A stretch of 42,464 nt of DNA from Lachnospiraceae bacterium. Lineage in GTDB: Bacteria > Bacillota > Clostridia > Lachnospirales > Lachnospiraceae. The notes beneath the pieces are model-generated. The model worked only from the letters and a program-made list of their open reading frames with translations. It did no database searches and was not told the DNA's origin. A program made the position numbers and the translations under genes. Shown one piece after another: positions 1 through 42,464 of the stretch (position 1 is the stretch's first letter; every line of letters begins with the position of its first letter). The DNA is taken from the NCBI GenBank assembly GCA_024403415.1, contig JAKSRY010000004.1, forward strand, positions 90,536 to 132,999, read 5' to 3'.

Positions 1-339
1 ATTTGTGTAGGAAATGCACTTGAAGCAGCTGAAATGCTTAAGGCAGACGGAATTGATGCAGAAGTTATTAACATCTGTACAATCAAGCCTCTTGATGAAG
101 ATATCATCATTAAGTCAGCTAAGAAAACAGGAAAGGTTGTTACAGCAGAAGAGCATTCTGTAATCGGTGGACTTGGTTCTGCAGTATGTGATACCCTTTC
201 TGAAAAGTATCCTGTTCCTGTTAAGAGAATTGGTATGTATGATCAGTTTGGTGAGTCAGGATCAGCTTCAGCCCTTCTTGAAAAGTATCGCCTTGATGGA
301 AAGGGAATTTACGCACAGATTAAGGAGTTCTTAGCTTAA
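1..339 (+). CDS. Transketolase, C-terminal subunit (5' truncated by window edge)
   Basis: The reading frame is open from base 1 (first residues ICVGNALEAAEML), so the start lies outside the window; about 112 residues remain. They match the C-terminal transketolase domain of split transketolases: a short alpha/beta fold with the EEHSVIGGLGSAV stretch and a FGESGSASALLEKY motif near the end. The family, with its N-terminal ThDP-binding partner, moves two-carbon units between sugar phosphates in the non-oxidative pentose phosphate pathway. The gene ends one base before rpe, whose ribosome binding site AAGGAG (322-327) lies inside it, so the two are an operon in one pathway. A split enzyme is inferred because this C-terminal family is usually a separate gene in clostridia; the upstream partner cannot be seen. 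A pyruvate dehydrogenase-type or DXS C-terminus is less likely given the rpe neighbour. Confidence 0.85.
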   Translation: MCVGNALEAAEMLKADGIDAEVINICTIKPLDEDIIIKSAKKTGKVVTAEEHSVIGGLGSAVCDTLSEKYPVPVKRIGMYDQFGESGSASALLEKYRLDGKGIYAQIKEFLA

Positions 340-340
340 A

Positions 341-1012
341 ATGTCTAAATATATTCTTGCTCCGTCTTTATTAGCTGCGGACTTTGGTATTCTTGGACAG
401 CAGATTGAAAAGACGAAGAAGTTGGAAGTTCCTTATCTTCATATTGATGTCATGGATGGAGTTTTTGTTCCGTCCATATCCTTCGGGATGCCGGTAATAA
501 GTTCAATAAGACCGATTACAGATCAGTTTTTTGATGTTCATCTTATGATAGTGGATCCTGAAAGATATATAGAGGAGTTTGCTTCGATTGGTGCTGATGG
601 AATTACATTTCATTATGAGGCAACCAAGGACCCTAAGGCAGTGATAGACTTAATTCATAAGTCCGGAGCCAAAGCAGGAATTTCTCTTAAGCCGGATACA
701 CCATTGGAGGAGATATATCCATACCTCAGTTCAGTTGAACTGGTGCTGGTTATGTCAGTTGAACCCGGATTCGGTGGGCAAAAATTCATTGAAAAATCTT
801 ATGACAGAATCAGAGACTTAAGAAAGTATCTTGATGAGCATAACCTTTCGGATGTCATCATTGAAGTAGATGGCGGAATCGGAAAGAATAATGTAAAGGA
901 TGTTCTTAAGGCCGGCGCCACAGCAATTGTTTCCGGATCTTCAGTATTCAGAAATAAGAGTATCGAGGATAATGTGGCAGATTTCTATGAAGCTTTTGAA
1001 AGTGTAAAATAA
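341..1012 (+). CDS. rpe: Ribulose-phosphate 3-epimerase
   Basis: This 223-residue TIM-barrel enzyme interconverts D-ribulose 5-phosphate and D-xylulose 5-phosphate in the cytoplasm. The family's metal and catalytic positions are visible: H34 and D36 in LHIDVMDGVFVP, H67 in VHLMI, and D177 in IEVDGGI. The phosphate-binding loop MSVEPGFGGQKF (about 138-149) is intact, and the length is normal for the family. The ATG at 341 follows the transketolase stop by one base and has AAGGAG 13 bases upstream, so the gene is the distal member of the operon. A strong hairpin with a T-run follows at 1023-1058. Confidence 0.97.
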   Translation: MSKYILAPSLLAADFGILGQQIEKTKKLEVPYLHIDVMDGVFVPSISFGMPVISSIRPITDQFFDVHLMIVDPERYIEEFASIGADGITFHYEATKDPKAVIDLIHKSGAKAGISLKPDTPLEEIYPYLSSVELVLVMSVEPGFGGQKFIEKSYDRIRDLRKYLDEHNLSDVIIEVDGGIGKNNVKDVLKAGATAIVSGSSVFRNKSIEDNVADFYEAFESVK

Positions 1013-1022
1013 TATTGAGAAG

Positions 1023-1058
1023 TGGCAGTTTTGAATTTATTCAGAACTGCCATTTTTT
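1023..1058 (+). terminator. Rho-independent terminator after rpe
   Basis: Arms TGGCAGTTTTGAA (1023-1035) and TTCAGAACTGCCA (1040-1052) pair with one G-T wobble around a short AT loop and are followed by a run of six Ts. It lies 10 bases after the rpe stop. Confidence 0.9.
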
Positions 1059-1060
1059 GT

Positions 1061-1260
1061 TATGGCGACGAGGAAAATCGACTGTATGCTTGCATGCAAG
1101 GAGATTTGACGACCGCTAATCATAGATGCTACTCGCAAAGCGTGTTGCATCTATGTTATACACTATGTATATCGAGTAGGAGCCAGCCTACTCGATTATG
1201 GCGACGAGCCAAGTGTCATAAGCGCTGCACCATGCTTGCATGAAGTGCAGCACCAAGACA
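1061..1260. repeat. Hairpin-rich intergenic block with internal direct repeats
   Basis: No convincing gene lies between 1059 and 1418. Three separate inverted repeats occur within about 130 bases: CATAGATGC (1121-1129) with GCATCTATG (1147-1155); ATCGAGTAGG (1171-1180) with CCTACTCGAT (1187-1196), ten perfect pairs around a 6-base loop; and GCTGCAC (1224-1230) with GTGCAGC (1245-1251). Two short direct repeats frame them: TATGGCGACGAG at 1061-1072 and 1198-1209, and ATGCTTGCATG at 1086-1096 and 1232-1242. The pattern resembles a dispersed palindromic intergenic element or the remains of a mobile element, but copy number elsewhere cannot be seen. Confidence 0.5.
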
Positions 1261-1344
1261 GAATATTTTTGATAAAGGAACAAATAGCCTGTGCACAAAA
1301 TTGTGTATACACACAAAAAATGGTAATGAAAAGCATGGTGATAG

Positions 1345-1373
1345 TTGAATTTAAAATCGTTTAATCGTATAAT
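1345..1373 (+). promoter_or_regulatory. Putative sigma-A promoter for the DUF4143 ATPase gene
   Basis: TTGAAT (1345-1350) and TATAAT (1368-1373) are separated by 17 bases and lie about 45 bases before the ATG at 1419. A 12-bp palindrome, TGTGTATACACA, is centred about 38 bases upstream of the -35 box (1302-1313). Confidence 0.6.
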
Positions 1374-1418
1374 AGCATTACCCAAAAATGTGGAACACAC
1401 AAAAACAAGGAGCGCTTG

Positions 1419-2672
1419 ATGGAGATAAAGAGAGATGCCTATCTGGAACAGTTAAAGATTAGAAAAGATAACGGAATGATAAAAATTATCACAGGTATAA
1501 GAAGATGTGGAAAGTCTTTTTTGTTATTCACGTTGTTTAAGAAGTACCTATTAGAAAGTGGTGTGGATGTTGACCACATTATAGAAATTGCTTTGGATGG
1601 TATTGAAAGTGAAGAGCTTAGAGATCCAAAGATATGTTATCAATATATAAAAGAGAGAATAAAGGATGAAGGGAAGTATTATCTTCTTTTGGATGAAGTT
1701 CAATTTATGCCTCGATTTGAAGAGGTATTGAATAGTATGCTTCGTATAAAAAATATTGATGTATATGTTACGGGAAGTAATTCAAAGTTTTTATCCAGTG
1801 ATGTTATAACAGAATTTAGAGGCAGAGGTGATGAAATTAGGATTTATCCGCTGTCTTTTGCAGAATTCTTTTCGGTTTATGATGGAGATTATGATGATGC
1901 ATGGAATGAGTACTTGATATATGGTGGGCTTCCTCAAGTAACACAATTTTCTTTGGAACGACAGAAGGCAGAATATCTAAAAAATATTTTTGATAATGTT
2001 TACATTAAGGATGTCGTGGATCGTAATAAACTTCAAAATGTTGATGAAATTGACACGTTGGTCGATGTCCTGGCCTCTGCAATAGGATCACCAACTAATC
2101 CAACGAAAATATCAAATACATTTAAGTCTGAAAGGGGGATTACTTATAGTAATAAAACCATTTCAAATCATATTGATTATTTGGCTCAGAGCTTTCTGAT
2201 TTCTAAAGCAAACCGATATGATATTAAGGGTAGAAAGTATGTAGGAGCAAATCTGAAATATTACTTTACTGATATAGGACTTAGAAATGTCAGACTGAAC
2301 TTTAGACAACAAGAAATCACACATATTATGGAGAATATTGTCTATAATGAACTACTTATACGAGGATACAATGTGGATGTTGGTACTGTAGAGATATTTG
2401 GAAAGGATGTAGAAGGAAAAACTACTCGAAAACAATTAGAGGTTGATTTTGTTGTGAATCAAGGTAGTCAGAGATATTACATTCAGGTGGCTTATGATAT
2501 GTCATCTGAGGAGAAACAGGCACAAGAATTTAATTCGCTTAGAAATATTCCTGATTCATTCAAGAAAATTGTTATTGTAAATGGAACCAAGAAACCTTGG
2601 AGAAACGATGATGGCTTTGTGATTATGGGCATGAAGTATTTTCTTCTTAATGCTGATAGTTTGGAATTTTAA
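1419..2672 (+). CDS. DUF4143-type AAA ATPase
   Basis: A 417-residue protein of the widespread family with an AAA ATPase domain at the N-terminus and a DUF4143 domain at the C-terminus. The Walker A motif is GIRRCGKS (about residues 26-33) and Walker B is LLLDEVQ (about 89-95). The segment YVTGSNSKFLSSD (sensor 1 region) and the later FRGRGDEIRIYPLSFAEF block are typical, and the end (about 340-400) has the nuclease-like EVDFVV segment. ATG 1419 is preferred over the in-frame TTG at 1416 because AAGGAG (1407-1412) is then 6 bases away. It has its own promoter. The cellular role of the family is unclear; members are accessory, often present in several copies and linked to mobile or defence regions. 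Confidence 0.88.
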   Translation: MEIKRDAYLEQLKIRKDNGMIKIITGIRRCGKSFLLFTLFKKYLLESGVDVDHIIEIALDGIESEELRDPKICYQYIKERIKDEGKYYLLLDEVQFMPRFEEVLNSMLRIKNIDVYVTGSNSKFLSSDVITEFRGRGDEIRIYPLSFAEFFSVYDGDYDDAWNEYLIYGGLPQVTQFSLERQKAEYLKNIFDNVYIKDVVDRNKLQNVDEIDTLVDVLASAIGSPTNPTKISNTFKSERGITYSNKTISNHIDYLAQSFLISKANRYDIKGRKYVGANLKYYFTDIGLRNVRLNFRQQEITHIMENIVYNELLIRGYNVDVGTVEIFGKDVEGKTTRKQLEVDFVVNQGSQRYYIQVAYDMSSEEKQAQEFNSLRNIPDSFKKIVIVNGTKKPWRNDDGFVIMGMKYFLLNADSLEF

Positions 2673-2778
2673 TGACTATTTTAAAATGAAGGAAAATGAG
2701 AGATTTTGGGAGTCATTCAAGAGATATAGGGCTGAAATCTATGCACACATTGAACTATGATATTTTAATAAACCAAGA

Positions 2779-2800
2779 GTGAAATAAATTCTTATTTCAC
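2779..2800 (+). other. Perfect 9-bp stem-loop in front of the acyltransferase gene
   Basis: GTGAAATAA (2779-2787) and TTATTTCAC (2792-2800) pair perfectly around ATTC, just before the GAGGA ribosome binding site of the gene at 2818. There is no T-run, so it is not a standard terminator. Apart from this, 2673-2817 shows only a 24-codon open frame without a ribosome binding site. Confidence 0.4.
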
Positions 2801-2817
2801 GAGATGAGGAAATCGTA

Positions 2818-3927
2818 ATGAAAAGAGAAAGAGTTGAATATCTTGACTATGCAAAAGCATTAGCTATTATTTCAGTATTATTAAGCCATAGTGATTTTTC
2901 TTTTCTAGGAATGTGTAGCTTTTCGATGGCTGTATTTTTTATTTCATCGGGTTATACTTTCAATTCTGTAGAAGATAGTTTTGGCATATATTTTATAAAA
3001 AAAGTGAAACGCCTTATGGTCCCCTTTTGGATGATTATGACTGTAAATGCTCTGCTGGAGGTTGTTCGAGCTCGGTTTATCGGGTATGGAAATGTGCGAG
3101 TTGTGATTCCTGTTATTGTAAACCTAATCTATGGAAGTGGACTCTTTCCAAATTGCGGTAGCTTAGGTCAGATGCTTATGGATATTCCTCCGTTTACATA
3201 CAATTCGAGATACATGATAGATATTGTTATGCCAACGAATAGTAATTCATGGACCCTTCCGGCTTTGTTTTCGGGCTATATGATATATTATTTGTACCGG
3301 AAAACTGTGAAAAAAGCGAGTATTACTACAGATGTTGTGACTATTATGGTTATGCTGCTTCTAGCATCAATAGAAACAATTCCCGGAATTTTTCAATTAC
3401 CTTTTGGTATCGGAAGAGGGTTTATTTGTGTGGCATTTATGATTGCCGGCTTTTGGTTTAGAGAGCATAAGATTTTTGAAGATACAAAGGTGATTAGAAT
3501 CATCATTCGTATGACAATTTCCATTGTTGTATCTGTAGTTTCAGTGCTGCTTGGAAGCGAAGGAACCGGGTATGTTATTTCATATTATGGTCCATATGGA
3601 ATTTTGAGTGTGGCATTGACATTCCTTTGCGGTCTTTGTTCGGCCTACATAGTGATTATGATATGTCGCTTTATTTATTCATTTTCCATTAAGCCTGTGA
3701 ACAATTTGTTAGCTGTGATTGGAAGAAACACAATGGATTTATATCTTTGGCATTTCGCAGTATTTTTTGTCATAGATGTTATTTTTATACTGATATTCAA
3801 TCCAGTATTGAGTCCAAATATTTTCTTTGATGAATTGTTTAGTGAAGGATATCTTCTTTATAGGGTAATAAGACTTACTCTTACGATGATTTGTTTGACT
3901 TTGGTGGGAGAAAAAAAGGCTAAATAA
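2818..3927 (+). CDS. Acyltransferase 3 family membrane protein
   Basis: A 369-residue integral membrane protein with about ten hydrophobic segments. The N-terminus has the acyltransferase 3 signature: YLDYAKALAIISVLLSHSDF with the conserved His at residue 24, followed by AVFFISSGYTFN. Near the end, IGRNTMDLYLWHFAVF is the second typical block. Family members transfer acetyl or other acyl groups to sugars of surface polysaccharides or to small molecules at the membrane. The start has a GATGAGGAA ribosome binding site. The next gene follows after 16 bases and also encodes a large membrane protein, so the pair probably modifies or builds a surface glycan; the substrate cannot be read from the sequence. 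Confidence 0.85.
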   Translation: MKRERVEYLDYAKALAIISVLLSHSDFSFLGMCSFSMAVFFISSGYTFNSVEDSFGIYFIKKVKRLMVPFWMIMTVNALLEVVRARFIGYGNVRVVIPVIVNLIYGSGLFPNCGSLGQMLMDIPPFTYNSRYMIDIVMPTNSNSWTLPALFSGYMIYYLYRKTVKKASITTDVVTIMVMLLLASIETIPGIFQLPFGIGRGFICVAFMIAGFWFREHKIFEDTKVIRIIIRMTISIVVSVVSVLLGSEGTGYVISYYGPYGILSVALTFLCGLCSAYIVIMICRFIYSFSIKPVNNLLAVIGRNTMDLYLWHFAVFFVIDVIFILIFNPVLSPNIFFDELFSEGYLLYRVIRLTLTMICLTLVGEKKAK

Positions 3928-3943
3928 CGAGGGAGATTAGTAT

Positions 3944-5950
3944 ATGTATTTTTTACTGGGTGTTGTATTAGAGATTATTTTTGTCATTTTTTTTTCGCTT
4001 CTTGGAATGGCTTCTGTTCCTAATGTTATGGACAAATCTCAAGATGAAAGCAGGAAGATTTCGGTGTTCTTATTTTCTCCAATGATTGGATTTGCGATAT
4101 GGTTAGCATTTACCTGTTGTTTAGGTATGTTCTTACCATATAACAGAATTTTTCTATTGGGTATGTTTATTATTGCAGTAATATTTATCTACTACAAAAG
4201 AGAAAAATTGTATTTACCTAATAATAAAGGGATGTGGGGATTTATATTAGTTGTACTTGTGATTTCAGCCTTTATTATTTTTGCAGTTTTACCTTTGATT
4301 ACTAATGATGGCATTTATTTCTCCATGTCAGCTGCTGATAATACAAGAGTATGTCTTGTAAATTCCATAGTTAGAGAAGGATTGCCTCCTATAAATCCAT
4401 ATCTTACATATAATGGTGATTTACTTCCGGCCTACTATCATTTTGGTATATTTGCATTTGCGGCTCAGCCAGCAATAGTGTTAGGGGTAAACTCAATAGT
4501 AGCTTCCGCTATGACTAATGGACTCGCGATTTCTTTCCTTATGTTTATAGCAGGAGCTATATGTTATAGATTTATATATAGTAACAAAGCTTTTATATTC
4601 GTTTCTATTTTCTACATGATAAGTGCACCTCATACGGTATTAGAGAGAATACTGCCATTATCACTACAGGAAGTATTATATCCGCATGAGAGCTTTATCG
4701 GGTTCTTTCCTCTGATTGGTGAGGTTACTTTTTCGCCACATAGTTGTACTGCATCAGCCTTAATAATATTAATGATATATTTATATGCAGAATGTATTGG
4801 CTCAGAAGATAAAAAAGATAGATACCATTACGCTATATTAATTGGACTTACAGCAGTAGCTTCATTTTATAATTCCGCATACGTTGGCTTTTTATCGGCG
4901 GCTATATTGGGACTGACTGTGGCTATTCTATTTTGCCTACGAAAAGAGTTTAGAGTATTAATTCGCAATTCATTAATTCAACATATAGTTATTCTGATTG
5001 TAGCGCTAGTATTCAGTATTGCATATATTAGATATCTGTTTTTGATACCTGGAAGTAGTGAAGGTGGTATTGTATTAGGTTTTCTTCCAGCGTATGGAGA
5101 TATTTCAGGATTAGGCATTATCGGAGCAATCCTGGATTTTTATCTTTTCCTGCTACCATCCAACGTAGGTATATTTATGCTGTTTGCACTGGCTGCTATT
5201 TTTATTCCTAAGGTATTACCAGATACCCATTTCACCAGGATTGTTAGAACATTTATCGGAATCGTATTAGTCTCTATATTTATTGTTCATAGTGCGGCGC
5301 TTACGAATGATTATGGATGGAGAATGACAGAGATACCATATATTATTGGTATTATTACTGCAGTATTTATTTGTTGTAAATTGTTTGACTATTTATCTGA
5401 AAAAAATAGATTTTATGGCTATATTTTGATTATTTCTTGTTTTCTGCTTGTTTTTGCTATAGGACAGGAAATAGTGGCAACAACAGTACATACAAAGGTG
5501 CCAGGTGATTCAAATAAAGTGTTTAAGGAAGCAGTTGAAGGATGGAAAGTTGTAAGAGAATATACAGATGCAGATGATATAGTTATGAGTAATCCTGAAG
5601 ATTTTGCCGATGTAAGTCTTCGAAATGAATCCAATAACTATCAGGGAGTAAACTATTTTTCAGCTTATTACGCAGATAGATACATAGTGATTAATGATTT
5701 ACTGACAACTAAAACATCATTTGTAGGACCACAAACATTTGAAGAGATAGATGATTTATACAATCGAATGGTTAATATTTTTGCAGGTAATGTGAGTGAA
5801 GAGGACGTGGAGTTTTTAGCAACAGAGCAAAAAGTGAAGGCATTACTTGTGTTAGCACAGGATGGCCTTTATAGTGATGAAGGTGCGTTAGGCAAAAAAT
5901 ATGATCTTGTTGATGAAAACAGAAACTATAAGGTATATGTGCTGAGGTGA
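3944..5950 (+). CDS. Large multi-pass membrane protein, GT-C glycosyltransferase-like
   Basis: A 668-residue protein with roughly 12 hydrophobic segments across residues 1-520 and a hydrophilic C-terminal domain of about 140 residues. The overall plan is that of GT-C fold glycosyltransferases and related DUF2298-like proteins: an extracytoplasmic loop after the first helices (SAADNTRVCLVNSIVREGLPPINPY, given in two parts as SAADNTRVCLVN and SIVREGLPPINPY, about residues 126-150), then a helix bundle, and a C-terminal part with WKVVREYTDADDIVMSNPE that resembles the end of such enzymes. No catalytic residue can be assigned with confidence. It follows the acyltransferase gene by 16 bases and likely shares its transcript, which supports a role in surface polysaccharide assembly. 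The function is an inference from fold and context. Confidence 0.6.
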   Translation: MYFLLGVVLEIIFVIFFSLLGMASVPNVMDKSQDESRKISVFLFSPMIGFAIWLAFTCCLGMFLPYNRIFLLGMFIIAVIFIYYKREKLYLPNNKGMWGFILVVLVISAFIIFAVLPLITNDGIYFSMSAADNTRVCLVNSIVREGLPPINPYLTYNGDLLPAYYHFGIFAFAAQPAIVLGVNSIVASAMTNGLAISFLMFIAGAICYRFIYSNKAFIFVSIFYMISAPHTVLERILPLSLQEVLYPHESFIGFFPLIGEVTFSPHSCTASALIILMIYLYAECIGSEDKKDRYHYAILIGLTAVASFYNSAYVGFLSAAILGLTVAILFCLRKEFRVLIRNSLIQHIVILIVALVFSIAYIRYLFLIPGSSEGGIVLGFLPAYGDISGLGIIGAILDFYLFLLPSNVGIFMLFALAAIFIPKVLPDTHFTRIVRTFIGIVLVSIFIVHSAALTNDYGWRMTEIPYIIGIITAVFICCKLFDYLSEKNRFYGYILIISCFLLVFAIGQEIVATTVHTKVPGDSNKVFKEAVEGWKVVREYTDADDIVMSNPEDFADVSLRNESNNYQGVNYFSAYYADRYIVINDLLTTKTSFVGPQTFEEIDDLYNRMVNIFAGNVSEEDVEFLATEQKVKALLVLAQDGLYSDEGALGKKYDLVDENRNYKVYVLR

Positions 5951-5965
5951 CATTCAGAGGAAAAC

Positions 5966-6073
5966 ATGAAAAATGAAGAATTTGTAATGATTGCTGAAAC
6001 CACGAGTGTAATAGAAGCGCTGTCGTATGTGGTACTTAAGCCTTTTGGACTTTTAATTCCATCTATTGTATAA
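5966..6073 (+). CDS. Possible 35-residue small protein, or remnant of a gene
   Basis: A short frame starting MKNEEFVMIAETTSVIEALS and ending LLIPSIV lies 15 bases after the GT-C-like gene, with GAGG 4-5 bases before its ATG. It has a short hydrophobic end and no recognisable family. It may be a real small gene, a fragment of a decayed gene, or chance. Downstream, 6074-6144 holds only an AT-rich leader and the ribosome binding site of the next gene. Confidence 0.3.
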   Translation: MKNEEFVMIAETTSVIEALSYVVLKPFGLLIPSIV

Positions 6074-6144
6074 TCAACTATGTATGTTGTAGAGGTTTAG
6101 GTTTGTTTTTTATTACAGATTGAATTTAAACGAGGAGAAAGATT

Positions 6145-7110
6145 ATGTCACTGGTAGTTAAGAACTTAAAAAAGAAATATGGCGAAAAGACAGTTGTTGA
6201 AGACTTGTCATTTACTCTTGATAAACCCGGAGTATATGCCCTTCTTGGAACAAACGGAGCTGGTAAAACAACTTCAATTCGTATGATACTTGGAATGCTT
6301 GCAAAAGATGGTGGAGAAGTATTGTGGAAAGGACAGCCACTCGATGCAATGAAGATTAATGTAGGTTATCTTGCTGAAGAAAGAGGACTCTATCCTAAGT
6401 ATTCATTAATGGACCAGCTTTATTATTTTGCGAATCTTAAAGGTGTAAGTAAGGAAGTTGCAAAAGAGAGAATTAAGTACTGGGCTAAGAGACTTGAGGT
6501 TGAAGAATATCTTTATCCCGCACAGGTTAAAGGAAAGAGAGCTGAAAAGCCTAAGCTTGCCGATCAGTTGTCAAAAGGAAATCAGCAGAAAATACAGTTT
6601 ATGGCTGCTTTGATTTCAGATCCTGAGCTGTTAATTCTGGATGAGCCATTAAGTGGACTTGATCCTGTTAATACAGACTTATTTAAGGGTATTATCCATG
6701 AAGAAGTATCAAAAGGAAAATATCTCATCATGTCTTCACATCAGATGGAAGTAATAGAGGAATTCTGTGAAGATATAACAATTCTTAACAGAGGTAAGGC
6801 AGTTCTTCAGGGTAATCTTAATGAGATTAAGAAGAGCTATGGCCGTGTAAATATGTTTGTTAAGTGTGATAATGATTTTGACGATCTTATCAAAAAACAT
6901 GGAATGACAGTAAAGACTGATACTCCTGATGGAAAGCAGTTAAAGGTTGAAGGTGATGAGCAGGCTCAGAGATTCCTTAAGGATTTAATTGATAATAATA
7001 AGTCAGTAGTCAAGTTTGAATTAAGAGAGCCTTCTTTACATGAAATCTTTATTGAAAAAGCAGGTGCTTCGCATGAAGAAGCAGCAAAAGAAGGAGGACA
7101 GAATGAATAA
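6145..7110 (+). CDS. ABC transporter ATP-binding protein (NatA-type)
   Basis: A 321-residue cytoplasmic ATPase. It shows Walker A GTNGAGKTT, the signature LSKGNQQKIQF, Walker B LLILDEPLSGLDP and the H-loop SSHQMEVIEE, followed by a C-terminal extension of about 80 residues (DUF4162-like) typical of the NatA and drug-export ATPases that pair with ABC-2 permeases. The start has GAGGAGAAAG just upstream. The 3' end overlaps the next gene by 8 bases and two permease genes follow, so it most likely energises a heterodimeric exporter. The substrate (sodium, peptide or drug) is not determined by the sequence. Confidence 0.93.
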   Translation: MSLVVKNLKKKYGEKTVVEDLSFTLDKPGVYALLGTNGAGKTTSIRMILGMLAKDGGEVLWKGQPLDAMKINVGYLAEERGLYPKYSLMDQLYYFANLKGVSKEVAKERIKYWAKRLEVEEYLYPAQVKGKRAEKPKLADQLSKGNQQKIQFMAALISDPELLILDEPLSGLDPVNTDLFKGIIHEEVSKGKYLIMSSHQMEVIEEFCEDITILNRGKAVLQGNLNEIKKSYGRVNMFVKCDNDFDDLIKKHGMTVKTDTPDGKQLKVEGDEQAQRFLKDLIDNNKSVVKFELREPSLHEIFIEKAGASHEEAAKEGGQNE

Positions 7111-8485
7111 GAGGGATTTTGCGGGATGGAAGGAAGTCTTTAAGTTTTCTTTCCTTCAGGGAGTTAAATCCAAATCCTATATAGGAGTTTTATTAGTCCT
7201 TTCTCTTCTTGTTCTGTGTATTGTGCCTATTTTCGGTTGGATTCAGAACAAGGATAATGAGGTTTTGGATAGTACTTCAATTGAATCATTATATGTTTAT
7301 GATAATAGTGGATTTGATATTGATTATTCAAAATTTGCTGAAGATTCACGTTATTCAACAGTCAAAATTGACAAGAGTTCTTCGGTATCCTTTGAAGATC
7401 GTAAGAATGAATTAAAAGATAACGATACTGTAAAGGATGTACTGGTAGAGATTGAATACGATGTTTATAGTGGTTTTTCGATGACTTTTGTAAAGGCTGC
7501 CGGTGCAGATGTGGAGAGCAATGACTATGACACATTTACAGAGGATTTTAAGGTCTTCTTTGAGAGTGCCAAGAACCAGGCAATTGATATTTCTGATGAG
7601 CAGCTTATGTTTATCTCAAAGGCAGTAACTACTGAGATAAAATATGTGAATATCAATGAAAATGGTGATGTTTCCATAGATTCCGAGATTGAGAAAAAGG
7701 GAATCTCGATGGATGAATACGCTATTATGATGTGGGTGACGATAGTTACTATGCTTCTTATCAGTATGAGTGGTGGTCAGATAGCAAACTCTGTTGTTAC
7801 GGAAAAATCTACCAAAGTGGTTGAATATCTTATGATTAATGTAAGACCGCTTGCTTTGATTACAGGTAAGATTTTGTCATCATTATTGTTAGTTATAGTT
7901 CAGCTTTTGGCAATAGGTATTGCTTACTTTGCTGGATCATCAATTTCTGCATCAATGTTTGAAAGTGCACAGGCAGGTGAAAAAACCGGTGCCATTCAAA
8001 TGTTCTTTGACATGGTTTCGTCTATTTCAGCAGGTGAATTGTTGCTGGCTTTAATGCTCATACTCTTTGGAGTTCTTTTCTTCAGTATTGTTGCAGGACT
8101 TGCAGGAGCTTCTGTGAGTAAGCTTGAAGAGGTACAGGAAGGAATGAAGGTCTTCCAGCTGCTTACAATTGTGGGATGTTACTCAGCTATAATAATGGGA
8201 GTTATGCAGTCAACAAGCGGAGTAAGTGAAGAGGTCTTTACCGGACTTTGCATATTCCCCGTAACAGCTCCATTTGTAGTACCTACATATTTGCTGTTTG
8301 GTAAGGTTTCCGTACTGGTAGGAATTATCTCTCTTATAGTGCTGGCAATTGCTACCATGGCATTGTTTGTATTCACATCAAAGGTATATGAATCAATGAT
8401 TTTCTATAACGGAAAGGCACTTAAGGTAAAAGATATTCTTCAGATAGCAAAGAATAGAAGTATTGCAGGAAAGGGGGATAAATAA
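7103..8485 (+). CDS. ABC-2 type permease (NatB-like), first subunit
   Basis: A 460-residue membrane protein starting MNKRDFAGWKEVFKFSF. One N-terminal membrane helix (about 24-48) is followed by an extracytoplasmic domain of about 180 residues and then about five helices in the C-terminal half; this is the NatB/ABC-2 plan. ATG 7103 is chosen because AAGGAGG (7091-7097) sits 5 bases upstream and the coding frame overlaps the ATPase gene by 8 bases; the frame is open further upstream but that part is shared with the ATPase coding sequence. The segment SMSGGQIANSVVTEKSTKVVEYLM is written here in two parts, SMSGGQIANSVVTEK and STKVVEYLM, and is typical of these permeases. Confidence 0.88.
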   Translation: MNKRDFAGWKEVFKFSFLQGVKSKSYIGVLLVLSLLVLCIVPIFGWIQNKDNEVLDSTSIESLYVYDNSGFDIDYSKFAEDSRYSTVKIDKSSSVSFEDRKNELKDNDTVKDVLVEIEYDVYSGFSMTFVKAAGADVESNDYDTFTEDFKVFFESAKNQAIDISDEQLMFISKAVTTEIKYVNINENGDVSIDSEIEKKGISMDEYAIMMWVTIVTMLLISMSGGQIANSVVTEKSTKVVEYLMINVRPLALITGKILSSLLLVIVQLLAIGIAYFAGSSISASMFESAQAGEKTGAIQMFFDMVSSISAGELLLALMLILFGVLFFSIVAGLAGASVSKLEEVQEGMKVFQLLTIVGCYSAIIMGVMQSTSGVSEEVFTGLCIFPVTAPFVVPTYLLFGKVSVLVGIISLIVLAIATMALFVFTSKVYESMIFYNGKALKVKDILQIAKNRSIAGKGDK

Positions 8486-8487
8486 CT

Positions 8488-9807
8488 ATGAAGAGCGGTA
8501 ATTTTACAGGTTGGCGTAGTGTATTTACATTCACCTTTGCGCAGGATACCAAAGGAAGATATAAGAAGACAACAATAGGTGTCGGACTTGCATTTTTAAT
8601 AGTTGGTGCCTTAATCAGCATTATTATGGCACTTGTTCAAAAGAGTGATGGTGAAACAGTATCACCCATCAATACGGTATATGTGATTAATAACAGTGAC
8701 ATAAAGGATTTGTCGTTTGATTCATTAAGTAATCAGAATAAGGATAAATATCCATCAATATCCTTTGAAAACACCGATAAAGATGAAATAGCTGTGTCAA
8801 ATTCAATAAATGAAGATAATAACCTGATTCTTAAAATTGAAAATAAGGATGAAGGTTTTAATGTCAGTGCCATTATTCCCAACAACAGTTCTTTGAGTAA
8901 TGGCGATGTGAGTGATTTGCTGGATGATTTATCAAATTCGATTGAAGAAAGCAAACTGATTTCTTCCGGAATTTCTCCACAGATGCTTGCAATTGCAATG
9001 AGTCATGTAAGTGTAAACAAGATTAATGCATCAGATAAGCAGCAGAGCGTTGGCGAGGAAGTACTTAATGAGCTGTTACCGATGATAATATCGATGCTTA
9101 TGTATTTCGTTATTCTCATATATGGTATGGCAATGGGAAATTCCGTAAGTGTTGAAAAAACCTCTAAGCTTATGGAAATGGTTCTTACAATGACTAGGCC
9201 GGCAGCATTGATATTCGGTAAGGTATTTGCGCTTACATCTGCAGCAATTATTCAGGTTCTTGTATGGATTGGCCTTTTCTCCGGAGGATTTCTTTTAGGA
9301 GATTACGTAGCAAAGACAGCTATTTATCCTGAATATGAAAACGTTATTCTTGAAGTTTTAAGTCTGTTAAAGGGTCAGACCAACGGAGTGGCTTTCAGTG
9401 CGGGCGCATTTGTTCTTATGGGAGTAACCATAATCGTAGGTATTTTGTTCTACTTCCTTCTTGCGGCATTGGTTGGATCTTTTGCACAAAAGACAGAAGA
9501 AGTTCAAAGTTACATGGGCATCTTCACAATATTGAGTGTTGCAGGTTTCATGGCTGTTGTCTATCTTCCAATGTCAGATGGAAATAAATGGGATACCCTT
9601 TTAAGAGCTGTTCCTTTCACGAGTGCATATATTTTACCTGCGGATATTCTTCTTGGAAAGGTAACCCTTGTAAGTGGATTTGTGTACATGCTTATACTGT
9701 TTGCATTTGCTCTGGTTGCAGTATTCCTTGCTGGAAAAATATATATGAATCAGCTCTTCCACAGAGGTGAATCTTTATTAAGTATACTTAAGAGAAAGTC
9801 AAAATAA
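8488..9807 (+). CDS. ABC-2 type permease (NatB-like), second subunit
   Basis: A 439-residue membrane protein that looks like a diverged paralogue of its upstream neighbour. Both start with an FxGWrxVFxFxF motif, have one N-terminal helix, an extracytoplasmic domain rich in D, N and S, and a helix bundle beginning with a block of the type MGNSVSVEKTSKLMEMVL. Two unequal permeases with one ATPase suggest a heterodimeric exporter. It starts 2 bases after the first permease and its stop overlaps the start of map by one base (TAATG), so translation is probably coupled. Confidence 0.87.
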   Translation: MKSGNFTGWRSVFTFTFAQDTKGRYKKTTIGVGLAFLIVGALISIIMALVQKSDGETVSPINTVYVINNSDIKDLSFDSLSNQNKDKYPSISFENTDKDEIAVSNSINEDNNLILKIENKDEGFNVSAIIPNNSSLSNGDVSDLLDDLSNSIEESKLISSGISPQMLAIAMSHVSVNKINASDKQQSVGEEVLNELLPMIISMLMYFVILIYGMAMGNSVSVEKTSKLMEMVLTMTRPAALIFGKVFALTSAAIIQVLVWIGLFSGGFLLGDYVAKTAIYPEYENVILEVLSLLKGQTNGVAFSAGAFVLMGVTIIVGILFYFLLAALVGSFAQKTEEVQSYMGIFTILSVAGFMAVVYLPMSDGNKWDTLLRAVPFTSAYILPADILLGKVTLVSGFVYMLILFAFALVAVFLAGKIYMNQLFHRGESLLSILKRKSK

Positions 9808-10676
9808 TGAAAATCGAAAGAAATGATCCATGCTGGTGTGGATCAGGAAAAAAATATAAATCCTGTCACTTAAATCAGGATAATAAGGTTAAGCAATATG
9901 AACTTCAGGGCCATATGGTGCCCACCAATGACCTTCTTAAAACTCCAAAAGATATAGAGGGTATAAGGGAGAGTTCAAAGATAAATATAGCAGTTCTTGA
10001 TGCCGTAGGTAAAATGATAGGGCCGGGAGTAACTACGCAGGAGATAGATGATCTTGTATATAATCTTACTACCTCAATGGGAGGAATTCCGGCACCGCTT
10101 AATTATGATGGATTTCCAAAGAGTGTATGTACTTCCATAAATGAGGTGGTGTGTCATGGTATTCCGGATCCTGACAGAGTGCTTGAGGATGGAGATATCA
10201 TAAATGTAGATGTTTCTACGATATACAAGGGCTATTTCTCCGATTCTTCGAGAATGTATATGATAGGAAATGTCAGCGAGGAAAAGAAAAAACTTGTACA
10301 GGTTACAAAAGAATGCGTGGAACTTGGTCTTCAGATGGTCAAACCATGGAACTTCCTTGGAGATATGGCAGATGTAATCAACAGACATGCGAAGGAAAAT
10401 GGCTACAGTGTTGTAGTTGAAATCGGAGGCCATGGCATAGGTCTTGAGTTTCACGAGGAGCCTTTTGTAAGCTATGTTACCGAGCCGGGAACCGAGATGC
10501 TTATGGTGCCGGGGATGGTGTTTACGATTGAACCGATGGTAAACATGGGAACAAGTGATATATTTGTAGATGAAGAAGATGACTGGACAGTATATACAGA
10601 CGATGGTCTGCCTTCTGCTCAGTGGGAAATAACAGTTCTTGTTACCGAAGATGGGCACGAGGTACTGACTTATTAA
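9807..10676 (+). CDS. map: Methionine aminopeptidase type I with N-terminal SEC-C zinc motif
   Basis: A 289-residue enzyme that removes the initiator methionine from new proteins. Residues 9-21 carry a SEC-C-type zinc motif (CWCGSGKKYKSCH), an extension known in some Firmicutes and actinobacterial enzymes that may help ribosome contact. The pita-bread catalytic domain follows, with all five metal ligands identifiable: D135, D146, H209 (GGHGIG), E242 (FTIEPM) and E274 (AQWEITVLV), plus the substrate-side H117 (VVCHGIPDP). The start codon overlaps the stop of the ABC permease by one base, so it is the last gene of that operon. A housekeeping gene behind an exporter is unusual but carries no evident functional link. 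Confidence 0.95.
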   Translation: MKIERNDPCWCGSGKKYKSCHLNQDNKVKQYELQGHMVPTNDLLKTPKDIEGIRESSKINIAVLDAVGKMIGPGVTTQEIDDLVYNLTTSMGGIPAPLNYDGFPKSVCTSINEVVCHGIPDPDRVLEDGDIINVDVSTIYKGYFSDSSRMYMIGNVSEEKKKLVQVTKECVELGLQMVKPWNFLGDMADVINRHAKENGYSVVVEIGGHGIGLEFHEEPFVSYVTEPGTEMLMVPGMVFTIEPMVNMGTSDIFVDEEDDWTVYTDDGLPSAQWEITVLVTEDGHEVLTY

Positions 10677-10683
10677 ATGATAC

Positions 10684-10724
10684 AGGGATTGTTGAAGTTC
10701 ATGGAACGAAACAATCCCTTGATA
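10684..10724 (+). terminator. Hairpin after map, likely weak terminator
   Basis: AGGGATTGTT (10684-10693) and AACAATCCCT (10710-10719) form ten perfect pairs with a 16-base loop, 8 bases after the map stop. The T-run is interrupted (TTGATACTTTT), so termination may be partial. Its position shows that the in-frame upstream ATG at 10677 is not the glpK start. Confidence 0.55.
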
Positions 10725-10760
10725 CTTTTAGGCGATAAAAATATATATGCAGGTGATGAT

Positions 10761-12248
10761 ATGGGTAAATGTATTCTTTCCCTTGACCAGGGAACAACAA
10801 GTTCAAGAGCAATAATTTTTGATAAAGAGGGTAACATTTTAAGTGTTGCGCAGAAGGAATTTACCCAGTATTATCCAAATCCCGGATGGGTTGAACATGA
10901 TCCTAAGGAAATATGGTCGGGACAGATAGGAGTGGCAATTGAAGCACTAACCAAAATAAGCCTTAATTATTCAGATATTGAGGCCATTGGAATTACAAAC
11001 CAGAGAGAAACAACAATAATCTGGGATCGTAAAACAGGTGAACCTGTTTATAATGCCATAGTATGGCAGTGCAGAAGAACCTCGGATGCCGTAGACGAGC
11101 TCGTAGCCAAGGGTTATACAGAAATGATTAAAAAGAAAACAGGACTTATTCCTGATCCTTATTTCAGCGCCAGCAAAATTGCCTGGATACTGGATAATGT
11201 TGAGGGAGTAAGAGAACGTGCACAAAAAGGTGAACTGGCCTTTGGAACTGTGGATACCTGGCTTGTCTGGAATCTTACAGGTGGAAAAGTTCATGTTACC
11301 GACTATACAAATGCTTCAAGAACCATGTTATTCAATATTCATGAGAAGAAATGGGATAAGGAATTGCTTGAATTGTTTGATATTCCTGAAAGTCTGTTGC
11401 CAGAGGTTAAGCCTTCGAGCTGTATCTTCGGATATTCTGATCTGCTTGGAAACGTTCCGATTTCCGGAATCGCAGGAGACCAGCAGGCAGCTCTGTTTGG
11501 TCAGTGCTGTTTTGAAAAGGGTCAGGTGAAAAATACATATGGAACGGGCTGCTTCCTGCTTATGAATACAGGAAAAGAGCCTATTGATTCAGATAATGGT
11601 CTGCTGACAACCATAGCGGCAGGTGACAGCGATAACGTTGACTATGCATTGGAGGGTTCGGTCTTTGTGGCAGGAGCAGCGGTTCAATGGCTTCGTGATG
11701 GTATTAAAATGATCAGTTCAGCATCAGAAACATATGATTATGCCAAAAAGGTCGAAGATACAGAGAATGTGTATATAGTACCCGCTTTTGCAGGTCTCGG
11801 TGCGCCTTACTGGAATCCGCATGCAAGGGGAACAATTGTAGGAATAACAAGAGGCTGTACGAAGGAACATCTGGTCAGAGCTACTCTGGAATCAATTGCA
11901 TATCAGACCTTTGATGTCCTTAAATCTATGGAAGAGGATGTAAAAGTAAAGATTAGTGATTTGAAAGTGGATGGAGGGGCATCGGCAAATGACTTTTTAC
12001 TCCAGTTTCAGTCAGATATTCTCGAAACGTCGGTCAGAAGACCTGAATGTATAGAGACCACTGCCCTTGGAGCTGCTTACCTTGCAGGTCTTGCCACCGG
12101 TTATTATACAAGTCTTGAAGATATTAAAAAGAATTGGAATGAGAGCAGTCACTTTAAGAGCAGTATGCCTGAACTTCAGAGAGAAAAGCTGCTTAAAGGA
12201 TGGAGAAAAGCTGTAAAATGTGCTTTGGTCTGGGCAGAAAGTGATTGA
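10761..12248 (+). CDS. glpK: Glycerol kinase
   Basis: A 495-residue FGGY-family kinase that phosphorylates glycerol with ATP to sn-glycerol 3-phosphate. The N-terminal phosphate-binding motif [15 protein letters not shown], the WVEHDP segment, the SRTMLFNI block and the second-domain [13 protein letters not shown] with the catalytic Asp are all present, and the length equals the family norm. ATG 10761 ([11 protein letters not shown]) is chosen over 10677 because the longer frame runs through a hairpin and because family proteins begin here; AGGTGAT lies 5-10 bases upstream. The segment before GIAGDQQ ([17 protein letters not shown]) lacks the histidine that PTS HPr phosphorylates in enterococcal GlpK, so that control is probably absent. 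No glycerol facilitator or glycerol-3-phosphate dehydrogenase gene is adjacent. Confidence 0.96.
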
Positions 12249-12342
12249 CTTCTTGCACATATCAATCCTATGTGATACACTAAATCGTGGTATGGTATGA
12301 AAAATTGGACACAAGATTTTGTGATTATTACGAGGTACATCC

Positions 12343-15303
12343 ATGGGTGATAAATACGAAAATAAAGTTAAAATAGATGAAATTAAGTCTTTAATATCTA
12401 ATGGTGAATTTGAATCAGCAATTAATATTGCTGAGACTGTTGACTGGTCGACGATAAAGAATATTCCTACTCTTGGAATGATAAGTGATTTATATAAGAT
12501 GGCTCATATGTTTGAAAAGAGCCGTTCTATTTTATATATTGCGTACGACAAGCAAAAAAGTCGTCCTATCTTAAAATCTCTCTGTGAATTATCAATTGAA
12601 TTGGGTGATTTACTGAACGCGATTGAATACTATAAGGAATTCAGACAGATTGCGCCCAATGACTCTAATGTTTTTATCCTGAAATACAAAATATATAAGG
12701 CTCAAAATATAAGTATTGAAGAGCAGATTCAGGTTCTTGAAGAGTTAAAAGAGCATGATTTCATGCCAAAATGGTCATATGAGCTTGCTAATCTTTATAG
12801 AAAAGCAGGTATGGCTAATAAATGTGTTGAAGAATGTAATTATCTTATACTTTGGGCTGTTGATGGAAAGTATGCAATTAAGGCATATGAATTAAAGGCT
12901 CAGTATGAACCACTTAATGAAAGAGAAACATTTAACTATGAACTTCTTAGACAGGCTGGTGGTGAATTAAATATTCAGTATTCCTTAAAGGAAGAAGTTA
13001 AAAGAAAAGAGCAACCTAAGGAATTTTCGGTTGGTCAGGATATAAGCCCATATAATACGCAGAATCTTCAGGCTGTTGTGGCTGAGGGTGTTCAGGATTA
13101 TATGAATCCGACTATGCCGATAGACCTTCAGTCAGCTCCTGTTCCTATGACAAGAGAAGAGGCAATTGCTCTTGATGAGACAGCATTAAACAGTGAAGAA
13201 GATGATTCGGATTTAATGGTTACACAGATGTATAATCCGGTTATGCCTGAGGCTCCTGTGGGACAGGAACTTGAAGGTCAGCAGGAAATTCCTGTGACTC
13301 TTTCAGATACAGATGTTCTCGGAGATGCAACCACTGTTATGGCATCACAGATTCTTAGTGACAAAGTTCAGGAAGAGTATACACTTAATACAGATACAGA
13401 TGAGATTAAGCCTATTACGGGAGAACTGCCTGTCAGTCAGATAGCTGATGAAATTCCTCAGGATGCACAGGATGTTCAGAATGAATATGTTTATCAGACT
13501 ACCTATTTCAATCCGGGAACTCAGTATTCTACCAATAATCTGAGTAATACAGGTATTATTGAAACATTCCATAAGCCGTCTAATTTTGATGAGATCCTTT
13601 CACAGGGATCTGATGGACAGATAAGCTTTGTAGTTCCTGAGAATAATACTGTTGAAAGACAGATTACCGGTCAGATCAGCATTGACGATGTAATGCTTGA
13701 GTGGGAACGGAAGAAGAAAGAAAACGAAGCTAAACGAGTTGCTGAAATAAAAGACAGAATCAAGCAGCAGACAAGTTCATTGCTTGATGATTTTGATGAA
13801 TCAACAAAATCAGGATTACTTGCGCAGATTGAAAATGCGATGATTAATGCTGCATTGAAGGAAGAGCATGACAAGCTTGTTGCTTCAAGACCGAAGCAGA
13901 TTAAGGTTTCAGATATTGATAAGGCTGACGTTGCACAGAACAAGCCTGTACCTGTACAGCAGGAGACTCCGGTTGAGATAATTCCTGATGAAGAGGGAAT
14001 TGAGGAAATTGAAGAAATACTTGATTCTACAGCAGAGTTGGATAATATTGTAATTCCTGAAGAAATACTGACAGCTGATAAATCGAAGGCTGAAGAGGTT
14101 TCAAAGGAAGAAGTTGCGGCTGTTGAAGCACCTGTAATAGCAGAAGCACCGCAGGTGGCTGAAGAACCTGCAACAGAAGAAGCACCACAGGCAGTCGAGG
14201 AACCTGCAGCAGCAGAGGCACCACAGGCAGTCGAAGAACCTGCAGCAGCAGAGGCACCGCAGGCAGTTGAAGAACCTGCAGCAGAGGCACCGCAGGCAGT
14301 CGAAGAACCTGTAGCAGCAGAAGCACCGCAGGCAGTCGAAGAACCTGCAGCAGCAGAAGCACCACAGGCAGTCGAAGAACCTGCAGCAGCAGAGGCACCG
14401 CAGGCAGTTGAAGAACCTGCAGCAGTAGAAGCACCACAGGTAACAGTTGTCCCCGCGGAGGTTGAAGCACCGCAGACGGCTAATGGAACTAAGTCAGCCA
14501 ATCCACCTGTTAACGCACCTCAAAAGAGAAAATCTGAACCTTCTAACAGAACAAGAAGAATGAGCGATTCAGAAAAGGAACATTTTTCTGCTTTTGTTAA
14601 CCAGCGTGGAACAGAGAAACAGTTAATTAATATTCTTGATAATGTTACACTTGCACCATATACGGGTAATATTCTTGTTTCTGCAGAAGAAATTAGTGAA
14701 GTAACAACATTTTCAAAGTTACTGATACAGGAAATAGCATCAGCAGATTCCAACTTCACCGGAAAGGTTGCTCAGATTTCCGGCGAAAGTCTTAACAGAA
14801 AAGATATTAAAGAAGCTATTGAGAAGGTTAAGAATGGAGCTCTTATTATATCAGAGCCGGAACAGCTCAAGAAAAAGACAGTAGAGTCTCTTGTACAGGA
14901 ACTCAACCGTGACGATATCGGTGTTATTATTGTAATCGAGGGTTATGCAGACATTCTTGATATGCTTGTTGAGAAGAATGCAGGACTTGCAGAAGCCTTT
15001 AATCTCAGAATTGACCTGAAAGCTTTTGATGACAAGACTCTTGTTGAATATGGTAAGAGCTATGCATATGACAGAGAGTATGTCATAGATGAACTTGGTT
15101 CTCTTGCTCTTCATACAAGAATTGCAGAGATGCAGACTGCAGATCACGAGGTAACACTTGCAGAGATAGAAGAGTTGGTAGAAGATGCAATCTATTATGC
15201 CAATAAAAAGACACCGACACACTTCTTTGATATTTTGTTTGGCAAGAGATATGACGAGCAGGATATGATAGTTTTACGTGAAAAGGATTTCATGCATTAT
15301 TAA
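12343..15303 (+). CDS. TPR protein with EAPQAVEEP repeat tract and degenerate AAA+-like C-terminus
   Basis: I do not know a named family for this 986-residue protein. Residues 1-220 form helical TPR-like pairs (KVKIDEIKSLISNGEFESAI and following). Residues 225-600 are an acidic, low-complexity linker with a Lys/Arg/Glu coiled-coil stretch (about 445-525). Residues 601-712 are tandem EAPQAVEEPAAA units. Residues 735-986 look like an AAA+ domain of the SpoVK/CbxX type with lost nucleotide motifs: where Walker A is expected there is GNILVSAEEISEVTTF (from 775), and at the Walker B position GALIISEPEQL (832-842); the later IIVIEGYADILDMLVEKNAG and GLAEAFNLRIDL match the post-Walker-B region and the lid. 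No signal peptide or membrane helix is seen, so it is probably cytoplasmic. The gene lies 18 bases upstream of glgB without a terminator between them. Confidence 0.75.
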   Translation: MGDKYENKVKIDEIKSLISNGEFESAINIAETVDWSTIKNIPTLGMISDLYKMAHMFEKSRSILYIAYDKQKSRPILKSLCELSIELGDLLNAIEYYKEFRQIAPNDSNVFILKYKIYKAQNISIEEQIQVLEELKEHDFMPKWSYELANLYRKAGMANKCVEECNYLILWAVDGKYAIKAYELKAQYEPLNERETFNYELLRQAGGELNIQYSLKEEVKRKEQPKEFSVGQDISPYNTQNLQAVVAEGVQDYMNPTMPIDLQSAPVPMTREEAIALDETALNSEEDDSDLMVTQMYNPVMPEAPVGQELEGQQEIPVTLSDTDVLGDATTVMASQILSDKVQEEYTLNTDTDEIKPITGELPVSQIADEIPQDAQDVQNEYVYQTTYFNPGTQYSTNNLSNTGIIETFHKPSNFDEILSQGSDGQISFVVPENNTVERQITGQISIDDVMLEWERKKKENEAKRVAEIKDRIKQQTSSLLDDFDESTKSGLLAQIENAMINAALKEEHDKLVASRPKQIKVSDIDKADVAQNKPVPVQQETPVEIIPDEEGIEEIEEILDSTAELDNIVIPEEILTADKSKAEEVSKEEVAAVEAPVIAEAPQVAEEPATEEAPQAVEEPAAAEAPQAVEEPAAAEAPQAVEEPAAEAPQAVEEPVAAEAPQAVEEPAAAEAPQAVEEPAAAEAPQAVEEPAAVEAPQVTVVPAEVEAPQTANGTKSANPPVNAPQKRKSEPSNRTRRMSDSEKEHFSAFVNQRGTEKQLINILDNVTLAPYTGNILVSAEEISEVTTFSKLLIQEIASADSNFTGKVAQISGESLNRKDIKEAIEKVKNGALIISEPEQLKKKTVESLVQELNRDDIGVIIVIEGYADILDMLVEKNAGLAEAFNLRIDLKAFDDKTLVEYGKSYAYDREYVIDELGSLALHTRIAEMQTADHEVTLAEIEELVEDAIYYANKKTPTHFFDILFGKRYDEQDMIVLREKDFMHY
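14143..14480 (+). repeat. Tandem 33-36-bp coding repeat (EAPQAVEEP units)
   Basis: Seven units carry exact EAPQAVEEP, with spacers of two or three residues (AA, AAA or AAV), flanked by diverged units (EAPQVAEEPATE before, EAPQVTVVPAEV and EAPQT after). At the DNA level the units differ mainly by synonymous changes (GTC/GTT, CCA/CCG, GAG/GAA). One unit is a residue shorter. The tract is GC-richer than its surroundings and could change length by slippage or recombination. Confidence 0.95.
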
Positions 15304-15321
15304 TAAATTGGGGGAAACAAA

Positions 15322-17379
15322 ATGGCAGTAAAAACTACAACAGCTAAAAGCGAAAAAAAGCCTGCAGCAAATAGTAATAGTAAAGCAAAAGCAGCTCCAA
15401 AGGCTGCAGCGCCTAAGAAAGCGGCCTCAAAGACCACAACTTCAAAGGCAGCACCAAAAAAAGAAGCTGTTACTGTTAAGAGCAGAGATAAGGTATTTAT
15501 TTCTGAAGCAGACCAGTATCTTTTTGGACAGGGAATGCACTACGAAATATACGAAAAGCTCGGAGCACATCTTTCATGTGAGAATGGCGTTGATGGTGTT
15601 TATTTTGGTGTATGGGCACCAAATGCCAAGGAAGTATATGTTTTCGGTGATTTCAACGGATGGGACGAAAAGGCTAATAAGCTTAATAAACTGGGTCCCG
15701 GAGGAATTCACTCTCTCTTTGTTCCAAATGCAAAAGAAGGACAGTTTTATAAATATATAATTCATACAGCAGAAGGAGAGGTTCTTTACAAATCAGATCC
15801 TTTTGGCAACTCACAGGAACTTCGTCCCGGAACTGCTTCAAAGATTGTAGACTTGAATAACTATGTGTGGTCTGATTCTGAATGGGTTGAAGCCCGTAAG
15901 AATAAGGATCCAAATCATGAACCCCTGGCTATATATGAATGTCATATAGGATCATGGATGAGACATCCACTTCCTGAAGAGAAGGGATTTTATAATTATC
16001 GTGAATTTGCAGACAGAATAATTGATTATCTTAAGGAAATGAAATATACCCACATAGAGCTTATGGGTATTGCAGAATATCCTTTTGATGGAAGCTGGGG
16101 ATATCAGGTTACCGGATATTATGCTCCAACATCAAGATACGGAACACCTCAGGATTTCATGTATCTTATTGATAAGCTTCATGAAAATGGTATAGGGGTT
16201 ATCCTTGACTGGGTACCTGCACACTTTGCAACAGATGCTCATGGATTAGGAAAGTTCGATGGTCAGTGTATTTTTGAACATCCGGACCCAAGAAAGGGAG
16301 AACATCCTGACTGGGGTACAAAGATATTCAACTATGAAAAGACTGAGGTTAAGAACTTCCTTATTGCAAATGTGTTATTTATGATAAGAAAGTTCCATAT
16401 TGACGGAATCAGAGTAGATGCAGTTGCATCAATGCTGTACCTTGATTATGGTAAAAAGGATGGACAGTGGTGTCCAAATAAGTACGGCGGAAATGAAAAT
16501 CTTGATGCAATTGAGTTCTTTAAGCATATGAATTCTGTTGTTCATGGTTATTATCCGGGATTTTTGACTATAGCAGAAGAGTCTACTGCCTGGCCTAAGA
16601 TTACAGGTGATGTTAATGACAATGGTCTTGGGTTCAACTTTAAGTGGAATATGGGATGGATGCATGACTTCTGTGAGTACATGAAGCTCGATCCATTCTT
16701 CAGAAAAGATAATCATTATGGCATGACTTTTGCAATGAGCTATAATGAATCCGAAAATTATATTCTTCCTCTTTCACATGATGAGGTTGTTCATCTTAAG
16801 TGTTCAATGGTAGAAAAAATGCCCGGTTATAAGGTTGATAAGTATGCTAACTTAAGATGCGGATATGCATTTATGTTTGGACATTGCGGAAAGAAGCTTC
16901 TGTTCATGGGACAGGATTTTGGTCAGGAGAGAGAGTGGTCAGAAGAAAGAGAACTTGACTGGTTCCTTCTTGCGGAGAATCTCAATAAGGGTCTTCACGA
17001 CTATACAAAAGAACTTCTTGAAATATACAGAAAATATAAGTGTATGTATGAGTTTGATAACTGTTGGAAGGGCTTTGAGTGGCTCAACTGTGATGATAAA
17101 GACAGAAGCACCTACAGTTTCGTACGTCGCTCATCAGACGGAAAGAACTCATTAATGTTCGTTATAAATATGACACCTATGAGATGGGACGGATATAAGC
17201 TTGGAGTACCTACAGATAAGAAGATGACATTACTTCTTAATTCTGACGATCCCAAGTTTGCAGGAAATGGTGAGAAAGTTAGGAAAACACTTACTCCTGT
17301 TGAAGAGAACTGTGATTACAAGGATTATGCAGTTACTCTTGATATTCCTCCTTTCACAGCTTTGGTTTATAAATTTTAA
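15322..17379 (+). CDS. glgB: 1,4-alpha-glucan (glycogen) branching enzyme with Lys/Ala-rich N-terminal tail
   Basis: A 685-residue GH13/CBM48 enzyme that makes alpha-1,6 branches in glycogen. Residues 1-53 are a Lys/Ala/Thr/Pro-rich basic tail. A CBM48 domain follows (GVYFGVWAPNAKEVYVFGDF at about 92-111, then NGW), then the catalytic barrel. The nucleophile is D366 (DGIRVDAVASMLY), the acid/base E419 (TIAEEST) and the third acidic residue D487 (LPLSHDEVVH). The C-terminal beta domain ends TLDIPPFTALVYKF. The start has GGGGGA upstream and lies 18 bases after the TPR/repeat protein gene, so the two are probably co-transcribed. The catalytic part has normal length; only the tail is extra. Confidence 0.95.
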   Translation: MAVKTTTAKSEKKPAANSNSKAKAAPKAAAPKKAASKTTTSKAAPKKEAVTVKSRDKVFISEADQYLFGQGMHYEIYEKLGAHLSCENGVDGVYFGVWAPNAKEVYVFGDFNGWDEKANKLNKLGPGGIHSLFVPNAKEGQFYKYIIHTAEGEVLYKSDPFGNSQELRPGTASKIVDLNNYVWSDSEWVEARKNKDPNHEPLAIYECHIGSWMRHPLPEEKGFYNYREFADRIIDYLKEMKYTHIELMGIAEYPFDGSWGYQVTGYYAPTSRYGTPQDFMYLIDKLHENGIGVILDWVPAHFATDAHGLGKFDGQCIFEHPDPRKGEHPDWGTKIFNYEKTEVKNFLIANVLFMIRKFHIDGIRVDAVASMLYLDYGKKDGQWCPNKYGGNENLDAIEFFKHMNSVVHGYYPGFLTIAEESTAWPKITGDVNDNGLGFNFKWNMGWMHDFCEYMKLDPFFRKDNHYGMTFAMSYNESENYILPLSHDEVVHLKCSMVEKMPGYKVDKYANLRCGYAFMFGHCGKKLLFMGQDFGQEREWSEERELDWFLLAENLNKGLHDYTKELLEIYRKYKCMYEFDNCWKGFEWLNCDDKDRSTYSFVRRSSDGKNSLMFVINMTPMRWDGYKLGVPTDKKMTLLLNSDDPKFAGNGEKVRKTLTPVEENCDYKDYAVTLDIPPFTALVYKF

Positions 17380-17422
17380 TCAGGCATACGGGTTAAGAAA
17401 ATTTAATAATATGTCGAAATAT

Positions 17423-17452
17423 AGGGTGAATGCAAAAGCATTCGCCCTTTTT
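17423..17452 (+). terminator. Rho-independent terminator after glgB
   Basis: AGGGTGAATGC (17423-17433) and GCATTCGCCCT (17438-17448) pair with one T-G wobble around AAAA and run into five Ts. It separates the glgB unit from the flagellar genes. Confidence 0.93.
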
Positions 17453-17475
17453 GATTGTTATGGTGGGTGGAACTT

Positions 17476-20310
17476 ATGAATATAAGATTTACTGATGTAG
17501 ACAGGATGTCTGCAAATACATATACAAATGTCAATGGGGCTGCAAATTCAAATATTAATTCTCCCCGAGTTGGAGGAGATAATTATTCATTAGACATTTC
17601 TTCAGTAGTTACGGATAACAAAGCTTACAAAGGTCAGGGACGGACCGTTAAGGAAGTGATGATGGATGCATCAGCCATGGATATTGATGCACAGCGTGAC
17701 TATTTGACAGTAATGTCTAATTGTGTTTCTGCAGAAGATCTTGCAAAGATGCAGGCAGAAGGGTTTGTTCCCGGTAAAACAGAAATTGATGATGCAGTTT
17801 CGATAATTGACCATATTAAAGCAGCAGTTGCCAAAGGTGGTACCAATGTAATTGGTTACACAGATAATATTTCTGATGAAGCTCTTGTTGCAATAACAGG
17901 AAGTCAGACTTACGCCAATATGCTTAAGGAACAGTTTAGTGAGAACGATATTCCTTTAACAGAGGAAAATGTTAAGGCTGTTGACGAAGCATATGATGAA
18001 CTTAAAAAGGTTAAGCCACTTACAGATGCAGGTGTCAAATATCTTATCGAAAATGATATGCCACCATCTGTTGAAAATCTTTATAAAGCAACCTATGCAG
18101 CAGGAAATAGTGCCAACTTCCAGGGAAGAGGCTATTATGCCGTAGATCAGACCGGAAGTTATTATGCAAAAAAACCTGCAAACGTTGATATTGAAGCTTT
18201 AATGCCTCAGATTAAGGATATTATTTCAGAGGCAGGATATGAAATAAATGATAAGACTGTTTCCGAAGCCACTTTTCTTATTGAAAAGGGTATTCCGCTC
18301 ACAACAGATTCGTTAAGAAGATATGAAAGTCTTGAAGCTGTTGACACTGACATGAGCTATAAGGAATTCGTAAACCATGCCGTATGGGCAATCGGAGATG
18401 GTGTAGACGTTAAAAAAGCTGATTTGTCCCTGCAGCATTCTCTCAGAGAAGAAGCTTATTCAATATATGAAGAAGTAAATACCGAGGGAAGCATTAAAGG
18501 AAGACGAGTACTTGAAGAGGTTAGACTTTCAATGACTGTGGAAGCAAACCTTAAGCTTTTGAGATCGGGCTTTTCAATAGATACCGCACCGATGGAAGAC
18601 CTGATTAAAAATCTGAAAGAGATTGAAAAAGAATATGCGATCAATCTTACTCACGATGAGGATGAGATTGAGGCTATTCAAAAGAAGAATATATTTACCG
18701 AAGCAAATGACTTAATCGGACTTATCGGTTCAGCTCCAATAAGCATAATCAATGATTTTGAAGCAGCGGATACTCTTAGAATAACAGCAGACAAAGCTCA
18801 AAATCTGAAGAATGCATATGACAGAGCAAGCAGAGAATACGAAACACTGATGACAGCTCCGAGAGCAGACCTTGGCGATAGTATTTCGAAGGCATTCCGA
18901 AATGTTGATGATATTCTGACAGGAATGGATATGGTTCTTTCGGAAGAAAACCAAAGAGCCGTAAGAATTCTTGGTTACAACGAAATAGCTGTTACTCCTG
19001 AAAATCTTAATGCAGTTAAGGAAAAAGACAGGCTCTTAACTTCGACTCTTGATAAAATGACACCGGCCAGGGTGCTTGGAATGATAAGAGATAATATCAA
19101 TCCTCTGAATATGAGTGTTGAAGAGCTCGATAAATATTTAAGAGATCAGGATGATACAGAAGAGGAAATGCTTTCATACAGCAAATTCCTTTACAAGCTG
19201 GAGAAGAACAAGGATATCACCGAAGACGAGGCTGAGGCTTATATTGGAATATACAGACTGATTAATAAGATTGAAAAGGCCGATCACAGCTTCATAGGTG
19301 CCATAGAAGAACTTGGAGCCAATTTCAATTTTGACAATATCCTTAAAGCCATGAGAACACGCAGGAAATCCATGGATTACACCGTAGATGACAACTTTGG
19401 CGGAGTGGATGTAGTTGATAAAGGAATTAAGTCGATTTCATCTCAGATTGAAAAAGGCTTCATGAATGATATAGCTGACTTAAAGAATTTCATAACCAAT
19501 CTTGGTAATAAATATGTGGATAAAGAAATAGCTTCTGAAGAAGCAGAAGAGTTTAGAGAAACACTTCAGACTGAGACAGCGGTTCTTGAGAGACTTAAAG
19601 AGATGAATATGCCTGTAACGGCTGAAAATATTGCGTCAATGGAAGAAGCGATGAATGATCCGGCAGCAGTATTCAAAAAGCTTAGACAGCTTGGTTTCAG
19701 GAATCAAAAGTCAGTAAAACTTGAAAATAAAGAAAGTGCAAAACAAAGCTTCAGGGAAATGACAGGAAGCATTAAGGATTTCCTTAAAGATAAGGTATTC
19801 GGAGAAGAAAGTATTCAGGATTTCAAATCAAAAGATATCAAAGAAATGTATGACATGTATGTACATGCTGATTTTCTTCAAAGAGAAGCTGAAGAAGAGA
19901 ATTATGAAATTCCTGTTGATCTGAATGACGGTCAGGCTGTTATTAACCTAAGAATTATTCATAAGGGAGAAACACCATCAGCTGCTATATCCTTTGAAAC
20001 TGAAGCAATTGGAGTTGTTACTGCGAAATTCATGGTTAATGAAAAAGGAATTAACGGATATTTAAGCAGTTCAACAGCAGAAGGTGTAAATCTTTTTAAG
20101 AAAAATGATGAAGCAATCAGAAGTTCGCTCTCTTCAAATGGTATTAAGGTTGATGACCTCAGAATGATACAGTCTTCTGATGCAAATATTAATTCCTTCA
20201 TCAAAAATATAACAAAAGGAAGAGAAGAAGATAAGGGAATTATTTCAACAGAAAATCTTTATAAGGCTTCAAAAGCAATAATAGAAAGCGTAACAGAAAT
20301 ATTAAAGTAG
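17476..20310 (+). CDS. FliK-like flagellar protein with recurring helical motif
   Basis: A 944-residue hydrophilic protein, mostly helical, without signal peptide or membrane segments. The last 130 residues resemble the FliK C-terminal (hook-length control) domain: IPVDLNDGQAVINLRIIH, then EAIGVVTAKFMVNEKGINGYL, then EAIRSSLSSNGIKVDDLRMI; these fit the family pattern of a beta region followed by a helix and LxxxGixvxxlxv. Upstream, a short motif of the form (N/G)-(I/M)-P-(L/V)-T-x-E-N-(V/L/I) recurs at about residues 157, 193, 271, 502 and 710. ATG 17476 is preferred over an upstream ATG because GGGTGG lies 5 bases before it. The gene is 15 bases upstream of flagellin, which supports a flagellar role. 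The FliK link is an inference from a weak match. Confidence 0.6.
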   Translation: MNIRFTDVDRMSANTYTNVNGAANSNINSPRVGGDNYSLDISSVVTDNKAYKGQGRTVKEVMMDASAMDIDAQRDYLTVMSNCVSAEDLAKMQAEGFVPGKTEIDDAVSIIDHIKAAVAKGGTNVIGYTDNISDEALVAITGSQTYANMLKEQFSENDIPLTEENVKAVDEAYDELKKVKPLTDAGVKYLIENDMPPSVENLYKATYAAGNSANFQGRGYYAVDQTGSYYAKKPANVDIEALMPQIKDIISEAGYEINDKTVSEATFLIEKGIPLTTDSLRRYESLEAVDTDMSYKEFVNHAVWAIGDGVDVKKADLSLQHSLREEAYSIYEEVNTEGSIKGRRVLEEVRLSMTVEANLKLLRSGFSIDTAPMEDLIKNLKEIEKEYAINLTHDEDEIEAIQKKNIFTEANDLIGLIGSAPISIINDFEAADTLRITADKAQNLKNAYDRASREYETLMTAPRADLGDSISKAFRNVDDILTGMDMVLSEENQRAVRILGYNEIAVTPENLNAVKEKDRLLTSTLDKMTPARVLGMIRDNINPLNMSVEELDKYLRDQDDTEEEMLSYSKFLYKLEKNKDITEDEAEAYIGIYRLINKIEKADHSFIGAIEELGANFNFDNILKAMRTRRKSMDYTVDDNFGGVDVVDKGIKSISSQIEKGFMNDIADLKNFITNLGNKYVDKEIASEEAEEFRETLQTETAVLERLKEMNMPVTAENIASMEEAMNDPAAVFKKLRQLGFRNQKSVKLENKESAKQSFREMTGSIKDFLKDKVFGEESIQDFKSKDIKEMYDMYVHADFLQREAEEENYEIPVDLNDGQAVINLRIIHKGETPSAAISFETEAIGVVTAKFMVNEKGINGYLSSSTAEGVNLFKKNDEAIRSSLSSNGIKVDDLRMIQSSDANINSFIKNITKGREEDKGIISTENLYKASKAIIESVTEILK

Positions 20311-20325
20311 GAAGGATTTGATGAT

Positions 20326-21432
20326 ATGTATATAAGTTTTAATGCATCTGCCGTAATAGCAAATAATTCATTAAATAAAACAGATAATAAATTAAGAGAG
20401 TCTCTTGCAAGACTGTCTTCAGGACTTAAGGTTGTAAATCCAAAAGATAATCCTTCCGGACTTGCAATGGCAAAAAGAATGAATGCTCAGTTAAAGGGTC
20501 TTGAGCAGGCAAAAGATAATTCAAATGATGGTATTTCAATTATTGAGATTGCTGACGGAACAATGTCTGAGATGGCGGATATGCTTCAGAGAATGAACGA
20601 GCTTGCAGTTAAGGCCAGCAACGGAACAATGTCTGACAAAGATCGTGAGATGGTTGATACCGAGTTGCAGCAGCTTAAGAAGGAGATTACAAGAATCGGT
20701 AAGGAAACTTCCTTTAACGGACAGCCATTGCTTGATGGATCCTTTGATCTTAAAGGTTATACATCAGATCTTGATATGAAGGTAGCATATTACAGTGATG
20801 ACGTAGTATACGGAAAATATACACTTTCAAGTCTTAATGTAACATATGATGCAGACGGACTTGTTGACAGTGCTTCGGCATCAGGACTTACAGATGAGGA
20901 TGGCAATTCCATCACAATAGACGAGACAACATTCTCAGGCAATACTGTTACTCTTAAAAACAGTAAGGGATTTGAACTTAAGTTTGAAGTACATGACACA
21001 ACATCTTTTTCAAATACTACTGTTGATATTACAGGAATTGGTTCAATGGATATGCAGATTGGTGCCAATGAAGGTCAGCAGCTCGCGATAAGAATTCCAA
21101 AGATTTCTCTTGAAAATATGGAAATAGCCAATATCAGTGCGGCTACGCAGGATGATGCAAGAGAAGCAATCGATGGAATCCAGAGTGCAATGAGATATCT
21201 GTCAAAGGCAAGAGCAAATCTTGGTGCATACCAGAACAGACTTGAGCATACAGTAAGTTCAATTGATATAAGTAATGAAAATATGACAGCTGCTTATTCA
21301 AGAATTATGGATGTAGATATGGCAGAGGAAATGACTGAATATACAACTCTTCAGGTACTTTCACAGGCAAGCACATCGATGCTGGCACAGGCTAACGAGC
21401 GCCCTTCGCAGGTATTACAGTTACTTCAGTAG
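20326..21432 (+). CDS. Flagellin
   Basis: A 368-residue filament subunit. The N-terminal D0/D1 region (residues 1-140) has the classic SLARLSSGLKVVNPKDNPSG, then LAMAKRMNAQLKGLEQAKDN, followed by IEIADGTMSEMADMLQRMNE. The C-terminal region (about 270-368) has AIDGIQSAMRYLSKARANLG, then AYQNRLEHT, and ends ERPSQVLQLLQ. The variable middle (145-270) is short and beta-rich. The start is ATG 20326, 9 bases after GGAAGGA; another ATG at 20321 is in a different frame. The protein begins MYISFNASAVIA instead of the common MVINHN. FliS follows after 13 bases, and the FliK-like gene precedes it by 15 bases. Confidence 0.97.
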   Translation: MYISFNASAVIANNSLNKTDNKLRESLARLSSGLKVVNPKDNPSGLAMAKRMNAQLKGLEQAKDNSNDGISIIEIADGTMSEMADMLQRMNELAVKASNGTMSDKDREMVDTELQQLKKEITRIGKETSFNGQPLLDGSFDLKGYTSDLDMKVAYYSDDVVYGKYTLSSLNVTYDADGLVDSASASGLTDEDGNSITIDETTFSGNTVTLKNSKGFELKFEVHDTTSFSNTTVDITGIGSMDMQIGANEGQQLAIRIPKISLENMEIANISAATQDDAREAIDGIQSAMRYLSKARANLGAYQNRLEHTVSSIDISNENMTAAYSRIMDVDMAEEMTEYTTLQVLSQASTSMLAQANERPSQVLQLLQ

Positions 21433-21451
21433 ATTATAAGGGAGAATGCTT

Positions 21452-21925
21452 ATGACTAAAGAAAAAAAGCAGGAATATACATTAAAAATCACAAGAGCGA
21501 ATAAATCACAGATGGTGGAAATTCTTTATGAAATACTTGAAGAATACCTGATGGATGCAAAGAACAGTTATGATAATAACGACAAAGATGGTTTTCATGA
21601 CTATATAATTAAAGCTACTGCAGTAATAAAAGAGCTTAACCAGTCCATCAACTGGGAATCGGATCTGGCAAGAAGATTCTTTAGTATATACATTTATTTC
21701 CAAAAAGAACTGGCACTTGCCGATATCTACTTTGATATCAACAGAGTTGAGATTATTATGCGACTTGTAGGCAAATTTAAGAAAACCTATGAAGAGGTTT
21801 CAAAGATAGACACTTCTGAACCGGTTATGAAAAATACAGAGACAATGTATGCAGGATTAACCTATGGAAAAGAATCTTTGGTAGTTCATATTAACGGGGA
21901 CAGAAACAGAGGTTATTCAGTTTAA
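21452..21925 (+). CDS. FliS-like flagellin export chaperone
   Basis: A 157-residue, mainly helical protein whose pattern fits FliS: QMVEILYEILEEYLMDAKNS (helix 1-2), FHDYIIKATAVIKELNQSIN, then DLARRFFSIYIYFQKELALA and IMRLVGKFKKTYEEV. FliS binds the flagellin C-terminus and stops early polymerisation. ATG 21452 is chosen over 21446 because AAGGGAG (21438-21444) is then 7 bases away. The C-terminal tail of about 40 residues, with ESLVVHINGDRNRGYS, is longer than in typical FliS of about 130 residues. The position directly after flagellin supports the assignment. A strong terminator follows. Confidence 0.8.
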   Translation: MTKEKKQEYTLKITRANKSQMVEILYEILEEYLMDAKNSYDNNDKDGFHDYIIKATAVIKELNQSINWESDLARRFFSIYIYFQKELALADIYFDINRVEIIMRLVGKFKKTYEEVSKIDTSEPVMKNTETMYAGLTYGKESLVVHINGDRNRGYSV

Positions 21926-21959
21926 TACCGACACTTACATGTTGTTTACACTATAAAAG

Positions 21960-22001
21960 GGAGCAAAAGTCTGAATTAAATCAGATTTTTGCTCCTTTTT
22001 T
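21960..22001 (+). terminator. Rho-independent terminator after the flagellin-fliS unit
   Basis: GGAGCAAAAGTCTGA (21960-21974) and TCAGATTTTTGCTCC (21981-21995) form a 15-bp stem with one wobble, followed by six Ts. It separates the flagellar unit from the Tad locus. Confidence 0.95.
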
Positions 22002-22107
22002 GACATCCAAAAAGTCAGTAAAATCAAGGCTTGTAGGCTTTTTTGGTCGTAAAAAAATAGACTTATTGTGCAGGTCTTACAAACTTTATTTTTTTGATAA
22101 AAATATA

Positions 22108-22137
22108 TTTACAATCGTACAGATTTTGATTTATACT
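22108..22137 (+). promoter_or_regulatory. Putative promoter and structured leader of the Tad locus
   Basis: TTTACA (22108-22113) and TATACT (22132-22137) are separated by 18 bases. In the leader that follows, GTCACG-TT-CGTGAC (22159-22172) is a perfect inverted repeat and GGAAG/CTTCC (22181-22195) a short hairpin followed by ATTTTTC. The remaining bases of the 22002-22232 gap show nothing else clear. The first gene starts at 22233. Confidence 0.55.
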
Positions 22138-22232
22138 TCGTTCAACAATTATTTTTAAGTCACGTTCGTGACGTTCTTACGGAAGAGATCCTTCCATTTT
22201 TCAAATGAATTAATAATTTGAAAGGAGGCAAT

Positions 22233-23246
22233 TTGGAGAAAAGAATCCTTGCGATTTTGGACAGCGAGGAGAAATATGCTTATGGGCTGACTGAGTATAT
22301 GTCAGAGAAACCGGTTTTACCTTTTCGTATACATATGTTTACGGATAAAGAGAGATTTATCAGTTATAGCAAGGGTGAAGATATAGAATGTCTTCTCGTA
22401 ACCGAAAATCTTTATAACCAACAGATTGATGAGCTGGATATCCCTCACATCATCATTCTGAGTGAGACGGGTAAAGTAATTAACCAGACTCTTTTGCATG
22501 TAAACAAGTACCAGTCGGTTGAATATATATTCAGGGAAATTCTTCAGTATTTTTCCGAATATGACAATTCTTCATCGAGGCAGTTCAGATTATCGCGTAA
22601 AAAAATGAAAGTTATCGGTGTTTATACACCTCTTGGAAGATGTCTGCAGACGACATTTTCCATAACACTTGGTCAACTGTTAAGTAAAAGAGGAAAGACT
22701 CTGTATCTTAATTTTGAGAGGTATTCAGGTCTTTCAAAAATGATGCGAAGAGAATTCAATTCCGATATATCGGATCTCATGTATTATTTCGAATGCGCAA
22801 AGGAAAAGCTGACGTTGAGAATCGAGAGCATAGTTGAGAATGTTAACGGAATGGATTTTATACCTCCTGCTCAAATATATCAGAGTCTGGCAGGAATTAA
22901 AGGAGAGCAGTGGCTTGATCTCATGGGTGAGATAGAGAAATGTACCGATTATGAGTATTTGATACTTGATCTTACAGACGGAGTACTTGATTTGTGGGAC
23001 ATTCTCAGATTCTGCGATGTGGTTTATACAATATCACGAAAGGATCCGCTTGCACTTGCAAAAATCGAACAGTATGAAAAAGCGCTCCATGATGCGGATT
23101 ATAAGGATGTTTTAAGCAAGACTCAAAAATATGGATTTCCGCAATTTCATGATTTGCCATACGACTTTGATGAGTTAACCAAAACAGAACTTGCGATTTT
23201 TGTTAAGGACAAAATTCTTCCGAATTTATTAAAAGAAGAGGAGTGA
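22233..23246 (+). CDS. tadZ: TadZ/CpaE-like pilus localisation ATPase with altered Walker A
   Basis: A 337-residue protein: a receiver-like N-terminal half (about 1-110) and a MinD/ParA-type C-terminal half. At the P-loop (about residues 129-142) the sequence is GVYTPLGRCLQTTF, so the usual KGGxGKT lysines are missing. Downstream parts fit the fold (GKTLYLNFERYSG, YLILDLTDGVLDLWDILRFC, VVYTISRKDPLA). TadZ places the Tad machine at a cell site. The TTG at 22233 is chosen because the strong AAAGGAGG (22221-22228) lies 4 bases before it; the in-frame TTG at 22218 would lie upstream of that site. It opens the Tad operon, and its stop overlaps the next start. Confidence 0.82.
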   Translation: MEKRILAILDSEEKYAYGLTEYMSEKPVLPFRIHMFTDKERFISYSKGEDIECLLVTENLYNQQIDELDIPHIIILSETGKVINQTLLHVNKYQSVEYIFREILQYFSEYDNSSSRQFRLSRKKMKVIGVYTPLGRCLQTTFSITLGQLLSKRGKTLYLNFERYSGLSKMMRREFNSDISDLMYYFECAKEKLTLRIESIVENVNGMDFIPPAQIYQSLAGIKGEQWLDLMGEIEKCTDYEYLILDLTDGVLDLWDILRFCDVVYTISRKDPLALAKIEQYEKALHDADYKDVLSKTQKYGFPQFHDLPYDFDELTKTELAIFVKDKILPNLLKEEE

Positions 23247-24394
23247 AATTGCATACCGATTACGAAAAACAGATTATCGGCAGGCTGGACCTGTCCAAAG
23301 ATATTTCAACGGAAGAAATATTCAGTTCAATAGACGAAGAAATACAGAAAATCAGCAAAAAGACCGCAATGAGCATAACGGAAAGGGAGAATCTTCGAAC
23401 CAGTATTTATCACAATATCAGAGAGTTAGGTGTATTGCAGGAACTGATAGATGACCCGGATATTACGGAAATAATGGTGAACGGAACTGATGGAATATTT
23501 GTCGAAAAAAAGGGAAAGCTTTTGAGGGTGCCGCAAACCTTTGACAGCAAAGAGAAACTAAGACAGGTAATTTACAGAATCGTGTCAGATTGTAATCGCG
23601 TGATTAATGACAGTTCACCAATCGTTGATGCCAGACTTAAGGATGGAGCAAGAGTTAATGCAGTCCTTGATCCTGTGGCGCTTAACGGCCCCATTCTTAC
23701 CATAAGAAGATTTCCGGACAAGCCAATAACCATGAAAGATCTTATTAATCTGGGATCTCTGACTGAAGAGTGTTGTGAGTTTTTGAAACAGGAAGTAGCG
23801 GAAGGCAAAAATATACTGGTAAGTGGCGGGACAGGTTGCGGAAAAACCACTTTTTTGAATGTTCTTTCAAATTTTATTCCAAGTGACCAGAGAATCATCA
23901 CCATCGAAGACAGCGCAGAACTTCAGATCAAAAATATACCCAATATCGTAAAACTGGAGACAAGAAATCAAAACGATACGGGGTGTAATGAGATAACGAT
24001 AAGAGATTTGATTAAGTCAAGTCTCAGGATGCGCCCGGACAGACTCATTGTAGGAGAGGTCAGGTCCAAAGAAACAATTGATATGCTTCAGGCTGTAAAT
24101 GTTGGTCAGTCAGCCATGACGACTGTACATGCCAATTCTGTCAGGGACGTTATTTCAAGGCTTGAAACCATGGTTTTGATGGGCATGGATATACCGCTTT
24201 TAGCAATCAGAGGTCAGATTGCGTCAGGAATTAATCTGTTTATACATCTTGGACGTCTGGAGGATGGAAGCCGGTGTGTTTTTGAAATAGCAAGGCCGGA
24301 TGGAATTTGTGACCAAAATGTAGTATTCAGAACGATATTTAAGAGAACCGGGGAAGGACTTAAGTTTGTTGAAAAAGAAAAAACCGGAAAATGA
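23243..24394 (+). CDS. tadA: TadA/CpaF secretion ATPase
   Basis: A 383-residue hexameric ATPase that drives pilus assembly at the inner face of the membrane. An N-terminal domain (residues 1-110) with DPDITEIMVNGTDGIFVEKK precedes the GSPE-type ATPase core: Walker A GGTGCGKTT (about 195-203), an Asp box IIIEDSAELQI-like segment (ITIEDSAELQIKN), Walker B RLIVGEVRSKE and the His box TTVHANS. The GTG at 23243 overlaps the tadZ stop (GTGA); the TTG at 23249 is an alternative because GAGGAG (23238-23243) is then 5 bases away. Length is normal for the family. Confidence 0.94.
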   Translation: MKLHTDYEKQIIGRLDLSKDISTEEIFSSIDEEIQKISKKTAMSITERENLRTSIYHNIRELGVLQELIDDPDITEIMVNGTDGIFVEKKGKLLRVPQTFDSKEKLRQVIYRIVSDCNRVINDSSPIVDARLKDGARVNAVLDPVALNGPILTIRRFPDKPITMKDLINLGSLTEECCEFLKQEVAEGKNILVSGGTGCGKTTFLNVLSNFIPSDQRIITIEDSAELQIKNIPNIVKLETRNQNDTGCNEITIRDLIKSSLRMRPDRLIVGEVRSKETIDMLQAVNVGQSAMTTVHANSVRDVISRLETMVLMGMDIPLLAIRGQIASGINLFIHLGRLEDGSRCVFEIARPDGICDQNVVFRTIFKRTGEGLKFVEKEKTGK

Positions 24395-25121
24395 ATATAT
24401 TTATATGACAAAAAAGGAAAAACTGATAAATACAGTCAAAAGTCTGATGGTGGTTCTTGTTATGGATTTTTTCTTTTATAGGTCATTATGGGGCCTGATA
24501 ATGCTTGTTCCTGCTTTTCTTTTTTTCAGAAAAAACGGAGAGAAGGATCTGGAGGTCGGTAAAAGAAACAGAATCAAAGAACAGTTTAAGGAGCTTCTGC
24601 TTCTTTCGGAAACAGGGCAAAAAGCAGGTATGTCAGTAGATAATGCCCTTATTAACAGTAAAGATGACCTGGTAGTATTATTTGGAAAATATCAGCCGGT
24701 TGTCACTTTGGTTGAGAGGATTATTATCTTTCGAAGGAATAATAAACCGATAGGTGATGTGTTTATTGATGCGGGTGAAAAAACCGGCATAGAGGACATA
24801 ACACAGTTTGGGCAGATTTATGAAATTGCTTATGAAAAAAGCGGAAACATGTCAGCGGTTATGCATGAAACAGCAAACAGCATAATAGAAAAGCTTGAAA
24901 CCGAAAACGAAATATACCTTGCACTTAATGATAAATCTTTCGAACTAAAGGTTTTAGAGATGATGCCATTTTTCATTATGGGCTATATAGAGCTTACAAA
25001 CAAAAACTATTTTGAGATGATGTATGGAAGCATATTTGGGATAGGAGTTATGAGTATTTTTGTCATGATATACCTGCTGGTTTATGGATGGGGAAGGAAA
25101 ATACTAAAGATAGAAGTATGA
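24366..25121 (+). CDS. tadB: TadB-like pilus platform protein
   Basis: A protein of about 251 residues with two hydrophobic segments near the N-terminus (LMVVLVMDFFFYRSLWGLIM, LVPAFLFF), a cytoplasmic T2SSF-type domain (about 60-200: EQFKELLLLSETGQKAGMSV, then DNALINS; later GDVFIDAGEKTGIEDITQFG) and two further segments at the end. T2SSF proteins form the inner-membrane platform for TadA. The start is uncertain: TTG 24366 has AAGGA 7 bases upstream and overlaps tadA by 29 bases, while ATG 24405 (MTKKEKL) lacks a good ribosome binding site. TadC overlaps the stop by 4 bases. Confidence 0.82.
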   Translation: MLKKKKPENEYIYMTKKEKLINTVKSLMVVLVMDFFFYRSLWGLIMLVPAFLFFRKNGEKDLEVGKRNRIKEQFKELLLLSETGQKAGMSVDNALINSKDDLVVLFGKYQPVVTLVERIIIFRRNNKPIGDVFIDAGEKTGIEDITQFGQIYEIAYEKSGNMSAVMHETANSIIEKLETENEIYLALNDKSFELKVLEMMPFFIMGYIELTNKNYFEMMYGSIFGIGVMSIFVMIYLLVYGWGRKILKIEV

Positions 25122-26368
25122 AAAAGAAAAGCCAAAATCATTCTGTTCTTTATAAAATCAGGCAGCCTAAAAACAGAATATCATTAATAGTTTTATTACT
25201 TGGAATGATGGCAGCACTCTATGTATGGATAAGTGAAAACCAAGTCGAACTCCTTAAAGGAAATGAAATAATAAGAAATGAATATGGTGATGGAGATTAT
25301 GAAAGAGAGTTAACGGCCATATATGGAGATGAAAAGGAAAAAATAAACATTCTCGTCACTGAAAGGAAATATTCAAAAGAAGAACTGGAAGATATTTTTT
25401 CTGAATTTATGAAAAATATTCATAACAGAATTAAAGGTGAGAATACTTCCTTGGAAGAGGTAAGAGATAACCTGCAATTGCTTAATAAATATGATGGATA
25501 TCCTTTCAGCACCTATTGGAATACATCGGATGAGACAGTTATTGACAGGAAAGGAAGGCTACTATGTCCAACATTATGTGACAAATATCATGATATTGAA
25601 CTTAAAGGAACTGTTATTTATATGGATTATAAAGATAGTTTTTCTGTTTTCGTTCATGTTGTTCCAAGGGCACTTGAGCCTGGTGAGAAGAAAAAGATAT
25701 TGCTTGAAGAGCTGGTAAAGAAAAGCAATGAGGACAATATAAACGAAAAATCTTTTCAACTTCCGAACAGTGTCGAGAATGAGCCGATAGAGTGGGAGAC
25801 AAACATATCTCAAACCGGTTTATGGATAGTTCTTATTATGGCAGTACTTATTCCGTTATTGAGACTTGCCTATGACTATGATCGAAAAAAAGAAAAGGAA
25901 AAGAGAAAAAGCTCCCTGGAGAATGAATATCCACTGTTTGTTACCAAATTAAAGCTGTTTATGTGCGCTGGCTTAAATATCAAAAATTCTTTGGTTGCCA
26001 TACAAAAAGATATGAGAGAAATGAAAGCAGAGCGGAATTCGATGTTACTTAATGAACTTGATTACACAATAAATATGGTTAAGAACGGAACTGACGAAGA
26101 GCATGCAATAGAAGAATTTGGCAGAAGATGTCAGGGGTTATACAGAAAACTGGCGTTTCTTTTGTCGGTAAATCTTAAAAGAGGAAATGACAAAATACGA
26201 CAGCTGTTGGAGGAGGAATGTCATACAGCATACGCGGTAAGAAAGGAAAGAGCAATGAAAAAAGCAGATGAGGCAGCAGTGAAACTATTATTTCCCATGA
26301 TGTTGATGCTGTTAATGATAATGATAATTATCATGCTGCCTGCATACTACGATTTTGGAGGTAATTGA
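25118..26368 (+). CDS. tadC: TadC-like pilus platform protein with large extracytoplasmic insert
   Basis: A 416-residue protein. After a first membrane segment (about 21-38) comes a hydrophilic region of nearly 200 residues (40-230), then a second segment (about 234-251), a T2SSF-type cytoplasmic domain (LFVTKLKLFMCAGLNIKNSL, LDYTINMVKNGTDEEHAIEE) and a hydrophobic end (LLFPMMLMLLMIMIIIMLPA). ATG 25118 makes a classic ATGA overlap with tadB; an upstream in-frame ATG at 25088 is also possible. The large insert before the T2SSF domain makes it longer than TadC of Gram-negative bacteria. Confidence 0.8.
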   Translation: MKKKSQNHSVLYKIRQPKNRISLIVLLLGMMAALYVWISENQVELLKGNEIIRNEYGDGDYERELTAIYGDEKEKINILVTERKYSKEELEDIFSEFMKNIHNRIKGENTSLEEVRDNLQLLNKYDGYPFSTYWNTSDETVIDRKGRLLCPTLCDKYHDIELKGTVIYMDYKDSFSVFVHVVPRALEPGEKKKILLEELVKKSNEDNINEKSFQLPNSVENEPIEWETNISQTGLWIVLIMAVLIPLLRLAYDYDRKKEKEKRKSSLENEYPLFVTKLKLFMCAGLNIKNSLVAIQKDMREMKAERNSMLLNELDYTINMVKNGTDEEHAIEEFGRRCQGLYRKLAFLLSVNLKRGNDKIRQLLEEECHTAYAVRKERAMKKADEAAVKLLFPMMLMLLMIMIIIMLPAYYDFGGN

Positions 26369-26369
26369 G

Positions 26370-26540
26370 ATGAAAAATAATAAAGGAATGGGGACAGTTG
26401 AAATAATACTGATAATTGTTGTTCTGATAGGTCTTGTTCTTATTTTTAAGACGCAGATAACAGAACTTGCAAAGACAATCTTTGATAAGATTACTGCTGA
26501 TTCTTCTGATGTTTTGGCATATGTTCCGGAACATTTATGA
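26370..26540 (+). CDS. flp: Flp1-like type IVb pilin
   Basis: A 56-residue pilin precursor: a short leader MKNNKG, then MGTVE followed by the hydrophobic IILIIVVLIGLVLIF and a short polar tail. Cleavage after G6 leaves the expected Glu at +5 (E11), which fits the G/xxxxE rule for the prepilin peptidase encoded at 28787. GGAGG lies 8 bases before ATG 26370; an in-frame TTG at 26355 is upstream of the site and is rejected. The gene overlaps the next start by 4 bases (ATGA). It is the best candidate for the major pilus subunit. Confidence 0.88.
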   Translation: MKNNKGMGTVEIILIIVVLIGLVLIFKTQITELAKTIFDKITADSSDVLAYVPEHL

Positions 26541-27961
26541 GAAAAATAAATGGATCTGTTACCATCTTCTTTTCACTGACTATATCTACATTCATTCTTT
26601 TTTTGTCAGTTCTGATCCGGCTTGTACTTGATCGATATGAGAAAGAAAGATTCGAAATAATATCAGACATATGTATCACTTCAATTCTTGGAGAATATTC
26701 AATACCACTATATGAAACTTATGATTTGCTGTACATCGATTCGGGATATTCCGGTTATGCAGGTGATGTCGAATCGGTTGATACGATTAAATCAAGAGCA
26801 GAGTACTATTTTGAGCAAAACATATCGCAAAACAGTGAAGTTGCGGCTACGGGTGAAACGAGGCCACCCTGGGGAGAGATATGCATTGAATCTGTCGGAA
26901 TTGATGATTTTCAGACAGCGGCAGCAGGTTTTGGCCAATCCATGAGAGCTCAGATAGGAAGAAACGCTGAAAGTGGAAAATATGATTCATATAGGGCTGA
27001 TGATGTGCCAGGTGATATTGAGTCCATAGTGCTTAACAATGAAAATTCTTTTTGGGAAGAATGGCAGGGTCTGATGCAGGCAATAAATGAGAAAAAGCTT
27101 CCAAAGAAGATGAATTCAAAGACCGGTAAATTAGAAGAAGTGCCGTTAACGAATCCCGCTGACTGGGTATATTCATTAAGCCGGAATGACATATTGTTTA
27201 ATACCGGAACAGACATATCTGATATATCGAATGCTTTGTTACCTCTTGAGGATTGTATTTCACAAAGAGGTGCCAGGAACACTATGGAGTTGGGAAATAT
27301 TCCTCACTATGATAACTCAGCCATGGACTGTTTTCTTCTACAGAAAATGAACAGTTTTCAAAACAGATTGCAGGTTCGGCTGTCTGGTAATGAACTTGAA
27401 TATATTTTGGAAGGAGAAGGCAGTGATTATGTGAATTTCCGTAAGGTTGTAGAAGATATAACCGACATACGCATATCAGATAACCGGAATCATATTGAAA
27501 ATAACAGTGAGATTATCAGAAGAGCAAGTGAAGAAGCACGAAAACTTGAAGTTTGTACGTTGGATGAAAGTTTCATTGAACCTGTAGCAAAGAGCATAGT
27601 GTATGCATGTGTATACCTGGAAACACTGAATGATATTACCAGATTATTAAAAGGGAACAGGATTCCTTTGGTTAAGAATAATATTTACGTCAGGGTTGAG
27701 AATGTGATAAGCGAGTCGAGAGTATCAGCTGAATATGGAGGGGGTTATACATATATTCAGTATCTTATCGGAATGATAAATGAAATGGATGAAATGACAT
27801 TAAATCTCAGAGTGATGGACCTTATTGAAATGGAGATAAGAAGACAGACAGGCTCACGCTTTAGGATGGATTTTTGTATTGAAAGACTATATATGTCGAT
27901 TGAAGGAAGCGGCAAATATGGAGGAAAGAATAATATAAACAGGGTTTATGGATATTATTAG
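26537..27961 (+). CDS. DUF5702-like Tad locus protein
   Basis: A 474-residue protein with one N-terminal membrane segment (NGSVTIFFSLTISTFILFLS, then VLIRLVLD) and a long extracytoplasmic part. It resembles the DUF5702 proteins regularly found in Firmicutes Tad loci. The N-terminus looks like that of pilin-like TadE/TadG proteins, but the position expected to be Glu after G6 is F11, so processing by the peptidase is uncertain. It is probably a minor pilin-like or scaffold component. It starts inside the flp stop codon (ATGA), so it is translationally coupled. Confidence 0.75.
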   Translation: MRKINGSVTIFFSLTISTFILFLSVLIRLVLDRYEKERFEIISDICITSILGEYSIPLYETYDLLYIDSGYSGYAGDVESVDTIKSRAEYYFEQNISQNSEVAATGETRPPWGEICIESVGIDDFQTAAAGFGQSMRAQIGRNAESGKYDSYRADDVPGDIESIVLNNENSFWEEWQGLMQAINEKKLPKKMNSKTGKLEEVPLTNPADWVYSLSRNDILFNTGTDISDISNALLPLEDCISQRGARNTMELGNIPHYDNSAMDCFLLQKMNSFQNRLQVRLSGNELEYILEGEGSDYVNFRKVVEDITDIRISDNRNHIENNSEIIRRASEEARKLEVCTLDESFIEPVAKSIVYACVYLETLNDITRLLKGNRIPLVKNNIYVRVENVISESRVSAEYGGGYTYIQYLIGMINEMDEMTLNLRVMDLIEMEIRRQTGSRFRMDFCIERLYMSIEGSGKYGGKNNINRVYGYY

Positions 27962-27972
27962 AGGAATACGGA

Positions 27973-28818
27973 ATGCTCTCTGTTAAGGCAACACACATAG
28001 AAAACATATTAAGTACAAAAACAGATCTCTCTCAAAGAAAACGACCTAATCCCCCGAAAAATGCTTTAAGAGAGAGTATTCCGCTTTCCTTTAAGGGAAG
28101 TTTGTCGCTGGAAGCAAGTCTGGTGATGCCTATGTTTATGTTCTTCCTGATGACTATTCTGATGGGGATTGAAATAGTGAGGCTTCAGTCCAATGTGATT
28201 GAAGCCCTTCATCAGGCAGAAGGAGTGGCTTTTGCTACTGGATCAGGAGACATGTGTCAAAGTATCTGTTCAGAATATTTTTCTGAAAAGGATAATCCTT
28301 ATGTATGTGTTGAGGGCAGGGAATCAGGGCTTAGGTATAGTAATGAGTCTTCTATTGATAATGATGGACTTATCAGAATAAAGGCAGAGTATTCTGTTAA
28401 ACCTTTTATCAATCTTCTTCCTGTTCTGAATATGCACACGGAAGACAGAGTAATAGGACATGCATTTACGGGATATGTACCTATTGAAGGCGATAGTTTT
28501 ATTAATGCTTTGGGTGAATATGTTTATGTTACAAGAAGCGGAAGCCGTTATCATTTATCCGCTAACTGTTCTTATCTAAATTTAAGTACAAGAAAAGTAT
28601 TATTCAGTGATCTTGTGAACATTAGGAATGCAGGTGGAGGAAAATATTATCCCTGTGAGCGATGCCATCCTTCACATTCCGGTGCTGTATATATAACAGA
28701 TGATGGCGCGAGCTATCATTCGAGGAATGACTGCTATTCATTGCGAAGAACAATCAGAATAATTCCCATAAAGGAGGCGCTGGATAATGGTTATTCTCCA
28801 TGTTCTAAATGCGGTTAA
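27973..28818 (+). CDS. TadE-like pseudopilin with two C-terminal Cys/His modules
   Basis: A 281-residue protein. A basic leader of 42 residues ends KG, followed by SLSLEASLVMPMFMFFLMTI: cleavage after G42 leaves Glu at +5, as for TadE pseudopilins. After an extracytoplasmic region come two related modules, residues 183-232 and 238-281, each with the pattern Y-V/I-T-x2-(S/D)G-x2-YH-x4-C...PCxxC. The possible metal ligands are H194, C199, C228, C231 and H249, C254, C277, C280. Similar modules occur at the ends of some extracellular nucleases and surface proteins. GAGGAA lies 6 bases before the start. The prepilin peptidase gene starts inside its 3' end. Confidence 0.82.
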   Translation: MLSVKATHIENILSTKTDLSQRKRPNPPKNALRESIPLSFKGSLSLEASLVMPMFMFFLMTILMGIEIVRLQSNVIEALHQAEGVAFATGSGDMCQSICSEYFSEKDNPYVCVEGRESGLRYSNESSIDNDGLIRIKAEYSVKPFINLLPVLNMHTEDRVIGHAFTGYVPIEGDSFINALGEYVYVTRSGSRYHLSANCSYLNLSTRKVLFSDLVNIRNAGGGKYYPCERCHPSHSGAVYITDDGASYHSRNDCYSLRRTIRIIPIKEALDNGYSPCSKCG

Positions 28819-29236
28819 TTTGTTCCTGCTTGGAAAAATGTCTCTTGAGGATTTCAGATACTTTTCCATATCCATGAAAGAAATCGTAATCTACCTGATG
28901 TTTGGATTTATATGTGGATATATCAGAATGAATATGTTGGATTTGGTAACGGCACTTATTCCCGGAATATTTTTACTGATTATTGCATTTATAAGTAATC
29001 AAAAAATAGGATATGGAGATGCGCTCATAGTTCTTTCCAATGGATTTTGGCTTGGCAGCAGAAAAATGTTTATATCTTTATCGGTCAGTATGATTTTGGT
29101 CTTCTTAGTATCATTAGTCATGCTAATCAGATATCGATATGTTTATAAGACAGAGCTTAAAGACCGGAGAATCGCTTTTATTCCATTTATTTTTACTGGG
29201 ACACTAACCGCTTTTTTGTATGCATGTTTCAGTTAA
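28787..29236 (+). CDS. Prepilin peptidase, A24 family (TadV/CpaA-like)
   Basis: A 149-residue membrane aspartic protease with about five hydrophobic segments. The two catalytic aspartates are D22 (SLEDFRYFSIS) and D78 in the IGYGD motif, a standard form of GxGD. It would process the flp and TadE-like precursors. ATG 28787 lies 9 bases after AAGGAGG (28771-28777), which is inside the preceding gene; the two coding regions overlap by 32 bases. The short size fits TadV-type peptidases that lack the N-methylation domain. Confidence 0.88.
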   Translation: MVILHVLNAVNLFLLGKMSLEDFRYFSISMKEIVIYLMFGFICGYIRMNMLDLVTALIPGIFLLIIAFISNQKIGYGDALIVLSNGFWLGSRKMFISLSVSMILVFLVSLVMLIRYRYVYKTELKDRRIAFIPFIFTGTLTAFLYACFS

Positions 29237-29302
29237 TAAAAATGGTTGAAGAATGAGATATATCAGATAAATTCAAATGTTTTTGCAGAGTATATTAAGT
29301 GA

Positions 29303-29650
29303 ATGGAAGGGCTTTTGTCTGTGAATATAAAAATATCAGGTAAAGGAATAATCAGGAAGAAAACTTTTAGTTGTAAAAAGTCTGCTTCCCGGAGACTAAA
29401 AGCATATATGTCTGTTGAAGGCAGTGCCGTCTTTTCCATAATTCTTTTATGGTTTTTATTCTTCTTTTTGCTGTCATTCAGATTATTCAATGAATGTCTT
29501 GAGAGCCAAAAGAATTACATTAAAGGATTTTATGAGGAAAGATTTAGTGAGATGGAAGAAGAATATAAGGGAATTATATGGGGAAATACAGAAAAAGGTG
29601 TATATGTAACGCCGTCAGGAATCTGGCATATAAATCCACTTGAGGAATAA
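29303..29650 (+). CDS. Small TadE/TadF-like pseudopilin
   Basis: A 115-residue protein with a basic leader, one hydrophobic segment (VFSIILLWFLFFFLLSF) and a short extracytoplasmic end. The segment before the helix is KAYMSVEGSAVFS: Glu is at +5 if cleavage follows A34, with Ala in place of the usual Gly. GTG 29321, 9 bases after AAGGG, is a likely alternative start because ATG 29303 has a poor ribosome binding site. The 66 bases before it hold nothing clear. Confidence 0.65.
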   Translation: MEGLLSVNIKISGKGIIRKKTFSCKKSASRRLKAYMSVEGSAVFSIILLWFLFFFLLSFRLFNECLESQKNYIKGFYEERFSEMEEEYKGIIWGNTEKGVYVTPSGIWHINPLEE

Positions 29651-29682
29651 CAAAGTAACAGGAGAAGGAATGGTGTTAACAA

Positions 29683-30828
29683 ATGTTTGATTATTCGTAT
29701 GAAAGAGATTACAAAAATAACTATCTAGTAATACCTAATAACAAGGTCATAAATAACAGTTATCAGCTAAAGATGATTATTAAAAATGATATAAAGGGTC
29801 TGCTCCGCTGCAAGGAGCGGCTTGTTAACGGAGAGGGTATGATATGTTATGAGATTACATCAAAGCAGCCATTAAGTAATATCTGGAAGAACAGGCTGAT
29901 TAAATATGATGATGTAAAAAAGCTGTTTCAAGCACTTCGAAAGGTTATTGATGATATTCATAAATATATTCTTTATAGTGAAGATCTTATTTTGAGTCCT
30001 GAATTTATTTTCTATGATCTTGATGCGGAGGATTATTATTTCCTGTACCACCCATTTCGGGAAGGAGATACTGAAGGTTTATTTGAACTGTTTAATTTTT
30101 TAACAGAGAATCTGGATAATGATGACAATGAAGCGGTTGAAACAGTTTATCGAGCATTTAATATGGTACAAAATTCTCAATGCAGTGTCGAAACGGTACT
30201 GGATGGAATCATTAAGGACATTGATATGTTTGATGAGAATAGTGAGGACAATGATACCCCCATACCGGATGAAAATCCTGATTATGATGAATCTTCGGAT
30301 GAGGACAGTTATTTGGAAGATGTGCATAACAAGTCTTTTTTTGTAAGAATATGGGAGTTTTTCTTTGGAGAAAAAGATACAGAGAACAAGAATATAAGTT
30401 GTTCAGGATATCGTGAAAGAAAAGAGGGAAAAACATTCGGAAAACAAAATCATTATACCGAGAATGATGAGTATTATGGGAGAGAAGACGACGAAAAGGA
30501 TGATGTCACGGTTTTTATTCCCTGGAACGAGAATAGTGAGAATAAACTATATGGGGTAGGAAGAAACAATAAGAATCATATTGATCTTGGCAGACTTCCG
30601 ATAACTGTCGGAAAGTTAAGTTCAGCCGTAGATATTTCCATTCAGGATAACAGCCTCAGTAGAATGCATGTAAGATTTTTTAAGGAAGGGGGTCGTATCT
30701 CAATGACAGACCTGAATTCCACCAATGGAACCTTCAAGAATGGAATGAGACTTCGTCCCAACGAAACTGTTATCATTGAGCCGGGTGACGAGATAGGGAT
30801 TGGGAAGCTTAAGTTTATGTATAGGTAA
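29683..30828 (+). CDS. FHA domain protein with DUF6382-like N-terminus
   Basis: A 381-residue cytoplasmic protein. Residues 1-190 resemble the DUF6382 region seen in Lachnospiraceae (MFDYSYERDYKNNYLVIPNN, then GLLRCKERLVNGEGMICYEI). An acidic low-complexity linker (about 195-220) and a poorly ordered middle lead to a C-terminal FHA domain (about 300-381) with SRMH (326-329) and STNGT (346-350), the residues that bind phosphothreonine. The first conserved Arg-containing GR motif is GK here. It is the last gene of the Tad locus, 32 bases after the small pseudopilin, and may link pilus assembly to Ser/Thr phosphorylation; no kinase is visible in the window. Confidence 0.82.
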   Translation: MFDYSYERDYKNNYLVIPNNKVINNSYQLKMIIKNDIKGLLRCKERLVNGEGMICYEITSKQPLSNIWKNRLIKYDDVKKLFQALRKVIDDIHKYILYSEDLILSPEFIFYDLDAEDYYFLYHPFREGDTEGLFELFNFLTENLDNDDNEAVETVYRAFNMVQNSQCSVETVLDGIIKDIDMFDENSEDNDTPIPDENPDYDESSDEDSYLEDVHNKSFFVRIWEFFFGEKDTENKNISCSGYRERKEGKTFGKQNHYTENDEYYGREDDEKDDVTVFIPWNENSENKLYGVGRNNKNHIDLGRLPITVGKLSSAVDISIQDNSLSRMHVRFFKEGGRISMTDLNSTNGTFKNGMRLRPNETVIIEPGDEIGIGKLKFMYR

Positions 30829-30873
30829 AGTTCCATCGGAAAAGATGGTGTCTGGATATAGAAAGATGATCAC

Positions 30874-30902
30874 TTGACAATATGTCGTATACGACATATT
30901 AT
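30874..30902 (+). promoter_or_regulatory. Toxin-antitoxin promoter with 22-bp palindromic operator
   Basis: TTGACA (30874-30879) and TATTAT (30897-30902) are 17 bases apart. The spacer and its edges are a perfect 22-bp palindrome, AATATGTCGTA followed by TACGACATATT (30879-30900), which would put a dimeric repressor directly between the -35 and -10 boxes. This is the expected arrangement for autoregulation by the HTH antitoxin at 31265. Confidence 0.9.
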
Positions 30903-30920
30903 ATTTGCTAGGATGAATAA

Positions 30921-31268
30921 ATGACAGAAATAGTTTTTTATGATACGGAAGATGGTAGGTGTCCATTAGAAGAGTACTTAAATTCTTTGGAACCTAAATT
31001 ATTGGCAAAAACACTTAGGACTGTTGATTTACTTGAAAATAATGGAATGTGCTTAAGGGGGCCATATTCAGAACATATAGGTGATGGAATATTTGAATTA
31101 AGGACTAAGCAAGGAAGTGATATTTCAAGAATTCTATATTTCTTTTTTGTAGGAAATAAAGCGATTCTTACAAATGGATTTACTAAGAAATCACAGAAAA
31201 CGCCAAAGAAAGAAATTGAACTTGCAGAAAAATATAGAGCTGACTATGAAAGAAGGTATTTGGGATGA
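30921..31268 (+). CDS. HigB/RelE-superfamily toxin (phage Gp49-like family)
   Basis: A 115-residue protein with the features of the Gp49-like (PF05973) group of RelE-fold toxins: IFELRTKQGSDISRILYFFF, then AILTNGFTKKSQKTPKKEIE and a helix ending EKYRADYERR. Members cleave mRNA on the ribosome. It precedes the HTH antitoxin gene, the HigBA order, with a 4-base overlap (ATGA). AGGATG lies a few bases upstream of ATG 30921. Direct evidence of toxicity is not available from sequence. Confidence 0.9.
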   Translation: MTEIVFYDTEDGRCPLEEYLNSLEPKLLAKTLRTVDLLENNGMCLRGPYSEHIGDGIFELRTKQGSDISRILYFFFVGNKAILTNGFTKKSQKTPKKEIELAEKYRADYERRYLG

Positions 31269-31558
31269 GTAGTTATAAAGATTATAAAAAGAAAGCACTC
31301 GAGAATCCTGAAGTGAAAGCAGAATATGATGCATTTCAGCCTGAATACGATTTAATTCAAGCTATGATAGATGCTCGTGTCAGTCAGAATATTACACAGA
31401 AAGAATTATCTGAAGCAACAGGAATAACGCAGGGAGATATCAGTAGAATCGAAAATGGAACGAGAAATCCTAGTCTTGCTATGCTTAAGCGACTTGCTGC
31501 GGGGTTAGGTATGCAGCTAAAACTTGAGTTCATACCTACATCTGCAAAACATAATTGA
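31265..31558 (+). CDS. XRE-family HTH antitoxin (HigA-like)
   Basis: A 97-residue DNA-binding protein. The HTH domain occupies about residues 38-90: ITQKELSEATGITQGDISRI followed by ENGTRNPSLAMLKRLAAGLG. The N-terminal 35 residues (YKDYKKKALENPEVKAEYDA) are typical of antitoxins paired with Gp49-like toxins. Start overlaps the toxin stop (ATGA). It should bind the palindrome at 30879-30900 and repress the pair. Confidence 0.92.
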   Translation: MSSYKDYKKKALENPEVKAEYDAFQPEYDLIQAMIDARVSQNITQKELSEATGITQGDISRIENGTRNPSLAMLKRLAAGLGMQLKLEFIPTSAKHN

Positions 31559-31584
31559 TATAGATTTAATGAACATTAATAATC

Positions 31585-31615
31585 AAAAGCGTCCACCTTT
31601 GTGGACGCTTTTTGT
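31585..31615. terminator. Bidirectional terminator between toxin-antitoxin and uronate genes
   Basis: AAAAGCGTCCAC (31585-31596) and GTGGACGCTTTT (31601-31612) pair perfectly around CTTT. There are five Ts at the plus-strand end and AAAA before the stem gives Ts on the minus strand, so it can serve both converging units. Confidence 0.93.
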
Positions 31616-31643
31616 CATAATCATAATAATTGTTCGAGACGAT

Positions 31644-33224
31644 TTATTTAGCCAATTCTACATATTTCTTCAATGTATTTCTTACAGCTCCGGGTCCCTT
31701 GTTAAGTTCTTCAAAGATTTCAAGAATTCTGTTTCCTAAAGAATCTTCAAAGAGGTCAAGTCCAAATACTTCTGTCTTCTTAAGTACATCAGTAGGGCTT
31801 AATGCTTTTAATTCTTCAAGCATTGGATCAGGGCTCAATTCAAAAGCCTTTCCTTCATCATCAATTCCCTGAAGATATCTTAAATATCCTGCAAGAACAA
31901 GAGGAATCAGAGTTAATGAGGCTGTATCAAGCTCGTTGCTCTTACGATATGCTTTAATCGTTTCACCGAAACGGATTGGCAGCTTCTGAGAAGTATCACA
32001 TGCGATTCGCTGTGGAGTATCAGGCATAAAAGGATTTGGAAGTCTCTTTGTAAGAACTGCATCAAGGAAATCCTTAGGTGAAAGAACCTTTGGATCTACA
32101 ACAACGGGCATTCCTTCTTTGTTTCCAAGAATATATACAAGATTCTTTAAATCCTCATCATCCATTTCATCATGAATGCTTGTGAATCCAAGAAGACATC
32201 CATAGATTGCAAGTGATGTATGAAGAGGATTAAGACAGGTACATACCTTCATCTTTTCTGTCTTATCAACAGTTTCTTTATTGGCATAGATTACACCAAC
32301 CTCATTAAGGGGAAGCTTTCCGTTAGGAAAGGCATCTTCAATAACAAGATATTCTGTTTCTTCAGCATTAACGAAAGGTGCAACATAGGTATTTTTTGAG
32401 GTGATTACCGGCTCCAAACCTTCAACACCATCAGCAAGAAGTGATTTTTCAACATTGGAATCAGGTCTTGGAGTAATCTTATCTATCATTGACCAGGGGA
32501 AAGATACAAGCTTTGGATTAGTGATATATTCAAGGAATCCTTCATCAGCCTGACCATTTTCAACCCATCCTTTAGCAAAGGTCAAAATTGCATCAGATAA
32601 CTTGTCGCCGTTATGAGAACAGTTATCCATAGATACGAAGGCTATCGGGAGCTTTCCTGCCTTATATCTTATGTACAGTAAAGAAGCAGTCTTTCCCATA
32701 TAAGATCTGGTATTCATTGGACCATTATCAATATCTTCTTTGATAGCGGGAAGAATTTCACCGGCAGGATTCTTAACAACATAGCCCTTTTCAGTAATTG
32801 TAAAGCTTGCCATTTTCAAAGAAGGATTTGCAAAGATATCGGATAATCTTCCGAAATCTTCAGTATTGTCTCTATCAAGGATAAGAGACTCAATTACAGA
32901 ACCAATAACTTTCTTTTCCATGGTTCCGTCAGCCTTAAGTGTTACAAGAATATTAAGGTTGTCATTGGGTCTGTACATCTTTTCTATGATTTCATAGTCA
33001 AAACCTTCTACAACAACAATACCGGTATTAACCTTGCCATCTTCAATAAGTCTGTCCATAAGGTTGGCCTGAAATGCTCTGAAAATATTACCGGCACCGA
33101 AGTGAACCCATTCAGGTGCATCAACTGTATTTTTCTTTATTTCTTCTCTATCGAATGAAGGACAAATATATCCTTTTTCGCTAAAAGAATTTCCGTTTTT
33201 GATTTCTTTATTATTTAGCTGCAT
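31644..33224 (-). CDS. uxuB: Fructuronate reductase (mannitol dehydrogenase family)
   Basis: A 526-residue NAD-dependent long-chain dehydrogenase of the mannitol dehydrogenase family. The Rossmann motif HFGAGNIFRAF (about residues 42-52) and the active-site region with KVCTCLNPLHTSLAIYG are present. Beside uxuA the reaction is most likely D-fructuronate to D-mannonate; tagaturonate reductase (UxaB) is the alternative. The start overlaps the 3' end of uxuA by 14 bases; its GGGAGG is rather far (15 bases), so coupling to uxuA translation is likely. A terminator at 31585-31615 follows. Confidence 0.88.
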   Translation of the reverse strand: MQLNNKEIKNGNSFSEKGYICPSFDREEIKKNTVDAPEWVHFGAGNIFRAFQANLMDRLIEDGKVNTGIVVVEGFDYEIIEKMYRPNDNLNILVTLKADGTMEKKVIGSVIESLILDRDNTEDFGRLSDIFANPSLKMASFTITEKGYVVKNPAGEILPAIKEDIDNGPMNTRSYMGKTASLLYIRYKAGKLPIAFVSMDNCSHNGDKLSDAILTFAKGWVENGQADEGFLEYITNPKLVSFPWSMIDKITPRPDSNVEKSLLADGVEGLEPVITSKNTYVAPFVNAEETEYLVIEDAFPNGKLPLNEVGVIYANKETVDKTEKMKVCTCLNPLHTSLAIYGCLLGFTSIHDEMDDEDLKNLVYILGNKEGMPVVVDPKVLSPKDFLDAVLTKRLPNPFMPDTPQRIACDTSQKLPIRFGETIKAYRKSNELDTASLTLIPLVLAGYLRYLQGIDDEGKAFELSPDPMLEELKALSPTDVLKKTEVFGLDLFEDSLGNRILEIFEELNKGPGAVRNTLKKYVELAK

Positions 33225-34284
33225 GACTCTTAACTATTGCCTCCCATAAACCATTAAGATATGTTGCACCAAGTGCCCTGTCATATAAGCCGTAACCCGG
33301 CATAGCCACTTCATCCCAAATCATTCTTCCATGGTCAGGACGGATAGGACCATCAAAACCGATGTCATATAAAGCTCTCATTATCTCATATAAATCAAAG
33401 CTTCCATCTGCAGAAAGGTGAGCTGACTCTTCAAAATCATCAGGTGAATTGAATTTAAGGTTTCTTACATGAGCAAAGTGAATTCTGCCTTTAAGAGCAC
33501 GAATCATTTCAGGAAGGTTATTTTCAAGATTTGTACCATAAGAACCTGAACAGAAAGTAACTCCGTTATGAGGATCGTCAACCATACTCATCATTCTTTG
33601 AATATTTGGAAGATTTATTATAATTCTTGGAAGACCAAAGACGGGCCATGCGGGATCATCAGGATGGATGGCCATCTTAATATCATATTCATTACATACA
33701 GGCATGATTCTTTCGAGAAAATATTTAAGATTTTCAAAAAGTTTTTCGTCATCAACATCCTTGTACATCTCAAAAAGATCCTTAATCTTAGCCATTCTTT
33801 CCGGCTCCCATCCGGGAAGAACAACTCCGTTTGCATCATCCTTTATGGAATCAAACATTTCCTCAGGCTTAATTGAGTCAATTGTCTTCTGAGAATAAGC
33901 AAGTACTGTTGAACCATCGGCGCGCTTACGTGCAAGTTCAGTTCTTGTCCAGTCAAATACCGGCATGAAGTTATAGCATACAAGGTGAATGTCTTCTTTT
34001 CCAAGGTTACGAAGAGTTTCGATATAGTTATCTATATATTTGTCTCTGTCAGGAGTTCCTACCTTAATTGCATCGTGAATGTTAACTGATTCAATACCTG
34101 CAATATGAAGTCCTGCCGCTTCAACTTCTTCTTTAAGAGCATGAATTCTTTCCTGACTCCATAATTCTCCGGGAGTTGTGTCATAAAGAGTTGTGATCAC
34201 ACCGGTAACCCCCGGCACCTGTCTGATTTGCTTAAGTGTTACGGTATCGAAGCCTGTTCCATACCATCTCATGGTCATTTCCAT
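33211..34284 (-). CDS. uxuA: Mannonate dehydratase
   Basis: A 357-residue TIM-barrel enzyme that converts D-mannonate to 2-keto-3-deoxy-D-gluconate. It starts MEMTMRWYGTGFDTVTLKQI, the standard beginning. Typical metal-site segments are IHPDDPAWPVFGLPRI, VTFCSGSYGTN, FAHVRNL and IRPDHGRMIWDE. The frame is open 90 codons further upstream, but ATG 34284 has AAGGA 8 bases before it and the family length fits. It is first in the operon with uxuB. Confidence 0.95.
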   Translation of the reverse strand: MEMTMRWYGTGFDTVTLKQIRQVPGVTGVITTLYDTTPGELWSQERIHALKEEVEAAGLHIAGIESVNIHDAIKVGTPDRDKYIDNYIETLRNLGKEDIHLVCYNFMPVFDWTRTELARKRADGSTVLAYSQKTIDSIKPEEMFDSIKDDANGVVLPGWEPERMAKIKDLFEMYKDVDDEKLFENLKYFLERIMPVCNEYDIKMAIHPDDPAWPVFGLPRIIINLPNIQRMMSMVDDPHNGVTFCSGSYGTNLENNLPEMIRALKGRIHFAHVRNLKFNSPDDFEESAHLSADGSFDLYEIMRALYDIGFDGPIRPDHGRMIWDEVAMPGYGLYDRALGATYLNGLWEAIVKSHAAK

Positions 34285-34322
34285 AGCTTTTTCCTTTCTA
34301 AAAACAATGTATTTATACCTGG

Positions 34323-34378
34323 TATTTCTTACATCAGGTAAGAAATATTTATTGTACGAATTGATACAAATGTATGAA
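34323..34378. promoter_or_regulatory. Inverted repeats upstream of uxuA, candidate operators
   Basis: Two inverted repeats lie in the gap before uxuA. TATTTCTTAC (34323-34332) and GTAAGAAATA (34338-34347) form perfect 10-bp arms with a 5-base spacer. TTGATACA-AA-TGTATGAA (34361-34378) is an imperfect palindrome (7 of 8 positions). Either could bind the GntR regulator encoded next door; the first could also form an mRNA hairpin in the uxuA leader. A small hairpin GGGTTC/GAACCC at 34393-34410 near the regulator's stop has no T-run. Confidence 0.5.
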
Positions 34379-34435
34379 TTATCATAAATGCAGGGTTCAT
34401 TACAGAACCCCACATCTATGTACTCAAGGTCTGAA

Positions 34436-35110
34436 TTATTTGAAAAAATCAGGGAAGTTCTTTCTAATGTTATCTTCGTCGAAACGATATCTGGAAAGAT
34501 GTTTATTAACAAGAAGAACCGCATTTTCCTTGTCGTGTTTTTTGATAGCTTCAAGCATTCCCCGATGATCGTTTACTATCTTTAGGTCTTTAACGGTTTC
34601 AACAGATAACGTTCTGACTCTGTCGAAATGTATCATCATAGTGGAACTCATATCGTAAATGATGTCTTTTTGAGCAGCAGTGTAGATTGCCTTGTGAAAC
34701 ATATTATCAAGCTCATATATTTTTTCTGCATTACCCTTTTCAAGATAGAATTCCTGTAAAGAGACATTATCCTCAAGGATGTCTAAATCTGCAGGGTTTA
34801 TACTCTCACAGGCTGCTTCTATTACTGCAGTGTCTAAAACTCTTCTTAAAAATCTTGCTTCTTCAACCATCTTTGGATCTATAAGTGCAACGAAATTACC
34901 CTTTTGAGGATAAGTTTCGATAACTGAGGCTTTAGACAAATCGATGATGGCCTCGCGAAGAGGAGTCCTTGAAATACCAAGTTCAGCAGATATCTCATTT
35001 TCGGAAATCAGTGTACCGGGTTTAAGATCAAGAGAAACGATATTCGCTTTTAATACCTTTAAGGCATAATCCCTGGCAGATTCACCTGCCAATCTGTCAA
35101 AATGCTTCAT
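34436..35110 (-). CDS. GntR/FCD family regulator of uronate genes
   Basis: A 224-residue transcription factor. The winged HTH occupies about residues 20-85 (ISENEISAELGISRTPLREA, then VIETYPQKGNFVA) and a helical FCD ligand-binding domain follows (about 90-215; EARFLRRVLDTAVIEAACES). Members of this group, such as UxuR and ExuR of other bacteria, respond to hexuronates. It lies upstream of uxuA on the same strand. A palindrome of FCD-regulator type occurs about 95 bases before its start. The ligand (fructuronate, mannonate or similar) is inferred from context. Confidence 0.9.
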   Translation of the reverse strand: MKHFDRLAGESARDYALKVLKANIVSLDLKPGTLISENEISAELGISRTPLREAIIDLSKASVIETYPQKGNFVALIDPKMVEEARFLRRVLDTAVIEAACESINPADLDILEDNVSLQEFYLEKGNAEKIYELDNMFHKAIYTAAQKDIIYDMSSTMMIHFDRVRTLSVETVKDLKIVNDHRGMLEAIKKHDKENAVLLVNKHLSRYRFDEDNIRKNFPDFFK

Positions 35111-35203
35111 AATATCTCCATCCTGCTACCAATCGACGGTATAAACAGTAATAATGAAAGCGCTGGTTTTTTACATAATTGATTTTATAGAACGTTGCTA
35201 GTC

Positions 35204-35219
35204 TACTTGTATACAAGTA
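35204..35219. promoter_or_regulatory. Palindromic operator upstream of the GntR gene
   Basis: TACTTGTATACAAGTA is a perfect 16-bp palindrome whose core TTGTATACAA fits operators known for FadR/FCD-type GntR proteins. It lies between the regulator gene (minus strand) and the gene at 35437 (plus strand), so it could serve autoregulation. The rest of the 35111-35436 gap is AT-rich and holds the plus-strand promoter at 35364. Confidence 0.7.
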
Positions 35220-35344
35220 TGCCACATAATTAAAATAGCACTTATTTTGGTGGATGTAAATATTTTTCCATATTTAAATACAAATATAAATCTGAATAAA
35301 ATATATTTGGATGATTCATATATATGGAAACTTTGGATTTGCCG

Positions 35345-35392
35345 AATTGAAGTTTCAATTTCGTTTACAGAAATAAAATAAGGCTTTATACT
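35345..35392 (+). promoter_or_regulatory. Promoter of the flavodoxin-fold/SCP2 gene with adjacent inverted repeat
   Basis: TTTACA (35364-35369) and TATACT (35387-35392) are 17 bases apart, 45 bases before ATG 35437. Immediately upstream, AATTGAA-GT-TTCAATT (35345-35360) is a perfect inverted repeat, a possible regulator site. Confidence 0.65.
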
Positions 35393-35436
35393 TAAAAAGA
35401 TAGGGAAATTTAACTATCCAAAGAAAGGATATTTTT

Positions 35437-36444
35437 ATGAAGATAAATATTTACTACGGTGGACGTGGACTGATAGATGATCCAACATTATATGTAATCA
35501 ATAAGTTTCAGTCGGTTCTTGAAGAATTACATGTTGAGGTCGAAAGATTTAATCTTTATGAGCAGAAGAATAATATAACAACGCTCCCACAGACTATTAA
35601 ATCGGCAGACGGAATAATTCTTGCAACTACAGTTGAATGGCATGGAATTGGTGGTTATATGACACAGTTTCTTGATGCCTGCTGGCTGTATGGTGACAAA
35701 GAAAAAATATCTAAAATTTACATGTGCCCGATAGTAATGTCTACAACCTATGGAGAAAGAGAAGGCAAGCTCGATTTGGCAGTTGCATGGGAAATTCTCG
35801 GTGGCCAGCCATGTAGTGGTATCTGTGGATATATTGCCGATACAAGCATTTTTGAGAGAAATGAAAACTATAATACCATTATAGAAAAGAAGGTTGAGAA
35901 CCTGTACAGAACTATTAATCAGAAGCTTGAAAGCCTTCCGGCAAGTAATCAGGCTGTCAAAAAGATGGTTTCGATTAACAGAAGTAATGATCTCACGCCT
36001 CAGGAATCTGAGCAATTGTCACACTATGCTTCAGATGACAGTTATGTTATGCAGCAGAAGGAAGACCTTCAGGAACTTACCTCTATGTTCAGGGATCTGA
36101 TGGGCAAAGATACAGTAAGTGGAAACAACGAAGATGAATATGTAAGAATGTTCAGAAAGAATTTTTCACCTCAGCCGGGTATTGCTGCTAAATATAAACT
36201 GACGATTGAAGGAGAGAAGAAGCCCTTTGCCATAGAAGTCAATGGTCCAAAAAGTGAGTTTTATTTTGGAAATGTGGAAGAAGCTGATGTTGAAATATCA
36301 ATATCGAAGGAAAATATTGACGATATTATGTATGCAAGAATGACATTCCAGAGGGCATTCATGACCGGTCTCATTAAGATGAAGGGTGATATGAAAAAGC
36401 TTAGAGATTTGGATTTGCTGTTCACATTTATGGGTAAGGACTAA
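35437..36444 (+). CDS. Flavodoxin-fold reductase fused to an SCP2-like domain
   Basis: A 335-residue protein of two parts. Residues 1-170 look like the NADPH-dependent FMN reductase/flavodoxin fold: IYYGGRG at the start, a strand-loop ADGIILATTVEWHGIGGYMT followed by QFLDACW, and IYMCPIVMSTTYGERE. Residues 230-335 resemble an SCP2 sterol-transfer domain: KYKLTIEGEKKPFAIEVNGP, ADVEISISKENIDDIM and ALIKMKGD-type ending (TGLIKMKGDMKKLRDLD). The partner substrate is unknown. AAAGGA lies 8 bases before the ATG. HIT and fumarase genes follow 41 bases later. Confidence 0.75.
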   Translation: MKINIYYGGRGLIDDPTLYVINKFQSVLEELHVEVERFNLYEQKNNITTLPQTIKSADGIILATTVEWHGIGGYMTQFLDACWLYGDKEKISKIYMCPIVMSTTYGEREGKLDLAVAWEILGGQPCSGICGYIADTSIFERNENYNTIIEKKVENLYRTINQKLESLPASNQAVKKMVSINRSNDLTPQESEQLSHYASDDSYVMQQKEDLQELTSMFRDLMGKDTVSGNNEDEYVRMFRKNFSPQPGIAAKYKLTIEGEKKPFAIEVNGPKSEFYFGNVEEADVEISISKENIDDIMYARMTFQRAFMTGLIKMKGDMKKLRDLDLLFTFMGKD

Positions 36445-36485
36445 AGAACGATAAACATACATTATATATTATAGGAGGATTTGCA

Positions 36486-36896
36486 ATGATTAAGGACGAT
36501 TGCATTTTTTGTAAGATAATTAAGGGGGATATTCCTTCAAGAACTTTGTATGAGGATGATTCTTATAAGGTAATAATGGATATTGAACCGGCAGATAAGG
36601 GTCATGCACTTATTCTTCCAAAGGATCATTATGCAGATTTATATGAAATTCCCGAAGACCTGGCAGCAGGTGCAACTAAGCTTGCGAAGAAGTTAATTAC
36701 TGAGTTCACAACTAAATTAAACTGTGATGGTTATAACATTCTTCAAAATAATAAGGAAGCAGCAGGCCAGACAGTTTCACACTATCATGTTCATCTTATT
36801 CCAAGATATGCAGATGGTCAGAAATTGTTCAGATATGAACATCTTAAGCTTACTTCAGAGGAAATGGATGAGATAGAGGGAAAAATCAAAAAATGA
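36486..36896 (+). CDS. HIT family nucleotide hydrolase
   Basis: A 136-residue protein with the histidine triad HYHVHLIPR (H99, H101, H103) and a zinc site of C6, C9 (CIFC), H48 and H99, the arrangement of the Hint group. Such enzymes hydrolyse adenosine phosphoramidates and related nucleotides. AGGAGG lies 6 bases before the ATG. Its stop overlaps the fumarase alpha start (ATGA). Confidence 0.94.
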   Translation: MIKDDCIFCKIIKGDIPSRTLYEDDSYKVIMDIEPADKGHALILPKDHYADLYEIPEDLAAGATKLAKKLITEFTTKLNCDGYNILQNNKEAAGQTVSHYHVHLIPRYADGQKLFRYEHLKLTSEEMDEIEGKIKK

Positions 36897-37732
36897 GAAC
36901 AGTAAAATCAGATATTATTATTGAAACAGTAAAAGAAATGTGTATAGAAGCTAACCACTTTCTTTCACAGGATGTCAAGGATGCTTTGGATAACGCAAAG
37001 AATACCGAAAAGTCATCAATAGGTAAGGATATTCTTACCAAGCTTGAGGAGAATCTTAAGATAGCCGGAGAGGACATGATTCCAGTTTGTCAGGACACCG
37101 GAATGGCAGTATTCTTCGTCGAGATTGGTCAGGATGTGCATGTTGAAGGAAACCTTACAGACGCAATTAATGAAGGCGTGCGAAGAGGATATGTTGACGG
37201 CTTTTTAAGAAAATCCGTTGTTAAGGATCCTCTCATCAGAGAAAACACCAAGGATAATACTCCGGCCGTAATACATTACAATATTGTTGAAGGAGATAAA
37301 ATAAAGCTCACTATAGCTCCAAAAGGATTTGGATCAGAGAACATGAGCAAGGTATTTATGCTGAAGCCTGCAGATGGTATTGAAGGAGTTAAAAAGGCTA
37401 TTATCAGTGCTGCTAAAGATGCCGGCCCCAATGCCTGCCCTCCCATGGTTGTAGGAGTAGGTGTAGGTGGTACCTTCGAAAAATGTGCAATAATGGCAAA
37501 ACAGGCTCTTACCAGACCGATTGGTGTTCATTCTGACATTGAATATGTTGCAGAACTTGAAGAAGAAATGTTCACAGAAATCAATAAGCTGGGAATAGGT
37601 CCCGGAGGACTTGGCGGAAGTACAACTGCTCTTGCGGTAAATATAAATACTTATCCTACTCATATTGCAGGATTGCCGGTTGCTGTTAATATTTGCTGTC
37701 ATGTATACAGACATTGTGTCAGGGAGATTTAA
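36893..37732 (+). CDS. Class I fumarate hydratase, alpha subunit
   Basis: A 279-residue iron-sulphur hydro-lyase subunit. The expected [4Fe-4S] cysteines are present: C66 (PVCQDTGMAVFF), C182 (NACPPMVVG) and C198 (FEKCAIMAKQAL). With the beta subunit next to it, the enzyme interconverts fumarate and L-malate (or L-tartrate and oxaloacetate in close relatives). It overlaps the HIT gene by 4 bases and is followed by the beta subunit after 2 bases. Fumarase is the default reading because no tartrate gene is near. Confidence 0.92.
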   Translation: MRTVKSDIIIETVKEMCIEANHFLSQDVKDALDNAKNTEKSSIGKDILTKLEENLKIAGEDMIPVCQDTGMAVFFVEIGQDVHVEGNLTDAINEGVRRGYVDGFLRKSVVKDPLIRENTKDNTPAVIHYNIVEGDKIKLTIAPKGFGSENMSKVFMLKPADGIEGVKKAIISAAKDAGPNACPPMVVGVGVGGTFEKCAIMAKQALTRPIGVHSDIEYVAELEEEMFTEINKLGIGPGGLGGSTTALAVNINTYPTHIAGLPVAVNICCHVYRHCVREI

Positions 37733-37734
37733 TT

Positions 37735-38286
37735 ATGGATAAATATATTAATGCACCAATCTCTAAGGAGGTTGCAGCTGATTTAAGAAGTGGAGATACC
37801 GTATATATTTCAGGTACAATCTACTCTGCAAGAGATGCGGCACATTTACGAATGTCTAATGCTCTGAAGAATGGTGAGGAGCTGCCGTTTGATATTGTGG
37901 GAAACGTGATTTATTATATGGGTCCGTCACCATCAAGAGAGGGTCGCCCGATAGGATCTGCCGGTCCGACTACTGCAGGAAGAATGGATAAATATACACC
38001 GCAGTTGTTAGATTTAGGTCTTCGTGGTATGATTGGCAAAGGCAAAAGAACTCAGGATGTATATGAAGCCATCAAGAGAAATGGTGCAGTATACTTTGCG
38101 GCAATTGGTGGAGCCGGAGCACTTTTATCAAAAGCAATTAAAAAATCTGAAGTAATTGCGTACGATGATTTGGGAACCGAAGCCATAAGAAAACTTGAGG
38201 TAGAGAACTTTCCGGTCATAGTTGTAATAGATTCCGAAGGTAACAATTTGTATGAAACAGCAATCGAGGAATTTAAGATGGATTAA
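37735..38286 (+). CDS. Class I fumarate hydratase, beta subunit
   Basis: A 183-residue subunit with the swivelling-domain features of the family: LRSGDTVYISGTIYSARDAA, PSPSREGRPIGSAGPTTAGR and GKGKRTQDVYEAIKRNGAVY. ATG 37735 (MDKYINAPIS) has GGGAG upstream and starts 2 bases after the alpha stop; the open frame extends further into the alpha gene and is not used. The next gene begins within its last 35 bases. Confidence 0.93.
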   Translation: MDKYINAPISKEVAADLRSGDTVYISGTIYSARDAAHLRMSNALKNGEELPFDIVGNVIYYMGPSPSREGRPIGSAGPTTAGRMDKYTPQLLDLGLRGMIGKGKRTQDVYEAIKRNGAVYFAAIGGAGALLSKAIKKSEVIAYDDLGTEAIRKLEVENFPVIVVIDSEGNNLYETAIEEFKMD

Positions 38287-39553
38287 ATATATTATAGCCG
38301 CGGCTTTGGTTGCGGCTATTGTTATTGCTTCATTTCTTATTTCCCAAAATATTTTTAAAGAGAAATATACAGATAAGCTGTCAGCTCAGAAAAATAAAAT
38401 GACAGGAATCAACGCAAGATTGTGTGAAAGATATGACAGCCTGCAAATTGGTAAGACAACACCGCTGGCGATGGAAGAAGCAGACATATCAGTATGTTCT
38501 CAGGATTATTACCGAAATATAGAAGCATTACATACTCTTGATGAAGTAAAGGTTTTGCTTCAGGAACTGCCGGACGAATATGCCCTGGTGGTGCAGAGAG
38601 AGGATATTTATAGTGTAATGTTTGGAATGGCTCAAAATGGTCTTGATGCTTATAATAAGTTCATTTCAGAAATGCGTTTACACAGGCCTGCTGAACTGGT
38701 TATGGCTCAGTTTACAACCAACTTTGATCCAATATATTACTATGTTGAATATAATGGTTCGGACTTCCATGTTGTTGAAGATAAGACAAGAGACGGGTAT
38801 GATACCGAGTCGGGTTATTCGGATTATTATGCAAAATACTTAAAAGTAGAGACCTACGATAATTCTGATGGAATAATAGAATATGCATATCTTTCTGACG
38901 ATGAAAGCATGTCATATCAGAATATAAAGAAATATTTTGCAGAAGTAGAAAAAGGAAATACTGATTTATCGCATCCTGAATTTTGGGAATTTTATATAGG
39001 AACCATATCTGCGGAAGAGATGAGAAGCAGAGTTCTGCCTCCTGACAGGGTATCAAAGGAGTTTAAGTCCGAATACGATGGTTTTGCTGATTTACATCCT
39101 TCCTTTAATGCAAATAATCCCATAGTTGATTATGACGGCGATGGAATTTTAGACAGGGTCTACAGAGATTATCACATGTCGGTTAATTCAGAGTATACTG
39201 CCAATGCTTTTCTTTTCCTTGGAAATGGTAAGAATCTCCTTCTTGGAAGTGATCTTTGGGGAGAAGACTTTAAGACAGAAGGTGCTGACTTTACCGGAAA
39301 TGGAAGCAATGATATTTGCTTCATTCAATATACTCTTGGCCCAAAGTATGATGAGTATGAAATCAGTATTTTTGAGTACAGAGATGGTGAGTATGTTATG
39401 GCAAATCTGCCGGAAGGAAGATACTCTTCCGTAACTGTTGGGGATGGAAGCGGTTCTAAAAAAATACTTAGATGTTTATCTTTGCCGGACGGAAATGGAG
39501 ACTGTGAAGAAGTATTGTTAGAATATGTAAATGGTGAGTGGAAGATAGGTTGA
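38252..39553 (+). CDS. Membrane-anchored protein of unknown function with Asp-rich loops
   Basis: I do not recognise this 433-residue protein. A short basic N-terminus and one hydrophobic segment (IIAAALVAAIVIASFLIS, about residues 13-30) suggest an uncleaved anchor; the rest is hydrophilic and probably outside the cell. The C-terminal part has DYDGDGILDRVYRD (about 290-303), a DxDGDGxxD loop like those binding calcium in FG-GAP or dockerin-type repeats, and a second DFTGNGSNDICF loop about 50 residues later. The start overlaps the fumarase beta gene by 35 bases; GAAGGT is 10 bases upstream. A consensus promoter begins at its stop codon. Confidence 0.7.
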   Translation: MKQQSRNLRWIKYIIAAALVAAIVIASFLISQNIFKEKYTDKLSAQKNKMTGINARLCERYDSLQIGKTTPLAMEEADISVCSQDYYRNIEALHTLDEVKVLLQELPDEYALVVQREDIYSVMFGMAQNGLDAYNKFISEMRLHRPAELVMAQFTTNFDPIYYYVEYNGSDFHVVEDKTRDGYDTESGYSDYYAKYLKVETYDNSDGIIEYAYLSDDESMSYQNIKKYFAEVEKGNTDLSHPEFWEFYIGTISAEEMRSRVLPPDRVSKEFKSEYDGFADLHPSFNANNPIVDYDGDGILDRVYRDYHMSVNSEYTANAFLFLGNGKNLLLGSDLWGEDFKTEGADFTGNGSNDICFIQYTLGPKYDEYEISIFEYRDGEYVMANLPEGRYSSVTVGDGSGSKKILRCLSLPDGNGDCEEVLLEYVNGEWKIG

Positions 39554-39578
39554 CAAATATCCTATCCTTGAATATAAT
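39550..39578 (+). promoter_or_regulatory. Consensus sigma-A promoter of the tRNA-Ser gene
   Basis: TTGACA (39550-39555) and TATAAT (39573-39578) match the consensus fully, with a 17-base spacer. The -35 box overlaps the stop codon of the preceding gene. The leader to the tRNA at 39633 is about 48 bases. Confidence 0.9.
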
Positions 39579-39632
39579 ATGAAATGCGCGTGAGGGCGCA
39601 ACTGAATATTGGTAGTGGTTAAGTTCAGATTT

Positions 39633-39720
39633 GGAGAAATACTCAAGAGGCTGAAGAGGCGCCCCTGCTAAGGGTGTAGGTCGTTCGCGCGGCGCGAGGG
39701 TTCAAATCCCTCTTTCTCCG
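39633..39720 (+). tRNA. tRNA-Ser (anticodon GCU)
   Basis: An 88-base class II tRNA. The acceptor arms GGAGAAA (39633-39639) and TTTCTCC (39713-39719) pair, with G as discriminator. The anticodon loop CTGCTAA has GCT at 39667-39669. A long variable arm precedes the T-arm GAGGG-TTCAAAT-CCCTC (39696-39712). CCA is not encoded. It reads AGC and AGU codons. Confidence 0.95.
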
Positions 39721-39730
39721 CTTAGGAAAT

Positions 39731-39770
39731 AAAAGCTTGGAATTATTGATTCTGAGCTTTTTTCTTTTTC
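39731..39770 (+). terminator. Terminator after tRNA-Ser
   Basis: AAAAGCTTGGAAT (39731-39743) pairs with the region ending ATTCTGAGCTTTT, with two G-T positions, and runs into TTTTTTCTTTTT. It lies 10 bases after the tRNA. Confidence 0.75.
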
Positions 39771-39798
39771 ATTATAATGAATATGGAAAGGAGTAATG

Positions 39799-41556
39799 AT
39801 GAGAAAAGAATATAGTACAAAAGAACTTATTAAAAGATTTCTGCCGTATTATGGACGTCATAAAAAAATATTTTTCATAGACCTGTTCTGTGCAGCATTA
39901 ACTACAATATGTGAACTCGTTCTACCTATGATATTAAGATATATAACTAATACAGGACTTAATGATCTGGCATCATTAACCATTAAAACTGTAGGAATGT
40001 TAGGCCTTTTATATTTGGGATTAAGAATAATTGACTGTGCGGCTAATTATTTTATGGGATACCAGGGGCATGTGATGGGGGCTGCCATGGAAACCGATAT
40101 GCGAAAAGATGCTTATGAACATCTTCAAAAGCTTTCCGTCACTTATTATAACAATACCAAAGTTGGTACTTTGATGAGCAGAATTACGAGCGATCTGTTT
40201 GATGTTACGGAATTTGCTCATCACTGCCCGGAAGAGTTCTTTATTGCATTTGTTAAAATTATTGTAGCCTTCATAATTTTGTTAACTATAAATATACCAT
40301 TAACATTAATGGTATTTGCGGTTGTGCCGGTAATGGCTTTTGTATGTATTAAGCTTAACAGAAGAAACAGAGAGGGTTTTGCAAAACAGCGTGTTCAGAT
40401 AGGTGAGCTGAATGCATCGTTAGAAGACAGCCTCCTTGGACAGAAGGTTGTCAAGGCTTTTACTAATGAAGAGATGGAATGTAGTAAATTTGAGGAAGGT
40501 AATGGCAAATTTTACAAAATCAAAAAGCTCACTTACAGATATATGGCAACCTTCCATACTGCAACGAGAGGCTTTGATGGAGTTATGTATCTTATCGTTC
40601 TTCTTGGCGGAGGCTCATTCCTTGTAACGGGTCATATTGAAGCAGGGGATCTAGTTGCATATGTCATGTATGTAACTACACTGATAGCTACCATAAGGAC
40701 TATTATGGAATTTGCAGAACAGTTTCTTCGTGGAATTACAGGAATAGAAAGATTCTTACAGATAATGGATGCCGATATAGAGATATTTGACGAACCCGAT
40801 GCAGTAGAAATGCCAAAACCTGAAGGCAATATTGAGTTTAAGAATGTTTCTTTTGAGTATCCCGATGATCACAATATTGTATTTACCAATCTGAATCTTG
40901 ATGTTAAAGCAGGCGAGAAACTTGCAATAGTTGGTCCGTCGGGAGGTGGCAAGACGACATTGTGTAACCTGATACCTCGTTTCTTTGATATCAATCAGGG
41001 AGAGATACTTATCGATGGTAAAAATATAAAGGGTTATACTCTTAAGTCATTAAGAAGTAATATCGGTATTGTTCAGCAGGATGTGTATCTGTTTTCAGGA
41101 ACTGTACGTGAAAATATATCCTATGGAAGGCCGGGTGCTTCTATTGAGGAAATCATTGATGCTGCAAAGAAAGCCGGAGCACATGATTTTATTATGGCAC
41201 TTAAAGATGGCTATGATACTTATGTAGGTGAAAGAGGTGTTAAGCTGTCAGGCGGACAGAAGCAGAGAATATCCATTGCAAGAGTATTTCTCAAGGATCC
41301 TACAATAATGATACTGGATGAGGCCACCTCGGCGCTTGACAATGAAAGTGAATTTGAAGTAGCTAAGTCGCTTTCAAGATTGTCTGAAGGAAGAACAACC
41401 ATAACCATAGCACACAGATTATCCAGCATTAAAAATTCCGACAGAATACTCGTGCTAACAGAGGACGGAATAGTAGAAGAAGGAAATCATAATTCATTAA
41501 TGGAATTAAAGGGAATCTATTATGATTTCTATACCATGGCAGACAGAATGAAATAG
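39799..41556 (+). CDS. ABC exporter, fused membrane and ATPase domains
   Basis: A 585-residue half-transporter (MsbA/MDR type). Residues 1-310 carry about six membrane helices; the ATPase domain follows with Walker A GPSGGGKTT, the signature LSGGQKQRI, Walker B TIMILDEAT and the H-loop TIAHRL. It would work as a homodimer or with a partner not seen here; the substrate is unknown. ATG 39799 is preferred over ATG 39796 because AAAGGAG (39787-39793) is then 5 bases away. It has no neighbour on the same strand to the right. Confidence 0.95.
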   Translation: MRKEYSTKELIKRFLPYYGRHKKIFFIDLFCAALTTICELVLPMILRYITNTGLNDLASLTIKTVGMLGLLYLGLRIIDCAANYFMGYQGHVMGAAMETDMRKDAYEHLQKLSVTYYNNTKVGTLMSRITSDLFDVTEFAHHCPEEFFIAFVKIIVAFIILLTINIPLTLMVFAVVPVMAFVCIKLNRRNREGFAKQRVQIGELNASLEDSLLGQKVVKAFTNEEMECSKFEEGNGKFYKIKKLTYRYMATFHTATRGFDGVMYLIVLLGGGSFLVTGHIEAGDLVAYVMYVTTLIATIRTIMEFAEQFLRGITGIERFLQIMDADIEIFDEPDAVEMPKPEGNIEFKNVSFEYPDDHNIVFTNLNLDVKAGEKLAIVGPSGGGKTTLCNLIPRFFDINQGEILIDGKNIKGYTLKSLRSNIGIVQQDVYLFSGTVRENISYGRPGASIEEIIDAAKKAGAHDFIMALKDGYDTYVGERGVKLSGGQKQRISIARVFLKDPTIMILDEATSALDNESEFEVAKSLSRLSEGRTTITIAHRLSSIKNSDRILVLTEDGIVEEGNHNSLMELKGIYYDFYTMADRMK

Positions 41557-41623
41557 CAGACCGTTTGATAACAATAATTGTATTAGTTATAAGGCAGGTA
41601 TTATACACATTATAGGTGAAAAA

Positions 41624-41962
41624 CTAATATTTTTGTTTCATTAATAAATCATAATAGGTATATAATGTCTGAACACCGTTTTCAAGAAAGTAATAATGAA
41701 ATACATATGGGATTAACAATACGAAAAATAAACCGCAAAGAACCATAAGAGTTGTTGATGGCATGAAAAGACATGTAATTATGGAAGCAACACTCAATAT
41801 TGCAAAGGTCAGTGTGACAAGAAGATGAATAAGCCTTTCGTGTTGAAAGAAGGAAATCTGAGTTAAGAGATCCTCTTTTAATTCCTGCGTTTTCTCATTG
41901 TCCAAGTTATCATATTTTATTTCCGATAAATATATAAGATAGTTGCGAAGTCTTTTTTTCAT
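41624..41962 (-). CDS. Small two-helix membrane protein of unknown function
   Basis: A 112-residue protein with a charged N-terminal half and two hydrophobic segments (LIHLLVTLTFAILSVASIIT and TTLMVLCGLFFVLLIPYVFH). It has GGAGG about 12 bases upstream of ATG 41962 on the minus strand and is the only gene between the ABC exporter and the rRNA promoter region. No family was recognised. Confidence 0.6.
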   Translation of the reverse strand: MKKRLRNYLIYLSEIKYDNLDNEKTQELKEDLLTQISFFQHERLIHLLVTLTFAILSVASIITCLFMPSTTLMVLCGLFFVLLIPYVFHYYFLENGVQTLYTYYDLLMKQKY

Positions 41963-42043
41963 TATTATATTGAAACCTCCGGAAACGTATTTAGCACTTA
42001 CATATAGTCATTATATAACGAGCTGTTGGTTTGTCTATATTAC

Positions 42044-42084
42044 AAGTTATATGTATTTGTTAATAAATACTATGAATATAACTT
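42044..42084. other. AT-rich inverted repeat upstream of the rRNA promoters
   Basis: AAGTTATATGTATTT (42044-42058) can pair with AAATAC (42065-42070) and ATATAACTT (42076-42084), 15 pairs with a 5-base bulge. The rest of 41963-42238 is AT-rich without a gene that can be supported. Confidence 0.4.
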
Positions 42085-42238
42085 AAATCTGTTGCTTGCA
42101 GTCATATCAGAATTGATTTACAGCTGAGATTAATATTTAATTACATATTATATATAGGAAGAAACACAATATATAGTGGTGAGTTTTTTGACCTGAATAC
42201 AAGAATAAAAAAACCTTTAAAAGATTAAAAAAACTGCA

Positions 42239-42268
42239 TTGACAATGCAAAAAATGTAGTGTTATAAT
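42239..42268 (+). promoter_or_regulatory. Probable rRNA promoter P1
   Basis: TTGACA (42239-42244) and TATAAT (42263-42268) match the consensus with an 18-base spacer. A GC-rich hairpin, GCCGC (42276-42280) with GCGGC (42289-42293), follows at the expected transcript start. Confidence 0.85.
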
Positions 42269-42351
42269 GACATTCGCCGCTGAAAAAGGCGGCAAAGTTT
42301 TAATGTTATTTTGATGATTCAAAAAAATATTAAAATTTTCAAAAAAAGATA

Positions 42352-42380
42352 TTGACTTACACATTTGATAATGATATTAT
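42352..42380 (+). promoter_or_regulatory. Probable rRNA promoter P2
   Basis: TTGACT (42352-42357) and TATTAT (42375-42380) are 17 bases apart. It lies 113 bases after P1; two tandem strong promoters are typical of rRNA operons. Confidence 0.85.
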
Positions 42381-42464
42381 GTGTGAGTTGCCGCTAAAAA
42401 GCAGTAAGCTTGAAGCGACAAGAACCTTGACATTTGAACAGCAATGCAACCCTGAAAAATTCCT
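42381..42464 (+). other. Leader, probably of an rRNA operon
   Basis: The window ends in a leader with a segment ACCTTGACATTTGAACAGCA, similar to sequences found shortly before 16S rRNA in Firmicutes. The 16S gene itself is not in the window, so this is an inference. Confidence 0.6.

Follow-up and report, generated by a model that had tools for sequence, protein, structure and literature searches.

In a 42,464-nucleotide stretch of a Lachnospiraceae genome (hereafter the window), a gene directly upstream of glgB, which encodes the 1,4-alpha-glucan branching enzyme, specifies a TPR protein whose C-terminal domain follows the order of an AAA+ ATPase without the usual nucleotide-binding motifs. 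The locus raises the question of whether this domain is a genuine descendant of an AAA+ machine, when its motifs were lost, and what such a protein might do beside a branching enzyme. The relevant features are listed in Table 1.

Domain architecture and assignment to an AAA+ clade

The frame opens with an ATG and runs without interruption to its stop codon. The initial annotation had proposed N-terminal TPRs, a long linker and about 250 C-terminal residues in the order of a SpoVK/CbxX-type AAA+ domain, and all three parts are borne out. A Pfam TPR scan of the window copy alone returned no match at 0.001; a whole-sequence profile matched a PDB entry for an engineered TPR protein (2.3e-13), and TPR_19 was found in 16 of the 24 relatives scanned with the Pfam TPR models. 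The linker is acidic and includes EAPQAVEEPAA-type units encoded by a 36-base tandem repeat, together with a conserved block found in 62 of 111 well-aligned relatives (32/33 forms lacking a P-loop and 30/78 others). The C-terminal domain had been placed at 14600..15303; the domain itself stands, with a start about 55 bases earlier.

Table 1. Features of the locus, in window coordinates
Feature	Position	Strand	Basis
TPR / acidic linker / pseudo-AAA+ protein, 986 aa	12343..15303	+	ORF list
N-terminal TPR region, ~residues 1-215	12343..12987	+	PDB profile search, Pfam TPR models
Conserved linker block, residues 419-455, LSQGSDGQISFVVPE ... ITGQISIDDVMLEWE	13597..13707	+	Occurrence among 111 relatives
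36-base tandem repeat, 9.1 copies	14118..14440	+	Tandem Repeats Finder
Pseudo-AAA+ domain (SpoVK/CbbX/EccA clade), residues 735-986; coordinates take in the C-terminal tail and the stop codon	14545..15303	+	NCBIfam, PDB profile search, low-confidence model
Former Walker A, residues 775-791, GNILVSAEEISEVTTFS	14665..14715	+	Alignment to canonical domains and to 78 relatives with a P-loop
Former Walker B, residues 832-842, GALIISEPEQL	14836..14868	+	Alignment
Sensor-1 to Arg-finger region, residues 861-885; finger position Ala885	14923..14997	+	Alignment
Conserved C-terminal tail, residues 968-983, KRYDEQDMIVLREKDF	15244..15291	+	Comparison of 33 P-loop-less members
glgB, 1,4-alpha-glucan branching enzyme, 685 aa; 18 bases separate it from the TPR/pseudo-AAA+ gene ahead of it	15322..17379	+	TIGR01515, Pfam
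VFISEAD motif, GlgB residues 58-64, with a Lys/Ala-rich tail ahead of it	15493..15513	+	Motif comparison of GlgB partners
Terminator-like hairpin behind glgB, closing the two-gene unit	17423..17448	+	11-pair stem, then TTTT

Against NCBIfam, the last 252 residues match SpoVK (2.5e-10), EccA (1.9e-9) and CbbX (7.6e-6), with alignments that begin at residue 839–844, where Walker B lies or has just ended. All three matches stay far under the curated cut-offs, with 39.8 bits against 422.95 for SpoVK (TIGR02881) and 36.6 bits against 466.65 for EccA (TIGR03922). A profile of 31 member domains matches CbbX (7.6e-20) and EccA1 (3.2e-12) in the PDB, followed by RuvB (0.022) and FtsH (0.5). The structure model, calculated from three input sequences with a pLDDT of 58.6, has the AAA+ strand order with CbbX as its first fold match; at this low confidence its fold matches only corroborate the profile result, and both searches, which the initial annotation had suggested, have CbbX on top. 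The domain belongs by descent to the SpoVK/CbbX/EccA (CbxX/CfxQ) clade, as profile and fold matches rank that clade above other AAA+ proteins. A fold other than AAA+ would suit the weak model and the Pfam scan of the window copy, in which nothing rose above cut-off, and is almost certainly wrong, being contradicted by the CbbX profile match and by the continuous gradation in sequence that links canonical domains to P-loop-less ones.

Loss of nucleotide-binding and hydrolysis motifs

Nine canonical SpoVK-like domains from related genomes served as reference rows; out of 20 loci, these were the ones in which GxxxxGK[ST] was found on the + strand, which fixes their Walker A count by construction. 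Two of the nine (L194 and L200) derive from one gene. Opposite their G-x4-GKT the window copy reads GNILVSAEEISEVTTF, with AEEISEVT at the Walker A itself, and GALIISEPEQL occupies the position of the canonical FIDEAY stretch. The absence of Walker A and the altered Walker B reported in the initial annotation are therefore confirmed by alignment with both canonical and P-loop-bearing relatives. The P-loop Lys/Arg-Ser/Thr pair is kept in 78 of the 111 relatives, 71 of which have the full GxxxxGK[ST]; it is gone in 33, the window copy included, none of which has GxxxxGK[ST]. A member counts as P-loop-less when [KR][ST] is missing at the Lys position; in one member (L146) a Lys stands there without a P-loop.

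The losses extend to the residues of hydrolysis. The Walker B Asp is present in 9/9 canonical rows, in 1/52 P-loop-bearing members beside glgB, in 0/26 P-loop-bearing members elsewhere and in 0/33 P-loop-less members, the window copy having SE in place of DE. At the Arg-finger position, Arg occurs in 9/9 canonical rows and in 0/33, 0/52 (Lys in 49) and 1/26 members of the three classes, and is thus missing in 110/111. By eye, in 13 alignment rows, the sensor-2 Arg is also absent, VTLAE-type residues standing opposite the canonical FANGR/FANAR. Gaps of 7 and 9 residues relative to both CbbX and the canonical rows mark two missing loop segments, which we take to be pore loop 1 and the loop that follows Walker B. 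A GY in sensor 1, a named feature of SpoVK/CbbX/EccA ATPases (PMC10659427), is found in 9/9 canonical rows and, within the set of 111, in the window copy alone (residues 867–868). An Asn four residues ahead of the first Arg finger is a further feature of the clade (PMC10659427). N879 of the window copy may correspond to it (Asn in 17/33, 35/52, 9/26 and 9/9 canonical), the Arg of that description not being matchable with certainty.

Members with a P-loop are also without the Walker B Asp and the Arg finger, without the GY and the two loop segments of canonical relatives, and have mostly lost the catalytic Glu. Since most hydrolysis residues are already missing from them, hydrolysis was, judging by the alignment, probably lost before nucleotide binding. 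Overall, we regard the C-terminal domain as a pseudo-AAA+ domain with high confidence; it may serve as a binding platform.

Distribution, phylogeny and selection

Of 61 genomes searched, 35 have homologues, and all 35 belong to the same taxonomic family, which contributed 37 genomes to the search. A broader search gave matches in 378/397 family genomes, an upper bound that probably includes weak matches to SpoVK-like paralogues. With the window domain as query, two weak matches came from plasmids, one annotated as an AAA family ATPase (7e-4) and one in an unannotated record (1e-3); the viral contigs searched gave none.

In the domain tree, the 33 P-loop-less members form one clade (support 0.94–1.0), and the P-loop is also missing in all five further species that were searched in the genus. 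The P-loop was lost on the branch leading to this clade, after most hydrolysis residues. Four more divergent members (L043, L054, L064 and L066), initially excluded by a 150-bit cut, have no GxxxxGK[ST] anywhere and represent two or more lineages besides this clade; once they are restored to the tree, a single loss in the whole family is rejected. The P-loop thus appears, on the tree, to have been lost at least three times, in a sample whose 80 extra genomes were hand-picked among the matches listed, down to E 2e-86, so that divergent members are under-sampled. The initial annotation had considered that relatives with an intact Walker A, together with a sequencing error here, would undo its proposal. 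Such relatives do exist (the 78 noted above), but an error or frameshift is excluded because the loss is common to the genus and to the whole clade of 33.

A decaying gene, its motifs lost by drift, would explain why residues at the former P-loop vary freely within the clade, and is hardly credible given the rest of the evidence. All 33 frames run uninterrupted (747–1079 aa, two cut by contig ends), and the domain is under purifying selection, with omega of 0.020–0.125 among pairs with finite dS, which is near saturation (pS 0.50–0.70; dS is saturated in three further P-loop-less pairs). Eight tail residues (R969, Y970, D974, M975, L978, E980, D982 and F983) are identical in 33/33 P-loop-less members, which also contradicts drift, and so are the lid residues E912, Q931 and H935.

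Linkage to glgB and possible function

The product of the downstream gene scores over the TIGR01515 cut-off and has CBM_48, Alpha-amylase and Alpha-amylase_C domains, and no terminator-like hairpin is listed on the + strand between the two genes. The pairing with glgB seen in the initial annotation is upheld and conserved: glgB lies directly downstream of 33/33 P-loop-less genes and beside 85/111 relatives, and another alpha-glucan enzyme gene lies within 1 kb in nine more (94/111; raw counts). Because neighbourhoods are inherited, the 33 cases, all from one clade, cannot be counted as independent of one another; on the domain tree, glgB linkage requires seven Fitch steps. Co-occurrence of the two genes carries no weight, since GlgB is nearly universal in the family (matches in 391/397 genomes, 376 over cut-off).

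A VFISEAD-like motif near the GlgB N-terminus is present in 33/33 partners of P-loop-less forms, in 0/52 partners of P-loop forms and in 0/9 readable unlinked GlgB paralogues; it may be a plain clade marker. The basic tail ahead of it is long in a few genomes only. Charge complementarity between this tail and the acidic linker was considered and not used, the correlation over 85 pairs being too weak (rho -0.27, p 0.012, without phylogenetic correction). By eye, ISEAD in the GlgB N-terminus resembles LREKD in the tail of the TPR/AAA protein, a likeness that was not used as evidence.

A domain kept under selection right beside glgB suggests a former machine that now holds or regulates the branching enzyme. 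Our main reading, to which we give a probability of about one half on the grounds of gene linkage and the co-occurring motif change, is that the protein is a nucleotide-independent TPR/pseudo-AAA+ adaptor acting directly for GlgB or an alpha-glucan enzyme. It would be a non-catalytic descendant of a dedicated, single-target chaperone of the SpoVK/CbbX/EccA clade: the pseudo-AAA+ domain and tail would bind GlgB, the TPR superhelix would bind a second partner or another copy, and the branching enzyme would be positioned or regulated without ATP, dispensing with the nucleotide switch of its ancestors. A fuller history is more tentative, in which a Rubisco-activase-type chaperone became an ATP-free GlgB adaptor stepwise, by loss of catalytic residues and then, at least three times, of the P-loop, with VFISEAD co-adapted.

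The protein could instead be a general TPR scaffold, with glgB and ksgA merely old neighbours. ksgA is indeed a steady neighbour (upstream in 17/33 P-loop-less loci and downstream in 8/26 glgB-free loci; raw counts), so part of the conservation may belong to the locus and not to a functional pair, and in several glgB-free loci the neighbours are unrelated, namely genes for an ABC transporter, MatE, TetR or a sensor kinase; pyrophosphatase (2), transketolase and aldolase genes also occur beside such loci. The alpha-glucan enzyme genes near 94/111 members and the seven steps in glgB linkage nevertheless make this rather unlikely.

Inactive subunits occur in other AAA+ assemblies, such as the delta subunit of the clamp loader, and the protein might analogously join a canonical SpoVK-like protein in a mixed ring, as its inactive, regulatory subunit. 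Two separate SpoVK-like matches exist in the window's genome (G000, contigs C23 and C9), and interface residues could persist while catalytic ones disappear. SpoVK-like matches at 1e-20 occur, however, in just 13/41 genomes searched, five genomes with the TPR/AAA gene (G003, G006, G008, G009 and G011) have none at that threshold, and with the finger Arg missing in 110/111 members, completion of a neighbouring subunit's site is unlikely; we consider such a ring improbable. There is a similarly slim chance that the old site or lid binds a nucleotide or sugar phosphate through non-canonical residues, making the domain a ligand-sensing switch on GlgB. The C-terminal helical bundle of CbbX holds a binding site for RuBP (PMC10659427), and the three invariant lid residues would fit such a site, but they are equally explicable as packing or interface.

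Relation to known AAA+ proteins and implications

According to PMC10659427, characterised members of the clade each have a narrow target: CbbX serves one metabolic enzyme, Rubisco, and SpoVK is a chaperone activating one glycan-building enzyme, MurG. CbbX, the red-type Rubisco activase (PDB 3zuh, 3syk, 3syl), is the best match in sequence and fold; unlike it, the protein here lacks the P-loop, Walker B acid, Arg finger and pore-loop segments, adds TPRs, a long acidic linker and a conserved tail, and has glgB as its neighbour. SpoVK requires its Walker motifs and Arg finger (PMC10659427). Identity with SpoVK is rejected, the protein falling under the TIGR02881 cut-off and separate SpoVK-like proteins being present in the same genome. 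EccA (PDB 9lur), which acts in type VII secretion, shares the combination of a TPR region and a CbxX-type AAA+ domain (PMC10659427), whereas the protein here scores under the EccA cut-off and is encoded beside glgB. The suggestion in the initial annotation that the architecture may be undescribed therefore fails for the combination as such, and stands for the dead domain, acidic linker block, tail and tie to a glycogen gene, for which no description was found.

We know of no EccA with motif losses of this kind. The AAA+ fold is kept without working nucleotide motifs in the clamp-loader delta subunit, dynein AAA5/6 and FtsHi, which share a ring or a tandem array with active modules; here, nearly all members of a family lack most hydrolysis residues. 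Our literature search found no paper linking a TPR or AAA+ protein to glgB: the terms AAA, TPR and tetratricopeptide do not occur in the available text of PMC10395257 and PMC11046441, nor do glycogen and branching in that of PMC10659427, the operons of its Figure 3A aside.

In gut commensals, the storage of glycogen has been put forward as a trait of niche adaptation (PMC10395257). If the adaptor reading is true, the protein would represent a class of regulatory partner of bacterial glycogen metabolism of which no description was found. The family preserves stages between motor and pseudo-enzyme (canonical, hydrolysis residues gone, P-loop gone), so that extant proteins offer a test of the order in which these parts were lost. 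The locus points to an unstudied partner of GlgB, and suggests a further sugar-related client of this AAA+ clade, served without any need for ATP.

The TPR/AAA gene and glgB

The TPR/AAA gene and glgB look like one unit, because no terminator-like hairpin is found between them on the + strand among the hairpins listed, and a hairpin followed by TTTT lies beyond glgB. The operon with glgB that had been proposed in the initial annotation is supported by this arrangement and by the close spacing of the two genes. A GGGGGA stretch precedes the glgB ATG. The gene located 94 bases upstream of the TPR/AAA ORF, named by sight, is presumably glpK-like. The protein with a Cys-rich N-terminal extension is presumably methionine aminopeptidase-like, with the extension taken to be SEC-C-like. 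The pair of DUF6240 protein and flagellin also follows glgB in six other loci (L033, L034, L036, L037, L040, and L065).

Features of the window (window coordinates, except where residues are stated)
Feature	Position	Strand	Remarks
Predicted protein	9807-10676		Cys-rich N-terminal extension
TPR/AAA ORF	12343-15303	+	986 aa
Acidic linker	residues 216 to ~734		net charge -78 over 509 residues
Antisense frame	13671-14501	-	276 aa, covers tandem repeat
glgB	15322-17379	+	18 bases 3′ of TPR/AAA ORF
Basic tail of GlgB	15322-15492		Lys/Ala-rich, ~57 residues, in the window's genus
Hairpin	17423-17448		11-pair, then TTTT; beyond glgB
DUF6240 protein	17455-20310		PF19753, 1.1e-107, two stretches; directly 5′ of flagellin
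Flagellin	20326-21432		

TPRs occupy residues 1 to ~215, as placed by profiles of relatives; the window copy alone gives a weak TPR score only. In the PDB, a 24-member profile matched an engineered TPR protein (full-sequence value 2.3e-13, with no single stretch within the 0.01 limit), and Pfam TPR models match up to 16 of the 24 members scanned. Both the TPRs and the long linker originally claimed are thus borne out. The linker contains a 36-base tandem repeat, and the antisense frame is most likely an artefact of repeat composition. The single conserved linker block, DGQISxVVPE...ITGQxSIxDILxEWE, is present in 62 of 111 relatives (32/33 P-loop-less and 30/78 others).

Loss of the P-loop

The pseudo-AAA+ domain takes up residues 735-986 of the protein, and the window copy reached no cut-off in Pfam or NCBIfam. 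Among 118 loci examined, the gene was present in 115 and scored above 150 bits in 111; the canonical reference comprised SpoVK-like domains of related genomes, in nine rows out of 20 loci, picked for having a P-loop. The Walker A Lys position carries K/R then S/T in 78 of the 111 aligned members (the full GxxxxGK[ST] in 71) and lacks them in the window copy and 32 clade relatives, confirming the claimed loss of nucleotide-binding motifs. Relatives with an intact Walker A, which the initial annotation had coupled with a sequencing error as an alternative, do exist (the 71 members), but an error in the window copy is ruled out, since the loss is common to a 33-member clade.

Compared with the nine canonical rows, the Walker B Asp is replaced by Glu in 50/52 P-loop-bearing proteins linked to glgB, 25/26 other P-loop-bearing proteins, and 20/33 P-loop-less proteins. 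The catalytic Glu is mostly gone (Glu in 0/52, 6/26, and 7/33, respectively), and Arg is nearly absent from the Arg-finger position (0/52, 1/26, and 0/33). GY is found only in the window copy among the 111 family members. Gaps at the expected pore loop 1 and post-Walker-B loop occur in P-loop-bearing and P-loop-less members alike. Because P-loop-bearing members also lack most hydrolysis residues and the pore-loop segments, hydrolysis and threading were likely lost first, and nucleotide binding later.

The 33 P-loop-less members are monophyletic in the domain tree (support 0.97; 0.94 with the Walker A columns removed; 0.993 with canonical rows added). Outside the clade in the canonical-row tree are three P-loop-bearing members (split supports 0.98 and 0.845), and their position polarises the change as a loss. 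The clade is also recovered, with support 1.0 and a single Fitch step, in a tree of linked GlgBs (84 sequences, including 32 from the P-loop-less clade; one GlgB fragment left out). Four divergent members below the 150-bit cut (L043, L054, L064, and L066) are likewise without a P-loop, and none has glgB beside it (0/4). As these fall on at least two lineages other than the P-loop-less clade, the P-loop has been lost on three or more occasions. In L054 and L064, long insertions separate the core from the lid.

The AAA domain of the P-loop-less clade is evidently still selected, with slow protein-level change; omega was 0.020, 0.033, 0.055, 0.051, and 0.125 in the five pairs with finite, though almost saturated, dS; three further pairs had reached saturation.

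Distribution and gene neighbourhood

The protein was found in 35 of 61 genomes searched, comprising 35/37 of the window's taxonomic family and 0/24 from other families of the same order. A phylum-wide sample gave 4/249 positives, all in the window's family and one of them weak. The domain is identical to the window's in a contig of a horse-faeces Lachnospiraceae MAG (L031) and 42% identical in Lachnospiraceae bacterium Pal332_bin6 (L032), which makes Lachnospiraceae the most probable family.

Conservation beside glgB, a check suggested in the initial annotation, extends to 85/111 relatives with glgB directly downstream: 33/33 P-loop-less (gaps of -7 to 91 bases) and 52/78 P-loop-bearing (-10 to 441 bases). 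Mere co-occurrence of the two proteins is uninformative, because 391 of 397 family genomes have a GlgB match. Of the 26 glgB-free loci, the sequence of one (L051) stops 219 bases past the gene, and nine have a same-strand gene for glycogen phosphorylase (6) or an alpha-amylase (3) no more than 1 kb away. With 20 neighbours scanned, others adjoin a gene for phosphoglucose isomerase, transketolase, aldolase or pyrophosphatase, and yet others one for a transporter, regulator or surface protein. In five glgB-free loci (L044, at 2770-7224 of that locus, with similar genes in L049, L050, L052, and L059), a protein of ~1,470-1,490 aa is encoded upstream of the TPR/AAA gene; the one copy scanned had no Pfam match at 1e-5. 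A reading confined to GlgB is countered by ksgA, which lies upstream in 17/33 P-loop-less loci and downstream in 8/26 glgB-free loci. All these neighbour counts are raw.

A putative adaptor of GlgB

The motif [VI]xI[ST][EDQA][ATDE]D is found at the GlgB N-terminus in 33/33 partners of P-loop-less proteins (VFISEAD in 20/33, VFIS in 29/33) and in 0/52 partners of P-loop-bearing ones. Within 15 clade genomes, it occurs in 15/15 linked GlgBs and 0/9 unlinked paralogues with readable frames; six further loci yielded no readable frame with the pattern used. The motif is compatible with co-adaptation to a P-loop-less partner, but represents one event on one branch. The unlinked paralogues (L202-L209 and L226) are longer, with frames of 777-859 aa and additional residues ahead of the CBM48-like part at the N-terminus. 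The GlgB stretch before the core has a net charge of +11 to +15 in the window's genus; L132 (+14) and L150 (+9) have the basic tail too. In the TPR/AAA protein, eight residues of the C-terminal tail KRYDxxDMIxLxEKDF are identical in 33/33 P-loop-less members, and the four specified positions of LxExDF are invariant in 52/52 glgB-linked P-loop members as well; given this invariance, the tail is likely a contact site.

The characterised SpoVK/CbbX/EccA proteins are portrayed as dedicated chaperones, each with a narrow target: Rubisco for CbbX, MurG for SpoVK, and secretion substrates for EccA (PMC10659427). The window protein retains their fold and single-neighbour style of gene linkage and, like EccA, has a TPR region. 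Unlike these chaperones, it is not expected from its sequence to bind or hydrolyse ATP. AAA+ proteins with TPRs are a known kind, so the suggestion that the architecture may be undescribed holds only in part; the apparently new part is a catalytically dead branch tied to glycogen genes, of which no description was found in the literature searched, including passages from a pair of glycogen reviews (PMC10395257 and PMC11046441). By analogy with the CbbX lid, which senses RuBP, a ligand-sensing lid is possible. The most likely role of the window protein is that of an ATP-independent adaptor of GlgB, in which the pseudo-AAA+ domain and tail would sit on GlgB, while the TPRs would hold a second partner or glycogen-associated proteins.
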